Below the pieces are notes generated by a model. It saw only the letters and a program-made list of their open reading frames with translations. It was not told the DNA's origin and ran no database searches. Shown here one piece after another: positions 1 through 64,000 of a DNA stretch of 64,000 nt (within the stretch, counting starts at the first letter, position 1; each line of letters begins with the position of its first letter). The DNA is from a virus: the IMG/VR virus record IMGVR_UViG_3300048672_001051, positions 165,657 to 229,656 of that record. One strand, given 5' to 3'. The position numbers were made by a program, and so were the translations under genes.

Positions 1-78
1 GTATACACTATATTTTAGTATATTAGTGTATTTCTCAACGCTTAAAAAATTGCTTTTTGACTAAACAAACGGTACGGT

Positions 79-121
79 TGTCGCACTTTTTAGTCGCTAT
101 AATATTTTAAAAAGTGCGACA
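79..121. other. long inverted repeat
   Basis: A 13-bp perfect stem (79-91 with 109-121, arm reading TGTCGCACTTTTT) has a loop of about 17 nt. It lies beyond the end of the leftmost minus-strand gene. It could be a terminator or processing hairpin; no function is shown. Confidence 0.5.
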
Positions 122-190
122 TTTACTCAGAAAGATGGAATGCCACTTTTGGACATTCAATATACACCCCCTGAGCTATGCTATAAGCGT

Positions 191-211
191 AAGACGCCTT
201 TTACAAGGCGT
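191..211 (-). terminator. hairpin downstream of the leftmost gene
   Basis: GACGCCTT and AAGGCGTC form an 8-bp stem with a 4-nt loop about 40 nt after the stop of the 141-aa gene. The U tract after it is weak, so this may be a processing or stabilising hairpin rather than a strict intrinsic terminator. Confidence 0.45.
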
Positions 212-247
212 CCGGTGACTTTCACACCTTTAAGTACCTAGGGCATT

Positions 248-673
248 TTAAGTGCGGGCTGGTTTTTTGATCTTTGCCAACTCTTTCAAATCTTTTGGAT
301 CCAGAAGAATTTCAAGCGCTTGATCTTTCAATTGGCACTTGCCAACTAGCAACTGCAAAAGCGGTACAGGATTCGAAGATTCACATGCGTAATTTTCTGC
401 TTCTGTAACGTCTTTAAGCAACTTTGTTAGGCGAGTTTCTTGCGCGCGAAGCGAACGAAGCTCGGCCACCATCTTAATGCGAGTTTCTTGGCTGATATTA
501 ATCAAGCGAGTTACACCAGTAGCGTAAACAGTAGCTTTCTCAATTTCAGCTGCAGCATTTTGTTGCGCTAAGATTTGCTTGACCAAGTCGATATTTACAC
601 CAGCTGGTGCCATACTTGTCAAGTCGTCAGGTTTCAAATGTGCTTGAGCAGCACGGCTCAATACGCTAGACAT
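248..673 (-). CDS. small helical protein, unknown function
   Basis: This 141-aa protein is not recognised. It is mostly charged helix with likely coiled coil around residues 45-90 and a Lys-rich end. The ATG has a GAGG SD 8 nt upstream. It has no signal peptide or membrane segment and is the last gene of the minus-strand block in this window. Confidence 0.6.
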   Translation of the reverse strand: MSSVLSRAAQAHLKPDDLTSMAPAGVNIDLVKQILAQQNAAAEIEKATVYATGVTRLINISQETRIKMVAELRSLRAQETRLTKLLKDVTEAENYACESSNPVPLLQLLVGKCQLKDQALEILLDPKDLKELAKIKKPART

Positions 674-740
674 GGGCTTATCCTCATAAGGGCGGATTGG
701 TATGAAAGATTACTGCAACAACAACACAAACATGCTTTTA

Positions 741-1163
741 CTACTTTGTTAAAACAACACTTCCATTTTGAAAATGTTTACAAAGTTCGTTCGTAGCTAC
801 AGCAGATAAACTTGTAACTAAAGGCAACATTTGATCTGTTGTGCGTAATGAGTTAGCACTACGTGCAAGTTTTCCATTGTTATCGCGATAAGTTTCGTAA
901 ATAACCTCTGAGTTAATTACTAACTTAAATTTTGAAAAATTGTCAAATGTGCATTTTAAAGTTCGAGATTTATTTGTCAAAACTAAAAGACCATTTACTT
1001 TAGTTTTGACAATATCTTTTCGAGCATAAAGATTAAAAATTGTGTAATAAACAACTTTTTTAACAGGATATTTTTGGATAACAATCCAAAAAAGAATTAA
1101 AATCAATAACAAAAAAGCTAGCAGTGTAAAAATTGCTTGTAAGCTTATAAGTATAAAAGACAT
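741..1163 (-). CDS. membrane-anchored protein, unknown function
   Basis: About 140 aa. Residues 2-30 are a strong hydrophobic segment (MSFILISLQAIF onward), followed by a basic, soluble C-terminal part. This suggests an N-terminal anchor with the domain on one side of the membrane. I chose the ATG at 1163; a GTG at 1193 is in frame but has no better SD. Not recognised as a family. Confidence 0.55.
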   Translation of the reverse strand: MSFILISLQAIFTLLAFLLLILILFWIVIQKYPVKKVVYYTIFNLYARKDIVKTKVNGLLVLTNKSRTLKCTFDNFSKFKLVINSEVIYETYRDNNGKLARSANSLRTTDQMLPLVTSLSAVATNELCKHFQNGSVVLTK

Positions 1164-1203
1164 GGTGGTTGCTACAGTATATGGAGGACACACACATGCT
1201 TAT

Positions 1204-1794
1204 TTATGGTGCTAATGTTGTACTATCTAAGTGCAGTCCTGCTTTCAAAGCTTCCATGAAATCTACATCCATTCCAGGCGAATACTGAGATTTAATTTTG
1301 GATGCGACATAAGAGGTTCTAGGCTCTGCTAAACCAGTACCATATTGATATTCCCGACTAAAGAAATCTCTTTGGCCATAGCTACCTAACTCAACACCAT
1401 CATACTCCAAATCGCAGTCTACTTTTTTACAATACAAGCCTATGCTTCTAAAAAAAATCAAAGCATCTTCTTGTATATTTCTAGTTGTAGGTCCAATTGT
1501 ACACAACTCTAATTTTAAAAAAATCTTTTGATGTGTCTCATCTTCTACGTCATTTCTAACACAAGGAGTTAGAGCCATGTAAGCTCCATCTTCAAGTTTA
1601 GGTAGTAGACTAAAGAATGACTGTTCGGCACTACCAACATAATATTGATTTGTTGGTGGATAAGCTTTAGAAATTCCTTCAAAGCTTAAATCAATAAATT
1701 CTTTATCAATGATATATGGCACTGATAATGCTTTATAACCTAAACTTTGATAAAAATTTATTGCAGCAGTCAAGTAAGGTAAGGATATCATCAT
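1204..1794 (-). CDS. class II aminoacyl-tRNA synthetase-like catalytic core, standalone
   Basis: This 196-aa protein carries signatures of the class II synthetase fold. Around residues 70-92 it reads TPCVRND, then D-x-x-H, then F-x-K-L-E-L, which resembles motif 2 (R-x-E/D loop, H and the E-L strand). Around residues 150-165 it has ELGSYGQR and then YGTGLAEPR, which resembles motif 3 (G-x-G-x-x-x-R). No anticodon-binding domain is present, so if active it may aminoacylate an unusual acceptor, adenylate a small molecule or protein, or act on the host tRNA pool; this is inference. The ATG at 1794 overlaps the upstream stop (ATGA), indicating translational coupling. A longer in-frame start is only a TTG. 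Confidence 0.6.
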   Translation of the reverse strand: MMISLPYLTAAINFYQSLGYKALSVPYIIDKEFIDLSFEGISKAYPPTNQYYVGSAEQSFFSLLPKLEDGAYMALTPCVRNDVEDETHQKIFLKLELCTIGPTTRNIQEDALIFFRSIGLYCKKVDCDLEYDGVELGSYGQRDFFSREYQYGTGLAEPRTSYVASKIKSQYSPGMDVDFMEALKAGLHLDSTTLAP

Positions 1795-2387
1795 AGCGTA
1801 AATCTCTGTAAATGATACATTGGAAGTTTTTCGCAATTATCTAGAAAGCTTAACTCTAATTTAGATTCATGAATAACTCTAAAAACACTGAAATCATGTG
1901 AATTTTGAACAGCAAGTTTATCAATAATTTCAAGATCATTTGTAAAATACATTTTAGAATTAATTACAGGAGTACCTTTAAGAATCTCTAAAATAGCATT
2001 TTTTGAAAAAATTGTCTGATCATTTGAATTAGGGACTGAGTTTTCTGTAACATAGTAAGTTATGTTACCAATAACTACTACATGACAATTATTCTGGCAA
2101 ACAATATATTCACCATTATCTATCAGATACTCAAATAAGTTAAAACAAGGTCTTGAACCTGTTTCAAATACTTCTTTAGTTTTACTAGCCATTATGTCTA
2201 GATCTTTGACAGTTAAGCCTAATTTAAATGCTTCTGATTTTATACATAAAAATAAATCAGACAACTCTGTAGCTGCCATTATTTTATTTTTATGACTAAG
2301 CGCATCAATATATTCTAAAAATTCTTCATAAATTTTAAAAGGTGATGTGTGCGGAACTTTTGGAATTTCAAGTGTATGATAAGACAT
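1791..2387 (-). CDS. unknown protein with a possible MazG-like helical segment
   Basis: This 198-aa protein ends in ATGA overlap with the synthetase-like gene, so the two are probably co-translated. Residues about 38-75 (acidic E-L-S-D-L-F, then LGLTVKDLDIMASK) loosely resemble helices of MazG or phosphoribosyl-ATP pyrophosphohydrolases. The full E-x-x-E and E-x-x-D metal set is not clear, so I do not assign the function. The start follows an AGAG SD. Confidence 0.4.
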   Translation of the reverse strand: MSYHTLEIPKVPHTSPFKIYEEFLEYIDALSHKNKIMAATELSDLFLCIKSEAFKLGLTVKDLDIMASKTKEVFETGSRPCFNLFEYLIDNGEYIVCQNNCHVVVIGNITYYVTENSVPNSNDQTIFSKNAILEILKGTPVINSKMYFTNDLEIIDKLAVQNSHDFSVFRVIHESKLELSFLDNCEKLPMYHLQRFTL

Positions 2388-2425
2388 ATTTAAATATTTC
2401 TCTAAATTATAATACTTAAATGCTT

Positions 2426-2890
2426 TTATAAATATCTAAGATTGTGTATAGGTACAACTTCACCTGCAATGTAAAAAATTGAAGAGTATCTTTGTCCAGA
2501 ATTTACATTTGAAATTCGTGCAGTAGATCCGTGTAATAAGCCATTTTTAAAAAATCCTTCAGGTACAGTTGAATTATAAGCTCTGCGGCTATTTTTAAAA
2601 TTACCGAACATACGTCTATTTGAAAGGTAAAAAGAATCTTTAAATGTTGCAACAGTTGATTCATAATCAGTAACACACTTACAAGATTTTGGGATATTAG
2701 GATACGTATTATAAAAAACAACTTGATTATAAAAATATTTTAAAATATTTTCAAATTGAAGTAGTCTGTTAGTTTTTAATAAAAATTTTAAAATTTTTAT
2801 TTTTTCAATTAAAGGATACCTTGAAGTCATCCTGTGAGAATTATTTAAAATAAATGTGTAATATTCTTCAGCTTCACTTCTTTTTAACAT
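2426..2890 (-). CDS. tandem-family protein, unit 1 (last translated)
   Basis: 154 aa. The FW motif is replaced by F-E-N-I-L-K-Y-F (46-53). HG is at 120-121, the strand YLSNRRMFG is kept, and it ends LRYL. An extra insert lies between the two halves. The next gene is 38 nt away with its own SD, so here LRYL no longer serves as an SD. Confidence 0.85.
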   Translation of the reverse strand: MLKRSEAEEYYTFILNNSHRMTSRYPLIEKIKILKFLLKTNRLLQFENILKYFYNQVVFYNTYPNIPKSCKCVTDYESTVATFKDSFYLSNRRMFGNFKNSRRAYNSTVPEGFFKNGLLHGSTARISNVNSGQRYSSIFYIAGEVVPIHNLRYL

Positions 2891-2891
2891 A

Positions 2892-3278
2892 TTATAAATC
2901 TCTTAGTTGTAAATATTTTGGTAATTCTTCATCATTAATGATAAAAGAAACTAAACTAGTAGCCATATCTTTAAAAGCTCCGTGAAGTTCATAGCTCTCT
3001 AAAAAATACATTTTATTTTGATAAGCATGTTGAAAGCCACTAACTTGTAAACCAATTTTATTTAATTTAGAAGTTAAATAGTATGAGTTATATCTACTCT
3101 TACAAAAACCTGACGGAATTTTAAGAGAACCTTTTCGACAATAAATATCATGAAGTATCGCTCTAAAATACGCATTAAAATCTTTAGGGTTTTCCATTGT
3201 AATTAGATGTTCGTACTGGCTTTTATTAAACTCTTTAAGGTTTAATAAAAAATCTATATATTCTTTTGTATATATCAT
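2892..3278 (-). CDS. tandem-family protein, unit 2
   Basis: 128 aa. YF (37-38) stands in for FW; HG at 99-100; ends LRDL. Its ATG uses an ACAGG SD located in the 17-nt gap, not in the end of unit 3. Confidence 0.85.
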   Translation of the reverse strand: MIYTKEYIDFLLNLKEFNKSQYEHLITMENPKDFNAYFRAILHDIYCRKGSLKIPSGFCKSRYNSYYLTSKLNKIGLQVSGFQHAYQNKMYFLESYELHGAFKDMATSLVSFIINDEELPKYLQLRDL

Positions 3279-3295
3279 ACTTTAAACCTGTAACT

Positions 3296-3649
3296 TTATA
3301 AATGTGCTAAATTTGTTATATTTAAAACTAGTCGTTTATTTATATAAAAAGAATATTTTTTAGTATATTTTTCAAAGTAGCAGCCGTGTTGATTCCCACA
3401 AGTTAAAAAAGAATTTACATATAAACTTTTAGAAATTCCGAAAATATAATTTTCGGAATGTTGATAAAATTCAACATTTCTCCATTTAGCAAAACCTGCT
3501 TTTTTAAAATGTTTTCTTAAATCTTTAAATAAATTAAGCCTGTAGAAACTATAACGCATTAAAATATCAAAATCTACACAAGAACCTACTTTAGCAGTTT
3601 TTATCAGGTCAGTATACAAATCAGTTAAGTATCTTTCGTTCATACTCAT
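3296..3649 (-). CDS. tandem-family protein, unit 3
   Basis: 117 aa, the shortest complete member. There is no FW; SLYVNS and HG (88-89) are kept. It ends LAHL, so the usual Arg is lost, and this is one of the few junctions where the next gene's SD lies outside the coding end. Confidence 0.85.
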   Translation of the reverse strand: MSMNERYLTDLYTDLIKTAKVGSCVDFDILMRYSFYRLNLFKDLRKHFKKAGFAKWRNVEFYQHSENYIFGISKSLYVNSFLTCGNQHGCYFEKYTKKYSFYINKRLVLNITNLAHL

Positions 3650-3650
3650 A

Positions 3651-4052
3651 TTAAAGCTCTCTTAAATTTGAAATTTTTAATCTTTGATTATTTATTGCAA
3701 AATGTGTTTTTTGATATTCTGATGCAACTGCGCCCAAGAATCTGTTAGCCACAACAAAGCCAGTTCTCCTTGTAGTGCTAGTACAAAGACCTATTGCGTC
3801 ACATTTAGTGGTTAAAAAACCTGACAGGCCAGAATCACTTTTAAATTTACCAGCTAAAGGTTGTTTATAATCCCAAGCAATTGTTCGATTACCAGTTGTT
3901 TTGTTAAGATAAACTATAGACCGAGCATACTCCCAAAACATTTTTTTACTTTTAATTCCTAAAAAATATTTATTATTAAAGTACTTTTTATCCCAATTTT
4001 TTGTAACAAATTTACTAGCTTCTGGGTCGTGTTGCCAATCAAATGTTTGCAT
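3651..4052 (-). CDS. tandem-family protein, unit 4
   Basis: 133 aa. FW at 39-40 followed by EYAR. The HG pair is lost (FLGA in its place, 105-108). It ends LREL, whose codons AGA GAG provide the SD of unit 3. Its own ATG overlaps the stop of unit 5 (TAATG). Confidence 0.85.
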   Translation of the reverse strand: MQTFDWQHDPEASKFVTKNWDKKYFNNKYFLGIKSKKMFWEYARSIVYLNKTTGNRTIAWDYKQPLAGKFKSDSGLSGFLTTKCDAIGLCTSTTRRTGFVVANRFLGAVASEYQKTHFAINNQRLKISNLREL

Positions 4053-4450
4053 TATAAGTATCTCAAGTTAGTAATTGGTTTTTTGTATCCAGCTATGTAG
4101 TGCGTCAGCTGAGCGTTATAAACCTCTGCACCATGTTGTGCTGAACTATTTAGATGGTACTTAATTCTATCACCACGAACTGATTTGACTAAACCAATTG
4201 TTTTTGCCTTAGCTGTAATAATATAGCTAATATCTGAGTTAGGTGAATACGCAATTCCACCTATATTATAAAAAATATCTAACAGATCATATCTTAGCAT
4301 GTCTCTAACAAGAGAATAAAATTCTTTAGAATTTTTATTTCTAGTTGTATTTTTAAAAATTCCTATTAGTTGTGGAGTTACTTTTGAACAAGCACTAAAG
4401 CCATCTAAAATTTCTTGCGGTGTTGAATTATTAAAATCAATTTTTTTCAT
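4052..4450 (-). CDS. tandem-family protein, unit 5
   Basis: 132 aa. FY (44-45) replaces FW; HG at 106-107; ends LRYL. It is clearly closest to unit 13: both begin M-x-x-x-DFNN, share FYN(I/V) near 60 and I-G-L-V-K-S near 85-90. The pair is separated by seven genes. Confidence 0.85.
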   Translation of the reverse strand: MKKIDFNNSTPQEILDGFSACSKVTPQLIGIFKNTTRNKNSKEFYSLVRDMLRYDLLDIFYNIGGIAYSPNSDISYIITAKAKTIGLVKSVRGDRIKYHLNSSAQHGAEVYNAQLTHYIAGYKKPITNLRYL

Positions 4451-4827
4451 AAATGTCTCAAATGTGTAGCTGCTACACGTTCACCATCAATATAAAGTTT
4501 TAAAGAATTTGCGACAGCACCATGACGGATGTCGTTAGCATAAAATATTCTTAAATCGCCTTCCTCGAAAATCCCAAGCATGCCACTATTTTTTAAATAA
4601 TAATTACAACCGTAAGTACTTCGTATAAAGCCATTTTTTAATTTAGCTAGTAACCTATGATTAAATAGAGAAGGGTATACTTGAATCGTATTTCTCAAGA
4701 ATCCCCAAAAATATTTAGGATTTTTTTCGTATGAATATTTTATCAAATATTTATAATAAAGATTGGAAGTTCCTAAATGTTTTTTTATAAGTTTAATAGC
4801 ATCAAAAACATCTTTAATTTCATGCAT
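4447..4827 (-). CDS. tandem-family protein, unit 6
   Basis: 126 aa. FW at 40-41; YYLKNSGMLG strand; HG at 102-103; YIDG hairpin; ends LRHL. The stop overlaps the unit 5 start as ATGA. Confidence 0.87.
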   Translation of the reverse strand: MHEIKDVFDAIKLIKKHLGTSNLYYKYLIKYSYEKNPKYFWGFLRNTIQVYPSLFNHRLLAKLKNGFIRSTYGCNYYLKNSGMLGIFEEGDLRIFYANDIRHGAVANSLKLYIDGERVAATHLRHL

Positions 4828-4828
4828 A

Positions 4829-5266
4829 TTACAAATACCTTAAATGTGTACAGGATACAACTTGATCAGCAATATTAAAATAAGTTTCTACGTAAGAGTG
4901 ATATGTGTCTGTCGCGTCGTCATAATCTTCTCCGCTGTAAATAGTAGCTCCATGCTCCCCAACTGAAGACTTAAACCACTGCGAATCTGAAGTGGTAATT
5001 AAGCCTCTGGTGCTATTGTGGTAAGAACTGTAGTAGTGTGTTGGTGGAGAATGTGTAGACTTGAGTGGATCATAACTCTCAGCCGGTCCAGAACTTACTG
5101 TTATAGTTTCGTTTTTAAATGTTCTTCTAATTTTTAAATATCTAACATACCGCCAAAATGATTTTAGATCTTTTTCTAATAATAATTTTTCAAGCATTAT
5201 TACTTCATGCTGATAATTTTTAATTGAGCTAAGCTCTTTAAGTATTTCAAGAGGTGTACTATACAT
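4829..5266 (-). CDS. tandem-family protein, unit 7
   Basis: 145 aa. FW at 37-38 followed by RYVRYLK; HG at 105-106; ends LRYL. It carries a polar Ser/Tyr/His-rich insert (60-100) and an acidic DDATD insert near 116-120, the most divergent central part of the array. Confidence 0.85.
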   Translation of the reverse strand: MYSTPLEILKELSSIKNYQHEVIMLEKLLLEKDLKSFWRYVRYLKIRRTFKNETITVSSGPAESYDPLKSTHSPPTHYYSSYHNSTRGLITTSDSQWFKSSVGEHGATIYSGEDYDDATDTYHSYVETYFNIADQVVSCTHLRYL

Positions 5267-5286
5267 TATAAATCTCTAAATTTTAA

Positions 5287-5697
5287 TTACAAGTATCTTA
5301 AAGATGCCGTATCAATAGGTCTGTTGTTAATCCAAAAGCGTTTTGTTCTGTTAGGTTCATATAAACTCCCATGCACAGAACAACGTTCTTTGCAGAAATA
5401 TTTCCTTTTTGTAGGTGATAAGTGAAAACCAATCAGTTCAAGATTTTTTTTACGATAATAGATTTCACTATTAAAGTCTAAGCTGTTGACATATTTACCA
5501 GCACCTAACTCTTTTTTAAATTTTTTTAAAAATTTAGAATTCTGGGAGTTATAATTTTCTAAAAAATGCCTAATTCTTGGAATAATATTTTTTAAATCTG
5601 TAGAATTTTCAATTTTAATATTATTAAAATAATTAAAAAAAACAGTTTGTTCAGAAATTTTTTTAACAAATTTTCTAAATTTTTTTTCGGTTAACAT
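5287..5697 (-). CDS. tandem-family protein, unit 8
   Basis: 136 aa, strongly basic. II (38-39) replaces FW; HG at 109-110; FWINNRP hairpin; ends LRYL. The 20-nt gap after it holds a second SD-like copy (TTTAGAGATTTATAATG) that could be read as a relic of an LRDL end. Confidence 0.85.
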   Translation of the reverse strand: MLTEKKFRKFVKKISEQTVFFNYFNNIKIENSTDLKNIIPRIRHFLENYNSQNSKFLKKFKKELGAGKYVNSLDFNSEIYYRKKNLELIGFHLSPTKRKYFCKERCSVHGSLYEPNRTKRFWINNRPIDTASLRYL

Positions 5698-5714
5698 TAT
5701 AAAGTCCTTAGTAG

Positions 5715-6104
5715 CTACAAACTTCTTAAAGAAGTTATTAATGTTTGGTGCCCATTTAGATATAAAGATATATCATTAAAATGTTTAGAAGCGCCGTGTT
5801 GTTTAGTATCTAGTAAAAAATACATATATTGCTTATTTTGAAATACTAATTTATGTCTACGATTTGGTGGACCTATAGTGTAAATAGCATAAGTAATTTT
5901 ATTAACTTTTAAATATACGCTACAAACATAACCAAAACTGCTGTTAAAATTTGGTAATTTAATATACTTTCTTGATGCTAAAAATCTAACATAAGCCCAA
6001 AAGTCTTTAAGATTACCATTACTACTTAAAGACAGCATATAATTTGTTCTACTTCCAAGAGTATATTTATCAATTTCATTTAGTACAGTTTGAATTTTAT
6101 TCAT
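5715..6104 (-). CDS. tandem-family protein, unit 9
   Basis: 129 aa from the ATG at 6104; an upstream TTG at 6116 is in frame but lies inside unit 10. FW at 35-36 with RF; HG at 103-104; YLNG hairpin; ends LRSL. The 17-nt gap after it contains CTAAGGACTTTATAATG, a second SD module. Confidence 0.83.
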   Translation of the reverse strand: MNKIQTVLNEIDKYTLGSRTNYMLSLSSNGNLKDFWAYVRFLASRKYIKLPNFNSSFGYVCSVYLKVNKITYAIYTIGPPNRRHKLVFQNKQYMYFLLDTKQHGASKHFNDISLYLNGHQTLITSLRSL

Positions 6105-6105
6105 A

Positions 6106-6531
6106 TTACAATTCACTTAATTTTAAATTTGAAATATGTTTATCATTAACATAAATTAGATAAGAAGTAGTACCAATCTGCGCCATACCGTGAGACTCAT
6201 CCTGTTTTTTATAAGTTTTTTGATTTGACATACTAAGTAAACCAAAAGTATTGTCAGAACTATTAACATAACCTACAACTTTTAAGCTGTGCGGTGCTAT
6301 AAGGTGTCCAGCAATTTTTAATTCTAAATCTTCTAGATTAAAAAAAGTGTAACGTTTATAAAATCGCAGAGTACCAAAAAATTTCATTAAATTTTTATAA
6401 TTATTTAATGAAATTTTTTTCAAAGATATCAAAGCATTTGTTGCAAAGTATGAACTAACTACAGAATTTTGCTCTGCAATAGCCTCTATTTCACCTAATA
6501 TTTGTAAACATGAATCTTTAGTTTCTAGCAT
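6106..6531 (-). CDS. tandem-family protein, unit 10
   Basis: 141 aa. FF (51-52) replaces FW and RF follows; HG at 114-115; YVND hairpin; ends LSEL, with Ser in place of Arg (AGT GAA), giving only a weak AAGTGA SD for unit 9. Confidence 0.84.
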   Translation of the reverse strand: MLETKDSCLQILGEIEAIAEQNSVVSSYFATNALISLKKISLNNYKNLMKFFGTLRFYKRYTFFNLEDLELKIAGHLIAPHSLKVVGYVNSSDNTFGLLSMSNQKTYKKQDESHGMAQIGTTSYLIYVNDKHISNLKLSEL

Positions 6532-6546
6532 AATTTGTAATAATCC

Positions 6547-6927
6547 TTAAAGATTTCTTAATGTTCTATATGCAGGTACCCTACAGCCTTCAAAATAGAA
6601 GGTTGTTATATTACCTGTCTTAGAGCAGCCGTGTATAACATTTTTAGAATAAAAATTAACTCTAATAAAAGATACTGAAAAACCTACACAACTATTATTA
6701 CTTGTTAGGTAGTAACTTACTGTATTATCTGTTGAAATTATAGCACCATAGCTTTTAGAGCACAGGTACATCTCAAATAAGCCTCTAGATATTTTTTTTA
6801 AATAGCGCACTTTAGCCCAAAAATACTTATATTCACCAGCATCTAAATGTTTTTTTAAAGTTTGGATACTCTTATCTTCGTATATATCTAAATCTATTAT
6901 ATATTTCAAAACATCTTGTGGGGTCAT
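6547..6927 (-). CDS. tandem-family protein, unit 11
   Basis: 126 aa. FW at 36-37 followed by RYLKK; YYLTSN strand; HG at 99-100; ends LRNL. The stop codon itself is part of TAAGGA upstream of unit 10. Confidence 0.87.
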   Translation of the reverse strand: MTPQDVLKYIIDLDIYEDKSIQTLKKHLDAGEYKYFWAKVRYLKKISRGLFEMYLCSKSYGAIISTDNTVSYYLTSNNSCVGFSVSFIRVNFYSKNVIHGCSKTGNITTFYFEGCRVPAYRTLRNL

Positions 6928-7409
6928 AAGTCTCTCAATCTTAAGTTTTTTGGGGCGTAGCAGTCTGGTTTAAATAAAAATTTAAATTTTATAGACTGGG
7001 CTTCGTATACAGTACCGTGTGACCCAGTAAATTTTGTTTGAAAATGTTTAGAATATGTATGCACTACTAACCCTACGTTGTTTAAATTTTTACCATTTGC
7101 GTAATAACTACAGTTTTCTTTATAATAATATCCAGACATATTTAAATTAAGTCTAAAATAGGTTGGAAGTTGATAATTTATATATCTTGCATACCCCCAA
7201 AATTTTTTAAAATCTTTGTCCATAAAAAATTTTAAAAGTTTATCGTATTTTGCGCTTGATACCGTGTCTAGTGCATAAAAATATTGCAAAACTTTTAAAG
7301 GATTAACAATAACTGTGTAGTTAAAGCTTTTATAAAAAAGCATTAAAGTTTTTGTAGAATTATCATATATCTTAATATTTAAAATATAGTTTATAAGCTT
7401 ATTAAACAT
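6924..7409 (-). CDS. tandem-family protein, unit 12
   Basis: 161 aa, the longest member, with about 30 extra N-terminal residues. FW at 70-71 followed by ARYINY; HG at 131-132; ends LRDL. It overlaps unit 11 by ATGA. Confidence 0.86.
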   Translation of the reverse strand: MFNKLINYILNIKIYDNSTKTLMLFYKSFNYTVIVNPLKVLQYFYALDTVSSAKYDKLLKFFMDKDFKKFWGYARYINYQLPTYFRLNLNMSGYYYKENCSYYANGKNLNNVGLVVHTYSKHFQTKFTGSHGTVYEAQSIKFKFLFKPDCYAPKNLRLRDL

Positions 7410-7411
7410 AG

Positions 7412-7810
7412 TTATAAGTACCTTAAATTTGAAATATGTATAAGGTCACCGTCTAGATAATAAGCTACCTCAGAGGAGTTGTGCTGATATGTGCCGTGCC
7501 TTGAAGAGTTTTTTAAAAAATAATTAAAATAATATTTATTGCTTTTAACTAAGCCAATTAAATCTCTAGCTGTATTTATAGTGTATAGTGCGTTTTCACC
7601 CGGAGTGTTTGCACTCCCCGCTACATTATAAAAGTTAGTTAATTCATAAAAATGTACTATATATCTTAAATATTTTAAAGCTTCGTTAAACATTAAATTT
7701 TTAATATAGTCTTCAGCAGTTTTTATATGACTAAAGTGTATCTGAGGTATTTGTTTTAAAATTTTTAAAATCTGCTGAGGTTTTAAATTATTAAAATCTG
7801 TTGTAATCAT
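7412..7810 (-). CDS. tandem-family protein, unit 13
   Basis: 132 aa. There is no FW, but LKYLRYIVH is kept at 45-53. HG at 105-106; YYLDG hairpin; ends LRYL. It is the near sister of unit 5, so non-adjacent duplication has occurred within the array. Confidence 0.86.
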   Translation of the reverse strand: MITTDFNNLKPQQILKILKQIPQIHFSHIKTAEDYIKNLMFNEALKYLRYIVHFYELTNFYNVAGSANTPGENALYTINTARDLIGLVKSNKYYFNYFLKNSSRHGTYQHNSSEVAYYLDGDLIHISNLRYL

Positions 7811-8178
7811 AAATTCCTTAAACCTGTATACGGTATTTTTTTACCCATCAGATATAACCTTGTATTCTTGCGATCAACATCATCTTTAAAACTTCCATGT
7901 TGCATATTATTACTTGTAAAATATTTTAAATATTTATATTCTAAATAGCCGACTTTATAAAAATCCTTAGAAGTGCCTATAAAAAAAGTATGCCAATTAT
8001 TAATATCTCTAGTTTGACCGGTTTTAAATTTGCCTAGGTTTAGATGAGGAATTAAATAATATCTAGCGCGCTCCCAAAATAATTTAATATCATTTGTAAG
8101 GTAAATTTTATTCAGTGCATTAAAAATTGAAGCATATTTTAAATATTCTAAAACTTTTTCTGGTGTGTCGTAAATCAT
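7807..8178 (-). CDS. tandem-family protein, unit 14
   Basis: 123 aa. FW at 34-35 followed by RARYY; HG at 94-95; YLMG hairpin; ends LRNL. ATGA overlap with unit 13. Confidence 0.86.
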   Translation of the reverse strand: MIYDTPEKVLEYLKYASIFNALNKIYLTNDIKLFWERARYYLIPHLNLGKFKTGQTRDINNWHTFFIGTSKDFYKVGYLEYKYLKYFTSNNMQHGSFKDDVDRKNTRLYLMGKKIPYTGLRNL

Positions 8179-8190
8179 TTTATAAGCCTA

Positions 8191-8622
8191 TTAAAGATTT
8201 CTTAAAGTAGTTTTTAAACTTAACTTTTGTCCATAAATATAGTGAAAAGCTGAAGTAATTTTATAATATTCAAAAATGTTGATATCAAAAAATTGTCCAT
8301 GAGGCAAACTTGCAGTGTAGTAACCTTTTTTTGTAGCCCTTTTATAAAGTCCAAATCTTTCTGAGTTATTTTTAATATAATAGTTTGGTGCGTCATTATA
8401 GTCGAACGCTACATAACCTTTAGCAGTATGTGAATTTAAAAATTTTGCATCTAAGCGCCAACGCATAGTGTTAATATATCTAATATTATTCCAAAAATTA
8501 TTTAAATCATCGTTAATAATATTTGTAACTAATTTTTCATAAGTTTTATTATTAAGATTATTTTTTATATATTTTAAAATATCAAATATTTCTCGAGCTT
8601 CTTCAACACTTACTTTACCCAT
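8191..8622 (-). CDS. tandem-family protein, unit 15
   Basis: 143 aa. FW at 43-44 followed by NIRYIN; YYIKNN strand; HG at 108-109; ends LRNL. The N-terminus (EIFDILKYIKNNL) resembles unit 17. The SD for unit 14 is TAGG just after its stop. Confidence 0.86.
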   Translation of the reverse strand: MGKVSVEEAREIFDILKYIKNNLNNKTYEKLVTNIINDDLNNFWNNIRYINTMRWRLDAKFLNSHTAKGYVAFDYNDAPNYYIKNNSERFGLYKRATKKGYYTASLPHGQFFDINIFEYYKITSAFHYIYGQKLSLKTTLRNL

Positions 8623-8623
8623 A

Positions 8624-9013
8624 TTATAATTCCTTTAAAGCTACATTTAAAATATTATTGTTAACCAACAACTCGTAACGTCGCCTATTTAGTTTTGTTG
8701 TTGCAGGTAAAACTCTACCATTCATAAAAGTTTTATGACTGCGGTTGGCTATTACGAGGCCAACTTTTAAGTTATTACTTTTTATGTAAAAAGTGCTTAA
8801 CATACTATGAGTTATAACAAAAGCTTTACCGATGTTGTAAATACCTAAATCAATTTTTAATTTATAATAGGATTTTATTCCACGCGCAAACATCCAAAAT
8901 AACTTATCGTTTTTAGATAACAATTCACGTCTTAGCTTATAAAATTCTAAATAAACTTGAGAATGATTTCTTAAAAGTTCATCCATAAATTCTTCAGGTG
9001 TGTCAAAAACCAT
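8624..9013 (-). CDS. tandem-family protein, unit 16
   Basis: 129 aa. FW at 39-40 followed by FARGIK; TFYIKSN strand; the HG pair is lost (NGR). It ends LKEL: Lys replaces Arg, yet codons AAG GAA still read AAAGGA, a strong SD for unit 15. Confidence 0.86.
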   Translation of the reverse strand: MVFDTPEEFMDELLRNHSQVYLEFYKLRRELLSKNDKLFWMFARGIKSYYKLKIDLGIYNIGKAFVITHSMLSTFYIKSNNLKVGLVIANRSHKTFMNGRVLPATTKLNRRRYELLVNNNILNVALKEL

Positions 9014-9025
9014 TGCATAATGCTC

Positions 9026-9412
9026 CTATATATATCTTAAATTATTTACATTCAAATTTGAACCATTAATAAAATATACACCTGAAACTTTACTAAATCC
9101 GTTTAGCATGTTTTTATTATAAAAAGAACTCGAAGAATCACGGTTGTGTAGTCCAAATTTTACAAAATTTTTTTTAAAATAGTAAAAATTTCTAAAAGAG
9201 TTGCTTGCAAAACGTCCGGTAGATATTTTAGAATTTTTACTGACAGGTTCTAAATCTAAAATACAGTTATTAGTATATCGGATAATTTCCCAAAACTTTT
9301 TATAATCACCTTCGTTAATACTATTTAATAATCTTACACAGAAAGAGTCTTTAGCGCCTAAATTATTTTCAATATATTTAACTATATTAAATATTTCTAC
9401 AACTTCAGTCAT
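9026..9412 (-). CDS. tandem-family protein, unit 17
   Basis: 128 aa. FW at 40-41 followed by IIRY; the HG position reads NG (104-105); YFING hairpin; ends LRYI. The stop codon TAG begins TAGGAG, the SD of unit 16. Confidence 0.86.
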   Translation of the reverse strand: MTEVVEIFNIVKYIENNLGAKDSFCVRLLNSINEGDYKKFWEIIRYTNNCILDLEPVSKNSKISTGRFASNSFRNFYYFKKNFVKFGLHNRDSSSSFYNKNMLNGFSKVSGVYFINGSNLNVNNLRYI

Positions 9413-9414
9413 AA

Positions 9415-9789
9415 CTACAAATCTCTTAATTTTAAAAATTTTGGTAAAGGTTTATTATCAATAATAAACCTACCCCTAGTATTTTGTCCGTGATAGCAGT
9501 CATTTTTAAAATATTGTACTTTACGGTCATTATAATGTTTTCCAAATCTCTGTCGACGACTGTTTACATAAAATTTATCGTTAAATAAACTGTATTTTGC
9601 AAAACCAGCTTTACGTTTATCGGATAAAATTTTTAACTCTTGAGTAAATTCAATATGTCTACAAATTTTCCAAAAATCTTCTAAAGATTTTTGGAAAATA
9701 ACTTCAAGAATTTTTTTAAGACCGGGAGATTTATTACCCAAGCTTTTTTGAAATTCTTTATATGTTTGAAATATTTCTTCATGATCCAT
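9415..9789 (-). CDS. tandem-family protein, unit 18
   Basis: 124 aa, markedly basic. FW at 39-40 followed by ICRH; FYVNSRRQRFG strand; HG at 100-101; ends LRDL. A good representative of the family consensus. Confidence 0.88.
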   Translation of the reverse strand: MDHEEIFQTYKEFQKSLGNKSPGLKKILEVIFQKSLEDFWKICRHIEFTQELKILSDKRKAGFAKYSLFNDKFYVNSRRQRFGKHYNDRKVQYFKNDCYHGQNTRGRFIIDNKPLPKFLKLRDL

Positions 9790-9790
9790 T

Positions 9791-10216
9791 TTATATATAC
9801 CTTAAGTTTTTTACAGATAGAGGTCGGCCATTAATAATAATTCCAGTTTCACTGCTAGTACCATGATACTGACTATTATTAAAAAAATTTAATTCGCCAT
9901 TCCAGTTATCAAAACCTAAAATACAATGGTCTTTAACATAATTAGTTACAGTTAAAGTTTTACCAGAAATAGCTTTACCAGTAGGATATTTATTAAATAT
10001 CCTACTTAGGTTTAGCTCTTCATTTAAATTTAAATTTAAATAAATATGTCTAACTACACACCAAAACAAATTTATATTTGGAGGTTCAGCCAAAAGGCTT
10101 AGTCTTAATACTTCAACACTAACTTGTGTATCATAAGCTAAAGAATCGTAACAGTTATCTTCAGCTATAAGATTATTAATATAGTTTAAAAATTCTTCAC
10201 ATTCTAATATGTCCAT
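9791..10216 (-). CDS. tandem-family protein, unit 19
   Basis: 141 aa. FW at 51-52 followed by VVRH; it contains NKYPTG (75-80), shared as NKYPxG with units 25 and 28, which define a subgroup with a longer N-terminus. HG at 118-119; ends LRYI. Start overlaps the unit 20 stop (TAATG). Confidence 0.87.
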   Translation of the reverse strand: MDILECEEFLNYINNLIAEDNCYDSLAYDTQVSVEVLRLSLLAEPPNINLFWCVVRHIYLNLNLNEELNLSRIFNKYPTGKAISGKTLTVTNYVKDHCILGFDNWNGELNFFNNSQYHGTSSETGIIINGRPLSVKNLRYI

Positions 10217-10596
10217 TATAAATACCTTAAGTTAGTAACATTGCACGCGACAGCATTTACATAAAATCTTCTTGTGTGTTGACAATAACCGTGAACTTTA
10301 CCTAAAAATCTAGCGCGGTACAAATAGCCTGATACTCCTGGGAGCCGAATAACGCCAAAAACTATAGAATTACTATTTACGTAAATTTTAAGGTCTTCAG
10401 CATGTCGGTTACAGACTCCAGCTTCATATTCATATAGTGTAAAAGTAAAATTACATAAATATTTAAAGTATCTTGCAACTTCCCAAAATCTTTTGAAAGA
10501 CTTTTTAATTAAAAGATTTTCCAAATATTCATAATCACGGTGGCTTAAGTGTATAAATCTTTCTAAAACTTCAGTTGCTTTTTGAAACTCACTCAT
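10216..10596 (-). CDS. tandem-family protein, unit 20
   Basis: 126 aa from the ATG at 10596; the longer in-frame start at 10623 lies inside unit 21's coding end. FW at 37-38 followed by VARYFK; EYEAG and IYVNSN strands; HG at 102-103; ends LRYL. The EYExG motif and SExxKAT start match unit 23. Confidence 0.86.
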   Translation of the reverse strand: MSEFQKATEVLERFIHLSHRDYEYLENLLIKKSFKRFWEVARYFKYLCNFTFTLYEYEAGVCNRHAEDLKIYVNSNSIVFGVIRLPGVSGYLYRARFLGKVHGYCQHTRRFYVNAVACNVTNLRYL

Positions 10597-10598
10597 TC

Positions 10599-10982
10599 TT
10601 ATAAATACCTTAAATTTGAACATTGAATATAAATATTTTTTATATAAAATTCAGGGTTAGTCAGACTGCCTGAGCAGCCATGTAAAGTATCATTCACGTG
10701 AAATTGCTTTTTTTCGCAGTAGTTGTGTCGCCCAATTCTTTTAAAATTACTGTTAAAATAACAAAATTTTTTGTCTGTTAAATCTAGACTATATCCACTA
10801 TTATATTTTCCAAAAGATACGTCGTACCTAAAACCGTGCTTAATATAACGAGCTACACTCCAAAATTTTTTTAAGTCTCCAGTTATTAAAATATTATTTA
10901 AAGTTTTTAATATACGTGTTGGGTACTTAAGTGTAGCCATATGGTCTATTATTACGTTTGGATCTTCAATAACTTGTAACAT
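10599..10982 (-). CDS. tandem-family protein, unit 21
   Basis: 127 aa. FW at 40-41 followed by VARYIK; NSGYS, CYFNSN and HG (101-102); ends LRYL with TTA AGG as the SD for unit 20. Confidence 0.88.
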   Translation of the reverse strand: MLQVIEDPNVIIDHMATLKYPTRILKTLNNILITGDLKKFWSVARYIKHGFRYDVSFGKYNSGYSLDLTDKKFCYFNSNFKRIGRHNYCEKKQFHVNDTLHGCSGSLTNPEFYIKNIYIQCSNLRYL

Positions 10983-10983
10983 T

Positions 10984-11346
10984 TTAAAGCTCTCTTAATT
11001 TTAAATCGTAAATTGGCTTACCGTTAATTTTGAAACCTAAATAACCTGTGCCATGCAATTTATCTTTATTTACAAACAAATGTCCAATTAAACATTTGTT
11101 TAGACCTACTCGCTCACTTTTTGAATTTACGTAAAAAGTTATTTGACTACTCATATTTTGTGAAAAACCAGAAGTGTGTGAATTTAACTTTAAGTGTGGA
11201 CACAGACCTTTTAAAAACCTTGCATATATCCAAAAAAATTTAGTATCACAACTTTTAACAATAGCTTTTAAATTTTTAAAAATAGTGTCATTAGACTCAA
11301 ACTTAATTTCGTTTAAAAAAGTTAATATTTCTAATTCTTGATTCAT
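10984..11346 (-). CDS. tandem-family protein, unit 22
   Basis: 120 aa, compact. FW at 38-39 followed by YARFLK; TSGFS; FYVNSKSERVG; HG at 98-99; FKINGKPI; ends LREL. Near-consensus member. Confidence 0.88.
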   Translation of the reverse strand: MNQELEILTFLNEIKFESNDTIFKNLKAIVKSCDTKFFWIYARFLKGLCPHLKLNSHTSGFSQNMSSQITFYVNSKSERVGLNKCLIGHLFVNKDKLHGTGYLGFKINGKPIYDLKLREL

Positions 11347-11348
11347 GC

Positions 11349-11732
11349 TTATAAATGCCTTAAACTTGTTATAGGTCGACTATTACTTTTTATATAAAAT
11401 TTTTTTGTAAAATTAGAATAGCCGTGTGCATAACCGTCAAGTCTAAATGTTTCACAAGATTTTCTCTCTAAAAGAAAAGTTTTACCAAATTTTCTGCCAG
11501 TACTATTTAAATAGTAAGCCCAATTATTATCTGATCTTTTGGCAAGACCAGACTCATATTCATATAATCCAATAGGAAGTCTTGATTCATATTTAATATA
11601 TCTAGCTATTTCCCAAAATATTTTAAAGCATTTCTGCTTTAAAATATAATTAAGATTAATGCAAATAATTTTGTAGCGCGCAAAATTTTCAAAATATTCT
11701 AAAACTCTGGTTGCTTTTTCAGATTCATTCAT
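11349..11732 (-). CDS. tandem-family protein, unit 23
   Basis: 127 aa. FW at 39-40 followed by IARYIKY; EYESG; YYLNS; HG at 103-104; ends LRHL. Sister of unit 20. Confidence 0.88.
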   Translation of the reverse strand: MNESEKATRVLEYFENFARYKIICINLNYILKQKCFKIFWEIARYIKYESRLPIGLYEYESGLAKRSDNNWAYYLNSTGRKFGKTFLLERKSCETFRLDGYAHGYSNFTKKFYIKSNSRPITSLRHL

Positions 11733-11733
11733 A

Positions 11734-12132
11734 TTACAAGTACCTTAAGCTATTAACATGGTTAATAAAATTATTTAAAAAATATTTTTGCATAGTAAAA
11801 TTATAACCGTGAAGTTTGTTTTGAATAGTGAAATAACGTTGAGGATCTTTTCTATTGTCAACAACTTTACCTACTCGTCTGCTAATAGAATTAACATACG
11901 CATAGTAGGTATTTGAGCTGTTTATAGCTTTTCCAGCGCTATATTCTGCTAAGTCTAAAGTTATTAAAGATTGATATTTTAATTTCAAATATCTTACATA
12001 CTCCCAATAACGTTTAAAAATTCCTGTCTTTAAACCAAAATTATATTGCTCAGTTAAAAACTGCAAATTAAATTTCTCTTTAGAATTTTTAATTTGCATA
12101 AAAATATTTGCACCAAATGTCAAAACATTCAT
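11734..12132 (-). CDS. tandem-family protein, unit 24
   Basis: 132 aa. YW (42-43) followed by YVRYLK; EYSAGKA; YVNS; HG at 108-109; ends LRYL. Shares YW and the spacing around HGY with unit 27. Confidence 0.87.
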   Translation of the reverse strand: MNVLTFGANIFMQIKNSKEKFNLQFLTEQYNFGLKTGIFKRYWEYVRYLKLKYQSLITLDLAEYSAGKAINSSNTYYAYVNSISRRVGKVVDNRKDPQRYFTIQNKLHGYNFTMQKYFLNNFINHVNSLRYL

Positions 12133-12135
12133 CAG

Positions 12136-12570
12136 TTAAAGCTCTCTTAATTTTAAATTAAAAACATCTTCGTCATTAACACTAAATCCGAGACTATGAG
12201 TACCATGGCAGGTACTGTCTGTACAGTAGTACTTATGATCATCTGACGAGATATGCAAACCTATTGTAAAATTATCAGATTTTATATAACTAGTTGTTAT
12301 AAGTTTTATCGGATCTATAATAGCACCTACTGGGTACTTATTATAAAATTTATCTAAGTCTGCGTACCAACTAAATATATCATATGCATATCTGACTACG
12401 CCCCAAAAAAAGACTGAATTTAGAGGTTTTTGAGTTGCAATAAAATCTAGCCTATTTACAATATCTATAAGTGTTGGTGAACACTCACCTTCAATACTTA
12501 TTTTCACTATCTCTAAAACTTCTTTGAAGTATTTAACAACCTCTAAACACTCTTTTAATTTCAAATCCAT
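12136..12570 (-). CDS. tandem-family protein, unit 25
   Basis: 144 aa. FW at 55-56 followed by VVRY; NKYPVG at 77-82; HG at 122-123; ends LREL. Belongs with units 19 and 28. Confidence 0.87.
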   Translation of the reverse strand: MDLKLKECLEVVKYFKEVLEIVKISIEGECSPTLIDIVNRLDFIATQKPLNSVFFWGVVRYAYDIFSWYADLDKFYNKYPVGAIIDPIKLITTSYIKSDNFTIGLHISSDDHKYYCTDSTCHGTHSLGFSVNDEDVFNLKLREL

Positions 12571-12571
12571 A

Positions 12572-12964
12572 CTATAAATGCCTTAAATGCAGGTCAATCA
12601 TGTCGCCATTAATAATAAAATAACTTTTATCGAGAGTATTACTTTGTCCATGGCTTGTACCTTTAAAACGAAAGCTGTGAGTTTTAATCCAGCCGGCTGC
12701 TACACAATTACCTAGTCTTATACCTGAAGTTGTACAGTAAAATTTTCCAAAAAATTTATTTGGTACTTGGCTAAAACCTTCAGAATATTTTTTTAAATCT
12801 ACATTTTTCGTATGACAATTTTTTAAATAACGAGCTGCTTGCCAAAATACTTTAGCACTTCTTTCAATATTAATGACATTTAATAAAATTTTATAAGCTT
12901 CCTCATTTTCTTTTTTAAAGTCTGTTAAAACTTTAAAAATTTCTAACGCTTGAACTTCATTCAT
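12572..12964 (-). CDS. tandem-family protein, unit 26
   Basis: 130 aa. FW at 40-41 followed by AARYLK; SEGFS; HG at 105-106 (SHGQ, as in unit 18); FIING; ends LRHL. Confidence 0.88.
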   Translation of the reverse strand: MNEVQALEIFKVLTDFKKENEEAYKILLNVINIERSAKVFWQAARYLKNCHTKNVDLKKYSEGFSQVPNKFFGKFYCTTSGIRLGNCVAAGWIKTHSFRFKGTSHGQSNTLDKSYFIINGDMIDLHLRHL

Positions 12965-12966
12965 AT

Positions 12967-13347
12967 TTACAGATACCTGAGAGATTTGATACGATTAGGA
13001 ATACCGTTTAAATAATATTTTTTATCTATTTGGTCATAGCCGTGAAGCTCACCTTTAATATAAAAATATTCACGATTATCAAAAATAGCGCGACCAAATC
13101 TTTCGAGAGAGCTTGATAAATATCCTGGACGTCTAGACTCTGAATTAAATATAGGTCCAGCAGTGTATTCTTTTAAATCTATTTCATGTCCAGCACACGC
13201 TTTAAAAAATCTCAGTATCATCCAGTATTTTTTAAAATTGGCAGTTTTTAATGCCAATTTAAATTCGTCTTTTAGTTCACTGCCTAGCTTATGACGCGTG
13301 TCCGGAATAAGTTGAAAAATATGCTGTGCAAATAGTTCTTCTCTCAT
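12967..13347 (-). CDS. tandem-family protein, unit 27
   Basis: 126 aa. YW at 41-42 followed by ILRFFK; YTAG; HG at 102-103; YYLNG; ends LRYL encoded with CTG-AGG style codons that keep the SD. Start shares one base with the unit 28 stop. Confidence 0.87.
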   Translation of the reverse strand: MREELFAQHIFQLIPDTRHKLGSELKDEFKLALKTANFKKYWMILRFFKACAGHEIDLKEYTAGPIFNSESRRPGYLSSSLERFGRAIFDNREYFYIKGELHGYDQIDKKYYLNGIPNRIKSLRYL

Positions 13348-13799
13348 TATAACTCTCTTAGTCTTAAAGTATTTTTTAGTGCGCGATCATTTATATTGAA
13401 ACTAATACTATTATTAATACTGCAAGTCCCATGCTTCATATCTTTAAGTCTATAACTTGTACTCTCCAAGTAATAATCCAAACCTATTAGTTTAAAATCT
13501 GTTGTAAGATAACTTACAATTTTTAAATCTGTCGGTGATCTAGCCAAACCTGCAGGATATTTATTTAAAGTTTTGTCGAAATAATAAAAATAATTTGCCA
13601 AATTTAAATAGACATAACGGGTTATCTGCCAAAAACAAATAATACTTGGACTAGGAGATTTAAAAATGTAGTCTAAAATTTTACAAGCAAGCGATAATTC
13701 ATCAATATATTTTATACGAACATTTTTAAGCATTTCAGGCGTTTCTAAATATTCTTTAAAATATCTTAAGATTTTTTCAGAGTCTTCTAGTTGTGTCAT
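13347..13799 (-). CDS. tandem-family protein, unit 28
   Basis: 150 aa. FW at 56-57 followed by ITRYVY; NKYPAG at 79-84; HG at 123-124; FNIND; ends LREL. Subgroup with units 19 and 25. Confidence 0.87.
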   Translation of the reverse strand: MTQLEDSEKILRYFKEYLETPEMLKNVRIKYIDELSLACKILDYIFKSPSPSIICFWQITRYVYLNLANYFYYFDKTLNKYPAGLARSPTDLKIVSYLTTDFKLIGLDYYLESTSYRLKDMKHGTCSINNSISFNINDRALKNTLRLREL

Positions 13800-13801
13800 A
13801 A

Positions 13802-14179
13802 TTACAAATCTCTCAGTTTTAAATTAGAATTTAAAACACAATTATTTATTTTTAAAATAAATATTTTTGAAGCCTTATTAACATACACGCCGTGCATTCC
13901 ACCGTTATTTTGAAAAAATTTTAAATTAATATTGTCATATTCGCCGAAAGACCTGAGATAACTATTAAAATAATATTTTCGATTAGTGCCAGGCGATACA
14001 TACAAACCAGCTCTTGTTAGAAAATTTGGCCGTACTGGACGGCCAACATCATATTGTAATTCTCTTAAAACACCTAGGAATTTAGTTGTCTCACCGTCAG
14101 CTAACATTTTTAAACATAAAATATATGCATACGTATTTTTCGGAATATTTTGTAATAAATCTAAAAATAATATTTTCAT
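13802..14179 (-). CDS. tandem-family protein, unit 29
   Basis: 125 aa. The N-terminal half is divergent and hydrophobic, and FW is FL (34-35). YYFNS, FFQNN and HG (96-97) are intact; ends LRDL. Start overlaps the unit 30 stop. Confidence 0.85.
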   Translation of the reverse strand: MKILFLDLLQNIPKNTYAYILCLKMLADGETTKFLGVLRELQYDVGRPVRPNFLTRAGLYVSPGTNRKYYFNSYLRSFGEYDNINLKFFQNNGGMHGVYVNKASKIFILKINNCVLNSNLKLRDL

Positions 14180-14577
14180 TATAAATGCCTTAATTCTCTA
14201 GTTTTTACATCACGGCTGTTAATAATAAAAATAAAGCCTCTCTCAATGTCAAAAACCCCATGTTTTCGACTTTGTTTGTAATGCCTTCTAGCTACACTAT
14301 TAAATTTAGCCATACCAATTACTTTGTCTTGTTTGTTTACATAATAATGATAATTACCTAATATTGATGTAGCTAAGCCTGAACGCATGTGGCCTATATC
14401 TACACCCGAAGGCTTTATAGCTTTATGGTAATTATAATGTCTAATAATCTCCCAAAATTTTTTAAAATTGTTAGTAGCAATTAAACTTTCTAATTTTCTA
14501 GTAGTTTTTTTGTCAATACTTGGTTGATTATACTCTTGTATAATTTTTAAAATTTCATAAGGATTTGTAGTAATCAT
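14179..14577 (-). CDS. tandem-family protein, unit 30
   Basis: 132 aa from the ATG at 14577 with AAAGG 8 nt upstream; a GTG at 14586 is in frame. FW at 41-42 followed by IIRH; HG at 106-107; FIINS; ends LRHL. A short insertion separates it from the SD module at the end of unit 31. Confidence 0.85.
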   Translation of the reverse strand: MITTNPYEILKIIQEYNQPSIDKKTTRKLESLIATNNFKKFWEIIRHYNYHKAIKPSGVDIGHMRSGLATSILGNYHYYVNKQDKVIGMAKFNSVARRHYKQSRKHGVFDIERGFIFIINSRDVKTRELRHL

Positions 14578-14598
14578 TTGCCACACCTTTGTTAATAT

Positions 14599-14985
14599 TT
14601 ATAAATACCTTAGATTTTTTTTGTAAAAAAAATCATTATTAATATACATGGTAGTAATATTATTCAGGAAAGCCATGCCGTGAAAATAATTATTTTTAAA
14701 AAATAAACATTCTTTATTAATACCAGTCTTGTGTAAACCTATTCTTAAGCCTAAGGAGTTAATATAAAAACTTTCATTGCCTGAGTTTAGGCTAACAAAA
14801 CCGCTTGCCTTACTTCCTAGCGGTATTTTTAAATCATAATTTTGATTAACATACCGACATACTTCCCAAAATTTTTTAGTATTATTTTGATAAATCAATT
14901 GTGATAGTATTGCAGGGTAATCTTTTAAAGTAATATACTTTTTTGTATATTTTTCAACTTCTTTTATAATTTCTAAGGGTTGCAT
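14599..14985 (-). CDS. tandem-family protein, unit 31
   Basis: 128 aa from the ATG at 14985, which follows the unit 32 stop; the longer in-frame ATG at 15018 lies inside unit 32. FW at 39-40 followed by VCRYV; FYINS; FFKNN; HG at 102-103; ends LRYL. Confidence 0.85.
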   Translation of the reverse strand: MQPLEIIKEVEKYTKKYITLKDYPAILSQLIYQNNTKKFWEVCRYVNQNYDLKIPLGSKASGFVSLNSGNESFYINSLGLRIGLHKTGINKECLFFKNNYFHGMAFLNNITTMYINNDFFYKKNLRYL

Positions 14986-14987
14986 TT

Positions 14988-15383
14988 CTAGAGATTCCTT
15001 AAAGACTTTGTTGGGCATTCAGAATTATTAATATAATTTTGAAAATAAGAATTCACAGTACGAACTCCGTGTAATTTTCTATTTTTAAAAAATAATTTTG
15101 CTTTATGATGGATTGATAAACCCACCACCTTACCTTTACTATTTAAATAGTAACTACTAGATAAGTTATGCATACAAGCTAAGCCCACTAAACGTGGGCC
15201 TGTAATATATTTTAAATCAAATTCATTTTTTAAATATCTGTACAGTTCCCAAAATTCTTTAACATTTTTAGTAGTACTTAAAAGATTGTAAACATAATGA
15301 TTACAGTCAGCAGGATCTTTTAAAATTAATTTTAAAAGATCATATATTTCAATAATTTCGTGTTGTTCAATTGTCTTAGTCAC
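14988..15383 (-). CDS. tandem-family protein, unit 32 (GTG start)
   Basis: 131 aa, with GTG as start directly after TTAAGGTATTTATAA of unit 33. FW at 44-45 followed by LYRYLK; YYLNS; HG at 105-106; ends LRNL. Confidence 0.86.
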   Translation of the reverse strand: MTKTIEQHEIIEIYDLLKLILKDPADCNHYVYNLLSTTKNVKEFWELYRYLKNEFDLKYITGPRLVGLACMHNLSSSYYLNSKGKVVGLSIHHKAKLFFKNRKLHGVRTVNSYFQNYINNSECPTKSLRNL

Positions 15384-15752
15384 TTATAAATACCTTAAGC
15401 TCCGCCATGTCAGTAAATTGCCTTTAAGCCAGAATTTATGAAATCTATCATCGCAACCATGCCTATAGCCTTGACAATAAAAAACTCTATCTCGAGAGTT
15501 TCTTGCAAATCCAAATTCTCTAGCTTCTCTATTAATATAACTTAAAAAATTAGAATTAGAGTTATAAATTTTACCAGCAGTATACTCACCTAAAATTAAA
15601 TTAAACTTTTCTGTTTTTTTAATTCTACGAGCTACACTCCAAAATTCTTTAAAATTTTGGTTAAGAAGACATTCTTGCAAAAGTCTAGTGTCAATATGGT
15701 AACTAAATCTTAAGTGGTCTAAAACATTTTTAGCTGATTCTAATTCAGTCAT
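15384..15752 (-). CDS. tandem-family protein, unit 33
   Basis: 122 aa. FW at 37-38 followed by VARRIK; GEYTAG; HG at 98-99; FWLKG; ends LRYL. Closest in its central part to units 24 and 27. Confidence 0.87.
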   Translation of the reverse strand: MTELESAKNVLDHLRFSYHIDTRLLQECLLNQNFKEFWSVARRIKKTEKFNLILGEYTAGKIYNSNSNFLSYINREAREFGFARNSRDRVFYCQGYRHGCDDRFHKFWLKGNLLTWRSLRYL

Positions 15753-15753
15753 A

Positions 15754-16230
15754 TCATAAATACCTTAGCCTAGTCACATTACTTCGTATTCCATCAATAT
15801 AAAAATCAGGTGCATTGAATCTTTTATATGCGCCATGTCTAATATTATTTTTAAAATAACATGATTCATTATCAGACCTTTGACACAGACCTATCATGCC
15901 ACTATTTTTTAATTTATAATAAAAATTATTATAACGCATAAACTTACCATTAAAATAATGTTGTAAGTTTATTTCAGGGCAATAAGAAGTACTAATATAT
16001 TTTATTTTAGGCCAAAAATTTTTGGTATTATTGTCTGATAGAGCATTTTTAAAAAGTCGCAAAATATCTACAGACTTTAAAGATCTTTGATAAACAGTTC
16101 TAACTATATCTTCACGAGTGTGACACTTTTTTAAAATTTCTTTTGTATTACAAGGATTGTAAAAAAAAGGAAAAGGACTTGGTGACAATATGGTTGAATA
16201 AGCCATAGACGTAATATCTGTAGGGTACAT
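15754..16230 (-). CDS. tandem-family protein, unit 34
   Basis: 158 aa with a Pro/Ser-rich N-terminal extension of about 30 residues. FW at 72-73; YYKLKNSGMIG; YFKNN; HG at 132-133; FYIDG; ends LRYL. Uses a CGGA SD in the gap after unit 35. Confidence 0.86.
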   Translation of the reverse strand: MYPTDITSMAYSTILSPSPFPFFYNPCNTKEILKKCHTREDIVRTVYQRSLKSVDILRLFKNALSDNNTKNFWPKIKYISTSYCPEINLQHYFNGKFMRYNNFYYKLKNSGMIGLCQRSDNESCYFKNNIRHGAYKRFNAPDFYIDGIRSNVTRLRYL

Positions 16231-16242
16231 AAAATATCCGTT

Positions 16243-16461
16243 TTAAAGTTGTAATAGTGTAATATTTTTTGAAAGTTTTTTACCAGCTATATATAATGTA
16301 ATATTCTCTTGATCCTGTAGCGAAGAACCATGTCTTCCAGCTATAGAGTTAAAGAAACTTTCAAAAGAGTCCATATATAACCCAACAATTCTTGCCAAAC
16401 TATCTCTAAAATAATTGCCGTATTCGCCAGTATAGTAACCTGCAACTTCAGATTTTTCCAT
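16243..16461 (-). CDS. tandem-family C-terminal half only, unit 35 (truncated)
   Basis: 72 aa. Only the C-terminal half is present: AGYYTGEYG, FRDS, G at 27, HG at 44-45 and YIAGKK. It ends LLQL, so Leu-Arg is absent, and the next gene uses an SD outside the coding end. It is either a truncated relic at the array head or a functional half-length member. A 19-bp sequence next to its start is repeated 98 bp upstream. Confidence 0.75.
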   Translation of the reverse strand: MEKSEVAGYYTGEYGNYFRDSLARIVGLYMDSFESFFNSIAGRHGSSLQDQENITLYIAGKKLSKNITLLQL

Positions 16462-16578
16462 AAAAATGACTCGTTATTGTAAACAAAAAAGGGGTTTTAA
16501 GCTAAGATGCTAAAGCTTTGCACCCCTTAAAATAAGTATACTTAAATAATATTGCTTAAAAAAATGACTCGTTATTGT
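16462..16578 (-). repeat. direct repeat of a gene leader (2 copies)
   Basis: The 19-bp sequence AAAAATGACTCGTTATTGT (plus strand) occurs at 16462-16480, abutting the ATG of unit 35, and again at 16560-16578. This suggests that a leader, or a gene now deleted, was duplicated at the array head. Confidence 0.6.
16489..16528 (-). terminator. intrinsic terminator after the 93-aa gene
   Basis: On the minus strand the stem AAGGGGT/ACCCCTT, with a 20-25 nt loop, is followed by a run of T. It lies between the 93-aa gene and the array. Confidence 0.55.
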
Positions 16579-16654
16579 GATAGAAAAATTTTTTAAAAAC
16601 AATTCTAACAACAATAACGATAAAAAATAAAAAGTCAAAAAAGCCTTATAGCTC

Positions 16655-16936
16655 TTAAAGCTTTAAAAAGAATTTATTAGAATTTTCTAAATTAGAAAGC
16701 AGATATACGTGCTTAATATTCAGAAAAGAGTCAATAAATGAATAACCTAAAATATTATTTTGATTTGAAGTTTTAAGAACCTTCAAATCTTTAATAAGAT
16801 TCAAATTATTAATGAAATAATTCAAATAACTATGATTACCTTGAACATTTGGAAAATTAGAATATAAATCTTCTAAAATTTTCCGAGTAGTATTCAAGTT
16901 ACGAGCACGTGTTAAAACATACCGCGGGCGAGTCAT
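16655..16936 (-). CDS. possible N-terminal relic of the tandem family
   Basis: 93 aa from the ATG at 16936, with a strong GGAGG SD 5 nt upstream. It has a helical N-terminus and then ILGYSFIDS and YLLSN, which recall the GY and YVNSN strands of the array family. It stops at FFLKL before any HG. It may be a decayed member, complementary to the C-terminal-only unit 35; this is inference. Confidence 0.5.
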   Translation of the reverse strand: MTRPRYVLTRARNLNTTRKILEDLYSNFPNVQGNHSYLNYFINNLNLIKDLKVLKTSNQNNILGYSFIDSFLNIKHVYLLSNLENSNKFFLKL

Positions 16937-17114
16937 TAAAACCTCCACAAAAAGAAAGAATTTTTGATACGGTAAACCAGAGATTGGGGGATTGTTTGCA
17001 CTAGTCCAAGGGGGTTAGACCAGAATTGCAAATAAAAGAACCACTACTACATAAGTTTTCCAAGACTACTCTAACGATCTTCAATGATCATTGATGCTAT
17101 AATGCTTTTTAATT

Positions 17115-17144
17115 GGTGTTTCGGAAGTTAACTTCCGAAACACC
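17115..17144 (-). terminator. 30-bp perfect palindrome after RNA polymerase-like protein 1
   Basis: GGTGTTTCGGAAGTT joins its exact reverse complement with no loop, 11 nt after the stop codon. Its position suggests termination or RNA-end protection; there is no clear U tract. Confidence 0.5.
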
Positions 17145-17154
17145 GTGTTAAGGA

Positions 17155-20100
17155 TTACATACCTAAACTTTTCATTAGTGCATCTAAGTCATCTGGCGGA
17201 ACGTTACCATTTGAATTAGCGCCTTCTTGAATGTTAAGGTCACTAAACTCTTCAGGATCTGCACAGAAAGCCTCAAATTTCTGACGGATCTCGAAAAGTT
17301 TTGAAACAAGTGAACCGAAATATGTGTTTTCAGAAATGAATGTCTCCCACATTTTCAATTCACTTTCGTCTACCGGAATTCGACCCTTATTGTATAAAGA
17401 GATAAAATTCCGACAACCTTTTAAAGCCTTCGAATGAGAACCCCAAGTGATAATAAACAAAAGTTTATTAATATCACCAAGGGTCATCCGATATTCAGGT
17501 TTTTGCAATTCAGCAATAATAATCTTACGATTTTCAGGCAATGCCATATTGCGCAGAAAGAACATTTCAAAGTCCTTACTACCATTTTTGGCATGCTTAA
17601 TTGCTTCAATAACTTTTTCCTGAACCAAACGAGTATAAGCAAAAGAGAATTGTTTAAATTCTAAATCGCTAAGGGGCTGCAATAAAACAGGGTTAGGGAC
17701 ATTAGCAGTTTTGTATAAACCTTTATTTGCGACAAAGAATGCTTGATAACACTGCATTAAAGCAGTAGCAGTCCAAATGTCTAGGGTGGCAGGGCCAATA
17801 TTAGCTTTAGCAACAGAGGCATTAAGCAAATACTGTTGATAGCATGGAATGCCATTTTGAGGTGCCATTGGAACTTTGTTCAGTTTATAAACATGTTGAC
17901 CAATAGGTAACAACTTGTTAGTTGTTTCATACTCACCATCAATATACTCTTCATTCCAACATAATTCTTGCTCAAGAGGTTGAGGCCGAACAAATCGACG
18001 AAGAATTTCTTGACCAATTGGATTAGGAATAGCTAATGGTAGAGCATCACCATCACAATCACTTCGTGCTTCCAAAGCAATAGTAGGGCTGATTAACAGA
18101 ATGTCACTATTGTACCGAGGATTCAAATACGCGTGCAAATCAATATTATGCACTGTCTTCAAATACATTCGGAACAAGTTAACATCCCAAATACGAGGTA
18201 CTTGTAGCTGCATTTCCCAAAGTACAGGATTACGCACTGCTAAGCTACGAGGAACTTCGTTTAAAGCACGATCTACAGCTTGTTTGTCTAAAGTGCCATG
18301 CTCATTTAAACGCGCTAAGATGTCAATCTGAGAACTAACAAGACGTTCCCAATCATCACCAAAGGCTTCATTCGAGATACGTTCAAATTTAGACTGACTC
18401 ATAACAACAACAACATCAGGTGGTAGATAATGATCAACTACCTGTTTCATACCAAAGCCTTTCATACGAGGCTTGATAAGATGTTGAATTACCATTTGAG
18501 CGGCTTCTTCGTCTGAATAAAGCGTCGATTTAACTGCACGCAAATACTCGTCTAAAGCATAAGACTGTTGTCGATTGTTGTCAGGCATTAACATGTTTCG
18601 GAAAACTTTATTATACCCTTTCAGGTATTTATAGTTTTCACGAACAAGTCGCAAAATCTTAGACAATCGAATTAAAATGTCTGGATAATTTGTTTCGCCA
18701 CTCATAAGTCGACCAGTAAACCGGTTCAACAAATAAGCACTAGGCATCCGGACACAAGGGCCGCCGAGAGAGCTGAAATCCAAATAAAAACCATTCGGAT
18801 TATATTCAGCATTTAACAAGCGAGAATTAGATGGAAAAATTGCCTTCTTTGTTAATACAAAGTCGTCAGGTCCATACATAGGATTCTTACTAATTAAATC
18901 GGCAGGGGTGATAATTGGAAGTTCATCAACTTCTGAAAATACAGCGCGATCATCTGTTAGAATTTTAAACAATTCATAAACAGCTTTAATAGAATCAGGA
19001 TCACGATAACTTTCAAAAATATGATTTGCAAGTTCAAGCGATACGCCACCTTGGAATGTTAACATCTTCAAGGTTTCAAACATTACAGATTGAGGTTTCC
19101 AATCTGCGTAGATGTCAGTAATTTCAGTGTAGTTGATATAGACAAGTCCAATCTCAACGTTAACTTCATTACCAAAATTATCTACATATTTGTATTCAGG
19201 CAAAGACTGAGACGCAGCATTAATTTCAGCTTCATCCAATGAATTTAAATAGCCTGAATTACCACGTTTAACACTGGGTTTATAGTAGCCCAGCTTAACA
19301 GCTAGAGCAGCTCGTGCTAAAACAATGGTGTTTGATGCAGCTTTAACAGCATTCATACCAGTAACAATGTCCGGTACGAGAAAATCTTTTTCATTCCAAG
19401 TGTTATCTGTCGAGGAATCTCCAAGATATTCAGAAGCATTTGGATAACGTTCAGCAATAGCAGAGTCATCAAAAACATTCTTAAACATAATCTTACCAGT
19501 ATTGGTAAGAACTTTAGTAACACCTTTAAGTCCGGTGCTACTTGTGATACGGCAGTTACCTGCACGGCAAATACCTTTAAAACGAATTTTAAAAGAATTT
19601 GCAATGCTTGTCGCATCAATAGAAAGTACAGTAATGGTTTTAAAATTGTACAAGTCGATAGGACTTGACAAGTTATTCAACCCAACTGTAAATGTTTTAA
19701 AAGAAGGCTGATAAGTCTTGCCAGCTTCTACTAAAACTTCAGAAAAAATTTCTTCAATACTGAAAGAAACTTCTAAAGCTTGAGCTGCAATAGTTGCTGC
19801 AATTTCAATTTCACCGGAAACAAAACGTTTAGTGTCTGGGTCCATTGGATGAAATACAATAAAAGCTTCACGTTGGCAATCGTCTTTACGAGTAAAGACG
19901 TCACCATTAATGATATAATCCTGTGTAAAAACAGAATTACTAGGGTTTTCAATCTTTAGATGCTCTCCTAAAGAATGAGTTTTAAGACGAGCAGCTAACG
20001 ACTGTTTATTATCGAAAATAGTCAAGATCGAAGGAACTGTATCTCGAAGATTTTCAGAATAACCTGTGTTGCGAAACATAAAAGGCTGTTCACCTGTAAA

Positions 20101-20778
20101 CAGGCTAACAGTAGCAGTTTTAGACATACTACCTTCAGATGTCAGATGAATCTGACAATCACGGATAATATTTGGCCAATCTTTTTCACGAGGTTGTGAA
20201 TTAGAAATAATTTGGCCAAGAACAAACTTACCATTATTGATTTTGTCCAGATGTTGATTAAAACTAAGAATAACAAAAGAATGTTCAGATTTTTTCTGAG
20301 CATTAAAACTTACAGGCTTGGTATAATTTGCAAAAGACTGCAAATTATTAATATCAGTGTTTAACAAACCTGTATAGATGTCTTTGCTGTACTGTTGATA
20401 CATATTAAGACGATCTACTAAAATAAGATAAAATACTTGATTTTGATTAAGAATCAAATAATTATGATGACCAAAATAATCAATTCGACTATTAGAAGTC
20501 GAGCTGACTTCTACGAGAAAAGGATAATACGTTGTCTGCACTGGTGCAGTGCTAGGTGAAAACAATGTTTTACGAATAATAACTTCCATTGCATGAGTAT
20601 CACTGCGAGGGAAAGCTATAATAACATCATCATCAGCATTAATAGAATAATTGCACAGCCCACTGTAACCTTGAGGCAGGTGTCCAATAAGTTCTTCAGC
20701 TGTGCAATTTGCCGGAATATCACGAAAGGCTTGTGTGCGTACAATACCATCCAAACGTGCAATCGGAAATGAAGACAT
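17155..20778 (-). CDS. single-chain two-barrel DNA-dependent RNA polymerase-like protein 1
   Basis: 1207 aa. Two motifs match the double-psi beta-barrel catalytic modules of cellular-type RNA polymerases fused in one chain, as in YonO- or QDE-1-like enzymes. Around residue 418 it has STGLKGVTK, like the beta-barrel G-x-K-G. At 907-911 it has D-C-D-G-D, like the beta' D-x-D-G-D metal site. Further on, A-K-A-N-I-G (K991) matches the second polymerase in this window. It would synthesise RNA from phage DNA by two-metal catalysis. The start has AAGGA 7 nt upstream. The next upstream gene (116 aa) is 22 bp away. What else it could be: a diverged, non-catalytic relative. The third and fourth aspartates look intact, so activity is plausible. 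Confidence 0.72.
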   Translation of the reverse strand: MSSFPIARLDGIVRTQAFRDIPANCTAEELIGHLPQGYSGLCNYSINADDDVIIAFPRSDTHAMEVIIRKTLFSPSTAPVQTTYYPFLVEVSSTSNSRIDYFGHHNYLILNQNQVFYLILVDRLNMYQQYSKDIYTGLLNTDINNLQSFANYTKPVSFNAQKKSEHSFVILSFNQHLDKINNGKFVLGQIISNSQPREKDWPNIIRDCQIHLTSEGSMSKTATVSLFTGEQPFMFRNTGYSENLRDTVPSILTIFDNKQSLAARLKTHSLGEHLKIENPSNSVFTQDYIINGDVFTRKDDCQREAFIVFHPMDPDTKRFVSGEIEIAATIAAQALEVSFSIEEIFSEVLVEAGKTYQPSFKTFTVGLNNLSSPIDLYNFKTITVLSIDATSIANSFKIRFKGICRAGNCRITSSTGLKGVTKVLTNTGKIMFKNVFDDSAIAERYPNASEYLGDSSTDNTWNEKDFLVPDIVTGMNAVKAASNTIVLARAALAVKLGYYKPSVKRGNSGYLNSLDEAEINAASQSLPEYKYVDNFGNEVNVEIGLVYINYTEITDIYADWKPQSVMFETLKMLTFQGGVSLELANHIFESYRDPDSIKAVYELFKILTDDRAVFSEVDELPIITPADLISKNPMYGPDDFVLTKKAIFPSNSRLLNAEYNPNGFYLDFSSLGGPCVRMPSAYLLNRFTGRLMSGETNYPDILIRLSKILRLVRENYKYLKGYNKVFRNMLMPDNNRQQSYALDEYLRAVKSTLYSDEEAAQMVIQHLIKPRMKGFGMKQVVDHYLPPDVVVVMSQSKFERISNEAFGDDWERLVSSQIDILARLNEHGTLDKQAVDRALNEVPRSLAVRNPVLWEMQLQVPRIWDVNLFRMYLKTVHNIDLHAYLNPRYNSDILLISPTIALEARSDCDGDALPLAIPNPIGQEILRRFVRPQPLEQELCWNEEYIDGEYETTNKLLPIGQHVYKLNKVPMAPQNGIPCYQQYLLNASVAKANIGPATLDIWTATALMQCYQAFFVANKGLYKTANVPNPVLLQPLSDLEFKQFSFAYTRLVQEKVIEAIKHAKNGSKDFEMFFLRNMALPENRKIIIAELQKPEYRMTLGDINKLLFIITWGSHSKALKGCRNFISLYNKGRIPVDESELKMWETFISENTYFGSLVSKLFEIRQKFEAFCADPEEFSDLNIQEGANSNGNVPPDDLDALMKSLGM

Positions 20779-20799
20779 AATACGTTCCTTAAAAAATGT

Positions 20800-21150
20800 C
20801 TAAAGTGTTGTGTATAAAAAACACTCTTGACTGTTGAAAAACAACGGTTCAGTTTGAATAAGATAACCATTGGTCATCAGATTCATCTGAATCCTCTTTA
20901 CAGCAGTATGATTTAAGAGTTCTGAATTTTTTAAAAACAAAAATCCTAAACCAGAATCTTTACAATAATCAATATTATTGAAAAAATCTGTGACATCAAA
21001 GTCTTGATAAGACTTAGAGTCAGAAGCTTTAATGACAGACTCAAGATCAATAAAAACATGTTCAACATTTTCAAAGATGTTGACAGATTGATTTTGAGAT
21101 TGTTTGGGTTGAAGAGCCAGTACAACTGGTTTCAAAATAGTATCAGACAT
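20800..21150 (-). CDS. unknown protein upstream of RNA polymerase-like protein 1
   Basis: 116 aa, mixed alpha/beta, acidic in the middle (DFDVTDFFNNID). The SD TAGGA precedes the ATG. It is 22 bp upstream of the 1207-aa gene and likely co-transcribed, so a polymerase-associated role is possible but unsupported by motif. Confidence 0.5.
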   Translation of the reverse strand: MSDTILKPVVLALQPKQSQNQSVNIFENVEHVFIDLESVIKASDSKSYQDFDVTDFFNNIDYCKDSGLGFLFLKNSELLNHTAVKRIQMNLMTNGYLIQTEPLFFNSQECFLYTTL

Positions 21151-21293
21151 GATAATAAGTCCTAAGAGGTATTGATAATAAAAAATCCATTATAGTCTGA
21201 ATTTAAACATGTGGTAACCTCTTTAACCACATTAAAATTCAAACCCTGAAATCGTAAAAACATTACACGATTCATCCTATCTGTTCAAAAGAA

Positions 21294-21359
21294 TTACTGT
21301 AACCAGTAAAGTATTACAAAAATTGAAAGCAATAAAACAAAAAATGTTACATTAAACAT
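21294..21359 (-). CDS. 21-aa hydrophobic peptide
   Basis: A short ORF reading MFNVTFFVLLLSIF and ending YWLQ, a single membrane helix. Its ATG overlaps the stop of a seven-codon ORF (MLIIFDV) that has a GGAGG SD, so it could be translated by coupling. It adjoins a cluster of small membrane proteins. Very short, hence tentative. Confidence 0.35.
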   Translation of the reverse strand: MFNVTFFVLLLSIFVILYWLQ

Positions 21360-21424
21360 CAAAGATGATTAACATTTTAACCTCCGTTAAAAATTGATTA
21401 AACTTAATGTAATGCTCCAACTTA

Positions 21425-21688
21425 TTAAGTCAGAGCATTTTGAACTTGAATGTTTTTAATACAGGCATTTTGTAAATAATGCCTATAAAAATACATCGCA
21501 ATTCTTTCACAACATAAACCTGCAATAAATGTTGTAGCTAATAGCCAACTAACACTCATTACAGGTGCTAATAATGTAACGGAAAACCATGAAATTAAAC
21601 AAAGAGAACTCAAAAGAACTACTGTATAAATTCTTGTAGAGTTTTCAAAAAATTTCATGTTAAGTGTTACTTGCCGCACGGGTTTCAT
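21425..21688 (-). CDS. small membrane protein
   Basis: 87 aa with two hydrophobic segments (about 22-40 and 42-60) and a basic C-terminus. The ATG overlaps the upstream stop as ATGA. Member of a five-gene membrane cluster; function unknown. Confidence 0.6.
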   Translation of the reverse strand: MKPVRQVTLNMKFFENSTRIYTVVLLSSLCLISWFSVTLLAPVMSVSWLLATTFIAGLCCERIAMYFYRHYLQNACIKNIQVQNALT

Positions 21689-21930
21689 GCAGATACAGTT
21701 CGGATGTTGTTAATCATCGAATTGATACCTTCGCCAGCTAAATAAGCAGCAGCAAAGAGCCCCGCATAGTAAAAAACTTCAATGGCTGCATGTGCAAACA
21801 GCATATGAAAGCCAAAGAAATAACCAGCAGCAGCAACAACTGCCATAGTAGCAGCGGTTACAAGAATACGTTGGCTGGTGTTATTGCTAACACAAATTTT
21901 AGCAGCAGGTGTGGCGGTTGCAGTAGTCAT
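21685..21930 (-). CDS. small membrane protein
   Basis: 81 aa from MTTATATPAAK, with GAGG 9 nt upstream. Two Ala/Gly-rich membrane segments (about 27-45, 50-65). The longer in-frame start has no SD. Confidence 0.6.
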   Translation of the reverse strand: MTTATATPAAKICVSNNTSQRILVTAATMAVVAAAGYFFGFHMLFAHAAIEVFYYAGLFAAAYLAGEGINSMINNIRTVSA

Positions 21931-21952
21931 GATTTGAATCCTCAAAATTTGA

Positions 21953-22138
21953 TTATGCAGCAACAGAATTGTTACTTGCATTTAAAAGAGTTGAATTTTC
22001 AGCGTATTGTTTATATAACGCAACGCATAAAAATCCAATGGCACTAACTAGCATAATGTTGGTAAAACCAACAACACTGCCAAGAATAATGCCAACAAAA
22101 AGCAGTAACCAGTCTTGGACACTGACTAAGATTTTCAT
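21953..22138 (-). CDS. small membrane protein
   Basis: 61 aa, two predicted membrane helices (LLLFVGIILGSVVG and MLVSAIGFLCVAL) and a short polar tail. SD GGGAG. The start overlaps the upstream stop as ATGA. A holin-like size and shape, but holins cannot be assigned by shape alone. Confidence 0.55.
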   Translation of the reverse strand: MKILVSVQDWLLLFVGIILGSVVGFTNIMLVSAIGFLCVALYKQYAENSTLLNASNNSVAA

Positions 22139-22428
22139 ACAAAAGCTCCCTGAGGTAAACCTGTCCAGTCGCTATAAGCTTTGCCATAACCATGTTTATA
22201 CTGTAAGCCAATGCTTCTGTAGGCATAAACAAGATTTGTAAACATTGTTTTCAAAGCAAACCCGAATTGACCAAATCGAACATTCATTATGTTATACCTT
22301 GCCATTGCAAAGTAATAAATGAAGTAAGATTTAATAGCCCAAACAGGTAAGAATGCAAACATAGGCTTGCATTCATCTGAAAAGATTAAAACCACATATT
22401 CAAACTGCGTTTCCAGCGATCTTCCCAT
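22135..22428 (-). CDS. membrane-associated protein
   Basis: 97 aa from MGRSLETQ, with AAAGGA upstream. One hydrophobic stretch (MFAFLPVWAIKSYFIYYF) is followed by an aromatic-rich basic tail. The longer upstream start is inside the preceding gene. Confidence 0.55.
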   Translation of the reverse strand: MGRSLETQFEYVVLIFSDECKPMFAFLPVWAIKSYFIYYFAMARYNIMNVRFGQFGFALKTMFTNLVYAYRSIGLQYKHGYGKAYSDWTGLPQGAFV

Positions 22429-22825
22429 TATTGGTAAATCCTTTAGCAGTTGATTTAAGTTTAGAGAATACTTTACAGCCAATCAAACGAATACCTTGAC
22501 CAACTGTTTCAGCACCCCATTCACTGGGATATTCTACCCACTTACGTTTGCCAGTCACGATGTCTTTCTCATACTTACGATAGCCTAAAAATTTCTTCGT
22601 GAGAGCCAAAGTAATAGAGATAAAAAATCCAGAGACAACGGAAATAACAAGCGCTATCATTGATCCCGTCGAAGCCGCAGCGATAGTCAATACACCGCCG
22701 AAGAATAAATCAATCCAAACTTCATATCCCAAAGCAGTCTTTAGGAATTTTGGACTAAATTTATACAAGATCGCTAACAACTCGTAAGTAGTAAGACAAG
22801 CAGTCACAATGATTAGAGTCATCAT
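22400..22825 (-). CDS. two-helix membrane protein
   Basis: 141 aa from the ATG at 22825 with GAGG 8 nt upstream; the longer in-frame start is a TTG lying in a hairpin leader. Hydrophobic segments at about 2-22 and 40-75, then a basic soluble tail with a KRKWVEYPSEWG turn. Confidence 0.6.
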   Translation of the reverse strand: MMTLIIVTACLTTYELLAILYKFSPKFLKTALGYEVWIDLFFGGVLTIAAASTGSMIALVISVVSGFFISITLALTKKFLGYRKYEKDIVTGKRKWVEYPSEWGAETVGQGIRLIGCKVFSKLKSTAKGFTNNGKIAGNAV

Positions 22826-22881
22826 GTTAATCACCTCGCTTAATAAACTTACAAAATAGTGATAAACAGTATCAATACACT

Positions 22882-22948
22882 GTTCACACATATTAGTATT
22901 CAAAAATAAACACTAATATGTGTGAACGGTCTATATAGACCGTTCACA
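22882..22948 (-). promoter_or_regulatory. overlapping, mutually exclusive hairpins in a leader
   Basis: A 16-bp stem (22882-22897 with 22912-22927, arm GTTCACACATATTAGT) overlaps a 28-bp perfect palindrome (22921-22948). They share seven bases, so the RNA cannot form both fully. They sit between the 492-aa gene and the membrane-protein cluster. An attenuator-like switch or terminator pair is possible. Confidence 0.5.
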
Positions 22949-22954
22949 AAATTG

Positions 22955-24433
22955 TTACATACGCTGATTGACATCATCTTCGAGTGAATCAACAACGACT
23001 TCAACATCTGGTTTAGCTGAATTTGTAACTGCCGATTCAGTTGTATCAGAATCGGTAGTGTCCAAATTCAACATATCCAAAAATTGTTCGCCAAGATTAT
23101 CAATTGAAGTGTCAGATACTGCTTCAATAGGTACAGTTTCAGCAAAATTCGGTACAATATCAACTGTACTATTCGGGCGATTTGGATCGTTATGCCCTTG
23201 ATAAGAGAAATTACCACCAAATACAAAAGTACATGCATTAATACGCATGCCTTGAGCATCTTTGTGATAAATCAAGGACAAAGAAGCATTGACGATTAAA
23301 ATCAATCCCGAATTTTTTTGGATATAATTTGACATGATTTGACCACGCAAATTATTGTTGAAAGCATCTTCCATTGAGATAATAATATCTCGTTTGAGCG
23401 AACGATTAAGGAAATCGTAAGCTTGACACATAGCCGTAAAACGTTGACGGCCAGTGGTGGAAGTTTCGGATGAACTAACACTATCAATATCGCCAGTCAA
23501 AACACTTGCAGCACTTTGTTCGGCGCTCATAGCAGGTGTGCGCTGAGTTTGACGGCTAGTGATAGGGCCATAACCAAAAGTAGCATCAGTCAAAGGATCT
23601 TGACTGATTGATGGGTTAGGCAAAACAAAACCATGAAACTTATTGATAATCGGGGCAAAAGTTGCCTGACTATTTTCGTTCGACAAGATTTTTTCAGCAT
23701 TGAAATCAGCACTAGCAGATGAACTGTTTTGTGCAAGACCGATAATTGGCTGAATACCGCTTGGACGGGCAATAAGAATATGGCTCGACACCAGCTTACC
23801 AGCTTCAATTAAAGCTTGTTCAGAGTCATTATAACGCTTGAAAATTTCAGCTAATGACCGAGCTTTCATTTCGGCAGTAATACCAGTACGCTCTAGAAGT
23901 TTAAGAAGACCGGCATAGGCAATCATAGTGTGCTTATTATCTTCAACACTATCCCAATTAGTCGAAGATACTGGAATATAATCTTCGGCAATAGCGGCAT
24001 CAATAATTAAAGCATTATATGCCGAGTGTTGTTTAGTAACTGAGTCGAGACTTAAAAAACGACTCATAATTTGATAATTTGAGTCTTCGAAAAAAATGGA
24101 AGGTTTACCATTTTGTTGACTGACATATGAACCAGAGTCCATAGTGTGAGACAAAGCAATCGGTTGATACATACGATTACTATATGTTGAACGCGGCGTA
24201 TGCATATTCAACATAACAATTTGGTGTAAAGACACATTACCTGTAGGTGAAATAACCAAATACAGGCGACGAATTTGATTGGTACGATTTTCAAAAAGAC
24301 AAATAGTACCATTCATTGAACGTTCTGCGTTACTGGTAGGTTTACCATAACGAGTTTGAGGATTGAAATTGGGTGGCAATTTCAATGTTGGGAAGGATGA
24401 CTTAGCAACAGGGGCTGCGACAGGTGGTAACAT
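22955..24433 (-). CDS. 492-aa protein, unknown function
   Basis: The start is the ATG at 24433 (MLPPVAAPVAKS) with GAGG 8 nt upstream; the longer frame begins in a hairpin leader. A soluble, Ser/Thr-rich protein with Pro-rich N-terminus, mixed alpha/beta centre and an acidic tail (DDVNQRM end). The centre (about 215-340) is Gln/Ser-rich and low complexity. It is expressed from its own promoter-like motif at 24598 through a leader with two hairpins. It is a candidate structural or nucleoid protein, but no family is recognised. Confidence 0.5.
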   Translation of the reverse strand: MLPPVAAPVAKSSFPTLKLPPNFNPQTRYGKPTSNAERSMNGTICLFENRTNQIRRLYLVISPTGNVSLHQIVMLNMHTPRSTYSNRMYQPIALSHTMDSGSYVSQQNGKPSIFFEDSNYQIMSRFLSLDSVTKQHSAYNALIIDAAIAEDYIPVSSTNWDSVEDNKHTMIAYAGLLKLLERTGITAEMKARSLAEIFKRYNDSEQALIEAGKLVSSHILIARPSGIQPIIGLAQNSSSASADFNAEKILSNENSQATFAPIINKFHGFVLPNPSISQDPLTDATFGYGPITSRQTQRTPAMSAEQSAASVLTGDIDSVSSSETSTTGRQRFTAMCQAYDFLNRSLKRDIIISMEDAFNNNLRGQIMSNYIQKNSGLILIVNASLSLIYHKDAQGMRINACTFVFGGNFSYQGHNDPNRPNSTVDIVPNFAETVPIEAVSDTSIDNLGEQFLDMLNLDTTDSDTTESAVTNSAKPDVEVVVDSLEDDVNQRM

Positions 24434-24463
24434 GACTATAACCTCATTGATTAAAGAAAAACT

Positions 24464-24519
24464 CATACGATTTATAAATCGTATGTTGATGTATACAAGA
24501 ATAGTAATACACATCAACA
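24464..24519 (-). promoter_or_regulatory. double-hairpin 5' leader of the 492-aa gene
   Basis: A 22-bp perfect palindrome (24464-24485) adjoins a second hairpin with 9-bp arms (24484-24492 with 24511-24519, TGTTGATGT/ACATCAACA). Both lie in the transcribed leader between the promoter-like motif and the SD. Confidence 0.5.
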
Positions 24520-24903
24520 TAAAATTTAAAATATAGTCAATAGCAAACGAGTTCGCTGTTTAACTATACAGATGCTTCATTGTACTCCCACACGACCGAC
24601 CATTTTGCTTTTGATTTTTAATTTAATTAATACATTAAAAAGCTTAATTATATTAATTAAGCATAGTATTGATTTAAGATAATTATTTAAATAAGTATAA
24701 TATTTATATAAGTTATTATTATATAAGATAAGTTAAATTAAGATTAGTATTCACCATAACTTTTAAATATAATCCTCTTAAATGTTTATCTTATTCTTGC
24801 TTTAACCAATGGATCTCGCTTTACAATTCTGTCCCATACTTTTTTAACCATTCCTTGTTAAATAACAATCATGAAAAAGTCGGAGCGAAGCGACGGCATT
24901 GCT
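24520..24903. other. AT-rich intergenic region
   Basis: Apart from the promoter-like motif at 24598, this stretch is very AT-rich, with short palindromes such as GCTTAATTA/TAATTAAGC near 24640. I see no gene with an SD. It could hold further promoters or an unwinding element. Confidence 0.5.
24598..24614 (-). promoter_or_regulatory. repeated promoter-like motif, copy 1
   Basis: Minus-strand core GCAAAATGGTC, 165 bp upstream of the 492-aa gene. Confidence 0.55.
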
Positions 24904-24935
24904 TAAAAAAACAGGGGCCAAAGGCCCCTGTTTTT
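24904..24935. terminator. strong bidirectional intrinsic terminator
   Basis: The stem ACAGGGGCC/GGCCCCTGT has a 3-nt loop, with runs of A on the left and T on the right, so it can stop transcription from either side. The stop of the interrupted gene to its right overlaps the stem. Confidence 0.8.
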
Positions 24936-25149
24936 ATGTTGTTAATGCCAGCAAAGCTTCCGCCATTGCAATTGCGTCTTTCTTCTTCTCAAAGACTAAG
25001 CCTTTAACGACAAGTTCATCATAAGTCTCTTCAGTGTAATACTGACAAGAGTAAGCTTACTCATCTTCTTTAACCTCTGGTTTAACAAGGACAGTACTGT
25101 ATGAAATACCAGCAAGTAACTTGATACGTTTACGTAAACTGATTGCCAT
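24934..25149 (-). pseudogene. small ORF interrupted by one in-frame TAA
   Basis: The ATG at 25149 opens a 30-codon ORF (MAISLRKRIKLL to VKEDE) that stops at 25057-25059. The same frame then stays open for 40 more codons with protein-like content (YYTEETYDELVVKG, then an Ala-rich helix) to a TAA at 24934. No start codon with an SD lies between. It is probably one 71-aa gene broken by a nonsense change. Stop-codon readthrough or a sequence error are the alternatives. TAA is used as an ordinary stop elsewhere in the window. Confidence 0.55.
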
Positions 25150-25152
25150 AAG

Positions 25153-25644
25153 TCAATCCTCGCTACATTTTGGGTGATTAATCGCATTAGTTTTACGAAT
25201 GCGTTTGTACATCGAATCAAATTCAGATTTGCTTAAAACAACAACATTAAGTTTAGTCTTAAGCATACGTTTTAATCGACGTTTAACAGTTGAAATCCTC
25301 ATAGAGTAATTCAAATAAACACCTCGTACACGTCCAAATAATTCAGAATCATCTACAGATAAAGCATAAATGTATTCTACACATTTACGATTATATCCAT
25401 GATATTTCATGAATTCTTCTTCAGTCCAACCAACATCGTTATAATAACGAGGATCAACTTCAGTTCGCAAATTGCGTTTAGATACGTAATATAACGAGCC
25501 TTCAGCAATAAAAAGCGTATGTTTAGCTTTTGCAAATTTATGGCGATATTTACGAAGAACTTGGATATGATTACGCTTATCAGCATACATAGCCCAACCT
25601 TCATAATCACCAGAAAATTCACAAATTTTGTCAATGCCTGCCAT
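25153..25644 (-). CDS. basic protein, unknown function
   Basis: 163 aa from MAGIDKICEF, with GGAG 8 nt upstream; the longer frame lacks an SD. Rich in Tyr, Lys and Arg with a very basic end (TVKRRLKRMLKTK), suggesting nucleic-acid contact. Not recognised. Confidence 0.5.
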   Translation of the reverse strand: MAGIDKICEFSGDYEGWAMYADKRNHIQVLRKYRHKFAKAKHTLFIAEGSLYYVSKRNLRTEVDPRYYNDVGWTEEEFMKYHGYNRKCVEYIYALSVDDSELFGRVRGVYLNYSMRISTVKRRLKRMLKTKLNVVVLSKSEFDSMYKRIRKTNAINHPKCSED

Positions 25645-25657
25645 GAATGTTACTCCA

Positions 25658-26068
25658 TCATAAAGTAGTAGGATACAAATCTTCATTCCATATCAGATCG
25701 TATTCTTCAGCTAAAGTTTCTAAGCTTTCTTTCCAGTTTTCAGGCTCAATGGTATCATGTATACACTGAAGTCTTCTCAATAAGTCTAAAATTATTCCAT
25801 CGTTTACAACAAATTCTTTACTTGAATATTGAAGTTTATCAATAGAGGATTGTTCGTATATTGCATTATATTGTCGGTCTGCAATTAAACATCCAACAGC
25901 ACAAGAAGTATTGTCAGGTCCTCGATAAAGACAGTGGATAATACCAGTGCCATCATTAAGGTGATTTGCAGACCGTTTCATCTGCGTTAACAGATGTTTC
26001 AATACATGGTCGAAAACATGTTGCACACCAAGTGCAACATGCTCTTTAAAAAGAAGTTGAGTTTCCAT
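25658..26068 (-). CDS. conserved-type phage hypothetical protein
   Basis: 136 aa, SD GGAG. It holds a compact motif CLYRGPDNTSCAVGCLI (about 46-62), whose three cysteines and the CLYRG...CAVGCLI pattern occur in hypothetical proteins of other phages as I remember them. An acidic C-terminal helix follows. No function known. Confidence 0.5.
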   Translation of the reverse strand: METQLLFKEHVALGVQHVFDHVLKHLLTQMKRSANHLNDGTGIIHCLYRGPDNTSCAVGCLIADRQYNAIYEQSSIDKLQYSSKEFVVNDGIILDLLRRLQCIHDTIEPENWKESLETLAEEYDLIWNEDLYPTTL

Positions 26069-26118
26069 TGCTTTGTTACTCCGTTACAGGTTGTTGTAGG
26101 GTTAGAGCCACGATTGTG

Positions 26119-26280
26119 TTAGTCCTTGATGGATACGTTTAACATATCAAACAGTTCCTTTACTGTAGGTCCTGTTGATGTTTCTTCGAATGCTAAGAAA
26201 TCTTCGAGTAATTCGTCAAGATCAGCTTCTGCTAATACTTGACGAGCTTCTTGAAGAATATCTAAAAGATATTCTTCCAT
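26119..26280 (-). CDS. 53-aa acidic protein
   Basis: Acidic helical protein (MEEYLLDILQEARQ to NVSIKD). Strong SD AAAGGGG 7 nt upstream. The ATG overlaps the upstream stop (TTAATG). It could be a protein inhibitor by charge and size; inference only. Confidence 0.55.
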   Translation of the reverse strand: MEEYLLDILQEARQVLAEADLDELLEDFLAFEETSTGPTVKELFDMLNVSIKD

Positions 26281-26498
26281 TAATAGTCCCCTTTATTCAA
26301 ACAACTGTTCGAATAAACTTGATTAAAATCAATAACTTCTTGCAAAGTTTGACCTTTTTTTACTTCATAAATAATAGTACAACTTTTATAAGTACTATTA
26401 ATATGAAAATCTTGAGAATTGTCCATAGAACTTAAGACAATAATACAAAAAATAGTTGCGATAAATAAAATTATCGCAACATTTTTAGATGAAAGCAT
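26280..26498 (-). CDS. small single-pass membrane protein
   Basis: 72 aa from MLSSKNVAII, SD AAGGGA. One hydrophobic helix (about 7-23), then a polar domain with two Cys. Confidence 0.5.
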   Translation of the reverse strand: MLSSKNVAIILFIATIFCIIVLSSMDNSQDFHINSTYKSCTIIYEVKKGQTLQEVIDFNQVYSNSCLNKGDY

Positions 26499-26718
26499 AA
26501 GTCGATCCCTTAAAATTTGAATGTCTAGATAATTCACCGTTATCAACAAGTAATGTTAATAATCGTTGAATACCTCGTAAACTCGTCAAATGACCATACT
26601 CACGGAGTACAAATTCAATCTGACGAGTAGTCATAGGTGTTGGATGGTTTAACCTTACAATACTTAAAATATCATTAATGATAAGATAATTATCATAAGG
26701 TGTACTCTTAGCTACCAT
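26485..26718 (-). CDS. winged-helix DNA-binding-like protein
   Basis: 77 aa from MVAKSTPYDN, SD AAGGA. Residues about 15-75 have a winged-helix pattern: an opening helix, T-x-x-Q-I, a recognition-like helix (SLRGIQRLLTLLVDNGEL) and a wing ending YAFI. Likely a small transcriptional or replication regulator. Confidence 0.55.
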   Translation of the reverse strand: MVAKSTPYDNYLIINDILSIVRLNHPTPMTTRQIEFVLREYGHLTSLRGIQRLLTLLVDNGELSRHSNFKGSTYAFI

Positions 26719-26729
26719 AAGACAAATCC

Positions 26730-27617
26730 TTAAAGTGAAGACTTCCAAATTGAAAATGAACCGCTTAAAGTGGCATCTTCAACATAGAAATTCTTTTTCA
26801 AAAATTCAGCAAGCTCACGCTCGCCAGAATTATAATCCCGATTACGATTTAAAAGATTGTCGGTAACAAACCAAGCTTTCGCATTAATTGCAGCCATCAA
26901 ATAAATTTGAATAGCTTCAATTTTAACGGCATCTTTACGATTGCCATTAATTGATACAAAAACTTTCTCAGTTTCAGCATAATTAAGCTTATTAGCCATA
27001 AGCCCATAATTACTACGATAAATATCCGTAGAAGAGCCTTCAGCACCAATACCAATGAAAGACTGAGAAATATCAGCTTTCTTTTGATCTTTAGCTGTAT
27101 AAATAGATTTTGTAGTAAGTTTAACAGGGCCACGATTGGCTGTTGCCGCAGCATAAATGCAATGGCAAAGCAATGGTGCACACCAGCAAACTAAATGTTT
27201 ATTACGCATATTTTTAATATTATTTTGAAAAACTAAATTAGTACTCCATAAAGATTTAAAATCATAAGCATAATGAGCAACAGCTTGATCACGAGTATCA
27301 ACCTTTTTCTCAGCAAGATTTTTTGTTGGCAAATGACTATAAGTATTGCCAAAAATACTAGGACGACCTAAATAAACACCATTTGAGTTATTTTTTTTAT
27401 TAAGAATTAAATGGCCATAAACAGCCATCAAATAATAAGAAATTTTATTACGTTGTTCAAACCACAAGTCATAAACTTGTTGAACTTTAGCAGGATTAGA
27501 TCCAGCAAAACCATTATATTGCATAATCAATTTAATAAAATCTTTACTATTAGAAACAGTAAGATTTCCTACTTCAAGAATAGGGTCAAAACCTAATACA
27601 GTTCGTTTAGCTGCCAT
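26730..27617 (-). CDS. DUF4326-like protein with C-terminal Rossmann-like domain
   Basis: 295 aa, SD AAGGA. The middle contains YLGRPSIFGN (82-91) and CWCAPLLCHC (144-153), the hallmark GRPS-FGN and C-W-C-x-P-x-x-C-H pattern of DUF4326, which is found with nucleotide or ADP-ribose related domains. The C-terminal 110 residues (FIGIGAEGSS, then VFVSINGNR, then AKAWFVTDN) look like an alpha/beta sensor domain. It is adjacent to the NADAR-like gene. Confidence 0.65.
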   Translation of the reverse strand: MAAKRTVLGFDPILEVGNLTVSNSKDFIKLIMQYNGFAGSNPAKVQQVYDLWFEQRNKISYYLMAVYGHLILNKKNNSNGVYLGRPSIFGNTYSHLPTKNLAEKKVDTRDQAVAHYAYDFKSLWSTNLVFQNNIKNMRNKHLVCWCAPLLCHCIYAAATANRGPVKLTTKSIYTAKDQKKADISQSFIGIGAEGSSTDIYRSNYGLMANKLNYAETEKVFVSINGNRKDAVKIEAIQIYLMAAINAKAWFVTDNLLNRNRDYNSGERELAEFLKKNFYVEDATLSGSFSIWKSSL

Positions 27618-27663
27618 GTCAAAAATTCCTTAAAAGAGTCTGTCAAAATTAACAGACTTGATT

Positions 27664-27675
27664 GGGGGGGGGGGG
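27664..27675. repeat. 12-base G homopolymer
   Basis: G12 on the plus strand (C12 on the coding strand), between the NADAR-like stop and the DUF4326-like start, about 47 nt upstream of that start. Such tracts slip easily and could vary leader spacing. Confidence 0.7.
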
Positions 27676-27684
27676 TAGAGGTTG

Positions 27685-28197
27685 TTACACAGACTGGAAT
27701 TTTTTAATAAGGTATTCTTTTATGATAACAATACCTTTTAAAATCCAATCATACTGAGGTAACTCAGTCACACGACCAGCATAAACATAATAATGTTTAA
27801 ATGGTAGTGTAGAATCCGCCAGCATTCTAGCAAATTCAGGATAGGCTAATATTTTCGCTTGGATACACCGAAGAATATCTAAGCGAAATTGGTTTAAATC
27901 AACATGAGAATCATGAAGATTATAATTTTTTTGCATAGCTTGTCCAAACTTTTTAGCTTGAAAGCCATTAAGTTTGAAGATCGAGTCAAGTTGCAAAATA
28001 TCAGCACCTTGTACTAAATCTTTAAGCTTCATGTAATACCAATACTGTTCAACATTTAACAACTTAAAAGTTGTACCATGTCTGTCAGTATAGTCGAAAG
28101 GTGTGTGAGACATATTGGTTAAAAATCTACCCAAATCTGTAGCACCTTTGGTGTAAACATTTATATGTGTTACACCATCTTCAACCGGATTAGTCAT
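27685..28197 (-). CDS. NADAR-like (YbiA/DUF1768) protein
   Basis: 170 aa, SD AGGTG. It shows the NADAR order: a G-R-F-L-T-N segment like the family's L-S-N loop (about 23-28), the aromatic F-x-x-L-N-V-E-Q-Y-W (about 44-53), then an M-K-L helix and an Arg/Tyr-rich C-terminal region. NADAR proteins cleave or bind N-glycosidic ADP-ribose-type substrates. Next to the DUF4326-like gene, and 3-6 kb from SLOG, Nudix and macro-like genes. Confidence 0.6.
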   Translation of the reverse strand: MTNPVEDGVTHINVYTKGATDLGRFLTNMSHTPFDYTDRHGTTFKLLNVEQYWYYMKLKDLVQGADILQLDSIFKLNGFQAKKFGQAMQKNYNLHDSHVDLNQFRLDILRCIQAKILAYPEFARMLADSTLPFKHYYVYAGRVTELPQYDWILKGIVIIKEYLIKKFQSV

Positions 28198-28204
28198 AAA
28201 TCAC

Positions 28205-28507
28205 CTATAAGTTTTTCCAATACTCAACGTTAGTGAACAAAGGATTTGATGAACGAATCTGTGTATCAATTTCACAAAAAACTTGATACATAGCTAATTT
28301 CAAAGATGAACGATCTACTTGAGAAGTAAATTTCAAGTCACCACATGAAATTTCAACAGTAACAGCAACTCGGCCATTATAATAATTCTTTGTATCAACT
28401 TTACGTGAACCTTTAAAATGTTCCCGTAAGAAGATATCCAAAGATAAACTTGTATTACAAGCAACTAAAAAATGCTTGCGTGTAGGTAAAGCTGAAACTT
28501 TAGACAT
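28205..28507 (-). CDS. unknown small protein
   Basis: 100 aa from MSKVSALPTR, with AAGGAG 6 nt upstream; the longer frame adds a spurious hydrophobic part. Beta-rich middle (VAVTVEISCGDLKFTSQV). Not recognised. Confidence 0.5.
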   Translation of the reverse strand: MSKVSALPTRKHFLVACNTSLSLDIFLREHFKGSRKVDTKNYYNGRVAVTVEISCGDLKFTSQVDRSSLKLAMYQVFCEIDTQIRSSNPLFTNVEYWKNL

Positions 28508-28608
28508 AATAGTCTCCTTGAGTGATTGAACAAACATACATATGAGATTTATAAAATAAAATCCCATAAGTCTGTTTATTACAAAATAAATATATGTATA
28601 TATTTCAA

Positions 28609-28634
28609 GCACTTAGCTTTAAAACCAAATACCT
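28609..28634 (-). repeat. 26-bp direct repeat, copy 1
   Basis: GCACTTAGCTTTAAAACC continuing to ACCT is identical to 29185-29210. Each copy lies just after a stop codon of a minus-strand gene, so it may be a shared 3' or leader RNA element. Confidence 0.7.
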
Positions 28635-28648
28635 AATCTATATACATA

Positions 28649-29038
28649 TTAGAGTTCATTAGCCATAAGAACTAATAAACGTCTAAAATGAACAGAACCT
28701 TTATTTAAATAAGTTAATAATATAGTATAAGATTCATTAAGTAAACGTAATACAAGATCATCTCCAATATTATAAATATTAGATACAATAGTCATATTAC
28801 TATAGTCACGAGACAACATAATAATGAATGGTTTCTTATCAGAAGTCTGATATAACAAATATGTATATTTATCAGTGTTGAATGTATACAAACCAAACGG
28901 TAATTGATAAATATCTGCATCAGTAAAAATACGATTCAGATTTAAATTCCATTCAGTTTTGTACAAAATTTTGGCAGCCAAACTCACATTATGAAGAAAT
29001 GCAATTCTAGCTACAGCAGGCACCATTAAAGTAGCCAT
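28649..29038 (-). CDS. unknown protein
   Basis: 129 aa, SD AGGAG. Beta-rich, with a Val/Ala-rich start. It is the first gene after promoter-like motif copy 2. No signature. Confidence 0.5.
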   Translation of the reverse strand: MATLMVPAVARIAFLHNVSLAAKILYKTEWNLNLNRIFTDADIYQLPFGLYTFNTDKYTYLLYQTSDKKPFIIMLSRDYSNMTIVSNIYNIGDDLVLRLLNESYTILLTYLNKGSVHFRRLLVLMANEL

Positions 29039-29078
29039 AATATAAACACTCCTAAAACATGGTATAGATTACATGAAA

Positions 29079-29093
29079 GACCATTTTGCTTTA
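29079..29093 (-). promoter_or_regulatory. repeated promoter-like motif, copy 2
   Basis: Core match 41 bp upstream of the 129-aa gene; the distal part is weaker. Confidence 0.5.
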
Positions 29094-29184
29094 TAGGTAT
29101 TTACTATATAGAGAATAGATACCAATAAAACACAATAAACTATATCAGAATAACTCTGATATATAAAAAGCATAAACAAATCAG

Positions 29185-29210
29185 GCACTTAGCTTTAAAA
29201 CCAAATACCT
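29185..29210 (-). repeat. 26-bp direct repeat, copy 2
   Basis: Identical to 28609-28634. Here the flanks ATCAGG and CCTGAT pair, so this copy is the loop of a hairpin. Confidence 0.7.
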
Positions 29211-29223
29211 GATACAAGTTATA

Positions 29224-29529
29224 TCAACGTTTAACAGCTTCTGACATAACAACAGGATTAGAACGCATAGCAAGTACAGTCTGATCATTAGGTATAAAAA
29301 CATACCCAATAAGATTAATAACAAATGATACACAAGCAATCTTGAATGATAACAATAACTTATCAAGAGTACCATTAGCTTCAGCTTCAATCATTTCTTT
29401 AGAATCAAGAAACATATAGAAGAGAAACATAAGTATCATAGCAATAACAGTAAGAGTCAGTAAGACAGCAAACATCCAACTCAATGATTCAAACACATCA
29501 ATCATATAAGCAGTAAACAATAGGTCCAT
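29224..29529 (-). CDS. two-helix membrane protein
   Basis: 101 aa, SD AGGGG. Two hydrophobic helices (about 17-42 and 61-79), an acidic link (EMIEAEANG) and a FIPNDQT turn after the second helix. This layout recurs in small phage inner-membrane proteins; a holin or superinfection role is possible. Confidence 0.5.
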   Translation of the reverse strand: MDLLFTAYMIDVFESLSWMFAVLLTLTVIAMILMFLFYMFLDSKEMIEAEANGTLDKLLLSFKIACVSFVINLIGYVFIPNDQTVLAMRSNPVVMSEAVKR

Positions 29530-29565
29530 AACAAAATACCCCTATGGTAATAACAACAAAGGAAA

Positions 29566-29595
29566 GGCTCTAATAACAAAACTGTTAACAGAGCC
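29566..29595 (-). terminator. intergenic hairpin
   Basis: GGCTCT and AGAGCC pair around an 18-nt loop in the gap between the 173-aa gene and the membrane protein. Confidence 0.4.
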
Positions 29596-29634
29596 ATACT
29601 GATAATCAATAACAATACATTAAGAAACAATACT

Positions 29635-30156
29635 TTAAATACTAAACTCAGTGTTGATAAGCTTTACAGCTTGCTCAAGCATTGGTTGAATATTCAAGAC
29701 AGTTTCAACAGCGAGATTATTATCAAAAGATACTCTCACAACGCCATAGCCGTCTTTGCATAATTTAAATATTAAATAAGTACCATACTTATTAGCAGTA
29801 TGATACGAAACACTATTAGGCATTTTGTTACCAGAAGAAAATGTCATATAAAAATTTAATATATGACCATAGTCATTAAGTTCAAAAAGTGCAAAAGCAT
29901 CATCGGTACTGTAACGAATAGCTTTACCAGCTAGCTTAAAATTATCGCCACAAGAGATAGCTCTATTTTTAAGCCAATCGTAATTGCCACGGCAAATAGC
30001 CATAAAGGTATCATAATCTTTTGCTTTATAAGCAGTTTCAGCTGGCAAGTAATTACATGCACAAGCTTCAGACATCTTTGCTCGTTTCAAAATACGTTTA
30101 CAGACTTTGTCTAATTCCAAATCAGACTTAGGATCAATAGAATCATCAGTATTCAT
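29635..30156 (-). CDS. unknown protein
   Basis: 173 aa from MNTDDSIDPK, with AAGGAG 8 nt upstream. Contains ACNYLPAE and AICRGNYDWL segments in a helical N-terminal half, then a beta-rich C-terminal half. Not recognised. Confidence 0.5.
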   Translation of the reverse strand: MNTDDSIDPKSDLELDKVCKRILKRAKMSEACACNYLPAETAYKAKDYDTFMAICRGNYDWLKNRAISCGDNFKLAGKAIRYSTDDAFALFELNDYGHILNFYMTFSSGNKMPNSVSYHTANKYGTYLIFKLCKDGYGVVRVSFDNNLAVETVLNIQPMLEQAVKLINTEFSI

Positions 30157-30187
30157 AGCAATAACTCCTTGTTCAATAGTGAGTAGG

Positions 30188-30442
30188 TTATAGTTCAATA
30201 GTATCTTTCAAAGTGTAGACAAATTCTACAACTTTGAACGTAAGACTTGTATCTGAGAATTCTTCATCAGACCAATATTGACCAGCATTGAGGTCTTTAC
30301 AAATCTCATCGAGATATTCTTTAGAACTTGCCAAGCAGCTCGATGTGATACGTTCTGTTGGCTTTGGTATGCTATACCGATCAATAGATACAGCAATAGA
30401 GCCATCAGTAGATACGATGGCGTAGAGTGGTAGGGTTTGCAT
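30188..30442 (-). CDS. unknown small protein
   Basis: 84 aa from MQTLPLYAIV, with AAGG upstream. A compact alpha/beta protein with acidic centre (YWSDEEFSD). Confidence 0.5.
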   Translation of the reverse strand: MQTLPLYAIVSTDGSIAVSIDRYSIPKPTERITSSCLASSKEYLDEICKDLNAGQYWSDEEFSDTSLTFKVVEFVYTLKDTIEL

Positions 30443-30471
30443 GTTACAGTACCTTCTGTTGTAAATACACA

Positions 30472-30496
30472 TATAGGAACCATATAGATTCCTATA
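30472..30496 (-). promoter_or_regulatory. covarying hairpin element, copy 1
   Basis: TATAGGAA-CCATATAGA-TTCCTATA. Its twin at 34348-34372 keeps the outer stem and loop but changes the inner three pairs on both arms. Confidence 0.5.
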
Positions 30497-30502
30497 AGTT
30501 TA

Positions 30503-31153
30503 TCAACGATGAGTGATTTTTGAATCTTTCAAAGCCTTCTGAATTTCAGGCTTAACGATCATTTGTCGTAACCAATCTTCAACTGGTATCCAACCATCAG
30601 ATGTTTGGCGTACAGTTTGACTGTATGGTTCTACATAGCTTAACAAATAAACCATGAGTAATTGATAGAATTCTAAATCGAATTCATCACCAATATATTC
30701 ATATTGGTAAGCTTTATCACTGTGAGCTATTAATAGCTCACCAATGCTCTCGGGAAGCTTTAGACTTACTGAGAATTCATTGCAAGCAAGAATCTCCAGA
30801 TGAGTCTTATTGCGTAGTGCCAGAAGTTTTTCTGGCAACTCTTCGCCGTTGTCGAGAGAGTCTACTGAGTTAGTTATAGAACTCTTTTTTGAGTGAGTTA
30901 TAGAACTCTTTGAGTGAGTTAAAGAACTCTTTGAGTGAGTTACTTTCTTACTAAACTTCCATTTAAGATAATCCATTGGCCGAGGACAAGACATTTTCCT
31001 ATCCAAGGCTAGATCTGTGATACTGTATTCTTCAACTGTGCTAATAGTTTCAAACTTATTAGCCAGTTTTATAGCATCTTCGAGTTGATGGTATGCAGTA
31101 CTAGACTGCACACCATTAGTCAGAAGATACTTAACTAGGTATCTTTCTACCAT
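30503..31153 (-). CDS. unknown protein with a short heptad repeat
   Basis: 216 aa from the ATG at 31153; an ATG two codons earlier is also possible, both near a GGAG. Residues about 70-96 repeat T-H-S-K-S-S-I/L three to four times, encoded by 21-bp DNA repeats near 30880-30950, a spot prone to length change. Acidic aromatic C-terminal part. It overlaps the SLOG-like gene's end. Confidence 0.5.
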   Translation of the reverse strand: MVERYLVKYLLTNGVQSSTAYHQLEDAIKLANKFETISTVEEYSITDLALDRKMSCPRPMDYLKWKFSKKVTHSKSSLTHSKSSITHSKKSSITNSVDSLDNGEELPEKLLALRNKTHLEILACNEFSVSLKLPESIGELLIAHSDKAYQYEYIGDEFDLEFYQLLMVYLLSYVEPYSQTVRQTSDGWIPVEDWLRQMIVKPEIQKALKDSKITHR

Positions 31154-31736
31154 AGTCATTTTGCTCCAAGAACAGTTTAAGATCATTAAGCACTTTTTTC
31201 CTATCAGGAAGTCCCAAATTAAATATTGGAATATCATGAGCTTGCGCTAGCAATAGTGCAGTTTTAGTGCCACCTTGAATGTTACCATTAGGTGTCCATG
31301 TGCATACAGCATCGACAGGATTATCTAGGTTATAACCTAGAATCTGATGACAGTTGCGAGAATGCATACCGCGAGCATATTCATTGCAACGGCTCCAGTG
31401 ACGTTCGCCTAGCAGTTGTTCAGTTAATGCTTCAGTCTCTTTAATTAAATTAGGATTACGAATAATCGCTAAATGTTTATTTGGTAGTGGACTGTAGTCA
31501 ATTTCTTTTTGATCTGCTACATATACTTCAAAATGATCAGTTGTTACTAAACCTTCTGATAAAGCTTTGCTGTACATTTTTTGAGCAATGCCATCCATTC
31601 CGTCTTTACAAAGACCGCTAACGAATGTAATACCTAGTTCTGCTAAACGATAGCAGAGCTTCTGACATATTAGAATGTCTTTATGATACTGAGATTGTCT
31701 CTCAAGGTCTCTTGAACCTATCAATGCTATTCGCAT
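31131..31736 (-). CDS. SLOG/DprA-like Rossmann nucleotide-binding protein
   Basis: 201 aa, SD AGGAG. It opens with a beta strand and G-S-R (MRIALIGSRDL), then a second glycine loop SGLCKDGMDGIA (about 40-51), and near residue 148 N-I-Q-G-G-T-K-T before a helix rich in Ala. This order matches the SLOG superfamily, which senses or processes nucleotides related to NAD and ADP-ribose. A diverged second copy lies at 40173. Neighbours: Nudix gene upstream, THSKSSI-repeat gene downstream. Confidence 0.65.
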   Translation of the reverse strand: MRIALIGSRDLERQSQYHKDILICQKLCYRLAELGITFVSGLCKDGMDGIAQKMYSKALSEGLVTTDHFEVYVADQKEIDYSPLPNKHLAIIRNPNLIKETEALTEQLLGERHWSRCNEYARGMHSRNCHQILGYNLDNPVDAVCTWTPNGNIQGGTKTALLLAQAHDIPIFNLGLPDRKKVLNDLKLFLEQNDYGRKIPS

Positions 31737-31769
31737 AATAACCTGCTCCTAAAGGGTTATATGAAGCCC

Positions 31770-32177
31770 TTAGTGGGCTTCTTTGAGGTGATTGAATACC
31801 TTCTTGTTGTACTCATGAAAATCAGAGTACTTAGAAAGTAATACATACTTTATATGACGCCATGAGACCATAGTCTCAGCTTCATAGTTGTATGGTTCTA
31901 CAGGCCACATGTCTGCGATATGAGGTCCATAGATAAAGCAATGACAAGGTACACCATTTTCATCAAATGTGATAACACTTTCATGTTCAACATCTGATAA
32001 GTCTACGCCAGTTTCTTCGAGGACTTCTCGTACTAATGCAGTACGAAGATTAGTATCGTCTTCGTCGACTTTGCCGCCGATAAGTCCGAATGAGTTGTTG
32101 GAATGCTTACGAGTGATCGTAAGAACTTCTCCAGCTTCATTCTGAACCCACAGTACTACGCATTCAGGTTTGGACAT
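31770..32177 (-). CDS. Nudix hydrolase
   Basis: 135 aa, SD GGGAG. A Nudix box is clear at about 32-54: G-G-K-V-D-E, then R-E-V-L-E-E-T-G-V. The spacing has one extra residue before R-E and Asp replaces the first Glu, so the exact metal geometry is slightly unusual. The family hydrolyses nucleoside diphosphates linked to another moiety (for example ADP-ribose, NADH, dNTPs). It sits beside SLOG-like and macro-like genes, consistent with an ADP-ribose substrate. Confidence 0.8.
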   Translation of the reverse strand: MSKPECVVLWVQNEAGEVLTITRKHSNNSFGLIGGKVDEDDTNLRTALVREVLEETGVDLSDVEHESVITFDENGVPCHCFIYGPHIADMWPVEPYNYEAETMVSWRHIKYVLLSKYSDFHEYNKKVFNHLKEAH

Positions 32178-32240
32178 GTTATGTCTCCCTATTGTTTAAG
32201 TATTCAAGAGATGCTCACGCATCTCTTGAAACAAGTCAGC

Positions 32241-32648
32241 TTAATCTTCAGAAGGTTCTTCTACAACCTTAGGAAGTTTATCGAACAAGCGTTTAGGAAT
32301 CTTGCTCAATACGCCGTTGATCATTTCTGGAATTTGCATTGTCTGTAGTATTTCACCATACGCTACTGTTAACATAGCGTTACTTACAACTTTAGCGCGA
32401 GGGTCGTCGCTCACTACCGTTACGATTGCACTAGCGCTTGTAGCGATAGCTAGATCAGCAAATGGTGTACTTAACAGTACTTTAGCCATTGGCGGTACGT
32501 AAGGCTTTAGCTGTTCTTTGATCAGCTCAATTGCCATGCGACCAATTTCTAGTTTAGAGGCAAGAATCATTGCTTGAGCATGTTCTTGCGCTTGGTCGGT
32601 GATTACTTCTTTACCAGCTTCGGTTAAAGATTTTTTAGGAGCGGCCAT
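32241..32648 (-). CDS. nested in-frame product of the 337-aa gene
   Basis: 135 aa starting MAAPKKSLTEAG. GAGG stands 8 nt upstream of its ATG, as strong as real starts here. The start falls exactly at the domain linker, so the C-terminal domain could be made separately in excess. Confidence 0.45.
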   Translation of the reverse strand: MAAPKKSLTEAGKEVITDQAQEHAQAMILASKLEIGRMAIELIKEQLKPYVPPMAKVLLSTPFADLAIATSASAIVTVVSDDPRAKVVSNAMLTVAYGEILQTMQIPEMINGVLSKIPKRLFDKLPKVVEEPSED

Positions 32649-33254
32649 GGTTGTTTCCTCTGTATCAGTGGTTGGTTGTGTTACGGTTGATATACTACTT
32701 GGAATCCAGCTGAAGAACTCTTCAGCCCATTCAGAAGCAGTTTCGTGGTCGTATACGCTGGGTTGAAAACTGTCATCTTGGTGCACCAAAGTTTCAATAC
32801 CGGCATAAGGTTCTTGCCAAGGTTTTAAATCTCCGGCAAATGATGCAAATAGCATATAAAAGAACTGGTCTCTTTTAGCTAAATAATTGATATCAAATAC
32901 ACCTCCACCTAGTTTTGAAGTAACTTCAAGTAAGTCCAAAAATTGCTTTTGCAAATGTTGCTCGACAATATTGTCTGCAGGGCAAGTAAGCCACAGCATA
33001 CCTTTGTATCGTCTCACATTTTGCCACTTACTTAAGAACAGTCTAGATGTTTCCGATGGGTTGGCATTTTCTCTTAAAAATGCTAACACATTTTCAACAT
33101 CTTTAAATGACTGTTTGTTTTTGGTCCAGTCGATAGTTGAAGTAGTAATATTTATCACTATTTCAATAAGTCTTTCGACTGCTTCTCCAAAATCGTTATC
33201 ATTCTCATATTGGCTTTGGTACATAGCCTCACTGAGAAATTCACTAATATCCAT
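32241..33254 (-). CDS. two-part protein with nested internal start
   Basis: 337 aa, SD GAGGG. The N-terminal half (1-195) is acidic and helical; the C-terminal half begins near residue 203 after a T/E-rich linker and is Ala/Val-rich with helix packing motifs. An in-frame ATG at 32648 has its own good SD. Function unknown; it lies between Nudix and macro-like genes. Confidence 0.55.
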   Translation of the reverse strand: MDISEFLSEAMYQSQYENDNDFGEAVERLIEIVINITTSTIDWTKNKQSFKDVENVLAFLRENANPSETSRLFLSKWQNVRRYKGMLWLTCPADNIVEQHLQKQFLDLLEVTSKLGGGVFDINYLAKRDQFFYMLFASFAGDLKPWQEPYAGIETLVHQDDSFQPSVYDHETASEWAEEFFSWIPSSISTVTQPTTDTEETTMAAPKKSLTEAGKEVITDQAQEHAQAMILASKLEIGRMAIELIKEQLKPYVPPMAKVLLSTPFADLAIATSASAIVTVVSDDPRAKVVSNAMLTVAYGEILQTMQIPEMINGVLSKIPKRLFDKLPKVVEEPSED

Positions 33255-33266
33255 AAGGTTTAACCC

Positions 33267-33713
33267 TCATAAAGGTTTTAGATGGTATACATGCACATTG
33301 TCAGGCAATGGTACAAGCATAGGCATAATTTCAGCTACCGTTCTCTTACCATTGTTGATGGCAGGGAAGGGCAATCCGAATATCTTGTTAGGATATTTCC
33401 TAGCAAGTTTGTTAAGGATATCGCATGATTTTTGAACAACCTCCAGAGGTGATGGATCAGCGTAGTGAATCTTAGTTTGGAAGGCAATATACTTACCAAC
33501 TGCAACTAAGTTATATACACCCATACGCTTACCTTTATTAGTGATTAGTTCACCAAACAGTTTAGCAATGTTGGGTATTTTTTTCTGAGCTTGGTCAGCG
33601 TTACCTGCACCCATAACCAATTCTCCGTTTTTCTTAACAACAGAGTTGGTAGTGATACAAATATAGTCTAGCTGCTCGTGATCAAGCCAGATGTTTCGTT
33701 GTTTCAATAGCAT
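33267..33713 (-). CDS. macro domain-like ADP-ribose-binding protein
   Basis: 148 aa, SD AGGAG. The start pattern I-C-I-T-T-N-S-V-V (18-26), then G-E-L-V-M-G-A-G-N-A (30-39), matches the macro-domain N-D/N and G-x-G-N/V-A loops that hold ADP-ribose. Later LPFPAINNGKR (about 114-124) fits the second loop. Such domains bind or hydrolyse ADP-ribose adducts. Third gene of the Nudix, SLOG and macro neighbourhood. Confidence 0.65.
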   Translation of the reverse strand: MLLKQRNIWLDHEQLDYICITTNSVVKKNGELVMGAGNADQAQKKIPNIAKLFGELITNKGKRMGVYNLVAVGKYIAFQTKIHYADPSPLEVVQKSCDILNKLARKYPNKIFGLPFPAINNGKRTVAEIMPMLVPLPDNVHVYHLKPL

Positions 33714-33719
33714 ACAATA

Positions 33720-34390
33720 TCTCCTGTTTAGGTTGCATTAGACTGAGTATTACTCTATAATGAATTTATCAGTAGGGCATACACACCTGTATGTATACCA
33801 AACTTATTGATAGAAACCCTTCTTGATTAGGGTAGTCTAAATAAAAGGTCAAGCTAGGTGAGGAACGTGCTCACCACCTAATAGTGCTGGCAATGTCGAG
33901 ACTGACAACCAGCGACGTGATTCACTCTATGAGTGTCATGGGCTTATCAACCACTTGCTGAAGAATATCCATACCAACCGTATTCAGCATCTTATAAGAG
34001 ATATAAGAACTACCTATTGTAGAGGTACAATAGGTTTTAGTGTCAATCAGGCTAATTAAGTGATTGAGGATATACTGTACTAAGGACAAGTCAGTTCCCA
34101 TAAGGGAGAGTTAAAACTCTATAATAAAGTAATTAACCACTACTTATATAAGCATTGTTGGGCTTACCGTGCTTGTAATATATCGTTATGGTAAGATATA
34201 TAACAAGGTAGTTATTATAACATCTATTAATATAATAACTATATAGACTATCTGTATTAACATAACTATTGATTAGTTTGTTAAGCTACAGGTATCTATC
34301 ACGGATATAGAGTCTTTAGTCACGTCTGGACTTTATGTTGGCATACATATAGAGACCATTTAGATCTCTATAAGTCTAACAACTAGCTGT
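33720..34390. ncRNA. hairpin-rich non-coding region, candidate large structured RNA
   Basis: A 678-bp gap with no SD-preceded ORF. At least nine stems occur in series: 33778-33793, 33816-33833, 33857-33875, 33886-33913, 33923-33935, 34013-34034 (9 bp), 34163-34195, 34210-34240 (10 bp) and 34348-34372. The density is far above the flanking genes. Strand and ends are unknown. A large phage ncRNA is the idea I favour; a set of regulatory stem-loops is the alternative. Confidence 0.45.
34348..34372 (-). promoter_or_regulatory. covarying hairpin element, copy 2
   Basis: TATAGAGA-CCATTTAGA-TCTCTATA, paired with the element at 30472-30496; base changes are compensatory, which indicates selection on RNA pairing. 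Confidence 0.5.
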
Positions 34391-34391
34391 A

Positions 34392-34805
34392 TTAAATTAC
34401 AGACAATGCGTCTTGAATAATAGCTAAGACTTTTTTAACTGCAGTCTGACCATTATTCAATATTTCAATCCAACCGTCACCTAGGTCAACAATAGCTGGA
34501 ACCATATCGAATGAAATATTATAGCGAATGGTTGTAGCTACCAATACTTTTGGCGTATCTTCGTTTGGAGTGTAGCGTTCGCTAATAACGAATCCCGTGC
34601 GCTCAGAGTCTTTGAAGAGCACGAGGGTACGATTGTTCACCTCGCCTGTGTTAAGGCCGTAGAGGCCCGCTGGAAGCTCTTTAATGGCATCATCTGCAAG
34701 CATTGCATCGTAGTAGCCACCACGGCGATTCCAATCAGGATTGAAGGTCAGTTGTGGCAATGTTTTTGCCCAAGCTTTGAAGTCTTCGTAACGTTGATTT
34801 TGCAT
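34392..34805 (-). CDS. unknown protein
   Basis: 137 aa from MQNQRYEDFKAW, with AAGG 8 nt upstream. Contains GGYYDAML and PAGLYGLNTGE turns, beta-rich. The PAGLYGLN turn recalls the 129-aa gene at 28649 (LPFGLYTFN), so the two may be distant paralogues. Confidence 0.5.
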   Translation of the reverse strand: MQNQRYEDFKAWAKTLPQLTFNPDWNRRGGYYDAMLADDAIKELPAGLYGLNTGEVNNRTLVLFKDSERTGFVISERYTPNEDTPKVLVATTIRYNISFDMVPAIVDLGDGWIEILNNGQTAVKKVLAIIQDALSVI

Positions 34806-34834
34806 GATCAATACCTTTCAGAAAGAGGTTGATG

Positions 34835-35392
34835 TTAAACTTTGAATTCACGAAACGTAATGCTAAGACGATCTTTAACATTAAGTTTGTAACCTATACT
34901 GTGCATGTATACACTTTGACAGCCGCCTGCCATTATGAATACATCACCATGTTTCAATTCTACACTGTCAGTTATAGGTGGTGGATAAATACCGCCTTTA
35001 ACAATCTCGTGGAAGTTGAATATACAACTTTCGCCTAACGATACAGATACAACTGCACTGCCTTTAACGAGAGTCGATTCTGAGTCTGAATGTGCGTTGA
35101 TACCGCTACGCTTACCAGCAGGATACCAATTCAATAAAGCACTATTGAAATTAGTACCAAGCATGGCATTTATTCGCTTCATAAGTAATTCAAGTGGCGG
35201 ATAAACAGACCAAGGGTAAGCTTTAGTTACTTGGCCAGAATACGGATAATCTACGCCAAGACTGCAGATACGACGTTCAGAGTTTTTAAAAGGAACCCAA
35301 GGGATCTTTTTAATAATCTGTTCGAGATGTCTGTCAGAATTTTGTATCACTACATCTGTTAAAAATCTTGAATCAGGAGATTTTTTTAACAT
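34835..35392 (-). CDS. AlkB-like 2-oxoglutarate/Fe(II) dioxygenase
   Basis: 185 aa from the second ATG, with GAGG 7 nt upstream; an ATG two codons earlier overlaps the preceding stop as ATGA. Iron ligands H101 and D103 (in HSDSE) and H164; R175 and R181 in RLSITFR for 2-oxoglutarate. NWYPAGKRSGINAHSD and VSLGESCIF match AlkB. The family oxidises alkyl groups on DNA or RNA bases. In phages it could repair or edit bases; inference. Confidence 0.82.
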   Translation of the reverse strand: MLKKSPDSRFLTDVVIQNSDRHLEQIIKKIPWVPFKNSERRICSLGVDYPYSGQVTKAYPWSVYPPLELLMKRINAMLGTNFNSALLNWYPAGKRSGINAHSDSESTLVKGSAVVSVSLGESCIFNFHEIVKGGIYPPPITDSVELKHGDVFIMAGGCQSVYMHSIGYKLNVKDRLSITFREFKV

Positions 35393-35394
35393 GG

Positions 35395-35601
35395 TCATAC
35401 CTCGCGGATTTTCATTAGAAGAGTATTGCCAAGACTCCGACGAGTCATTTGCTTACCTTGGTAGTACACATAATAACTTGTACATGCAGGATAAGCTTCT
35501 AGCAAATTGATTAAATTAGTTAGGCTTCCACCATCACTTAATTTAATCAAACTTGTTTTTGATCCGAGTTGATAGTCAACACGGTAGTGGTCTTTAGTCA
35601 T
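35395..35601 (-). CDS. unknown small protein
   Basis: 68 aa, alpha/beta, with Tyr-rich YYVYYQGKQ. It immediately precedes the AlkB-like gene with stop/start overlap, so the two are probably co-translated. Confidence 0.5.
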   Translation of the reverse strand: MTKDHYRVDYQLGSKTSLIKLSDGGSLTNLINLLEAYPACTSYYVYYQGKQMTRRSLGNTLLMKIREV

Positions 35602-35612
35602 GAGGTTTATAC

Positions 35613-35900
35613 CTAATATGCTAAGAAGTTTTGTTGCCGGAAATTTGAGGAGTCTTGAAGTACTTCTAGAGAACTTCTAAGCCCATTGATAAGATGATAT
35701 GAAATACGCCACAGTTCCATTTGCTGTCTGTCTACAGGGCAAGACATCATTTCCAGTGTATTTAAAGCTACTGGAAATGCCTTAACTGTATTCGATTGTG
35801 CAATATATGTATTGCTAATACTACAAAATCGAATTTCAATGGCGCCTACCTTTAAGTAAGCGCCACTGTATTTATCAAGCGTAGCTACTTTTTGAGCCAT
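35613..35900 (-). CDS. unknown small protein
   Basis: 95 aa from MAQKVATLDK; AGG about 10 nt upstream. Three Cys/Met-rich segments, no family. The longer ORF starts with a TTG. Confidence 0.45.
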   Translation of the reverse strand: MAQKVATLDKYSGAYLKVGAIEIRFCSISNTYIAQSNTVKAFPVALNTLEMMSCPVDRQQMELWRISYHLINGLRSSLEVLQDSSNFRQQNFLAY

Positions 35901-35975
35901 TAGGATTCTGCCTGAGACCAAGGCCAATAGAATAAGGCAATTATCACTAGGATAATTGCCTCACGATGCAAGAGG

Positions 35976-36992
35976 TTAAGTAGCCATTCGAGGATCATGG
36001 TTAAATTCTCCTGCACGAATTTCACGATTGGCCTTCCAAGCTAGCCACGGAGATTTGATGACTTGCCATAGACCAAGGCCTGTACCGACTCCTAGGATGC
36101 TGATAGCACTTGCTGCTGCAATCAAGATTGTTTTAATGCCAGCCCATACAGCATCAAGCCAAGCTAATGCTGTATCGCGCCAGCGACTGAACATACGCTT
36201 TACTTTACCTTCAGCGACAACTTCACCATCTTCGTTGTAGAAATAGACAAGGCCTGTCTTTTCGTCAACGCTTACGCTAGTGTCGTCAGTTAGATTTAGG
36301 TGATGTTCGCCTGCAGGTGGCTCATTGGCTGCGTCTGGATCGACATAATCATCTTCAGGTGGTACTACTGCGTCTTTGATTGTATCAGCAACATCAGCAG
36401 CTTTATCCGCCAGAGTTTCAGCAGAGTCTTGTACGATGCCAGCAGCGGCATCAATCGAGTCGATAGCAGCAGTTTCCAACTTATAAGTGTTAGTTGGTTC
36501 AACTGCTTTTTTCGCAGCTGGAGGCTTTTTAACTGCTTTAGCAGCCTTAGCTTCTGCAACCAACTTTTCAGATTCTTCCAGTGACACAGGTCCGGCGGGT
36601 GTCGTAGGTAGTACTTCTTTGTAATCAAACTCGCTAGTAATAAACTTAGCGACTTCGATAATACTTAGAGGTGTCTCTGAATTGATATTTTCTTTGAGTA
36701 GCTTTTCACGAGCTTTGTCAAAGAATGGTTTCAGCATAGCCTGCTTAGATTTTAACGCGACAATTCGCCCAATATGGCCGTTGACCAGATTGATATACAG
36801 CTTGGGCATATTTTGTTGGTCACACTCAATCAAATGAGCAGCAGCCAGTTTGATAGTGAGCTCAACAACGGCTTGGGTACGTTCTTGATTGCTATTCGCA
36901 GCTGCCGGCGTAAGCGTTTGCAGGACTTTGATGTTTTTGTTGATCTCATCAACAACAACCAGAACATTGTTTGAATCGGTTTTGTTAGTCAT
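35976..36992 (-). CDS. membrane-tethered coiled-coil protein
   Basis: 338 aa, SD GGAG. A helical N-terminal domain (1-130), an Ala/Lys/Glu-rich low-complexity linker with repeated A-D-x-A-D (185-215), a small beta hairpin (EKTGLVYFYNEDGEV), and one strong transmembrane helix near 280-305 (GIKTILIAAASAISILGVG) with a basic tail. A scaffold or membrane-tether role is possible. Confidence 0.5.
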   Translation of the reverse strand: MTNKTDSNNVLVVVDEINKNIKVLQTLTPAAANSNQERTQAVVELTIKLAAAHLIECDQQNMPKLYINLVNGHIGRIVALKSKQAMLKPFFDKAREKLLKENINSETPLSIIEVAKFITSEFDYKEVLPTTPAGPVSLEESEKLVAEAKAAKAVKKPPAAKKAVEPTNTYKLETAAIDSIDAAAGIVQDSAETLADKAADVADTIKDAVVPPEDDYVDPDAANEPPAGEHHLNLTDDTSVSVDEKTGLVYFYNEDGEVVAEGKVKRMFSRWRDTALAWLDAVWAGIKTILIAAASAISILGVGTGLGLWQVIKSPWLAWKANREIRAGEFNHDPRMAT

Positions 36993-37040
36993 AACGTATT
37001 ACTCCAAGAATATCGGAATGGATTGGTAAAACAGCCAGTG

Positions 37041-37430
37041 TTAGTACTGGCCAAATTCGGTAAGGATTGCTTCAAGTTCAAATACACCTTCAACTCGTTT
37101 GGTGTATTGACCTTTAACATGATTTACTTGCACATGTTTTTTGCTAAGAACTGCTACAACTACAATGTTCAAATACTCATCACGAGTGTGATGTTGTAAT
37201 GAAATTGTATAACCGCATACCTTACGTACGCCTGTCATGCCATCAGCACGATTGCGATCGTTACAGTTGTTCCACAGATACTCTGCGAGCTTGATCTTCA
37301 GATGATTTTGAAGAATGCTTCGAGCACTTTTGGTCTTGTTTTCAGCAACATCATGACCGAAGTTTTCATTCATGAATGTTTGAATAAGACCAGTGCAATT
37401 GCGAGTCTTACGGTTGATAGTTTTTTGCAT
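37041..37430 (-). CDS. basic protein, unknown function
   Basis: 129 aa, SD GAGG. Arg/Lys/His-rich, with N-terminal KTINRKTRNCTG. It is transcribed from promoter-like motif copy 3. A nucleic-acid binder is plausible by charge only. Confidence 0.5.
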   Translation of the reverse strand: MQKTINRKTRNCTGLIQTFMNENFGHDVAENKTKSARSILQNHLKIKLAEYLWNNCNDRNRADGMTGVRKVCGYTISLQHHTRDEYLNIVVVAVLSKKHVQVNHVKGQYTKRVEGVFELEAILTEFGQY

Positions 37431-37483
37431 GATTGTTTCCTCAATGGTTGTACAACAATGTTAGTATTTCGATCTTCATTACC

Positions 37484-37499
37484 GACCATTTTGCTTTTA
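37484..37499 (-). promoter_or_regulatory. repeated promoter-like motif, copy 3
   Basis: Core 54 bp upstream of the 129-aa basic protein. It overlaps the stop of the upstream membrane-protein gene. Confidence 0.6.
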
Positions 37500-37970
37500 A
37501 AACCAGACGTAGTGTGCCCACCAACGGACGAGTGCCGTATTGTGGAAAAACACAATCAGTAATAAAAAGAAAAAGGTTGTCAAAGCACAAATAGAACCAA
37601 TCAATTCCATGATTTCAGAGTCTGTTTTTTCAGAGATATAGCAATAGATTGCCAAACCTGAAAATGGCATCGCAGTAGCTAGCGCGCCATAAAACAAATC
37701 TTTTAGATCTAGGTCAAGATTGATCCATGTTTTTAAAGCATCAAGGAAATGGCTGTTCAATGGTAAACATACATTGAAACCAAACCATACCTTGTTATTC
37801 ATTAAGAATGAGAATACATGTAACAAGGCAATGATAGAGGCTAGCTCACCAATGCCTCCGTTAAGTCTATGTCTAAACTTGGCTATTAGAAAACAACCAA
37901 GTAAGCCTGTACCAATAGCACCTAATAGGTACAGGCTCAACAGATATACTACTCCGAGGATGAAGAACAT
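37497..37970 (-). CDS. polytopic membrane protein
   Basis: 157 aa, SD AAGGAG. About four hydrophobic helices (3-28, 44-58, 93-110, 125-142). No transporter motif seen. Confidence 0.55.
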   Translation of the reverse strand: MFFILGVVYLLSLYLLGAIGTGLLGCFLIAKFRHRLNGGIGELASIIALLHVFSFLMNNKVWFGFNVCLPLNSHFLDALKTWINLDLDLKDLFYGALATAMPFSGLAIYCYISEKTDSEIMELIGSICALTTFFFLLLIVFFHNTALVRWWAHYVWF

Positions 37971-38476
37971 GTGGCAGGCTCCTTCGGAATATCCATTGTG
38001 AACTTGACATACGCTGAGGCTTGCTTGAATTCAACTTTCTTGGTGTGAATATAAGCACCATCAAGCCGATTCATTGTTGTCTTAGCATCAACGTTCTTTT
38101 CTGGATCATTGAAGTCTTTAACAAACGTCAGAATAATACGAATCATTTTCAAAGCTAACTTAATTTTTTGAGTATTAAGCTGACGTTGAAATGAATATAC
38201 CTGACGCATCATACTTTTCGGAGTCGAGGTGGAATAAATTTCCAACTCATACTTCAATACAAGTTCTGATTCTTGCATAACAGATACAATTACACTGTTG
38301 TTATCAGTGAATACTACTTTAGCCGTGTACGCTGAAGGCCAGCAGTTAAAACTACGTTGGGCTACATTGTATGAGCAGCCGATGAATATAGTGCTTGCCA
38401 ACATGTCTAACACATCTTTTTGTGTAGGACGTGTTACAGTTGGAACAACTTCAGGAACAGTTTGATTGATAGTCAT
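37949..38476 (-). CDS. unknown soluble protein
   Basis: 175 aa from MTINQTVPEV, with AAGG 8 nt upstream. Ser-rich acidic end (CSSSSE); beta-rich middle. It overlaps the start of the membrane protein. Confidence 0.5.
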   Translation of the reverse strand: MTINQTVPEVVPTVTRPTQKDVLDMLASTIFIGCSYNVAQRSFNCWPSAYTAKVVFTDNNSVIVSVMQESELVLKYELEIYSTSTPKSMMRQVYSFQRQLNTQKIKLALKMIRIILTFVKDFNDPEKNVDAKTTMNRLDGAYIHTKKVEFKQASAYVKFTMDIPKEPATCSSSSE

Positions 38477-38582
38477 GACGAGCACCTTGTAATAAAGAGA
38501 TGACTGGAGGATGGGTTTTGTGTTACAGGTTTAGATAAACCACATGATGAATCTCTTTTAAGAAATCCATCAAGTTGTGTAT

Positions 38583-38909
38583 CTACAGCTTTACACCGAG
38601 GTTTTCAAAGACATTTTCGAGCAAATCAAGAATCTGATTGCGACCCCAACTAGTACGCGCCTCAAGAGCTGTCTTGAGCTCATCGTACACTGTCTGCATC
38701 ATTTTGTTGTCTGCGGCTTGACTGCCGTAGACTACTTGGATGTTAAGGGTCTCGCAGGCTTCTAGGAGCTCTTCATAGCCGTGTGGGATTTCGTCTGGTA
38801 CGATTACAGCGAAGTCTCCTGAAAAGGCCTTCACGGCAGCCATAGGTCCAAGAGGGTTCAATGTCCCGACGATTTGACGGAGTTGAGACAACTTAATTGT
38901 TTTTGACAT
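38583..38909 (-). CDS. unknown small protein
   Basis: 108 aa, alpha/beta: a Rossmann-like half (FAVIVPDEIPHGYEELLEACETLNIQ) and a helical C-terminus. Overlaps the stop of the upstream gene. Not assigned. Confidence 0.5.
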   Translation of the reverse strand: MSKTIKLSQLRQIVGTLNPLGPMAAVKAFSGDFAVIVPDEIPHGYEELLEACETLNIQVVYGSQAADNKMMQTVYDELKTALEARTSWGRNQILDLLENVFENLGVKL

Positions 38910-39240
38910 AACCGGCAGCCTTGATAATGTGCAAGTGTTGTAGCAGTCTATTCATGATAGCTACAAAACTTTGCTTTTTGGTTGAGGGGAGAATTTCAAT
39001 AGCATGCTTAACATGTGGAGACTCTAGTACACGTACCATTTTATTGATGTGTGTACCAGAATGTTTTCCAAATTTAATGTTAAGTTGCCGCCGATTGTGA
39101 CAATCGGATACTTCATTGAAGAGACTATGCAGAACATTTTCAAAATCTTCTACATTTGATGGTGTTGGACTGTCTAGGCACTCGAACCATCTTGCTGTTC
39201 GATGAGCGTACTGGAGATTTTTGTACTCAGGTTTGACCAT
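38893..39240 (-). CDS. unknown basic helical protein
   Basis: 115 aa, SD GGAG. Rich in His and Arg; four helices by pattern. Confidence 0.5.
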   Translation of the reverse strand: MVKPEYKNLQYAHRTARWFECLDSPTPSNVEDFENVLHSLFNEVSDCHNRRQLNIKFGKHSGTHINKMVRVLESPHVKHAIEILPSTKKQSFVAIMNRLLQHLHIIKAAGYVKNN

Positions 39241-39550
39241 TGACTTTTACTCCGCCTAGAATACTGACCACAATAATGTTGACATGTAAGTCATCACCTT
39301 TGCGGTAAGTATTTACACGCCCTTTAATGGCCACTGTTAAACTTTTGTCCATAGTAGGACAGGCTCGTCGAAGATATTCCACAATGTTTCGAGGCAACGT
39401 TAATGGAATAGCATCTGTAACAATGCTAGTGCTGTGTTCATTAGAAGGCCTTTCACAATATAGTGTTGCCATCATTGAACCGTGAGCACCAATACCTACA
39501 AAGATTTTACCTGTGTTACCAGATAAGAAAACCGTATTTTCATTGGACAT
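39227..39550 (-). CDS. unknown beta-rich protein
   Basis: 107 aa, SD GAGG. Opens with FLSGNTGKIFVGIGAHGS and ends with a long beta segment (LHVNIIVVSILGG). First gene after promoter-like motif copy 4. Confidence 0.5.
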   Translation of the reverse strand: MSNENTVFLSGNTGKIFVGIGAHGSMMATLYCERPSNEHSTSIVTDAIPLTLPRNIVEYLRRACPTMDKSLTVAIKGRVNTYRKGDDLHVNIIVVSILGGVKVNGQT

Positions 39551-39616
39551 GATATACCTCGTTCAAAAAGGATTTTTGGTAAAGCTTATCCGGAGTTGAA
39601 CAAGCTTCTCTTTGAA

Positions 39617-39633
39617 GACCATTTTGCTTTTGA
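39617..39633 (-). promoter_or_regulatory. repeated promoter-like motif, copy 4
   Basis: Core 67 bp upstream of the 107-aa gene; followed on the plus strand by the GATCTT unit seen also at copy 8. Confidence 0.6.
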
Positions 39634-39668
39634 TCTTCGTGTTATGTATCCTAATTGAATACATAACA

Positions 39669-39827
39669 TCAAGATTTAAGCTTACTTGCCTTCTTGTAGA
39701 GTTCTGTAAGAACTCTCACACGAACTAATTTTTCATTGTCAGTTTTTAAATCTAAAGACAACAAGTTGTCTATAGAGTTTCTATATGTTTGTAGTTGTTT
39801 AGCTTTCTTTTTTGATACGCTGTACAT
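39669..39827 (-). CDS. 52-aa basic helical protein
   Basis: From MYSVSKKKAKQ, with AAGG 8 nt upstream. Basic start and end; helical. The longer frame runs through another small gene. Confidence 0.5.
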   Translation of the reverse strand: MYSVSKKKAKQLQTYRNSIDNLLSLDLKTDNEKLVRVRVLTELYKKASKLKS

Positions 39828-39837
39828 AAGTATTACC

Positions 39838-39966
39838 TTAATAATTAAATAGTTTAAGTTGTTTTTTAACTGACTGACGACATGTCTTAGCTTTACGCTT
39901 CTGATCAACATGGGTCTGTGCTTTGCAGCCTGCGGCATGCATATGTTTTTTCACAAGATTGTTCAT
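39838..39966 (-). CDS. 42-aa very basic protein
   Basis: MNNLVKKHMHAAG onward, rich in Lys, Arg, His and Cys; ends FNY. SD AAAGGAA. Possible nucleic-acid-binding peptide. Confidence 0.5.
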   Translation of the reverse strand: MNNLVKKHMHAAGCKAQTHVDQKRKAKTCRQSVKKQLKLFNY

Positions 39967-40035
39967 AACAATTTCCTTTAAAGTGAAGTGGATTGAAGTA
40001 GACATAATACTTCAATCCACTATTCAGAGCAAGTT

Positions 40036-40176
40036 CTAAAAATGGTAAAACCATCCTGTCTTAATACCTAATGTATCGTAAGGTGGAATATAACCTTTAA
40101 ACATAGACGGGATGTAGTATGTTGGTTTCCGTTGACGTTTTAACGGAAACCATTCAATGTCTTTTTCAAGAGTCAT
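40036..40176 (-). CDS. 46-aa protein
   Basis: Start overlaps the stop of the SLOG-like gene (TAAATG) with AAGG upstream. Aromatic-rich (WFPLKRQ, YYIPSMFKGY, GWFYHF). An 11-bp inverted repeat (40123-40133 with 40142-40152) lies inside its coding sequence. Confidence 0.5.
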   Translation of the reverse strand: MTLEKDIEWFPLKRQRKPTYYIPSMFKGYIPPYDTLGIKTGWFYHF

Positions 40177-40868
40177 TTAGTAGAACCTTCGGCATTCAAA
40201 AAGTTTTTAAACTTTTTATGCCAGTCTTCTGTTGATAGATTGAACACTGGAATATCAAAGTGTTCTGCCAGACAAATTTGCAATGAGCAGTTACGTGTTA
40301 ACTCACTGCAATCAGCAGCTACTGTTTCACCATAATATGTTGCACATAAAACTGCATCAATAGGTGAACACAGGTCAGTGCCTAAGATTTCGAATACACT
40401 ACGAATTGCATATTGTTGTGCATTAAAACCTAAGTCACGACCTTTAGCTAACATTGAAGCCCAACCCTTATGGTGTCTTTGGGCAAGTTTACGAGCTTCA
40501 TTCCACAGCTCAGTTTTGTACATCATGTGATATACAGCTGTGCTAGTGTCAAGAGTCCACCCATAATTATCATAAGGTAGGTATATGTTCAAAGCTGTTT
40601 TAGAAAGTTTACCTTCTGCAATAGCTTTTACAAATCCTGCTTGAAATGCTTCTTCTGCCCCTCTAGAATTTCCTGTGTTCAGAGTGACAGTCATGTTCAA
40701 CTCTGGTCGAGAATGTTCAAGAGTGGCTAACCAATAAGACAGTTTTCCAATATTAGTTATTACTTCAGGTTCTAATGTTTTAAGATTATCCGTACCCAAT
40801 CCTGCTAAAGTCAATTTCTTCATACAGTTTATCTTAACCTCTGCTGTTGTGAAAGGAATGAGTTTCAT
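40173..40868 (-). CDS. second SLOG/DprA-like protein
   Basis: 231 aa. It shows the same plan as the gene at 31131: a long first beta strand (NMTVTLNTGNSRGAEEAFQAG, about 60-80), a later block naming C-S-P-I-D-A-V-L-C-A, and an end H-F-D-I-P-V-F-N-L like the other copy's HDIPIFNL. The two are paralogues by order and end motif, though the first glycine loop is diverged. A nucleotide-sensing role is likely. Confidence 0.6.
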   Translation of the reverse strand: MKLIPFTTAEVKINCMKKLTLAGLGTDNLKTLEPEVITNIGKLSYWLATLEHSRPELNMTVTLNTGNSRGAEEAFQAGFVKAIAEGKLSKTALNIYLPYDNYGWTLDTSTAVYHMMYKTELWNEARKLAQRHHKGWASMLAKGRDLGFNAQQYAIRSVFEILGTDLCSPIDAVLCATYYGETVAADCSELTRNCSLQICLAEHFDIPVFNLSTEDWHKKFKNFLNAEGSTK

Positions 40869-40945
40869 GGCTGCCTACTGTTAGCAATTTAACGCGTAGA
40901 CAGCCATTACTTTTGAAACGTCTTTACTACCTTCGCGGAGCGGTT

Positions 40946-41332
40946 TTATCCAATGCGGAGTTGAGCTGCTAAGCGAGTTACAACTTCAGCATGTTCTTTT
41001 TTATTTTTATAGGCCGACCATACATTGTAAGGTCGTTGGCATTGTACACCACGCACATCGTTACCAGCATTATAGTAGTAAGCTGCTGAATCATTGTATA
41101 CAGTGATTTCATACTCTTCTAATACGAGAGATGTTTCACTGTCTCCTTCGCTGGCCAAGCGCTGATATACATCTGGCGCTACAGCAATTGTGATATCATC
41201 TGCTTCGACAATACCACCAAGTTGTTGTAACGCTAATGCTGAATAACCTGTGACTACATAGTCTTGGTCATCCATACCTTCGCCGATATTGAAAGCTAAA
41301 AGCTTTTGACGGATTTCACTAGGGTTCAACAT
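40946..41332 (-). CDS. unknown protein
   Basis: 128 aa, SD AAGGA. Acidic, beta-rich; ends with a helix. Not recognised. Confidence 0.5.
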   Translation of the reverse strand: MLNPSEIRQKLLAFNIGEGMDDQDYVVTGYSALALQQLGGIVEADDITIAVAPDVYQRLASEGDSETSLVLEEYEITVYNDSAAYYYNAGNDVRGVQCQRPYNVWSAYKNKKEHAEVVTRLAAQLRIG

Positions 41333-41334
41333 GG

Positions 41335-41982
41335 TTAATTTCCTTTGACATAAGTGAATAAATCGCAGTCTAATAATAGACCAGCCTCAGTTTGACCTTT
41401 AAATCCAAAAGGATTCTCAGATCCGATTCCAATCACACTTACTTTAACGTTACCAGTGGCACGATCAACATAGATGTCACCTAATACAGGTTTCATCTCC
41501 GCGATTTGTTTAGCATATTGTTTTGAGCTAGCAGCCCAAGGCAATAACATATCAATATTATCTACACCCACACACTTGTGGTATTCTCGGTACTGATCAG
41601 TCACTGTATAAATAATACCACCAACAGTTGGTTGTACTTCCGTTGCTGTGTGATCAGCAACGTATGCAACATTCACCATAGCACCAATATTCACTAGGTG
41701 AGTTACATTATGCAGGTCTATTACAAGAGCCTTTGCAGCCGGTGTTCTACCAACAGCAATGAAGCCTTTCTTGCTAGCAAATGCTTGATGCTGATCTGTA
41801 ACCTGCCGAGCAAATAATGTACTAGGCATGCCTGTCTTTTCATTGCACTTTTTGCTATACCCAGTAAACATAACATTGTGCTTACCCACCAGTTTAGCTT
41901 TACAGAGAACAACAATACCATCGCGCGTATGCGCAATAGAGTTTGTTGTTCTATTCAGAGCTTCTTTAAATTCAAGAATCAT
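41335..41982 (-). CDS. unknown protein
   Basis: 215 aa, SD GGAG. Beta-rich, with VVLCKAKLVGKHNVMFTGY and a C-terminal VSVIGIGSENPFG. Directly upstream of the 128-aa gene and probably co-transcribed. Confidence 0.5.
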   Translation of the reverse strand: MILEFKEALNRTTNSIAHTRDGIVVLCKAKLVGKHNVMFTGYSKKCNEKTGMPSTLFARQVTDQHQAFASKKGFIAVGRTPAAKALVIDLHNVTHLVNIGAMVNVAYVADHTATEVQPTVGGIIYTVTDQYREYHKCVGVDNIDMLLPWAASSKQYAKQIAEMKPVLGDIYVDRATGNVKVSVIGIGSENPFGFKGQTEAGLLLDCDLFTYVKGN

Positions 41983-42051
41983 GATTGTAACTCCAGTACT
42001 AAAGGAATGGTGGACTGTTTAGATGGGCACAGTCCTGAAGCCTTTATACGC

Positions 42052-42801
42052 TTAGATAAACTTTTTAAGCTTACGCTGAGCTTTTTCAAACAGTGTTTCT
42101 GGTGGCAATTTTGAAACGTGTTGCCACCAGTTTGCAGGTTGATGTTCAGGCTTCAATACATTGTGGCTATATAACAGATTGTTATTCCGTTGATTCGGCT
42201 TAACAACCCGACTGATGCATTCGCTGGCTACATAATATGCAGTAGTAAATACAATTGCCCGTACAGTATTTTTTTTGAAATCAGGCCACTTTTTAGCATT
42301 GTACACTGCCGCTAATCCGGCGATCATCAACTCTGCCTTCAAGCTGTAAGATACACAAGTAACTCCAGTAAGTAAGATTTCACTTGCTGAGGCACCTTGC
42401 CATTTCATAAGCAATGGGATAAGAACAGCATTGCGGCCAATGTTAAGGCCATGCGCACTTGCGTTATATTGAATCTTATCCAAGAACTTGTTCAGGCTAT
42501 CTTGCTGAACTTTAGTATTGCACGGATTAATTTTGTAGCGAAGTTTGTCTTCACCTAGCACTTCGCAATGGCAGTAAAATACTTCTAACCCTGCCTTGCG
42601 TAGCAGACCATAAGTCCGTACAAGTTGTAACTTGTTTTTGAACACAAATGGCGCAACAGCCTTAAAAACTTTCCCATCAACTGTCAGCGGATCAGTCACA
42701 GGCAACTCAATGTTACCAACAGTCAGATAGCCTTCAGTTGTGTCATACAACTGATCATTAACCAATACGAGTAGGGTTAAAGCGATATTTGTAGCAGTCA
42801 T
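42052..42801 (-). CDS. unknown protein with a hydrophobic segment
   Basis: 249 aa; the second of two ATGs is 6 nt after GGAGG. N-terminal beta domain (to about 90), then a mixed half with a hydrophobic region (about 128-150) and a basic tail KAQRKLKKF. No family recognised. Confidence 0.5.
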   Translation of the reverse strand: MTATNIALTLLVLVNDQLYDTTEGYLTVGNIELPVTDPLTVDGKVFKAVAPFVFKNKLQLVRTYGLLRKAGLEVFYCHCEVLGEDKLRYKINPCNTKVQQDSLNKFLDKIQYNASAHGLNIGRNAVLIPLLMKWQGASASEILLTGVTCVSYSLKAELMIAGLAAVYNAKKWPDFKKNTVRAIVFTTAYYVASECISRVVKPNQRNNNLLYSHNVLKPEHQPANWWQHVSKLPPETLFEKAQRKLKKFI

Positions 42802-42843
42802 CATACACCTCCAAGGTGTTTTGAACAAAGAAACAACGGGGAT

Positions 42844-43089
42844 TTACTGAGGAAATCGGTTTGTACGTCTACGGCGTCTTACAACTGTAGGTACGATAAC
42901 TTTTACGATGTCGTGCTTACAGCGCATGTAGTGGTGTTGACCACTCCACATATAGGAACGAGTAGTTCCATCATCAAACGACAACTTGATCGGATACCAT
43001 GGGATATCATGAGCAGTTACGCCAGTCACAATCAATGTTCGATCATCTTTTGTGACAACTGCATGCCCTACAGCTATGCTTTCTAACAT
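42844..43089 (-). CDS. small SH3-like beta protein, unknown function
   Basis: 81 aa from MLESIAVGHA; AGGTG upstream. Beta-rich (LIVTGVTAHDIPWYPIKLSF), with an Arg-rich end (VVRRRRRTNR). Possible nucleic-acid binder by charge. Confidence 0.45.
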   Translation of the reverse strand: MLESIAVGHAVVTKDDRTLIVTGVTAHDIPWYPIKLSFDDGTTRSYMWSGQHHYMRCKHDIVKVIVPTVVRRRRRTNRFPQ

Positions 43090-43192
43090 AGTATTCACCT
43101 GTTCAAAAGGTTTAGGATTGAAAAACTGTTAACAGTTTATTGACTTATTAAGGTCACATGGATATAGGTTTCATTGTATCATCCTCATTACA

Positions 43193-43210
43193 GACCATTT
43201 TGCTTTTAAG
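43193..43210 (-). promoter_or_regulatory. repeated promoter-like motif, copy 5
   Basis: Full-length match including the distal CCTCATTACA part; about 100 bp upstream of the 81-aa gene. Confidence 0.65.
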
Positions 43211-43227
43211 ATCAATAGGTTAGCAAT

Positions 43228-43488
43228 TCAACGCCACTTATCAATCATGTTAATCAAATCAGTCTGACCACCATTGATGCGAATAAGTCTTGGGTGACTA
43301 CGATACAATTGATGGGCTGTGTGTGAACAAAACTTCACACACAGAATAACTACATCATAAGCACCTTTCTGAAGCTTAGATTGGTTGTCTTGCTGAGTTA
43401 CCCAAGTAAACTTCACTTTGCTACCAAACTTACGTGTTAGATCGTTTGCAGCTTTAGCTCTAACACCAATCACAAGAATGTGTTTCAT
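43228..43488 (-). CDS. DUF2325-like small Rossmann protein
   Basis: 86 aa, SD GGAGG. One alpha/beta unit: I-L-V-I-G-V first strand, then F-T-W, D-V-V-I-L-C and a conserved C-S-H at about 54-56, then G-G-Q. This order resembles DUF2325 proteins, often found near defence or stress genes. Function unclear. Confidence 0.5.
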   Translation of the reverse strand: MKHILVIGVRAKAANDLTRKFGSKVKFTWVTQQDNQSKLQKGAYDVVILCVKFCSHTAHQLYRSHPRLIRINGGQTDLINMIDKWR

Positions 43489-43533
43489 AATCCCTCCATA
43501 CGGGGCCGTAGAAGCCCCGTAGAGCGACGTTAG

Positions 43534-43734
43534 TTAAGGGTGTAGACGTTGGTCCCATTCTGCAGTCTTGAGGGCTTCTTGAGCCTCTTCTGCGGTTTTC
43601 CAGTATTGTACGGATTCACGGCTAATAGGCTCACCTTCATGTTCAGTGCCTAAAAAGAAACCGTTATGACTCTTACACACTTTAAGTGGTAAGCGCATGT
43701 TTACGTATTGCAACGCAAGAATACCAATTGCCAT
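43534..43734 (-). CDS. small protein with membrane-leaning N-terminus
   Basis: 66 aa from the ATG at 43734, which has GGAG 8 nt upstream. A longer in-frame TTG start (43782) would complete a membrane helix, so the start is uncertain. Confidence 0.4.
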   Translation of the reverse strand: MAIGILALQYVNMRLPLKVCKSHNGFFLGTEHEGEPISRESVQYWKTAEEAQEALKTAEWDQRLHP

Positions 43735-43985
43735 AAGAACTGCTCCAAGAGTCCATGTTAAAAAAGAATACAACAATAACAATAGTCAGTTTACCGTCAT
43801 GACTAAGACCTACAGTATTATCATAAGGAGATTCCTTTAAGATGATGGTTGAAGTTGAGCCCATTGTTCTGTATTAGGTATGGGATTATCAAATCCGTGA
43901 AGATTTGAAAGCCTAAATTCACATTGCAATAATTCACATTAGCATGCGTATATATAACCAGTACATATACGCATTGTAATATAAA

Positions 43986-44513
43986 TTAATGATACTTCAT
44001 TACAATAAAGGGATAGTCTTTACGTTTGGCCTTACCAGCCCATAAAGAGTCCCCAATAGCTGATTCAACACCGATATCTGGTACCAGTGTTTCATCAACA
44101 ACAATGAAGAAACGATCATCACCTTGTTCAGTATTGAAGTCATACTCTGCATGCAATGTAGCACCCACAGAGGTAACAACATATACATCGTATTTCTTCA
44201 ACTCTTCAACACAGAACTCGAGCAACTCCCAACGAAGGGCGCCATATACTGTATGTTTGCTCCAACGATAGGTATAGTCTCGTGTTTTTTCATACGCATC
44301 TTCAGCACTCACGCCATACATGCCAGAAGGAACTGGATAACGTTTATCACCAGAGTGTTTAGGCCATTTCTTCATAACTTTAGCCAATAACTTGCCCATA
44401 TTTCCTCCGTGGCAAGTTATTGTTTCAGCAACTAAGTTACAGATTCCACTCTTTTTGTCAGGCCTGCGTTTAACATAGACTAAGCTCTCGCTTAATTCAT
44501 TTACAATATCCAT
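43986..44513 (-). CDS. unknown protein
   Basis: 175 aa, SD AGGAG. Basic helical N-terminus with Lys/Trp-rich segment and an alpha/beta C-terminus ending in WAGKAKRKDYPFIVM. Not recognised. Confidence 0.5.
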   Translation of the reverse strand: MDIVNELSESLVYVKRRPDKKSGICNLVAETITCHGGNMGKLLAKVMKKWPKHSGDKRYPVPSGMYGVSAEDAYEKTRDYTYRWSKHTVYGALRWELLEFCVEELKKYDVYVVTSVGATLHAEYDFNTEQGDDRFFIVVDETLVPDIGVESAIGDSLWAGKAKRKDYPFIVMKYH

Positions 44514-44523
44514 AACAATACTC

Positions 44524-44733
44524 CTATGGCAGATGAGGGACTACGATTGAACCTTTGTGAACATCTTTAAGGATATTCACAGCTTCATCCAGTGTGTGAA
44601 TATTAGCTTTGTGCTGATAATATTCTTCACCACCTTCATGTACAACAATAGTGAATCGACCACCTTGCCACAGGACAGTGGATTGTTCAACCCAAGCTAA
44701 GATGCAAGGTCTTACCGCTATTGATTCAAACAT
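44524..44733 (-). CDS. unknown small protein
   Basis: 69 aa, SD GGAG; beta-rich opening then a helix. MFESIAVRPCI resembles the MLESIAVGHA start at 43089, hinting at a distant relation. Confidence 0.45.
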   Translation of the reverse strand: MFESIAVRPCILAWVEQSTVLWQGGRFTIVVHEGGEEYYQHKANIHTLDEAVNILKDVHKGSIVVPHLP

Positions 44734-44980
44734 TACTTTGCTCCAAGTGGTAGTGCATGTTTTCTAACAACATTGCACATTGAGACTCAGTAAGCTCAGG
44801 TTTAGCTTGGATGATGCGATGTTGACCGTTGCTCAAGTGTATTGCGATAGTCGCTAAACGCCGACCATCTTCGTAAATTGTGCCTGGAGTGTATTCCAGA
44901 GCAACAACATGTTGTGAAACAGGGCGCCAATAGAGCTGATCCTTGGCAAACTGCTTAAGCTCAATAATGAAATTGGACAT
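44726..44980 (-). CDS. unknown small protein
   Basis: 84 aa, SD GAGG. Helix, then beta strands (VVALEYTPGTIYEDGRRLATIAIHL), then helix. Overlaps the next gene's start by 8 nt. Confidence 0.5.
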   Translation of the reverse strand: MSNFIIELKQFAKDQLYWRPVSQHVVALEYTPGTIYEDGRRLATIAIHLSNGQHRIIQAKPELTESQCAMLLENMHYHLEQSNV

Positions 44981-44989
44981 AGTACCACC

Positions 44990-45394
44990 TCACTTGAAAA
45001 ATGATAACAAAGATTTTGGGATGTCGAGACTCTTGTGAGTGCTCAATACACTGTATAGCGAAGTATCCAGCGTGTGACCCCAGCCTGAAACAAAGTCATA
45101 TACAGCAATTTGCATACTGTATTTTTCCGCATTGATGAGGATGCCTGGACCCCCATCAGTCTCAACTACACCACGCAGTTGCTGATGTAGATATTTCAAA
45201 TCAATCTTCTTGTGCACCAATACAAGGATTGGATTCACACGGCTTGTCTTGATAAGAATACCGTACACCTCTAACGGCTGTGCCGAGTTGTCACGATCCT
45301 TAAAGCATTTAGCCTGAACATCAATAGTCAGGCGATCTGCATCTAAAAATAGTGTCGGAGGAACAGCATCAATAACAGCGTTAAATTCTTGCAT
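44990..45394 (-). CDS. unknown protein
   Basis: 134 aa from MQEFNAVID; TAGG about 9 nt upstream. Alpha/beta, with a VDAVPPTLFLDADRLTID-like opening pattern that I do not recognise as catalytic. Confidence 0.5.
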   Translation of the reverse strand: MQEFNAVIDAVPPTLFLDADRLTIDVQAKCFKDRDNSAQPLEVYGILIKTSRVNPILVLVHKKIDLKYLHQQLRGVVETDGGPGILINAEKYSMQIAVYDFVSGWGHTLDTSLYSVLSTHKSLDIPKSLLSFFK

Positions 45395-45399
45395 GACAG

Positions 45400-45525
45400 T
45401 CATCCTAAAATGAGATAGAGGGTTAATAACACACTCAGAACTATGAGTAGATTTCTGAATGTATTAAGCCGTTTTGCATGAGCATTGAGAATACGCTCAA
45501 GCTCTTTACTATAGTCGTCAGTCAT
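45400..45525 (-). CDS. 41-aa membrane peptide
   Basis: MTDDYSKELERIL onward, with a C-terminal hydrophobic helix (LLIVLSVLLTLYLILG). SD AGGAG 9 nt upstream. Transcribed from motif copy 6. Confidence 0.55.
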   Translation of the reverse strand: MTDDYSKELERILNAHAKRLNTFRNLLIVLSVLLTLYLILG

Positions 45526-45630
45526 CAGAGACTACTCCTAGTAGTTTTAAGAAAGGTTTACACCTTAAGATTATACTGGCAGGTGCTTACCAGTGAAGAC
45601 TATTATCATAGCTATTTAATCCTCATTAAA

Positions 45631-45648
45631 GACCATTTCGCTTGTGCT
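45631..45648 (-). promoter_or_regulatory. repeated promoter-like motif, copy 6 (variant)
   Basis: One base changed (TTTCGCTT) in the core; CCTCATTAAA part kept. About 105 bp upstream of the 41-aa gene. Confidence 0.5.
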
Positions 45649-45659
45649 TTTGAACACAG

Positions 45660-46100
45660 TTATTCAGTGGTCGCGTAGGCAGACGGGATTTTGCTTAAGT
45701 CAATATTAACTTCGCGGCGCGGGTTTTGACTTTGAACTAGATGCCCTGTGCTGCTAATAGCGCTAGACGCCGCTTTAGCTTGCTTAATCACTGCAATAAA
45801 CTCTTCACGAGATAGTGTAGGGATTTCGCTAAGAAAGACAGGTGAGCCGTTATGGAATACACCTTGAATTACCTTAGAGCCGCCTAAGTAGTCTTGGCTT
45901 TGGGTAATACAGGTATAAGGCCCCTTGTTATACTTGTAGACCTTAACAAAGTTACTTGAATAAATAGCAGTAACTTTACTTGATCCAGTAATACCACAGA
46001 TGTCCACTACTGCGATATTTGTATCGTCAGTAGTTAAGTCATATGTGAGTACACTGGCAAAAATAGAAGCCAAAACAACACACAGTATTAGTTTAAACAT
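45660..46100 (-). CDS. exported protein, unknown function
   Basis: 146 aa, SD GAGGAG. N-terminal signal peptide (MFKLILCVVLASIFASVLT; cleavage likely near 20-22). The mature part has two Cys that could form a disulfide. A periplasmic or virion protein is possible. Confidence 0.55.
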   Translation of the reverse strand: MFKLILCVVLASIFASVLTYDLTTDDTNIAVVDICGITGSSKVTAIYSSNFVKVYKYNKGPYTCITQSQDYLGGSKVIQGVFHNGSPVFLSEIPTLSREEFIAVIKQAKAASSAISSTGHLVQSQNPRREVNIDLSKIPSAYATTE

Positions 46101-46126
46101 GGTAAGTCTCCTCAGACTTGGTTGAA

Positions 46127-46175
46127 AGTTTATTCACATGTGGGAACTATAAAAATTCCCACAAATTAATAAACT
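46127..46175 (-). terminator. two-part intergenic hairpin
   Basis: Inner 8-bp stem TGTGGGAA/TTCCCACA inside an outer stem AGTTTATT/AATAAACT; it spans the stop of the 163-aa gene. Confidence 0.45.
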
Positions 46176-46665
46176 AAAAAGGTACTTCGAAGCCAGTGTA
46201 TTGACCTGCTTTAATAGCAGAGTCTAAATCACTGTAACGAAAATCTCTTACATGGTCGTTAGAAAATCCTTTACCAACAATCCAATAAATAGTTGGATAC
46301 GCTTGGATTAGAATTTTCTTTTCACCTGAATAGGCTTCGTATGCAAGGTATGCTTCGAAAGGCAGGTCGTACACAGTTAAGCTATTAGCTCTACGGTACT
46401 CAATAACTTCATTAAGCCTAGAGATCTCCAACACAATGCACTCTGCAGGGCTAGTCAAGTTATCAACTAGAGCATGTGACAGCATATGTATATGTTCTAA
46501 ACTACCCGAGCCCATGTACACTATCTGACCATCCTTATGTTCCATTTCATACATATCTGGAAAACAAGAAGATTCCCACTCAAGCTCACCTGCAATATCG
46601 TCGAAGTAAGCACTTGATTCACCTTCGTACATCAGGCTTATTTTAAAATCTGGATGTAAATTCAT
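46174..46665 (-). CDS. unknown protein
   Basis: 163 aa, SD AAGGAG. Acidic; mixed alpha/beta; Tyr-rich. No family. Confidence 0.5.
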   Translation of the reverse strand: MNLHPDFKISLMYEGESSAYFDDIAGELEWESSCFPDMYEMEHKDGQIVYMGSGSLEHIHMLSHALVDNLTSPAECIVLEISRLNEVIEYRRANSLTVYDLPFEAYLAYEAYSGEKKILIQAYPTIYWIVGKGFSNDHVRDFRYSDLDSAIKAGQYTGFEVPF

Positions 46666-46688
46666 AACAATGCTCCTTGGTTATAATT

Positions 46689-46716
46689 GTCGTTACTCCG
46701 GAATTAGAGTAACGAC
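46689..46716 (-). other. intergenic hairpin
   Basis: 10-bp stem GTCGTTACTC/GAGTAACGAC with an 8-nt loop, between two genes. Confidence 0.5.
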
Positions 46717-46725
46717 ATGAAAAGG

Positions 46726-47187
46726 TTAGACCGATGGTTTGTGCAAAGACTTACGAATAGTCTTTGACACCTTAATTGCATCTTTACACCGTAAAAATAA
46801 CAACCCATCAGCTAAAAGCTGTTGATAACTGGGACAACTGGGATTGACTGTTAGCGTCTTGTAAAACGCATGTTGATCCCAGATCTCTTTTTGTACCAAA
46901 TGTAACACAGGCGTATAAACCTGTTTAATGGTACTGCCAAGCACCGTGTCAACACGAATCGGTGCAATAATAGAGCCGTTACCAACATCCATAGACTCCG
47001 GCTTTGTTGGATAACATACCAAGTCGCAGTGCCAAGAGATGTTAGCCATGAGGTATTCCATTGAAGTAACCTCTGTGAACTCTTTGTGCTTGCGTGGCTT
47101 AATCCACAGCTTGTGCTGCGAGCTCATCAACCAGAGGCCTATTTGGCCTCTGTGTTTTGCGAATGATTGACGCTTAGTTGCTTTCAT
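46726..47187 (-). CDS. basic protein, unknown function
   Basis: 153 aa from MKATKRQSFA, with GGAG 7 nt upstream. Very basic opening; an alpha/beta body with several Cys. The longer frame lacks an SD. Confidence 0.5.
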   Translation of the reverse strand: MKATKRQSFAKHRGQIGLWLMSSQHKLWIKPRKHKEFTEVTSMEYLMANISWHCDLVCYPTKPESMDVGNGSIIAPIRVDTVLGSTIKQVYTPVLHLVQKEIWDQHAFYKTLTVNPSCPSYQQLLADGLLFLRCKDAIKVSKTIRKSLHKPSV

Positions 47188-47218
47188 AACAATACTCCAA
47201 AGTGCGACATTGCACACA

Positions 47219-47245
47219 TGTACGACCCATAATAAGAGTCGTACA
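47219..47245 (-). other. intergenic hairpin
   Basis: 8-bp stem TGTACGAC/GTCGTACA just after the 51-aa gene. Confidence 0.5.
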
Positions 47246-47256
47246 AGTTTGAAATG

Positions 47257-47412
47257 TCAATCTTCTTCAAGATACAAATAGTCCATTGCGCTATTGTAGT
47301 CGATAACTACAGCTGCAATTTGACCATGAGTAAATTTACCTGAGAACATCTCAAATAAATCTTCTTCACAAGCACCGTTCTCCAGTGCTTGTATTATTTC
47401 TGAAGTGTCCAT
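47257..47412 (-). CDS. 51-aa acidic protein
   Basis: MDTSEIIQALENG onward to YLYLEED; acidic helix-loop-helix. SD AAGGA 8 nt upstream. Confidence 0.55.
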   Translation of the reverse strand: MDTSEIIQALENGACEEDLFEMFSGKFTHGQIAAVVIDYNSAMDYLYLEED

Positions 47413-47427
47413 AGCGTCAGTCCTTTG

Positions 47428-47781
47428 CTAGTAGTCATCACCGTATTCGTTGTCTAGAGCCCTTCTATAACAAGGGTTACAGACTTCGTGTACTGGACCA
47501 CCACCTTCGCTAGGATCGCTGCGGAAATGAACGCGTAAGCCGCTCTTATGGCACCAATCACAAGTACCTGTAGGATTCTCATCCTCAGCCTCTTGCGCGG
47601 CCTTATAAGCGTCTACACACTCTTGACACATAGGGTGATACTCAGACCCCCAAGAGTCTGTCTCACCTACAAGAGTCAAAACCGCAGGCCGATTTTCATG
47701 CCCATCGGTGTGACATAGACTCCCCCACTGTTTTGCAACAGCAGACACTTCTATTAACATACCTGTGATATGTCTTCTCAT
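47428..47781 (-). CDS. zinc-ribbon-like protein
   Basis: 117 aa, SD AAGGAG. Cys pairs C52/C55, C74/C77 and C101/C104 suggest one or two zinc ribbons; the C-terminus is acidic. It may bind nucleic acid or protein. ATGA overlap with the upstream gene. Confidence 0.6.
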   Translation of the reverse strand: MRRHITGMLIEVSAVAKQWGSLCHTDGHENRPAVLTLVGETDSWGSEYHPMCQECVDAYKAAQEAEDENPTGTCDWCHKSGLRVHFRSDPSEGGGPVHEVCNPCYRRALDNEYGDDY

Positions 47782-47990
47782 GCCTTAACTCCTTTAGCAA
47801 TGCATTGACAAGTATTATCTAGGTTGCCACAAAACTGGCAACCAGACTCGTAGATCGCAAGATGATAATTCAACTGCAACTCGAGCACTTCAATTTCTTG
47901 AAGTGCTTTCTCCCAAGCTGGCCCACACTCTTGCGGAAGCTTTTCTGCGAGGTCTGCAATCTTGGCCTCAATTTCATATGACGGATTCAT
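47778..47990 (-). CDS. small protein with a Cys cluster
   Basis: 70 aa, SD AGGAG. Helical, then CQFCGNLDNTCQC near the end, probably a small zinc knuckle. Co-translated with the zinc-ribbon gene. Confidence 0.55.
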   Translation of the reverse strand: MNPSYEIEAKIADLAEKLPQECGPAWEKALQEIEVLELQLNYHLAIYESGCQFCGNLDNTCQCIAKGVKA

Positions 47991-48015
47991 ACTTAACTCC
48001 TAAGCGAGCTGATCC

Positions 48016-48360
48016 TCATAACAGACCATTTTGCTTTTGCTTTTGATTCGCTCCGGCGATACCAGTACAGTTATCCTGCGCTGCTTTAAGCCGCTGAATA
48101 TACACTGTTAAGTCCTGGCCGGTCTTTACGCGAACGTTATTAATAAACAAGGCGATAACACCTTGAGCGAATGAGATGCCTAGCCAGACATTAGCCTTCT
48201 TAGCCAAATAGGCTTCGTCAGAAGGTTTGATGCCAGCCGCTTCCAGCACCAAGTCAGGCGTTACGCCGCTACTAGAGGGCTCGAACGCACCGAAGAGTAT
48301 CGGCACAAAATCATTCGCGCCATACTCTTCGGTGGTATGAGAATCTGCAAAGCATACCAT
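48016..48360 (-). CDS. unknown protein whose end lies in a promoter-like motif
   Basis: 114 aa from MVCFADSHTT, SD AGGAG. Its last residues (NQKQKQNGLL) are encoded by the promoter-like motif copy 7, so coding and regulatory sequence overlap. Confidence 0.5.
   Translation of the reverse strand: MVCFADSHTTEEYGANDFVPILFGAFEPSSSGVTPDLVLEAAGIKPSDEAYLAKKANVWLGISFAQGVIALFINNVRVKTGQDLTVYIQRLKAAQDNCTGIAGANQKQKQNGLL
48024..48041 (-). promoter_or_regulatory. repeated promoter-like motif, copy 7
   Basis: Full match with two GCTTTT units, about 35 bp upstream of the 70-aa gene. Confidence 0.65.
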
Positions 48361-48370
48361 TATGGTGCTC

Positions 48371-48676
48371 CTAATAATTAACCTTGAAGTGTTTAGCTTC
48401 AAGTGCCGCAATCACATCCGCTTTGTACTGCGGATGATCTTCGGCAGAGTCACTGATGTTCACCTCTTGAGTAGTAGAGGTGAAATGATTCTGCCACGAA
48501 TCATCTGGCCACTGGGCCTGTGGATCGTTACAAGCTGAGTCGTGGCAAGATGCCGACCATAGCTCGTAGCAAGCACTGGCCACTTCGGACGGCGTACCAC
48601 CGTCCGCTATTATTACATCCAAAGCCTTCTTAGCTTTGGCATTTTGATTCTGATGGTGAGTCAGGTTAATTTTCAT
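48371..48676 (-). CDS. unknown protein
   Basis: 101 aa, SD GAGG. Polar, Asn/Gln/His-rich, with a Cys pair (CYELWSASCHD). No family. Confidence 0.5.
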   Translation of the reverse strand: MKINLTHHQNQNAKAKKALDVIIADGGTPSEVASACYELWSASCHDSACNDPQAQWPDDSWQNHFTSTTQEVNISDSAEDHPQYKADVIAALEAKHFKVNY

Positions 48677-48740
48677 GATGAATCCTCAAGAGCTTTTAGA
48701 AGGGAGCTCTTATTATAAACCCTAAAATCCGAGTGCAGCG

Positions 48741-48959
48741 TTAGTTCAGAAGAAGAAACTCTGGGTCTACTAATTCTTCGATGTAGACCTCCAAAGTTTC
48801 TTCCGCTTTATACCGGCGCACGATGTCGTGCTTGATCCCTGAAGCGACTACCAGAAAATGGTAGTCCCGCTCAAATATCAGGAATGTGCCATCGACGTTT
48901 ATGTCGATGTCGCGCGCTTTAAATGCAGCGCGCAGTTCTTGCACTTGTTGCTCGTTCAT
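48741..48959 (-). CDS. unknown small protein
   Basis: 72 aa from MNEQQVQELRAAF, SD AAGGAG. Helix then beta strands. Driven by motif copy 8. Confidence 0.5.
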   Translation of the reverse strand: MNEQQVQELRAAFKARDIDINVDGTFLIFERDYHFLVVASGIKHDIVRRYKAEETLEVYIEELVDPEFLLLN

Positions 48960-49015
48960 GTATTTTCTCCTTATTAAGATGGGCATGACCCCGAATAATA
49001 ACAAACCTCATAACA

Positions 49016-49032
49016 GACCATTTTGCTTTTGA
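49016..49032 (-). promoter_or_regulatory. repeated promoter-like motif, copy 8
   Basis: Full match, CCTCATAACA part kept; about 57 bp upstream of the 72-aa gene. Confidence 0.65.
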
Positions 49033-49111
49033 TCTTTATGGGACGCCAGTGTTTAACGGTACATTGGAAACCGATAGGTTATTATTTTCATAATAATTCC
49101 TCTTTGTTAGC

Positions 49112-49176
49112 AATCAAACATATAAGTACTATTATCAAATACTTATATGTTTGATTGAGGGTTGTGAGAAACCCTC
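49112..49176 (-). other. two consecutive intergenic hairpins
   Basis: A 17-bp perfect stem (49112-49128 with 49140-49156) and a second stem GAGGGTT/AACCCTC (49157-49176), after the 56-aa gene and before motif copy 8. Confidence 0.55.
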
Positions 49177-49182
49177 AAAATA

Positions 49183-49353
49183 TTACTTCTTCCGTCTAGG
49201 TCGCCGACCTTTCCCTGACCCCTTTTTAAGGATCAGGGTTTTAACAATACGATGCTTCCCAAGGCGCATATCACGGGAGGCATAGTACTCTCCGTTATAT
49301 TCAGCTGGCCAAATACTCCAGTCTATTCCTTTGTATTCATCGGGTCCTTCCAT
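49183..49353 (-). CDS. 56-aa basic protein
   Basis: From MEGPDEYKG; the ATG overlaps the upstream stop (TAATG). Lys/Arg-rich tail (KGSGKGRRPRRKK). Confidence 0.5.
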   Translation of the reverse strand: MEGPDEYKGIDWSIWPAEYNGEYYASRDMRLGKHRIVKTLILKKGSGKGRRPRRKK

Positions 49354-49553
49354 TACAAGGACCCCCAACCATTAGCCACAGCCCAGTCTCGAGCTGCCTC
49401 AACAGTCTGGAAAGTGTTAAAGGCTACTTTGCTGTAGCCTTTTGAGCGGAAAGGAGAGCACAAATACGTGCTCAAAATTCCTTTAACATGGAGAGTGAAT
49501 ACACCTTCACTCTCTTTCCGGACTATGAATCCGTTAAAACTCCAAGTTTCCAT
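49353..49553 (-). CDS. unknown small protein
   Basis: 66 aa from METWSFNGF, SD AAGGAG. Beta-rich with a helical end ending WGSL. Confidence 0.5.
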   Translation of the reverse strand: METWSFNGFIVRKESEGVFTLHVKGILSTYLCSPFRSKGYSKVAFNTFQTVEAARDWAVANGWGSL

Positions 49554-49732
49554 AATGAAACTCCTTAATAAGAACAGGCTCATTACACCTGTACACACTT
49601 TTGGAATGGAGAGTGTGCAAAAGAACTCCAAGGAATTATTCCACATATGGATATTATAAAACTAATACCCATAAATTGAATAACTTAAGTAGTTCTTTAT
49701 TTATACTGCCGAACTACGTGAGCAGTCTTCTT

Positions 49733-49984
49733 TTAAAGACCGAAGAGGTCTGCAATGGCATTAGCCACTGCAAGAAGGTCTTGGTCAATGCAGCTCAGGG
49801 GTGTGTCCCCTAAGCTAACGTGTCCGTCAATGACGACCCACAAATAGCGGCCTTCGTCGCCAAAGGTGACAAAGATTTCCGCCATGCCGCCAGCCTCTGC
49901 AGCTTCGACGAGTTGCTCGAAGCTTGCGACCTTTCCGTCAATCTCGACGGACTTTATCAGGCCTTGCAGTTGGTTAATATCCAT
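49733..49984 (-). CDS. acidic small protein
   Basis: 83 aa from MDINQLQGLIK, SD GGAG. Acidic alpha/beta; a protein-interaction role is possible. Confidence 0.5.
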   Translation of the reverse strand: MDINQLQGLIKSVEIDGKVASFEQLVEAAEAGGMAEIFVTFGDEGRYLWVVIDGHVSLGDTPLSCIDQDLLAVANAIADLFGL

Positions 49985-50148
49985 AATGTATTCTCCAAAA
50001 TGATGGGCATCACCCCAATGTTGACACTTTACCAATGCGGCAGGTGGTCAACGATAACCCGTATTACAATTATAAGAACCAACTAAGGATTCTCATAAGT
50101 GTAACATGTATGCAATTATACTCCCGCATACAAGGGGAGTTTCGCATG

Positions 50149-50334
50149 TTAGGGATAAACACGAACCCCTAACATGCAAGCCTTCACCTCGATCTCGCGA
50201 GGTGAAGGAGGTAATTGCGTGAACTGGGCGGGGTGGACTTCCCCCAAGACCAGTTCGACCATTGCGTCATACTCGGCCTGACGCGCGGCCTTTTCAGACT
50301 TGCGGGAAGCCTGAAAGAGATCTATGCTGAACAT
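50149..50334 (-). CDS. unknown small protein
   Basis: 61 aa, SD AGGAG, helical with charged residues. Driven by motif copy 9. Confidence 0.5.
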   Translation of the reverse strand: MFSIDLFQASRKSEKAARQAEYDAMVELVLGEVHPAQFTQLPPSPREIEVKACMLGVRVYP

Positions 50335-50370
50335 AGAGCACTCCTAAGAAAGAGGACAATCCTCACAAAA

Positions 50371-50388
50371 GACCATTTTGCTTTTGCT
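50371..50388 (-). promoter_or_regulatory. repeated promoter-like motif, copy 9
   Basis: Core with two GCTTTT units, 37 bp upstream of the 61-aa gene. Confidence 0.65.
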
Positions 50389-50541
50389 TTTGGTCTCGCG
50401 GAGGTACGAATTGGTGAGTTGGTTACAAGTTAGATTTCCCGTCTAACCAACTCACCGCACTATTGTTTCTGCTTCGGATCTTGATCTTGATCTTGATCCT
50501 AGTAGAAACAACCTACAGGGTTTGTGGCAACCCTCGTAACA
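50389..50541 (-). ncRNA. candidate small RNA between motif copies 9 and 10
   Basis: This 153-bp stretch has no SD-led ORF. It holds a 13-bp hairpin (50413-50425 with 50444-50456, GGTGAGTTGGTTA) and an 8-bp stem (50463-50470 with 50504-50511) whose loop carries three GATCAA-type units. A promoter-like motif faces it from the right, so it may be transcribed as a small RNA or long leader. Confidence 0.4.
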
Positions 50542-50558
50542 GACCATTTTGCTTTTGC
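50542..50558 (-). promoter_or_regulatory. repeated promoter-like motif, copy 10
   Basis: Core match next to the longest hexamer tract. Confidence 0.6.
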
Positions 50559-50610
50559 TTTTGCTTTGGCTTTTGCTTTTGCTTTTGCTTTTGCTTTTGC
50601 TTTTGCTTTT
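50551..50610. repeat. (GCTTTT)10 hexamer tract
   Basis: Ten tandem GCTTTT units, one reading GCTTTG, directly beside motif copy 10. Other copies have one or two units, so the unit number varies within this genome. Confidence 0.85.
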
Positions 50611-50649
50611 GCGGAGTGTAGAGAAATTCTACACTCCACCAATAACCCC

Positions 50650-51078
50650 TTAAAGGACAGTTAGATTGCACGGAATAACTGCTAACAATTTAGTCAGCTC
50701 CTCCTTATTTAGAACTGTGTCTCCATTTTTCTTCCTCCAATCATTAGCAGACCAGTACTTGACGTATTTTAGAACCATCTTAAGGTAATCTACCTCTTTA
50801 GCTGGGCCTGACAATATCAAATCGACAGGTCTAGACCTGTCTTTAATTAACCCTAACGAACTAGTTAAGGTGAGGATTGCCTTTGCAGATGGCAATCCTG
50901 TGCTAAATATTTCTAGCTGTTTATGTTTACTCATAGAGAGACCTTGGTAATCTGCCGTCAACAATACGTCTGACTTGTAAGGCACTACTACCTTTTTGTA
51001 GTCCTTGTCTTGTAGGGGTACAGACAATTCTAAATGAATTGTAACTGTGTTATCTGCAGTTTTACTTGATAAGTTCAT
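50650..51078 (-). CDS. possible RNase H-like-fold protein
   Basis: 142 aa, SD AGGA. The C-terminal half (Y-V-K-Y-W, W-R-K-K-N-G, V-L-N-K-E-E-L) has the rhythm of RNase HI C-terminal helices, but the acidic active-site residues are not evident. Tentative. Lies next to RNA polymerase-like protein 2. Confidence 0.35.
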   Translation of the reverse strand: MNLSSKTADNTVTIHLELSVPLQDKDYKKVVVPYKSDVLLTADYQGLSMSKHKQLEIFSTGLPSAKAILTLTSSLGLIKDRSRPVDLILSGPAKEVDYLKMVLKYVKYWSANDWRKKNGDTVLNKEELTKLLAVIPCNLTVL

Positions 51079-51124
51079 AATTGTATCCTAGAAGTGGGGC
51101 TGCTATTACACAGCCCCGTTGGGT

Positions 51125-54100
51125 TTAAGCTTGTAAAGCTTGGATTAAACGGTACATCATTGACTCTGTATACATGTCGTATACTTTGCCATCAATGACC
51201 GCACCTTCAGCATCTTTCAACAAGACAAAGTTACTTGTCAATGGTGATTGATCGCTGAACATCAACGCATCGAGGGATGGTGCGCTCAAGTGCAAGGCAG
51301 CTACTTGACGCATCACTGCCATGAACTTAGCGCAGAACTGGTCTACGCTCATGTTCAATGAGCTGAAGTTGAACAGCAAGCCATTTGTGAAAACATCCAC
51401 AACAGCCTCTTTAGCCGCAGCTAGCCGGGCGATATACTCATCACGGCTTTCATCTTTTTTCTGCAAGATGAAACCAGGACGTATTATCTCGCTGACAGCC
51501 AGCTTCGAGCCAAGGCTTGAATGCTTCATGCCGTTCATAGCCTCTTCCTGCACCAACACACCAATTACGTATGCAACGGTGTTAAAGAATTCCTCATGCA
51601 TAGCTGCAGGAATGTCCGCCAATCCTTTACCATCCATACGTACAGAAGTATGGTATGTGAAGAATCGTTGTAGGTTCTTGGTATAAGAACCTACGTTGGC
51701 TTTCGCATCAGCAGATTCCTTGATAGTTGCAAACAACTCAACCCAAGAGAACTGATTAACGCTTGCGCCGCCAAAGCCAAGAGCGTTCATCTCTTTGGCC
51801 AGGTAGTTTTGATGCCACTTAGCAGCGAAGTACTTATCATCAAGCACCTTAGCTTCAAAAGTGTTCAACTTCACTTTACCATGTGAAGTCAAGCGAACCA
51901 AGTCACCGTCTGCATCATTTTGCAATGATAACAAGTAGTTAGCTGGCGCGAACACCGCGCAGTTGAAGATCTCAGCCATGTCTTTGTTCAACATGTCTTC
52001 TTCTACGAAGTTGGCCTCGGCTTCAGCTGCGATGCGCTTAGCTTTCAGGTAAGCGTTGCTGTCACGGCCTTGACCAGCTTTTTCAAACTTGGCGTTGGCC
52101 CGGTTAAGCTGTTGCAGCGCGTGGTGACGCTTAGGCAGCTTACTGTGTACCATCATACCAGTTTGTAGCTCTGGCATGATTACAGGATGCTTGGTAGCCA
52201 GCATTGTGCCACCATTACGCATGGCCAGGCACCACAGCTCATTGGCTTTAGAAGCCCAAGGAGCGCAGATCAAAGCGCCATACATACCCTCAACTTTCAG
52301 GCGACCCAACTGCTTACCCAAGATCTCGCATTGGGTGTATTGGAGCATGTTGACCGAGAAGTTCTCGACAAATGCTCCGATTGTTGGTTTGGCTTTTAAG
52401 TTCAAGGTGTACTCATCAACCTCATACTGACCAACCAGACCGCGAACGGCCTTGAGGAAGGTGTTAAAGTACCCTTGACTTTGAATCATTGTTGCATAGG
52501 CAGATGTTTCAGCCATATTCCCACAAAGGATGCGTTGCCCTGTTAAGTAGGTCAGTGGTGTACCTGCCTTGTCAGTCAACTCAACCCAACGTACATTAGG
52601 ATCGTTGATACCTAATACACAGGCAACGTCCACAAAGAACGCGCGGTGAACATACCCTTCACCTAATGTGTCTAGGTCTAGCCCATATGTTGCCACCAAA
52701 CGGGCGATCTTACCAACAACAGAAGCTAGTGGTAGTGTATATACCCCAGCGGCTGTTTTGTCGCTCAGACGACCCTGCACCCAATCTAGGGCCATGTTGA
52801 CGTCGTCTTTCTTGTCAGAATTAAGCTCGAGAGACATTGCATGTTGCAGCATGTCTTGAACCATCTGTTGGCCGTGAGTGGTACGCATCATGTCGAACTC
52901 GCTCGACACGACGTTAACCACTTTTGGTTTGCGAGTGATAACACCAGACTCGCGCAACTCACGTAGCGCATCTGGCAGTGGAGCCATAGAGCCAGCGTCT
53001 GCCAACTCTGCGACTTTGTTAAACACGACAGCTATCAGCAATGGATCATCGCCAATGATGTCATGTTTCTTATACGCTGCTTCCAACAACTTAGCAGCGT
53101 TATCAATGTAGCTGTTGACCACAAAGTCACGGTCAACAAACTTATAACCATGACTAATTGTGTAATGGTTAGTCGCAACCATCTGTACATCGTTCAGCAC
53201 ACAGACTTCGACCTCAAGTCCGTTGATCTCAACAACTTCCCAAATTGAGTTCAACTCGGTTGGATCGTTGATGATGTCCATAACTTCGCAGTTAGGATGT
53301 TTGGCTTGATACAGACCAGCCAAACCACCTTTATATGAAGCTTTTGAAGCCAGAGATACGCCAGCATCAGCCAAGTCTTTATCGACAAAACCTGCCCATG
53401 AGAGGGTTGACTTAATCAAGCCTTCGGTATTATCGCCAACAGCACGACAGAAACCAACTGTCAGCATTGTATCGCTGTCAGCCAAAATATTACCTGCCAC
53501 AAGAGCGTTACGCAGCTCAGTGGCAGTCTTAAGGTTGCGCTTGGCAACAGCTTTAGCCTTACCGGCTTTAGACGCCTTTACAGCGTCGTAGGCAGCTGTT
53601 GCAGCGTCAAGTGCTACGTTAGGGTCACGCAACACCCAAACCTCACCAAAGGCGAATCCGACGCCGTCCTTATTGCACAGCTTCTCAAAGCGAGAAGCTG
53701 TGTGCTTGATGCTCAAGGCTGACAGCAGTGAACCATCAGCTTGTTCAGTCAGCATGTAGCCTAACTGTTCATGCTCACGAATGTAACCGTCAGCAGCGTG
53801 GCTGCCAGATACCAAGCCATAAACACCTGGCTTGAAATGCTCCAGATACTGGTTTACAGGGTACTTACTGTAAACCATTGGATGTGAAACGGGTGTAACA
53901 GCACCGTTCGCTGCGCGAAGTACGAGGTGCTTCGCTGGATCAGCGATCAGCGCTTCGTAAGACAGGTTGCCAGCGCGCAGGAGGATCAATTTCTCGATCC
54001 AACTCAAGCTCATGAGCTTGATATTAAAGCCACGAGCACCAGTGTCGTGAAACACATGGATACGGCTCAGCGCATCAACCACTTCAGCAGTGGTATTACT

Positions 54101-54760
54101 GCTAGTGATCTTGACACTAGCTTGAACAAAGCCTAGCACAGATTCAACTGCACTGTACTTCATTGCAGTGGCCTTCATGCCATGACCTAGGCGGATATTA
54201 ACACCACCTTTGTCAAACTGAGGCTTTTCCGCAATGTTACGGCGGAAAGCCTCAGCCATCGGCTGAATTGGGTACGAGTCCAATTGGCCCGCGCACTTCA
54301 CAGCCCACTCTATTAGAGCGAGCTTGTCATCTGTCAAGCCGTGACCGAAATAGACCAACACTTTGGCGATGGAGTTAGAGTACTCCAGGCCACGGGTGTT
54401 GACGAATATTGAATAAAGCTCAAGCATCGCCCGAGCCTTGTTCAAACCTCCGACAACTTCTAGGTCCTCCTGATCCAATTCCACTTTCGTGAAACCAGAT
54501 ACAGCAGGGGCGTTAATGACACGCAAGATGTCACCCTTCGCAACGGCCATTGATTCTACATAGTAGAACTCTTTGGCCATGTGCTGGATGGTGGCATCCA
54601 GCTTATCGCGGTCGACAAGGTGTGGGTACACCTCAGCACGGTCTTTTTTGGAGCCGGAAACATAGGCCAAAACAGCGGCCTTGTTGGACCAGTTCAGGAC
54701 TGATTGATACATAGCTGTGGTCTTCATGGTTGAAGTTCCTTTGGTGGTTGAGTTAGTCAT
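51125..54760 (-). CDS. single-chain two-barrel DNA-dependent RNA polymerase-like protein 2
   Basis: 1211 aa, close in length to protein 1. S-Y-K-G-G (K477) corresponds to the first barrel's Lys loop; D-A-D-G-D (949-953) is the metal-binding motif; A-K-A-N-V-G (K1020) follows. The Lys-to-Asp spacing is 472, compared with 489 in protein 1, so they are old paralogues with the same layout. An early/late or virion/non-virion division of labour, as in giant phages, is inference. The ATG at 54760 has AGGAG 9 nt upstream; an ATG at 54727 is an alternative. The next upstream gene ends 3 bp before it. Confidence 0.7.
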   Translation of the reverse strand: MTNSTTKGTSTMKTTAMYQSVLNWSNKAAVLAYVSGSKKDRAEVYPHLVDRDKLDATIQHMAKEFYYVESMAVAKGDILRVINAPAVSGFTKVELDQEDLEVVGGLNKARAMLELYSIFVNTRGLEYSNSIAKVLVYFGHGLTDDKLALIEWAVKCAGQLDSYPIQPMAEAFRRNIAEKPQFDKGGVNIRLGHGMKATAMKYSAVESVLGFVQASVKITSSNTTAEVVDALSRIHVFHDTGARGFNIKLMSLSWIEKLILLRAGNLSYEALIADPAKHLVLRAANGAVTPVSHPMVYSKYPVNQYLEHFKPGVYGLVSGSHAADGYIREHEQLGYMLTEQADGSLLSALSIKHTASRFEKLCNKDGVGFAFGEVWVLRDPNVALDAATAAYDAVKASKAGKAKAVAKRNLKTATELRNALVAGNILADSDTMLTVGFCRAVGDNTEGLIKSTLSWAGFVDKDLADAGVSLASKASYKGGLAGLYQAKHPNCEVMDIINDPTELNSIWEVVEINGLEVEVCVLNDVQMVATNHYTISHGYKFVDRDFVVNSYIDNAAKLLEAAYKKHDIIGDDPLLIAVVFNKVAELADAGSMAPLPDALRELRESGVITRKPKVVNVVSSEFDMMRTTHGQQMVQDMLQHAMSLELNSDKKDDVNMALDWVQGRLSDKTAAGVYTLPLASVVGKIARLVATYGLDLDTLGEGYVHRAFFVDVACVLGINDPNVRWVELTDKAGTPLTYLTGQRILCGNMAETSAYATMIQSQGYFNTFLKAVRGLVGQYEVDEYTLNLKAKPTIGAFVENFSVNMLQYTQCEILGKQLGRLKVEGMYGALICAPWASKANELWCLAMRNGGTMLATKHPVIMPELQTGMMVHSKLPKRHHALQQLNRANAKFEKAGQGRDSNAYLKAKRIAAEAEANFVEEDMLNKDMAEIFNCAVFAPANYLLSLQNDADGDLVRLTSHGKVKLNTFEAKVLDDKYFAAKWHQNYLAKEMNALGFGGASVNQFSWVELFATIKESADAKANVGSYTKNLQRFFTYHTSVRMDGKGLADIPAAMHEEFFNTVAYVIGVLVQEEAMNGMKHSSLGSKLAVSEIIRPGFILQKKDESRDEYIARLAAAKEAVVDVFTNGLLFNFSSLNMSVDQFCAKFMAVMRQVAALHLSAPSLDALMFSDQSPLTSNFVLLKDAEGAVIDGKVYDMYTESMMYRLIQALQA

Positions 54761-54763
54761 TAA

Positions 54764-55216
54764 TCAGCACTCCTGTGTGAACATGACAGTAAGATCATGG
54801 AACGTTTCATTGCCCCAAGACCAAGGTGTGTCAGTCAGTATCAACAAATCTGACCGACGGTTAATAAACTGCACTAAGCGATAGCTCGTAGACTCACGAG
54901 CATCTAGGCTAAACTTCTTAATGCCAAAATGTTTTTTCAAACACTCCTTAATACTAAGAAGCTCAGCTACGCCGAGCTTGCCGACACACGCGAGATCAAC
55001 TACCTCTCGTTTCGTTACAATGAGGTAACAGTTGTGTGTATAAAACACTGTTACCTTTTTAGCCTCTGCATAGTCCAACACGCACTCGGGGCTTACGATA
55101 TCCTGTAAGCCATGCATGTACTCAGGATACGCCTGAGCTTCGATTGATTGCACCTGAGTACAAACAGCCATGAACTGGGTCAGATCCATGTTCTTGGTGA
55201 CGATAATATTATCCAT
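54764..55216 (-). CDS. unknown protein between polymerase 2 and the 710-aa gene
   Basis: 150 aa from MDNIIVTKNM. Alpha/beta; the TTG-initiated longer frame is possible. Stop lies 3 bp from the polymerase 2 start; possibly a cofactor. Confidence 0.5.
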   Translation of the reverse strand: MDNIIVTKNMDLTQFMAVCTQVQSIEAQAYPEYMHGLQDIVSPECVLDYAEAKKVTVFYTHNCYLIVTKREVVDLACVGKLGVAELLSIKECLKKHFGIKKFSLDARESTSYRLVQFINRRSDLLILTDTPWSWGNETFHDLTVMFTQEC

Positions 55217-55217
55217 A

Positions 55218-57350
55218 TTATGCAATCACCTGAACACAGTTAGTGCCATCATAGTCCATATAGCTGTACTCACTAATGGATTTAACGGTACCTCGGGCCA
55301 CGTTGACCGTGTCGGCATACCTTGCAACTTGGCTTGTTACACCGTAAGAAGTTGCTGACAAGTACACTGGTACACCTACAGCTCGGACAAAGTCCAAAAT
55401 CATCGGCGTTACCACGCTTGCCGATATTTGTGAACGACCTTCGATAGAGTCGATCATGTACCCACCACATGCGGTTTTAAATACCCACATGTGTCCAAGG
55501 ATGGTGCTACCTTGGCGGAACACGTAGTTAGCCGACTTAGAATCAGTCCAGCTTTCTACGCATACAGCATGGCCTGCACCGCCAAGCTTCTGGCAGCAAG
55601 AGGTCAGCTCTCCGATGTACAAGTTGCGTACATCATTCTTAGCCAACTTCTCCATGACGAACTTGTCATTCTCTGCCACAATTTCTGGCAGTTCACAAAC
55701 AACATGGGAGTTGTTTGTTTTCACGGCAAAAGTCAGTGCCGCCTGAACATCAGGAGTTACCAAGTACTGCTCAGCAGTCTCTTTGGACACTCCTCGGCTC
55801 ACCAGAGTGTTGACAATTGCAGTCTTTGGCGAGTTGCCCAAAGTCCAATCAATTTCAAGCATGTGCTCAAAAATGATTGTTTGCAATTGCTCAGTAGAGG
55901 CAACTTGCTTCTTGAATTTCTCTGGCATTGCAGCCGCACTTGCGTACAAATGCTCGCTACGCCAGTCGATGTGGCGCATCAAATAAATTGCACGGTACTC
56001 TTCCAACGTATCTGCCGCAGCACCCAAATAGTGGCTCATGCGGATTTTTGCAATGACAGCCTCGCCATTGCAGTCGGTGTGCTTGCTGATACGCAAGGAC
56101 TTATCGACTTTAACAAATCCTTCTACTACAAGCATATTGAGCTCGTGCAGATCTTTCACTCCAGCACGCGTCACTAATGTGCCAGCTGGCAAATGTTTTG
56201 CCAACCCTAAGGCTGCAAAAGTGATGAAAGGGTTGAACGCCGAACACACTGGCGTCATTTTGGCCTTTCTCACATGACCTTCTGCGAGGGCTGGCAACAT
56301 CTTGGCCCCGTCCCACCGTGCCTCGTTATACTCGGTCGGGAGCATTGCGTTTTTCTCGCAAAACTGACCACTTGCATACAACCACGCAAGGTCAGTAGTT
56401 GGGTACGAGGAAACTTTCACGCCCCAGTCTGCCTGGTTGCGGTAATACGTAGCCGACTCTTCCAACATAACGACTTGGCTCTCAGTGCCACGGTAGTCTT
56501 GTAGGATATCGAGCGCTACACTTTTTGTAGCTGGGTACCCAGCAGACTCGAGTGCCCAAAAATTTGGGTACTCTTTTGTAAGCTCGCCGTTGCTTATGTT
56601 CAAGCTGTGAACATAGCCGATTAGGCTATGGCCGCAAGTCTCCAAAGACTCTAAGCTTTTCTTGCTGACCGGGTAGGCTCTGTTCACATCGGATTTGAGC
56701 TGGTCTAAAGCAATCAACTGCAGCTTAGGCCAGGCAGCCCGTTCCCCATACAAGCTATACATTAAATCGTACAGCCCAACAACAAAATTATGGGCCGCGT
56801 CAGATCCAACGTCTGGAGCCACTTTATAGTACATGTTGTCGAGTAGACATCCATAGTACTTAAAGCTGTCGACAGCAGCAGATATATCTGCTGACCAGAG
56901 GCAATGGTCAGCCAAGGAGTTAACTTCCCAGCCAGCAAACGCGTTGAAGCGTTTATCCCAGTAACTACAGCGAGCTATGTCGCAGAATTCATCGCGAATA
57001 TCCGCAGTGATCCTAACTGTCATGTCGTGTCTTGTCACGACAATGTTCCACATGTCCAATTCAAAGCCATTTACGGCTGTAATTTGAACATCGTGATTGT
57101 AGCCATCATGGTCGCACAAGGCGTGAATAGCCGCCGCATCGCCAGCGAGTTCTGCTGGGATCAACACCATACGGCTAGATGTATCATAGCCGTAGTCCGG
57201 ATCACACACTGAGAAGCATGTGATCTCAATGTCGATTTGCTCGCCGGCCAACAGCCCACCGATAGCTTGACGACGATCAGCTTTCAAAGCAGCGTAAGCT
57301 GCTTTTTGTGCTGAACGCATGGCTGACTCTTTACGGGTCATATTAGTCAT
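55218..57350 (-). CDS. 710-aa protein, unknown; C-terminal Cys-Cys domain
   Basis: From the ATG at 57350 with AAGG about 11 nt upstream. The long central part is helical. Residues about 580-660 contain ELTSCCQKLGGAGHAVC and a later strand W-V-F-K-T and D-S-I-E, resembling a C-terminal domain I have seen in large phage hypothetical proteins, possibly acetyltransferase-like. Co-directional with polymerase 2 (153-aa gene between); a transcription cofactor is possible. Confidence 0.45.
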   Translation of the reverse strand: MTNMTRKESAMRSAQKAAYAALKADRRQAIGGLLAGEQIDIEITCFSVCDPDYGYDTSSRMVLIPAELAGDAAAIHALCDHDGYNHDVQITAVNGFELDMWNIVVTRHDMTVRITADIRDEFCDIARCSYWDKRFNAFAGWEVNSLADHCLWSADISAAVDSFKYYGCLLDNMYYKVAPDVGSDAAHNFVVGLYDLMYSLYGERAAWPKLQLIALDQLKSDVNRAYPVSKKSLESLETCGHSLIGYVHSLNISNGELTKEYPNFWALESAGYPATKSVALDILQDYRGTESQVVMLEESATYYRNQADWGVKVSSYPTTDLAWLYASGQFCEKNAMLPTEYNEARWDGAKMLPALAEGHVRKAKMTPVCSAFNPFITFAALGLAKHLPAGTLVTRAGVKDLHELNMLVVEGFVKVDKSLRISKHTDCNGEAVIAKIRMSHYLGAAADTLEEYRAIYLMRHIDWRSEHLYASAAAMPEKFKKQVASTEQLQTIIFEHMLEIDWTLGNSPKTAIVNTLVSRGVSKETAEQYLVTPDVQAALTFAVKTNNSHVVCELPEIVAENDKFVMEKLAKNDVRNLYIGELTSCCQKLGGAGHAVCVESWTDSKSANYVFRQGSTILGHMWVFKTACGGYMIDSIEGRSQISASVVTPMILDFVRAVGVPVYLSATSYGVTSQVARYADTVNVARGTVKSISEYSYMDYDGTNCVQVIA

Positions 57351-57366
57351 ATTGAATGGCACCTTA

Positions 57367-57552
57367 TTAAGCTGCAAGAGCTTTGATGGCCATTTGATGA
57401 TCAATCATCGCCTCAGCAGCATCGTGCAGATGCTCAGACAATAATGACCAGTCGATTAGTTGATCTTTAGTGTTACAATCAACGGCGTAGGTAACGAAGT
57501 TCAACAAAGGAAGAAAATCCTTTGCTGAAACTTTAACTGCGCAGGCCAGCAT
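57367..57552 (-). CDS. unknown small protein
   Basis: 61 aa, helical, with AAGG 10 nt upstream; TAATG overlap with the preceding gene. Confidence 0.5.
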   Translation of the reverse strand: MLACAVKVSAKDFLPLLNFVTYAVDCNTKDQLIDWSLLSEHLHDAAEAMIDHQMAIKALAA

Positions 57553-58334
57553 TATGCTGCTACCTTCAAGGCAGCACGCAGGGAGCGGCTTGTAAGAGCC
57601 GCTGCGTTTGCACTCAAGCCATATACCGCCTCAAAGTCGCTGGCAGCCAGAGCTGCTTTCTTACTCAGAGCTGCAACGCGTGCAGCTCCTGCTTTGGTGA
57701 CAACACCACCGTCTTGGGCCGCAACCCACACGAGGTGGGCGCGGGCCTTTTCAGCACGCTTGACCATACGCAGGATTTCTCCTGCGGTTTTGACAGCTTC
57801 TGCTGTCAGTTTACGAGCAGCTGGCGTTGCAGCTTTGACAGCTGCAACTTTAGCTTTTGGTACATACACTTCCGCCGCAAGACGGTGGGTGTACACGTTT
57901 CGACGTACATCCCGGGCTTTGAAGCCAGTGCCACGTTTGGCACGTTTGGCTGCCTTGATGCCACAAGCGTGGCTGCCTGTCGCAGCGATTGCTGCGACCA
58001 CTGCCTTACGGCGAGCGGTTACAACCTCACGGGCGCTGTGCCCGTACTTAGCCGCAACAGCGGCGCTTGCGGCCTTACGGGCTACATTACGTGCAGCACG
58101 TGCAGCAGCGCTGGCTATGTTGCCAGCACGGGTTTTGCTACCGTCCGAACGACGGTTACGTTTGGTGCGTGCTGCGTTACGAGCAGCCTTGCGAGCTGCT
58201 CCTTCAAGTGCACCGTCAATGATGCTTGGGTAAACCCAAGCACCAGCAACTTCGTTAACAAGTTGGGTGTCAAAATCGACACCCATGATGACTGCGAGTA
58301 GTGCAAGCACTGACTCGATGAAGAAATTTTCCAT
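57552..58334 (-). CDS. Ala/Lys/Arg-rich protein with hydrophobic N-terminus
   Basis: 260 aa from MENFFIESVLALL, with AAGGAG 7 nt upstream. A hydrophobic N-terminal segment (4-17) leads to a very long Ala/Arg/Lys region (residues 50-230) built of A-A-R-K-A-A-type repeats, like histone H1 or AlgP-type DNA-binding tails. The GC-rich low-complexity DNA gives long ORFs in other frames. It may bind phage DNA or membrane. Its leader carries hammerhead ribozyme 1. Confidence 0.6.
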   Translation of the reverse strand: MENFFIESVLALLAVIMGVDFDTQLVNEVAGAWVYPSIIDGALEGAARKAARNAARTKRNRRSDGSKTRAGNIASAAARAARNVARKAASAAVAAKYGHSAREVVTARRKAVVAAIAATGSHACGIKAAKRAKRGTGFKARDVRRNVYTHRLAAEVYVPKAKVAAVKAATPAARKLTAEAVKTAGEILRMVKRAEKARAHLVWVAAQDGGVVTKAGAARVAALSKKAALAASDFEAVYGLSANAAALTSRSLRAALKVAA

Positions 58335-58409
58335 GATTTTGCTCCTTAACAATGAGGTTGGGATCATTAAACCCAAACTGCCTAGTACAGTGGGATAGGA
58401 TAACTAGGA

Positions 58410-58464
58410 TGCTGTTTCGTCCTTGATTGGACTCATCAGTTAGGCAAAGAAGCCTAATACAGCA
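58410..58464 (-). ncRNA. hammerhead ribozyme 1 (type III)
   Basis: The complete conserved core is present on the minus strand: CTGATGA (58439-58433), GAAA (58418-58415) and the U-A before cleavage. Stem I TTAGGC/GCCTAA with loop TTCTTT; stem II GTCC/GGAC with a 6-nt loop; stem III TGCTGT/ACAGCA. Predicted self-cleavage between 58458 and 58457, between the 55-aa and 260-aa genes. Confidence 0.85.
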
Positions 58465-58502
58465 GGTAGTTTTTTATAGAAGCATACCTAGGCTTCTCTC
58501 TC

Positions 58503-58670
58503 TTATTTAAGCGCGAGGATTTCTCCTGTGCGCTTAATGAAGAACAGATTAAACCCAACAACTTCCGAAGAAGTTGTTGGGTTGACAATGCTAGCTACGA
58601 ACACGCCTTGGCCGTGCACGGCCAAGGCGTGTGTGTAGTCAGCGACTACGCGAACTTTTGGCTTGTTCAT
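58503..58670 (-). CDS. 55-aa protein with palindromic coding sequence
   Basis: MNKPKVRVVADYTH onward to EILALK; SD AAGGAG 8 nt upstream. It contains a 32-bp perfect palindrome (58601-58632) and a 14-bp hairpin with a UUCG-type loop (58552-58565 with 58570-58583). It sits between ribozymes 2 and 1. Coding and RNA structure may both matter. Confidence 0.55.
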   Translation of the reverse strand: MNKPKVRVVADYTHALAVHGQGVFVASIVNPTTSSEVVGFNLFFIKRTGEILALK

Positions 58671-58760
58671 ATGATTTTCTCCTTGAATGAAAGGCTCATT
58701 ACACCTTATCTCTACCTAGTATCGAGATGAATTTATCTAGGATGCTGATGTTACATGTTT

Positions 58761-58830
58761 GCCTCATCAGTGCATAAGGAACAACCTATATGCAGACGCC
58801 CTTATAAGAATCTATAAGGGCGTTTCGGCC
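58761..58830 (-). ncRNA. hammerhead ribozyme 2 (type II)
   Basis: GAAA (58826-58823) lies at the 5' side; stem III is ACGCCCTTATA/TATAAGGGCGT (58796-58806 with 58813-58823); the cleavage site is after C at 58795 (GUC); stem I TGCATA/TATGCA with a bulged extension; CTGATGA (58770-58764); stem II only GCC/GGC. It starts directly after the TAA stop of the 138-aa gene. Confidence 0.78.
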
Positions 58831-59247
58831 TTATTTCTGGAGCTTATCTAGCTCCTCAGCGAGGAGGTCGCTAAGCTCAACTTTGATCAGCGCTAGCTGA
58901 TCAAGACGGGTGTGGTGACGCGCGTGATACGCGTCATTGAGGGCCTCTTGATGTTCCTTGCGGAACGAGGTCGTAACCTCCTCATGGTAGTACGAGTGGA
59001 GTTTGTACACCAAACTTATTGCATCCTCTCGGGATGCAATTGCAGTGAGAGCCCATTCACGGGCCATCAGCGAACGGCCAGTATTAAGACGGTCAAGACC
59101 GTCACGGACAGCAGCCTCGTACAGTGCTTTGCGAGCAGCGCTCGCATTGTCACGGATGGCGGTGGTACGTTTGGCGTTGCTTGGAGCAACCTCCAGAATA
59201 ATGACGAGCAATGCCAACAACAAGAGTACAACACAATATGACAACAT
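58831..59247 (-). CDS. exported or membrane-anchored helical protein
   Basis: 138 aa, SD AAGGA. Starts with a hydrophobic segment (MLSYCVVLLLLALLVIILEV), then a long charged helical region suggesting coiled coil. Flanked on both sides by hammerhead ribozymes. Confidence 0.6.
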   Translation of the reverse strand: MLSYCVVLLLLALLVIILEVAPSNAKRTTAIRDNASAARKALYEAAVRDGLDRLNTGRSLMAREWALTAIASREDAISLVYKLHSYYHEEVTTSFRKEHQEALNDAYHARHHTRLDQLALIKVELSDLLAEELDKLQK

Positions 59248-59285
59248 AATGGTATTCCTTTGGTAAGACAGTGATAGACAGGTTT

Positions 59286-59345
59286 GCCTTCATCAGTGCA
59301 TGAGTAACCAACTCATACAGACCTTACAATGTAAGGTTTCGGCAC
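59286..59345 (-). ncRNA. hammerhead ribozyme 3 (type II, variant)
   Basis: GAAA (59340-59337); stem III ACCTTAC/GTAAGGT; cleavage after C at 59320; stem I TGTATGAGT/ACTCATGCA with one G-U pair; CTGATGA (59296-59290); stem II GCC/GGC with one extra A at 59289 between core and stem. The extra base may weaken it. Confidence 0.68.
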
Positions 59346-59388
59346 AACCCTTTACTTATATACCACCAAGGGTTGGGTGGTCAGTGGA

Positions 59389-59460
59389 TCATTTGTACTC
59401 AGGGAAGAGTACTTTGATCCACTGCTCGTTCTCTAGAACGAGGATTTGAATTTGGTCCAT
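59389..59460 (-). CDS. 23-aa peptide inside an inverted repeat
   Basis: MDQIQILVLENE onward to FPEYK; AGGAG 7 nt upstream. The end of its coding sequence forms a long hairpin (59382-59400 with 59407-59424) and a second stem lies within it (59425-59442). A tiny leader peptide or a structured RNA with a chance ORF. Confidence 0.4.
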   Translation of the reverse strand: MDQIQILVLENEQWIKVLFPEYK

Positions 59461-59856
59461 GACTGGACTCCTATTCAGGTATTGAATCATGTTTGATTAG
59501 GCAATGATCCTTAGCCTTTGAAACGGGGGTAGGGGGCTCAACAGATGGTACCCCCCTATGTTTCCGAGGGTACCCACCCTATACAACACCTAGTCCACAA
59601 AAATAAAAATATTATTTTTAAGATTTTTTAAAGGAATTTTTTAAAGGAAACAAAAATATTTGGGGGTGGGGGCTAAAAACTAACTTTATCTTTGTATGCT
59701 ATCAACTTATTTCAAAAATAATATTTATATAAAATAATAACTATATAAGTATTATTTATACATTGATTTTTATTCAAAACTAGCTCATAATGTTAAAAAC
59801 AATTCTACTATTTTTATAGTAGGGAAACTATAACTATATTATGGAGGCTGTTAACG
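59461..59856. other. divergent intergenic region with G-rich and AT-rich parts
   Basis: The transition from minus- to plus-strand genes. The left half has runs of G, including a TAGGGGG stem near 59530-59560 and GGGGGTGGGGG at about 59650. The right half is AT-rich, with a tandem repeat of ATTTTTTAAAGGAA near 59610-59645. No gene. Candidate promoter region or replication origin. Confidence 0.45.
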
Positions 59857-60162
59857 ATGGTCAATGTTGGTGCTAGAAAACTTACAGATAATTCACTGAT
59901 GCGTTATGGTGTATTGCCAATAGCTGGCGGTACTATGGTTGGAGGTGCTTTTGGAGTTAATGATAAGTATTTTAAAGACAACCCTAACACTAGTGTAATG
60001 GAGAGTATGGGTATTGGAGCTTTAGCTGGAGCAGGTTTGGGATTTGCTGGTATTGGTTTTTCTAAAGGCTACAAGTCTTACAAAACTTCTCTGTTTATTG
60101 AAAACAATGGCGGCTTGTCTGCTGCTCAACAACAAATGGCTAGGAAACTTAATATAACTTAA
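59857..60162 (+). CDS. glycine-zipper membrane protein
   Basis: 101 aa, SD GGAGG. First plus-strand gene. Two Gly/Ala segments (AGGTMVGGAFG; GIGALAGAGLGFAGIGFS), the glycine-zipper pattern of membrane-inserting proteins such as DNA-ejection or pilot proteins. The same pattern occurs in two later genes. Confidence 0.6.
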   Translation: MVNVGARKLTDNSLMRYGVLPIAGGTMVGGAFGVNDKYFKDNPNTSVMESMGIGALAGAGLGFAGIGFSKGYKSYKTSLFIENNGGLSAAQQQMARKLNIT

Positions 60163-60251
60163 GTTTAAATAATGCTGGCCGGTTTAAAAAGAACTAACTG
60201 TATGTGTTGTTTACTAATAACATATATAAAATATAAATGAGAAGAACTAAT

Positions 60252-60731
60252 ATGCAAGAACATATTCAAGGAGATACGTCAGCTGTTATAAATGATGACC
60301 TAGGGACAGAAACAACTTATATTAGGTTTACTACTGAAGAACAGATTGATTATAAAATCATAGACGAAGCTCCTGATGGTAGTTTTAAGGTTATTATGGA
60401 CTCTGTTCAAAGTGACCCTGACCCCTCAGGTCACGTATCTATCACTCTACCTAATAGGTTACCATTACCTGTAGTATTTGCTGGTGCTTCATCTTTTGCT
60501 ACTATCATGTTTGGTATACTTGTTATATACTTTACACAACAATCTATTAACGATAGACTTCTTAGTCAATTAGATGATATGTCTAAAGGTCAAGCTGAGA
60601 TACAATCAGAGATTTATACCAAGAAAGAAGCTGCTTTACAATTTGCTGGTTTGAAAGATGAGAACTCTAGGCAAGATGAATCTATACGTGATCTTAGAGA
60701 AGAGTTACGTCAAGTTAAGTATAAACAATGA
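60252..60731 (+). CDS. single-pass membrane protein with coiled coil
   Basis: 159 aa from MQEHIQGDTS with a weak AGAAG SD. A transmembrane segment (about 76-103), then coiled coil to the end (LREELRQVKYKQ). Spanin- or tail-like architecture; not assigned. Confidence 0.5.
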   Translation: MQEHIQGDTSAVINDDLGTETTYIRFTTEEQIDYKIIDEAPDGSFKVIMDSVQSDPDPSGHVSITLPNRLPLPVVFAGASSFATIMFGILVIYFTQQSINDRLLSQLDDMSKGQAEIQSEIYTKKEAALQFAGLKDENSRQDESIRDLREELRQVKYKQ

Positions 60732-60756
60732 TGGTTGTATTCGGAGGAAAAGGTAA

Positions 60757-61083
60757 GTGACTGATATTCAAGAAGATTTACTACCAGATCTAGTAATAAA
60801 AAATATTAAAGATAATGGTGATACTAAAACTACTGAGACTATCAAGGTCAATGATAAAGATATTTTATCATTGGGGGACTTTTATAAAGACTGTCGTACA
60901 TTTTTTGAAAAAGCAAGCTCTACGAAGTTTGTAGTGACTATGTTTGTATTGATAACAAACCCACTACTATTGTATTTTGGAGTTTTGCCTTCTCAGGTCT
61001 ATCAAGAAATAATATTATTAACAACACTCACATATCTCGGTGTCGATGTATATGAGAAAAAGATTACACGTAAAAAGGTATAA
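60757..61083 (+). CDS. small membrane protein (GTG start)
   Basis: 108 aa, GTG start after GGAGG. An acidic N-terminus and a hydrophobic C-terminal half with two helices, then a short basic end (KKITRKKV). Confidence 0.5.
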   Translation: MTDIQEDLLPDLVIKNIKDNGDTKTTETIKVNDKDILSLGDFYKDCRTFFEKASSTKFVVTMFVLITNPLLLYFGVLPSQVYQEIILLTTLTYLGVDVYEKKITRKKV

Positions 61084-61086
61084 AAA

Positions 61087-61419
61087 ATGGGTGTAAATGC
61101 AAGTGTAGGTAACTACGCACACGGCCTATTAACTGCAGGTGGTGCACAAGGCGGTATGGCACATATCGGTTGGGGTGCCGCAGGTGGTGCCGGTGTGGGT
61201 GCAGGCGTAGGTCTGTTCTCAGATAATGAATCAATGTTCGGTGGAGCTTTTAAAGGAGCACTGGCAGGCGCTGCAGGTGGTGCCGGCTCGAAATACGTCT
61301 CAGGTCGTTATGCTGCAGGAGTCGAGAGAGCTATGGCAGCTGATCCAATGGGCTACGCTTCCGGCTATAAAACAAGTCATTTTGTAGGTGTTAAATCTAC
61401 AGATTGGAAGTATTGGTAA
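61087..61419 (+). CDS. glycine-zipper protein
   Basis: 110 aa beginning 4 bp after the previous stop. Gly/Ala-rich zipper (AAGGAGVGAGVGLF; GALAGAAGGAGS). Membrane-inserting or virion protein family shared with the flanking genes. Confidence 0.55.
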   Translation: MGVNASVGNYAHGLLTAGGAQGGMAHIGWGAAGGAGVGAGVGLFSDNESMFGGAFKGALAGAAGGAGSKYVSGRYAAGVERAMAADPMGYASGYKTSHFVGVKSTDWKYW

Positions 61420-61430
61420 TTATATAATTT

Positions 61431-61456
61431 AAAGGCTCTTCTACAAAAGAGCCTTT
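61431..61456 (+). terminator. intrinsic terminator
   Basis: AAAGGCTCTT / AAGAGCCTTT stem, 6-nt loop, then a T run on the plus strand. Confidence 0.75.
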
Positions 61457-61477
61457 TATAAAAAGGTTTAAATATTT

Positions 61478-62254
61478 ATGGAAATAAAAGCAGAAGGGCT
61501 TAAAAATTTATTAGGCTCAGTAAATGCAAAAAAGATGGGTGCACATGCACTTGTAGGTGGTGGTATAGGTTTAGCTGGTACAGCAGGTTATAATGCTTAT
61601 ACAGGGCAAGACCATAGTATGATGGGTGGTGCTCTTTTAGGCGCTATCGGTGGCGCTGGAGCTGGACCTGCACGTAGAGCTATGAGAGGTACTGCCAACG
61701 GCACAGATGTCCAAGTTGCTGTGACACAGCACGGTCAAATGCCTACTGAGCGACAGCTGGCAGAGTCTTTTGACACACTGACTGGACGCCGTGGAGATAG
61801 CCTAACTGCCTTGCAAAGACAAAACATCGCCAGTGAAGATGCGCGTTACGCAAAGCAGCAAAATAGAATAATTCGCGGAACTAGTACTCTTGGATCTAGT
61901 GGTGAGAGTCCTGTGGCAGCGCCTTTTTGGAGTAAGAGTGCAGAAAAAGCTTCTAAGGACGTAAGTACACGCAACAGAATTCGAACTGCCGGTATAAACA
62001 GAGCTAGTGATGACTTGTACGTAGCTACAGCTGAGGATGCTGCACTAAACTCAGGTAGACAGGGTATAGACGATCGTGTAAGGCCTTTACCTGCGACACC
62101 AAGAGGGACGTCAACTGCTGAAAAAGATGCAATGAGAGATAAGATTAGCTTGCAGGGCAGACAACGACTTGCAGGGAGACCGGCTATAGTTGGAGATCCT
62201 TCGACAATTGAGCAAAGATTTCTAGGACGGCCAGGCCGTGCACCACGAGATTAG
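61478..62254 (+). CDS. glycine-zipper protein with long polar tail
   Basis: 258 aa. A zipper at about 20-65 (VGGGIGLAGTAG; GGALLGAIGGAGAG), then an Arg-rich polar tail with Ser/Thr-rich low complexity. It resembles phage virion proteins that enter the cell with DNA; inference. Confidence 0.5.
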   Translation: MEIKAEGLKNLLGSVNAKKMGAHALVGGGIGLAGTAGYNAYTGQDHSMMGGALLGAIGGAGAGPARRAMRGTANGTDVQVAVTQHGQMPTERQLAESFDTLTGRRGDSLTALQRQNIASEDARYAKQQNRIIRGTSTLGSSGESPVAAPFWSKSAEKASKDVSTRNRIRTAGINRASDDLYVATAEDAALNSGRQGIDDRVRPLPATPRGTSTAEKDAMRDKISLQGRQRLAGRPAIVGDPSTIEQRFLGRPGRAPRD

Positions 62255-62315
62255 TGGTTCAGAGTGTAACAACACTTTAAAGAGTGTAAAATAATAACTA
62301 AGATACTGAATTAAA

Positions 62316-63071
62316 ATGACAGCATATATAAATAATGATGTATACACATCACACTTTTTTACAGCATTATCAACAATGTTCCCAGATGGTGAATTGTTTT
62401 TTGTAGAGGCAGTACGAGCAGTACGAGACTTAGTAAAAACACCTGAACTAAAAGAAGACATTAAAAGATTTATTAAACAAGAAGCTATGCATCGAAAAGA
62501 GCATACTAAGTTTAATAAGATGTGGTGGGAGTTAGGCTACAGAACAGACAAGCTAGAGGCTGCAACACGAGCACTTCTTGGCTTGTCTAAAAAGCTTAAG
62601 TTGAGTAACAAATCTAACTTAGCTATAACTGTAGGTTTAGAACATTTTACAGCCACATTATCAGCTATGTTTTTAAGTACAGCAGAACTTAGAGATGGAC
62701 TAGACGATAAATATAAAGACTTATGGCTTTGGCACACTTCAGAAGAAATTGACCACAAGTCAGTAGCTTTTGAAGTGTACCAAGAAATTTTTGGAGATGA
62801 CTCAAACGTATCTGCTTATTTATATAGAGTTCTCTATATGACTCTAGTTACAATAGCTATATTAATAGCTGTACACAAATATACATACACGCTACTTAAA
62901 GATGATAATACAAATACTGTATTAACTATTTTAAAAGGCTTGAACAAAACTTGGGGTGTAAATGGGTATATCTCTAAACTAATTCCAGATATCTTGGATT
63001 ATTATAGACCCGGTTTTCACCCTGCAGATCATGACCACAGAGAGCTTTTAATAAAGTACTTTAAAGGATAA
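62316..63071 (+). CDS. PF10118/COG3687-like metal-dependent hydrolase
   Basis: 251 aa. FPDGELFFVEAVR (22-34), QEAMHRKEH (55-63) and EEIDHKSVAFEVYQ (143-156) match the predicted metal-dependent hydrolase family. E31, E56, H59, H63 and H147 are probable metal ligands. A hydrophobic helix near 176-195 may anchor it. Substrate unknown; unusual in phages. Confidence 0.7.
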   Translation: MTAYINNDVYTSHFFTALSTMFPDGELFFVEAVRAVRDLVKTPELKEDIKRFIKQEAMHRKEHTKFNKMWWELGYRTDKLEAATRALLGLSKKLKLSNKSNLAITVGLEHFTATLSAMFLSTAELRDGLDDKYKDLWLWHTSEEIDHKSVAFEVYQEIFGDDSNVSAYLYRVLYMTLVTIAILIAVHKYTYTLLKDDNTNTVLTILKGLNKTWGVNGYISKLIPDILDYYRPGFHPADHDHRELLIKYFKG

Positions 63072-63078
63072 TACAAAA

Positions 63079-63480
63079 ATGAATAGAACTTTAGCATTAA
63101 ACACAGTAAATAGCTGGGCAGAAGGTTTAAGAGAATTGTTTGCGACAAATATAAAACCAATAGAATTGTTAACTTTTGTCCTTCGGAAAGGTGCGGCTGA
63201 AAGGCTGGTTGCTGGCACAGCAACAGCTACTGACAATTTCTTCATGAACAACCTCGTTGCAAGTAGAGGAGTTTCAGGAGAGACTGTAAGTTCTTTTTGC
63301 CAAGCAGTTATGCAAGATGCTCAAACAATGATGTATATAGTGGCTGTAATAGATGGTTTCAAAAAAAGATGTAGCGACTCGTTGAAAAATTGTGCTGACG
63401 AGGAAGTAGCGGCTAAATTTGAAATTGCGCGTAATGATATGAACTCAATTCGTGATATAATTCTAGGTAACCAAGGATGA
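63079..63480 (+). CDS. unknown helical protein
   Basis: 133 aa, mostly helical, neutral to acidic. 8 bp after the hydrolase stop; likely co-transcribed. No signature. Confidence 0.5.
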   Translation: MNRTLALNTVNSWAEGLRELFATNIKPIELLTFVLRKGAAERLVAGTATATDNFFMNNLVASRGVSGETVSSFCQAVMQDAQTMMYIVAVIDGFKKRCSDSLKNCADEEVAAKFEIARNDMNSIRDIILGNQG

Positions 63481-63486
63481 CCATAG

Positions 63487-63939
63487 ATGCTAGACTACAC
63501 AGAACTTCGCAATACGCTTAAGACTGGCGACCTTGTATTTATACAAGGTACTAGCATCTACTCTAAGATTACAAAAGGACTTCAATATTTAGAAGGTTTT
63601 TCGACATATAGAACAACGCACTGTGGAGTAGTTATTTGGCTAGAAGGTAGATTACTACTCGCAGAGATGGATGGTAAATACAATGTACTCAGACCGCTAT
63701 CTCAACACAAAGAGCATATAATTTATGTATATCATAATCAAGGGTTAATAAAACCTGTTGATAAGCTCTTTACAGATTTGCTTGACATCAAGTTAGAGTA
63801 TGACATTAAAGATTTTTTAAGTATTGCGTTACACAAACTTTTTGGTTTTTATTTGAAAGATGACAAAAATGCTATTGTGTGTAGCGAGTATTGCGCCCGT
63901 TGGTTGGCGCTGTGCGGTTATAACATACCAAACACTTAA
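63487..63939 (+). CDS. YiiX-like permuted papain-fold cysteine hydrolase
   Basis: 150 aa. H45 (in TTHCGVV) and C132 (in IVCSEYCARWL) fit the permuted NlpC/P60 (YiiX/LRAT-like) catalytic pair, with a Glu/Asp near 60-62 as third residue. The family cleaves or binds amide or lipid bonds; in phages it may act on peptidoglycan or lipid. It ends 61 bp before the window end. Confidence 0.68.
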   Translation: MLDYTELRNTLKTGDLVFIQGTSIYSKITKGLQYLEGFSTYRTTHCGVVIWLEGRLLLAEMDGKYNVLRPLSQHKEHIIYVYHNQGLIKPVDKLFTDLLDIKLEYDIKDFLSIALHKLFGFYLKDDKNAIVCSEYCARWLALCGYNIPNT

Positions 63940-64000
63940 TGTCTCCAAGCACTTTACACAGTCTACTACTACACAATAATTTTAATATAGGTTAAAAATG

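Follow-up and report, generated by a model that had tools for sequence, protein, structure and literature searches.

Three hammerhead ribozymes lie in the first gaps of a leftward row of phage genes, where they probably cut the leftward transcript, within its leader and first gaps, into separate pieces with their own 5' ends, which would slow decay and free small cistrons. Judged from their sequences, all three are true hammerheads, of types II, II and III, and they lie on the minus strand of the window (the whole stretch of DNA analysed, 64,000 nucleotides), in the same direction as the genes. We scanned the window with a descriptor made of the CTGATGA core, GAAA, a UH site and three stems, in all three permutations, and obtained exactly three sites in 64 kb. 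HHR1 (59272-59343, minus strand; cut site 59320/59319) is a type II hammerhead with a 3' pseudoknot flank and the layout GCC-GAAA-CCUUAC..GUAAGG-UC^UGUAUGAG..CUCAUGCA-CUGAUGA-AGGC. HHR2 (58746-58829, minus strand; cut site 58795/58794), also of type II, reads GCC-GAAA-CGCCCUUAUAG..UUAUAAGGGCG-UC^UGCAUA..UAUGCA-CUGAUGA-GGC. Both have the CUGANGA and GAAA cores in the order GAAA-III-UH-I-CUGANGA with stem II open, as expected of type II. HHR3 (58410-58464, minus strand; cut site 58458/58457) reads UGCUG-UA^UUAGGC..GCCUAA-CUGAUGA-GUCC..GGAC-GAAA-CAGCA, a core with stems I and II closed, stem III open and a UH site, which makes it type III. Dinucleotide-matched shuffles (200 per strand, 25.6 Mb) gave no match to the descriptor, ruling out a chance origin of the three. 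The earlier note had placed three hammerheads, one of type III and two of type II, in the gaps between ORFs of 23, 138, 55 and 260 aa; the descriptor (three matches against none in the shuffles) and our own covariance model (E around 1e-9) bear this out, and the scan puts the cut sites exactly where the note had them.

Comparison with Rfam, the check that the earlier note had suggested, gave lower scores. HHR2 reached 35.4 bits with RF02276 (Hammerhead_II; E 3.6e-5), under the gathering score of 37, and HHR3 reached 28.8 bits with RF00008 (Hammerhead_3) in a search of a short stretch and, with the whole record searched, 36 bits (E 4e-7), both below the gathering score of 48.5. HHR1 was not listed by the Rfam search at E<=1. 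None of the three window hammerheads thus passed the curated cut-off, which is a score limit and not a structural feature. Taken literally, this is the outcome that the earlier note had named as a refutation, but it is overruled by an independent model and by the 56.2 bits of a type II hammerhead in a relative of the phage. For the independent model, a covariance model, we used only 43 type II hammerheads from other viral contigs, none of them from this record. In the window, it recovered HHR2 with 55.0 bits (E 2.7e-10) and HHR1 with 51.9 bits (E 1.3e-9), and nothing besides; in a further 458 kb, made up of what remained of the record, one complete relative and a portion of another phage, ME3, it found one more site, in the 242.6-kb relative. 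The descriptor, Rfam and own-model scans found no further hammerhead in the rest of the 229.7-kb record, where the few long-span descriptor matches have implausible loops.

The virus record is 229,656 bases long, and the window makes up its last 64 kb. The genes of the record include a T4-type terminase, portal, UvsX, SbcC-like, DNA polymerase and RIIA proteins, and from these we assign it to a tailed phage. Among named phages, Acinetobacter phage vB_AbaM_ME3 comes nearest to it, as a distant relative (portal 42%, terminase 39%). The terminase large subunit (record positions 9746-11941) seems to carry an intein-like insert within Walker A (GRRC131...HN266-TGKT), common to ME3 and absent from the Moorella phage protein. 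Fifteen scattered tRNA genes lie on the minus strand at 131-148 kb of the record. At window positions 248-16230 (minus strand), about 38 ORFs of much the same length (117-210 aa) follow one another end to end, with a G+C of about 0.27; ME3 has a run of small ORFs of similar length. The 1207-aa protein encoded at 17155-20778 (minus strand) is related to ME3_309 and, C-terminally, to ME3_307; its counterpart in ME3 appears split, with ME3_308 between.

The hammerheads belong to a row of genes that runs leftward from about 59.46 kb; other genes run rightward from 59.86 kb, and the divergent region that separates the two is AT-rich. The leftward order is a 23-aa ORF, HHR1, a 138-aa gene, HHR2, a 55-aa gene, HHR3, a 260-aa gene, and then genes of 61, 710/728, 153 and 1211 aa. 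The 23-aa ORF (MDQIQILVLENEQWIKVLFPEYK; 59389-59460, minus strand) is a weakly supported, possible leader peptide, with a Shine-Dalgarno-like site, TAGGAG, upstream of the ATG as its sole support. The 138-aa gene (58831-59247, minus strand) has no known family, the 55-aa gene (58503-58670, minus strand) holds two perfect 14-bp inverted repeats within its coding sequence, and the 260-aa protein (57552-58334, minus strand) is rich in Ala, Lys and Arg. HHR2 starts 1 nt past the stop codon that ends the 138-aa gene; the stop codons preceding HHR1 and HHR3 are further off, at about 45 and 38 nt, respectively. The junctions after the 260-aa gene, including those of the next large one (a 710-aa ORF at 55218-57350, minus strand, or 728 aa from a TTG start), are tight and carry no hammerhead. 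Hence, the claim that one sits at each junction of the operon holds for the first four ORFs and fails further on: as the row continues and no other hammerhead turned up in the record, these are the first three of many junctions.

Searches of Pfam and PHROGs with all proteins of the row returned nothing convincing. With tblastn against isolated phages, the 138-, 260- and 1211-aa proteins had no match and the 710-aa protein had three weak partial matches only (E 0.05-0.06); a search for related loci with the 260-aa, 728-aa and portal proteins found no relatives. The 1211-aa protein (51125-54760, minus strand) contains LGKQLGR, KHPVIM and QNDADGD motifs. It is weakly related to an 1144-aa protein of the 242.6-kb phage (25% over 115 aa, E 6e-4), with which the motifs LGKQLG and K.P.IM and a D.DGD-like triad align. 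By these motifs it could be a DxDGD-type RNA polymerase, an identity that found no support in the databases searched.

That phage provides the evidence for conservation. We gathered relatives by their terminase and scanned 37 records for hammerheads. Only one, the large relative (242,588 bases; best terminase segment 42% identical), has both types: the type II copy mentioned above, whose score exceeds the RF02276 cut-off, and a type III copy of 43.8 bits, below the 48.5 of RF00008. A type II copy of 32.8 bits is present in one other record of the 37, which is 29 kb long and had been fetched via the type II pattern as well. Both hammerheads of the large relative are on its leftward strand, beside a divergent region of the kind seen here and about 20 kb ahead of TerL, as compared with about 15 kb in our record if it is taken as circular. 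They flank a pair of genes of 155 and 1144 aa, the type III copy preceding the 155-aa gene and the type II copy coming directly after the stop of the 1144-aa gene, so the flanked genes differ between the two phages. Upstream of the leftward row of the relative, the divergent region also holds a tandem repeat (TCCTATCAAGCTGACTTTTTTATTCAT), at positions 19760-19940 of the fetched stretch.

The type III copies of the two phages are letter-identical in stems II and III, and in stem I four of the six pairs are altered on both sides, that is, in a compensatory manner. When nine more viral type III copies were included, 98.7% of cells were paired (shuffles, 80.4%; slid controls, no more than 50%), and all but one of the 30 two-sided changes fell in stem I. 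Only stem I tests pairing in this set, because the pattern that found the nine copies fixes stems II and III. That pairing has been preserved at the matching site of a phage whose terminase is only about 40% identical argues against the ribozymes being selfish elements or relics of no use to the phage, as do their intact catalytic cores, their shared direction and their siting in gaps. What speaks for selfish or relic elements is that the small phage genes beside published clusters vary and have no known function (PMC3088659; PMC6155905), and that we found no hammerhead in ME3, from which it follows that hammerheads are not essential in the wider group. On balance, we consider ribozymes without a use very unlikely and keep the separation of cistrons as the preferred reading. 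Two distant phages with hammerheads at a corresponding site and with leader hairpins in common (see below), and ME3 without hammerheads, make a defined comparison with which to test whether the ribozymes separate cistrons and create new 5' ends.

Rows of two to eight hammerheads also occur in other viral contigs. Among the matches listed for the type II pattern, at least 26 of the 119 fetched viral stretches had two or more hammerheads, with up to eight in about 4 kb. In the 13 contigs with three or more, again among the matches listed, 39 of the 59 hammerheads fell outside same-strand ORFs, versus 16% of random points; the intergenic share of the hammerheads is likely a lower bound because the ORFs were called mechanically. 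Those 39 start at a median of 2 nt after the upstream stop and end at a median of 27 nt before the next start, and HHR2 fits this stop-codon spacing. Unrelated contigs have type III arrays, and mixed arrays of types I and III, at successive gaps. A hammerhead whose stem I and core (TGTATGAG.TGGTTACTCATGCACTGATGA) are nearly the same as those of HHR1 lies in an otherwise unlinked viral contig (stretch positions 7559-7630), by transfer or convergence.

The position of HHR2 next to a stop codon, usual in viral arrays, would suit a switch in which cleavage is coupled to translation, to a ligand or to an alternative fold. The predicted folds offer such an alternative in HHR2, where CUGAUG pairs with a downstream CAUCAG, and this anti-core fold is the predicted minimum. 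The active fold lies 5.9 kcal/mol above the minimum in HHR2 and 1.3 in HHR1 (predicted without the pseudoknot), the median for 146 viral type II copies among the matches listed being 1.9 kcal/mol; in HHR3 the predicted minimum-energy fold is the active one. HHR2 may therefore cut slowly, and more slowly than the others if the predicted energies hold. A switch is unlikely: HHR1 and HHR3 have little competing structure, and of 137 viral type II copies among the matches listed, only 6 have the anti-core CATCAG (1.5 expected), a weak signal, so that we rejected it as a general feature of such copies. The same 137 copies put the pseudoknot in context. Pairing between loop I and the 3' flank of stem II has been described as common, not universal, in type II hammerheads (PMC3088659). 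It can form with 4 bp in both window copies (GGTT:AACC and TGTT:AACA), and, counted in this way, 57 of the 137 copies among the matches listed do not reach 4 bp.

From the computed ribozymes and their positions, the most likely consequence would be the separation of cistrons. The leftward transcript would probably start in the divergent region, near 59.5-59.85 kb, and each ribozyme would fold and cut the RNA in the cell during transcription. The upstream product would end in a 2',3'-cyclic phosphate, preceded in the type II copies by a strong stem III hairpin, and the downstream product would begin with a 5'-OH on the stem I hairpin. The resulting pieces would be a short leader with the 23-aa ORF, two RNAs of 525 and 337 nt that encode the 138-aa and the 55-aa protein, respectively, and a main mRNA beginning about 120 nt ahead of the 260-aa gene. 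Hairpin-capped 5'-OH ends, together with highly folded coding sequence, would slow decay, and the small cistrons could be expressed independently of the long downstream mRNA.

The same two ends could in principle be rejoined. The 525-nt RNA between HHR1 and HHR2 would carry stem I and CUGAUGA-AGGC at its 5' end and GCC-GAAA-stem III-GUC at its 3' end, parts that might form a chimeric hammerhead, join 5'-OH and cyclic phosphate and close a circle; or the flanks might join, skipping the cistron. Hammerheads can ligate, and by their letters the halves of the two type II copies appear compatible (GCC with GGC, 3 bp), a compatibility that is generic to type II. HHR3, being of type III, has none of the needed halves, so a circle can be drawn on paper for the 138-aa piece only. 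Since spliced or circular products were sought in other arrays and none was detected (PMC3088659), we regard excision and re-ligation as improbable, and cistron separation remains the reading that we favour.

The sequences downstream of HHR2 and HHR3 share a leader. That of the 55-aa gene (58671-58752, minus strand) consists of AGCATCCTAG..ACTAGG (HP-A, with a weak stem here), AAGG-TGTAATGAG-CCTT (HP-B) and AAGGAG, and that of the 260-aa gene (58335-58420, minus strand) of AGCATCCTAG, ACTG-TACTAGG-CAGT (HP-A), TTGGG-TTTAATGAT-CCCAA (HP-B) and AAGGAG, so that AGCATCCTAG, ACTAGG and AAGGAG are common to both. As two of the cut-off cistrons begin with this shared leader (HP-A/HP-B and Shine-Dalgarno), each ribozyme would act as a second promoter would, providing an own 5' end. 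The relative has the same leader twice, before the first leftward gene and after the type III hammerhead, and in both phages a hairpin NNGG-UGUAAUGAG-CCNN stands ahead of the ribosome-binding site. In HP-B, the hairpin nearest the start codon, the loop is kept (UGUAAUGAG, once UUUAAUGAU) and the stem varies (AAGG/CCUU, UUGGG/CCCAA, ACAGG/CCUGU twice and UAGG/CCUA), with two-sided changes at three pairs in a small sample of five leaders. A third window copy of HP-B (GGTGTAATGAGCC; 49577-49589, minus strand) precedes a Shine-Dalgarno and ATG with no hammerhead beside it. The two phages have four copies of GGTGTAATGAGCC, each of them preceding a start codon; 16 other records searched have none. 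A leader-pattern scan of viral contigs returned five contigs, with the real element only in the known relative; the other four lacked the hairpin and were discarded. The leader hairpin might be a protein-binding site. More tentatively, the hammerheads might be half of a modular mRNA-maturation device in a jumbo-phage lineage: the cut would expose a two-hairpin leader (one with a UACUAGG loop able to pair with an upstream CCUAG, the other with the UGUAAUGAG loop) read by a phage or host RNA-binding protein, setting the translation or stability of strongly folded cistrons.

The strong folding of these cistrons was measured against synonymous-codon shuffling, with composition kept. The z-scores were -4.5 for the whole 138-aa gene (-5.6 for its middle 330 nt), -5.8 for the 55-aa gene, -7.6 for the 260-aa gene and, for the three large genes that come next (728, 153 and 1211 aa), -4.8 to -8.4; the 23-aa ORF gave no significant signal (z -0.85). 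Among the 232 ORFs of the record, the 260-aa gene has the lowest folding energy per base, with the 138-aa gene also at the bottom, and these two have the highest G+C (0.59 and 0.54); G+C climbs along the leftward row from about 0.27 to 0.5. In the relative, the leftward genes near the hammerheads gave z-scores of -3 to -10.8 (-4.3 and -7.1 for the flanked pair) with one exception at -0.8, and rightward genes were near zero. Perfect inverted repeats (arm of at least 9, loop of 3-20) were seen across the window (1-64000) at about 15 times the shuffle frequency, many of them inside genes. As inverted repeats exceed shuffles record-wide, we rejected the idea that hairpin-rich coding is unique to the ribozyme genes, which are the extreme of a record-wide richness. 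One guess is that strong coding folds protect the RNA from RNases.

As in the phage clusters that flank genes, the hammerheads of the window share one direction and lie between small genes, no more than a few kb apart. Compared with the families RF02276 and RF00008, the window hammerheads share core, stems and cleavage site, and the type II copies also the loop I/3'-flank pseudoknot, but score slightly to clearly under the cut-offs (35.4 of 37; 28.8-36 of 48.5). The theta (HDV-like) ribozymes of gut phages (PMC10879173) are likewise small self-cleaving RNAs in phage transcripts, but with a different fold and tied to tRNAs and recoding, not to mRNA junctions. The closest likeness is to the clusters described in prophages by Perreault et al. 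(2011, PMC3088659), where several hammerheads of one or more types, on the same strand, flank single small genes, as in the triple array around ardA of Agrobacterium tumefaciens. Three of those arrays cleave in vitro and one in E. coli, and they were proposed to process long phage transcripts into gene-length mRNAs; De la Pena's review links such clusters to varying small phage genes and leaves their role open (PMC6155905). The new processing system announced in the earlier note is thus not new, given these published phage arrays and their frequency in viral contigs: the arrangement belongs to a reported kind and extends a known phenomenon. Unlike in those clusters, here the genes and the phage lineage are others, hairpins recur in two of the downstream leaders, and two ribozymes have been kept at the matching site of a distant relative. 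What is new is this conservation in a relative, the shared leader hairpin and the exceptionally folded coding mRNA around the ribozymes.
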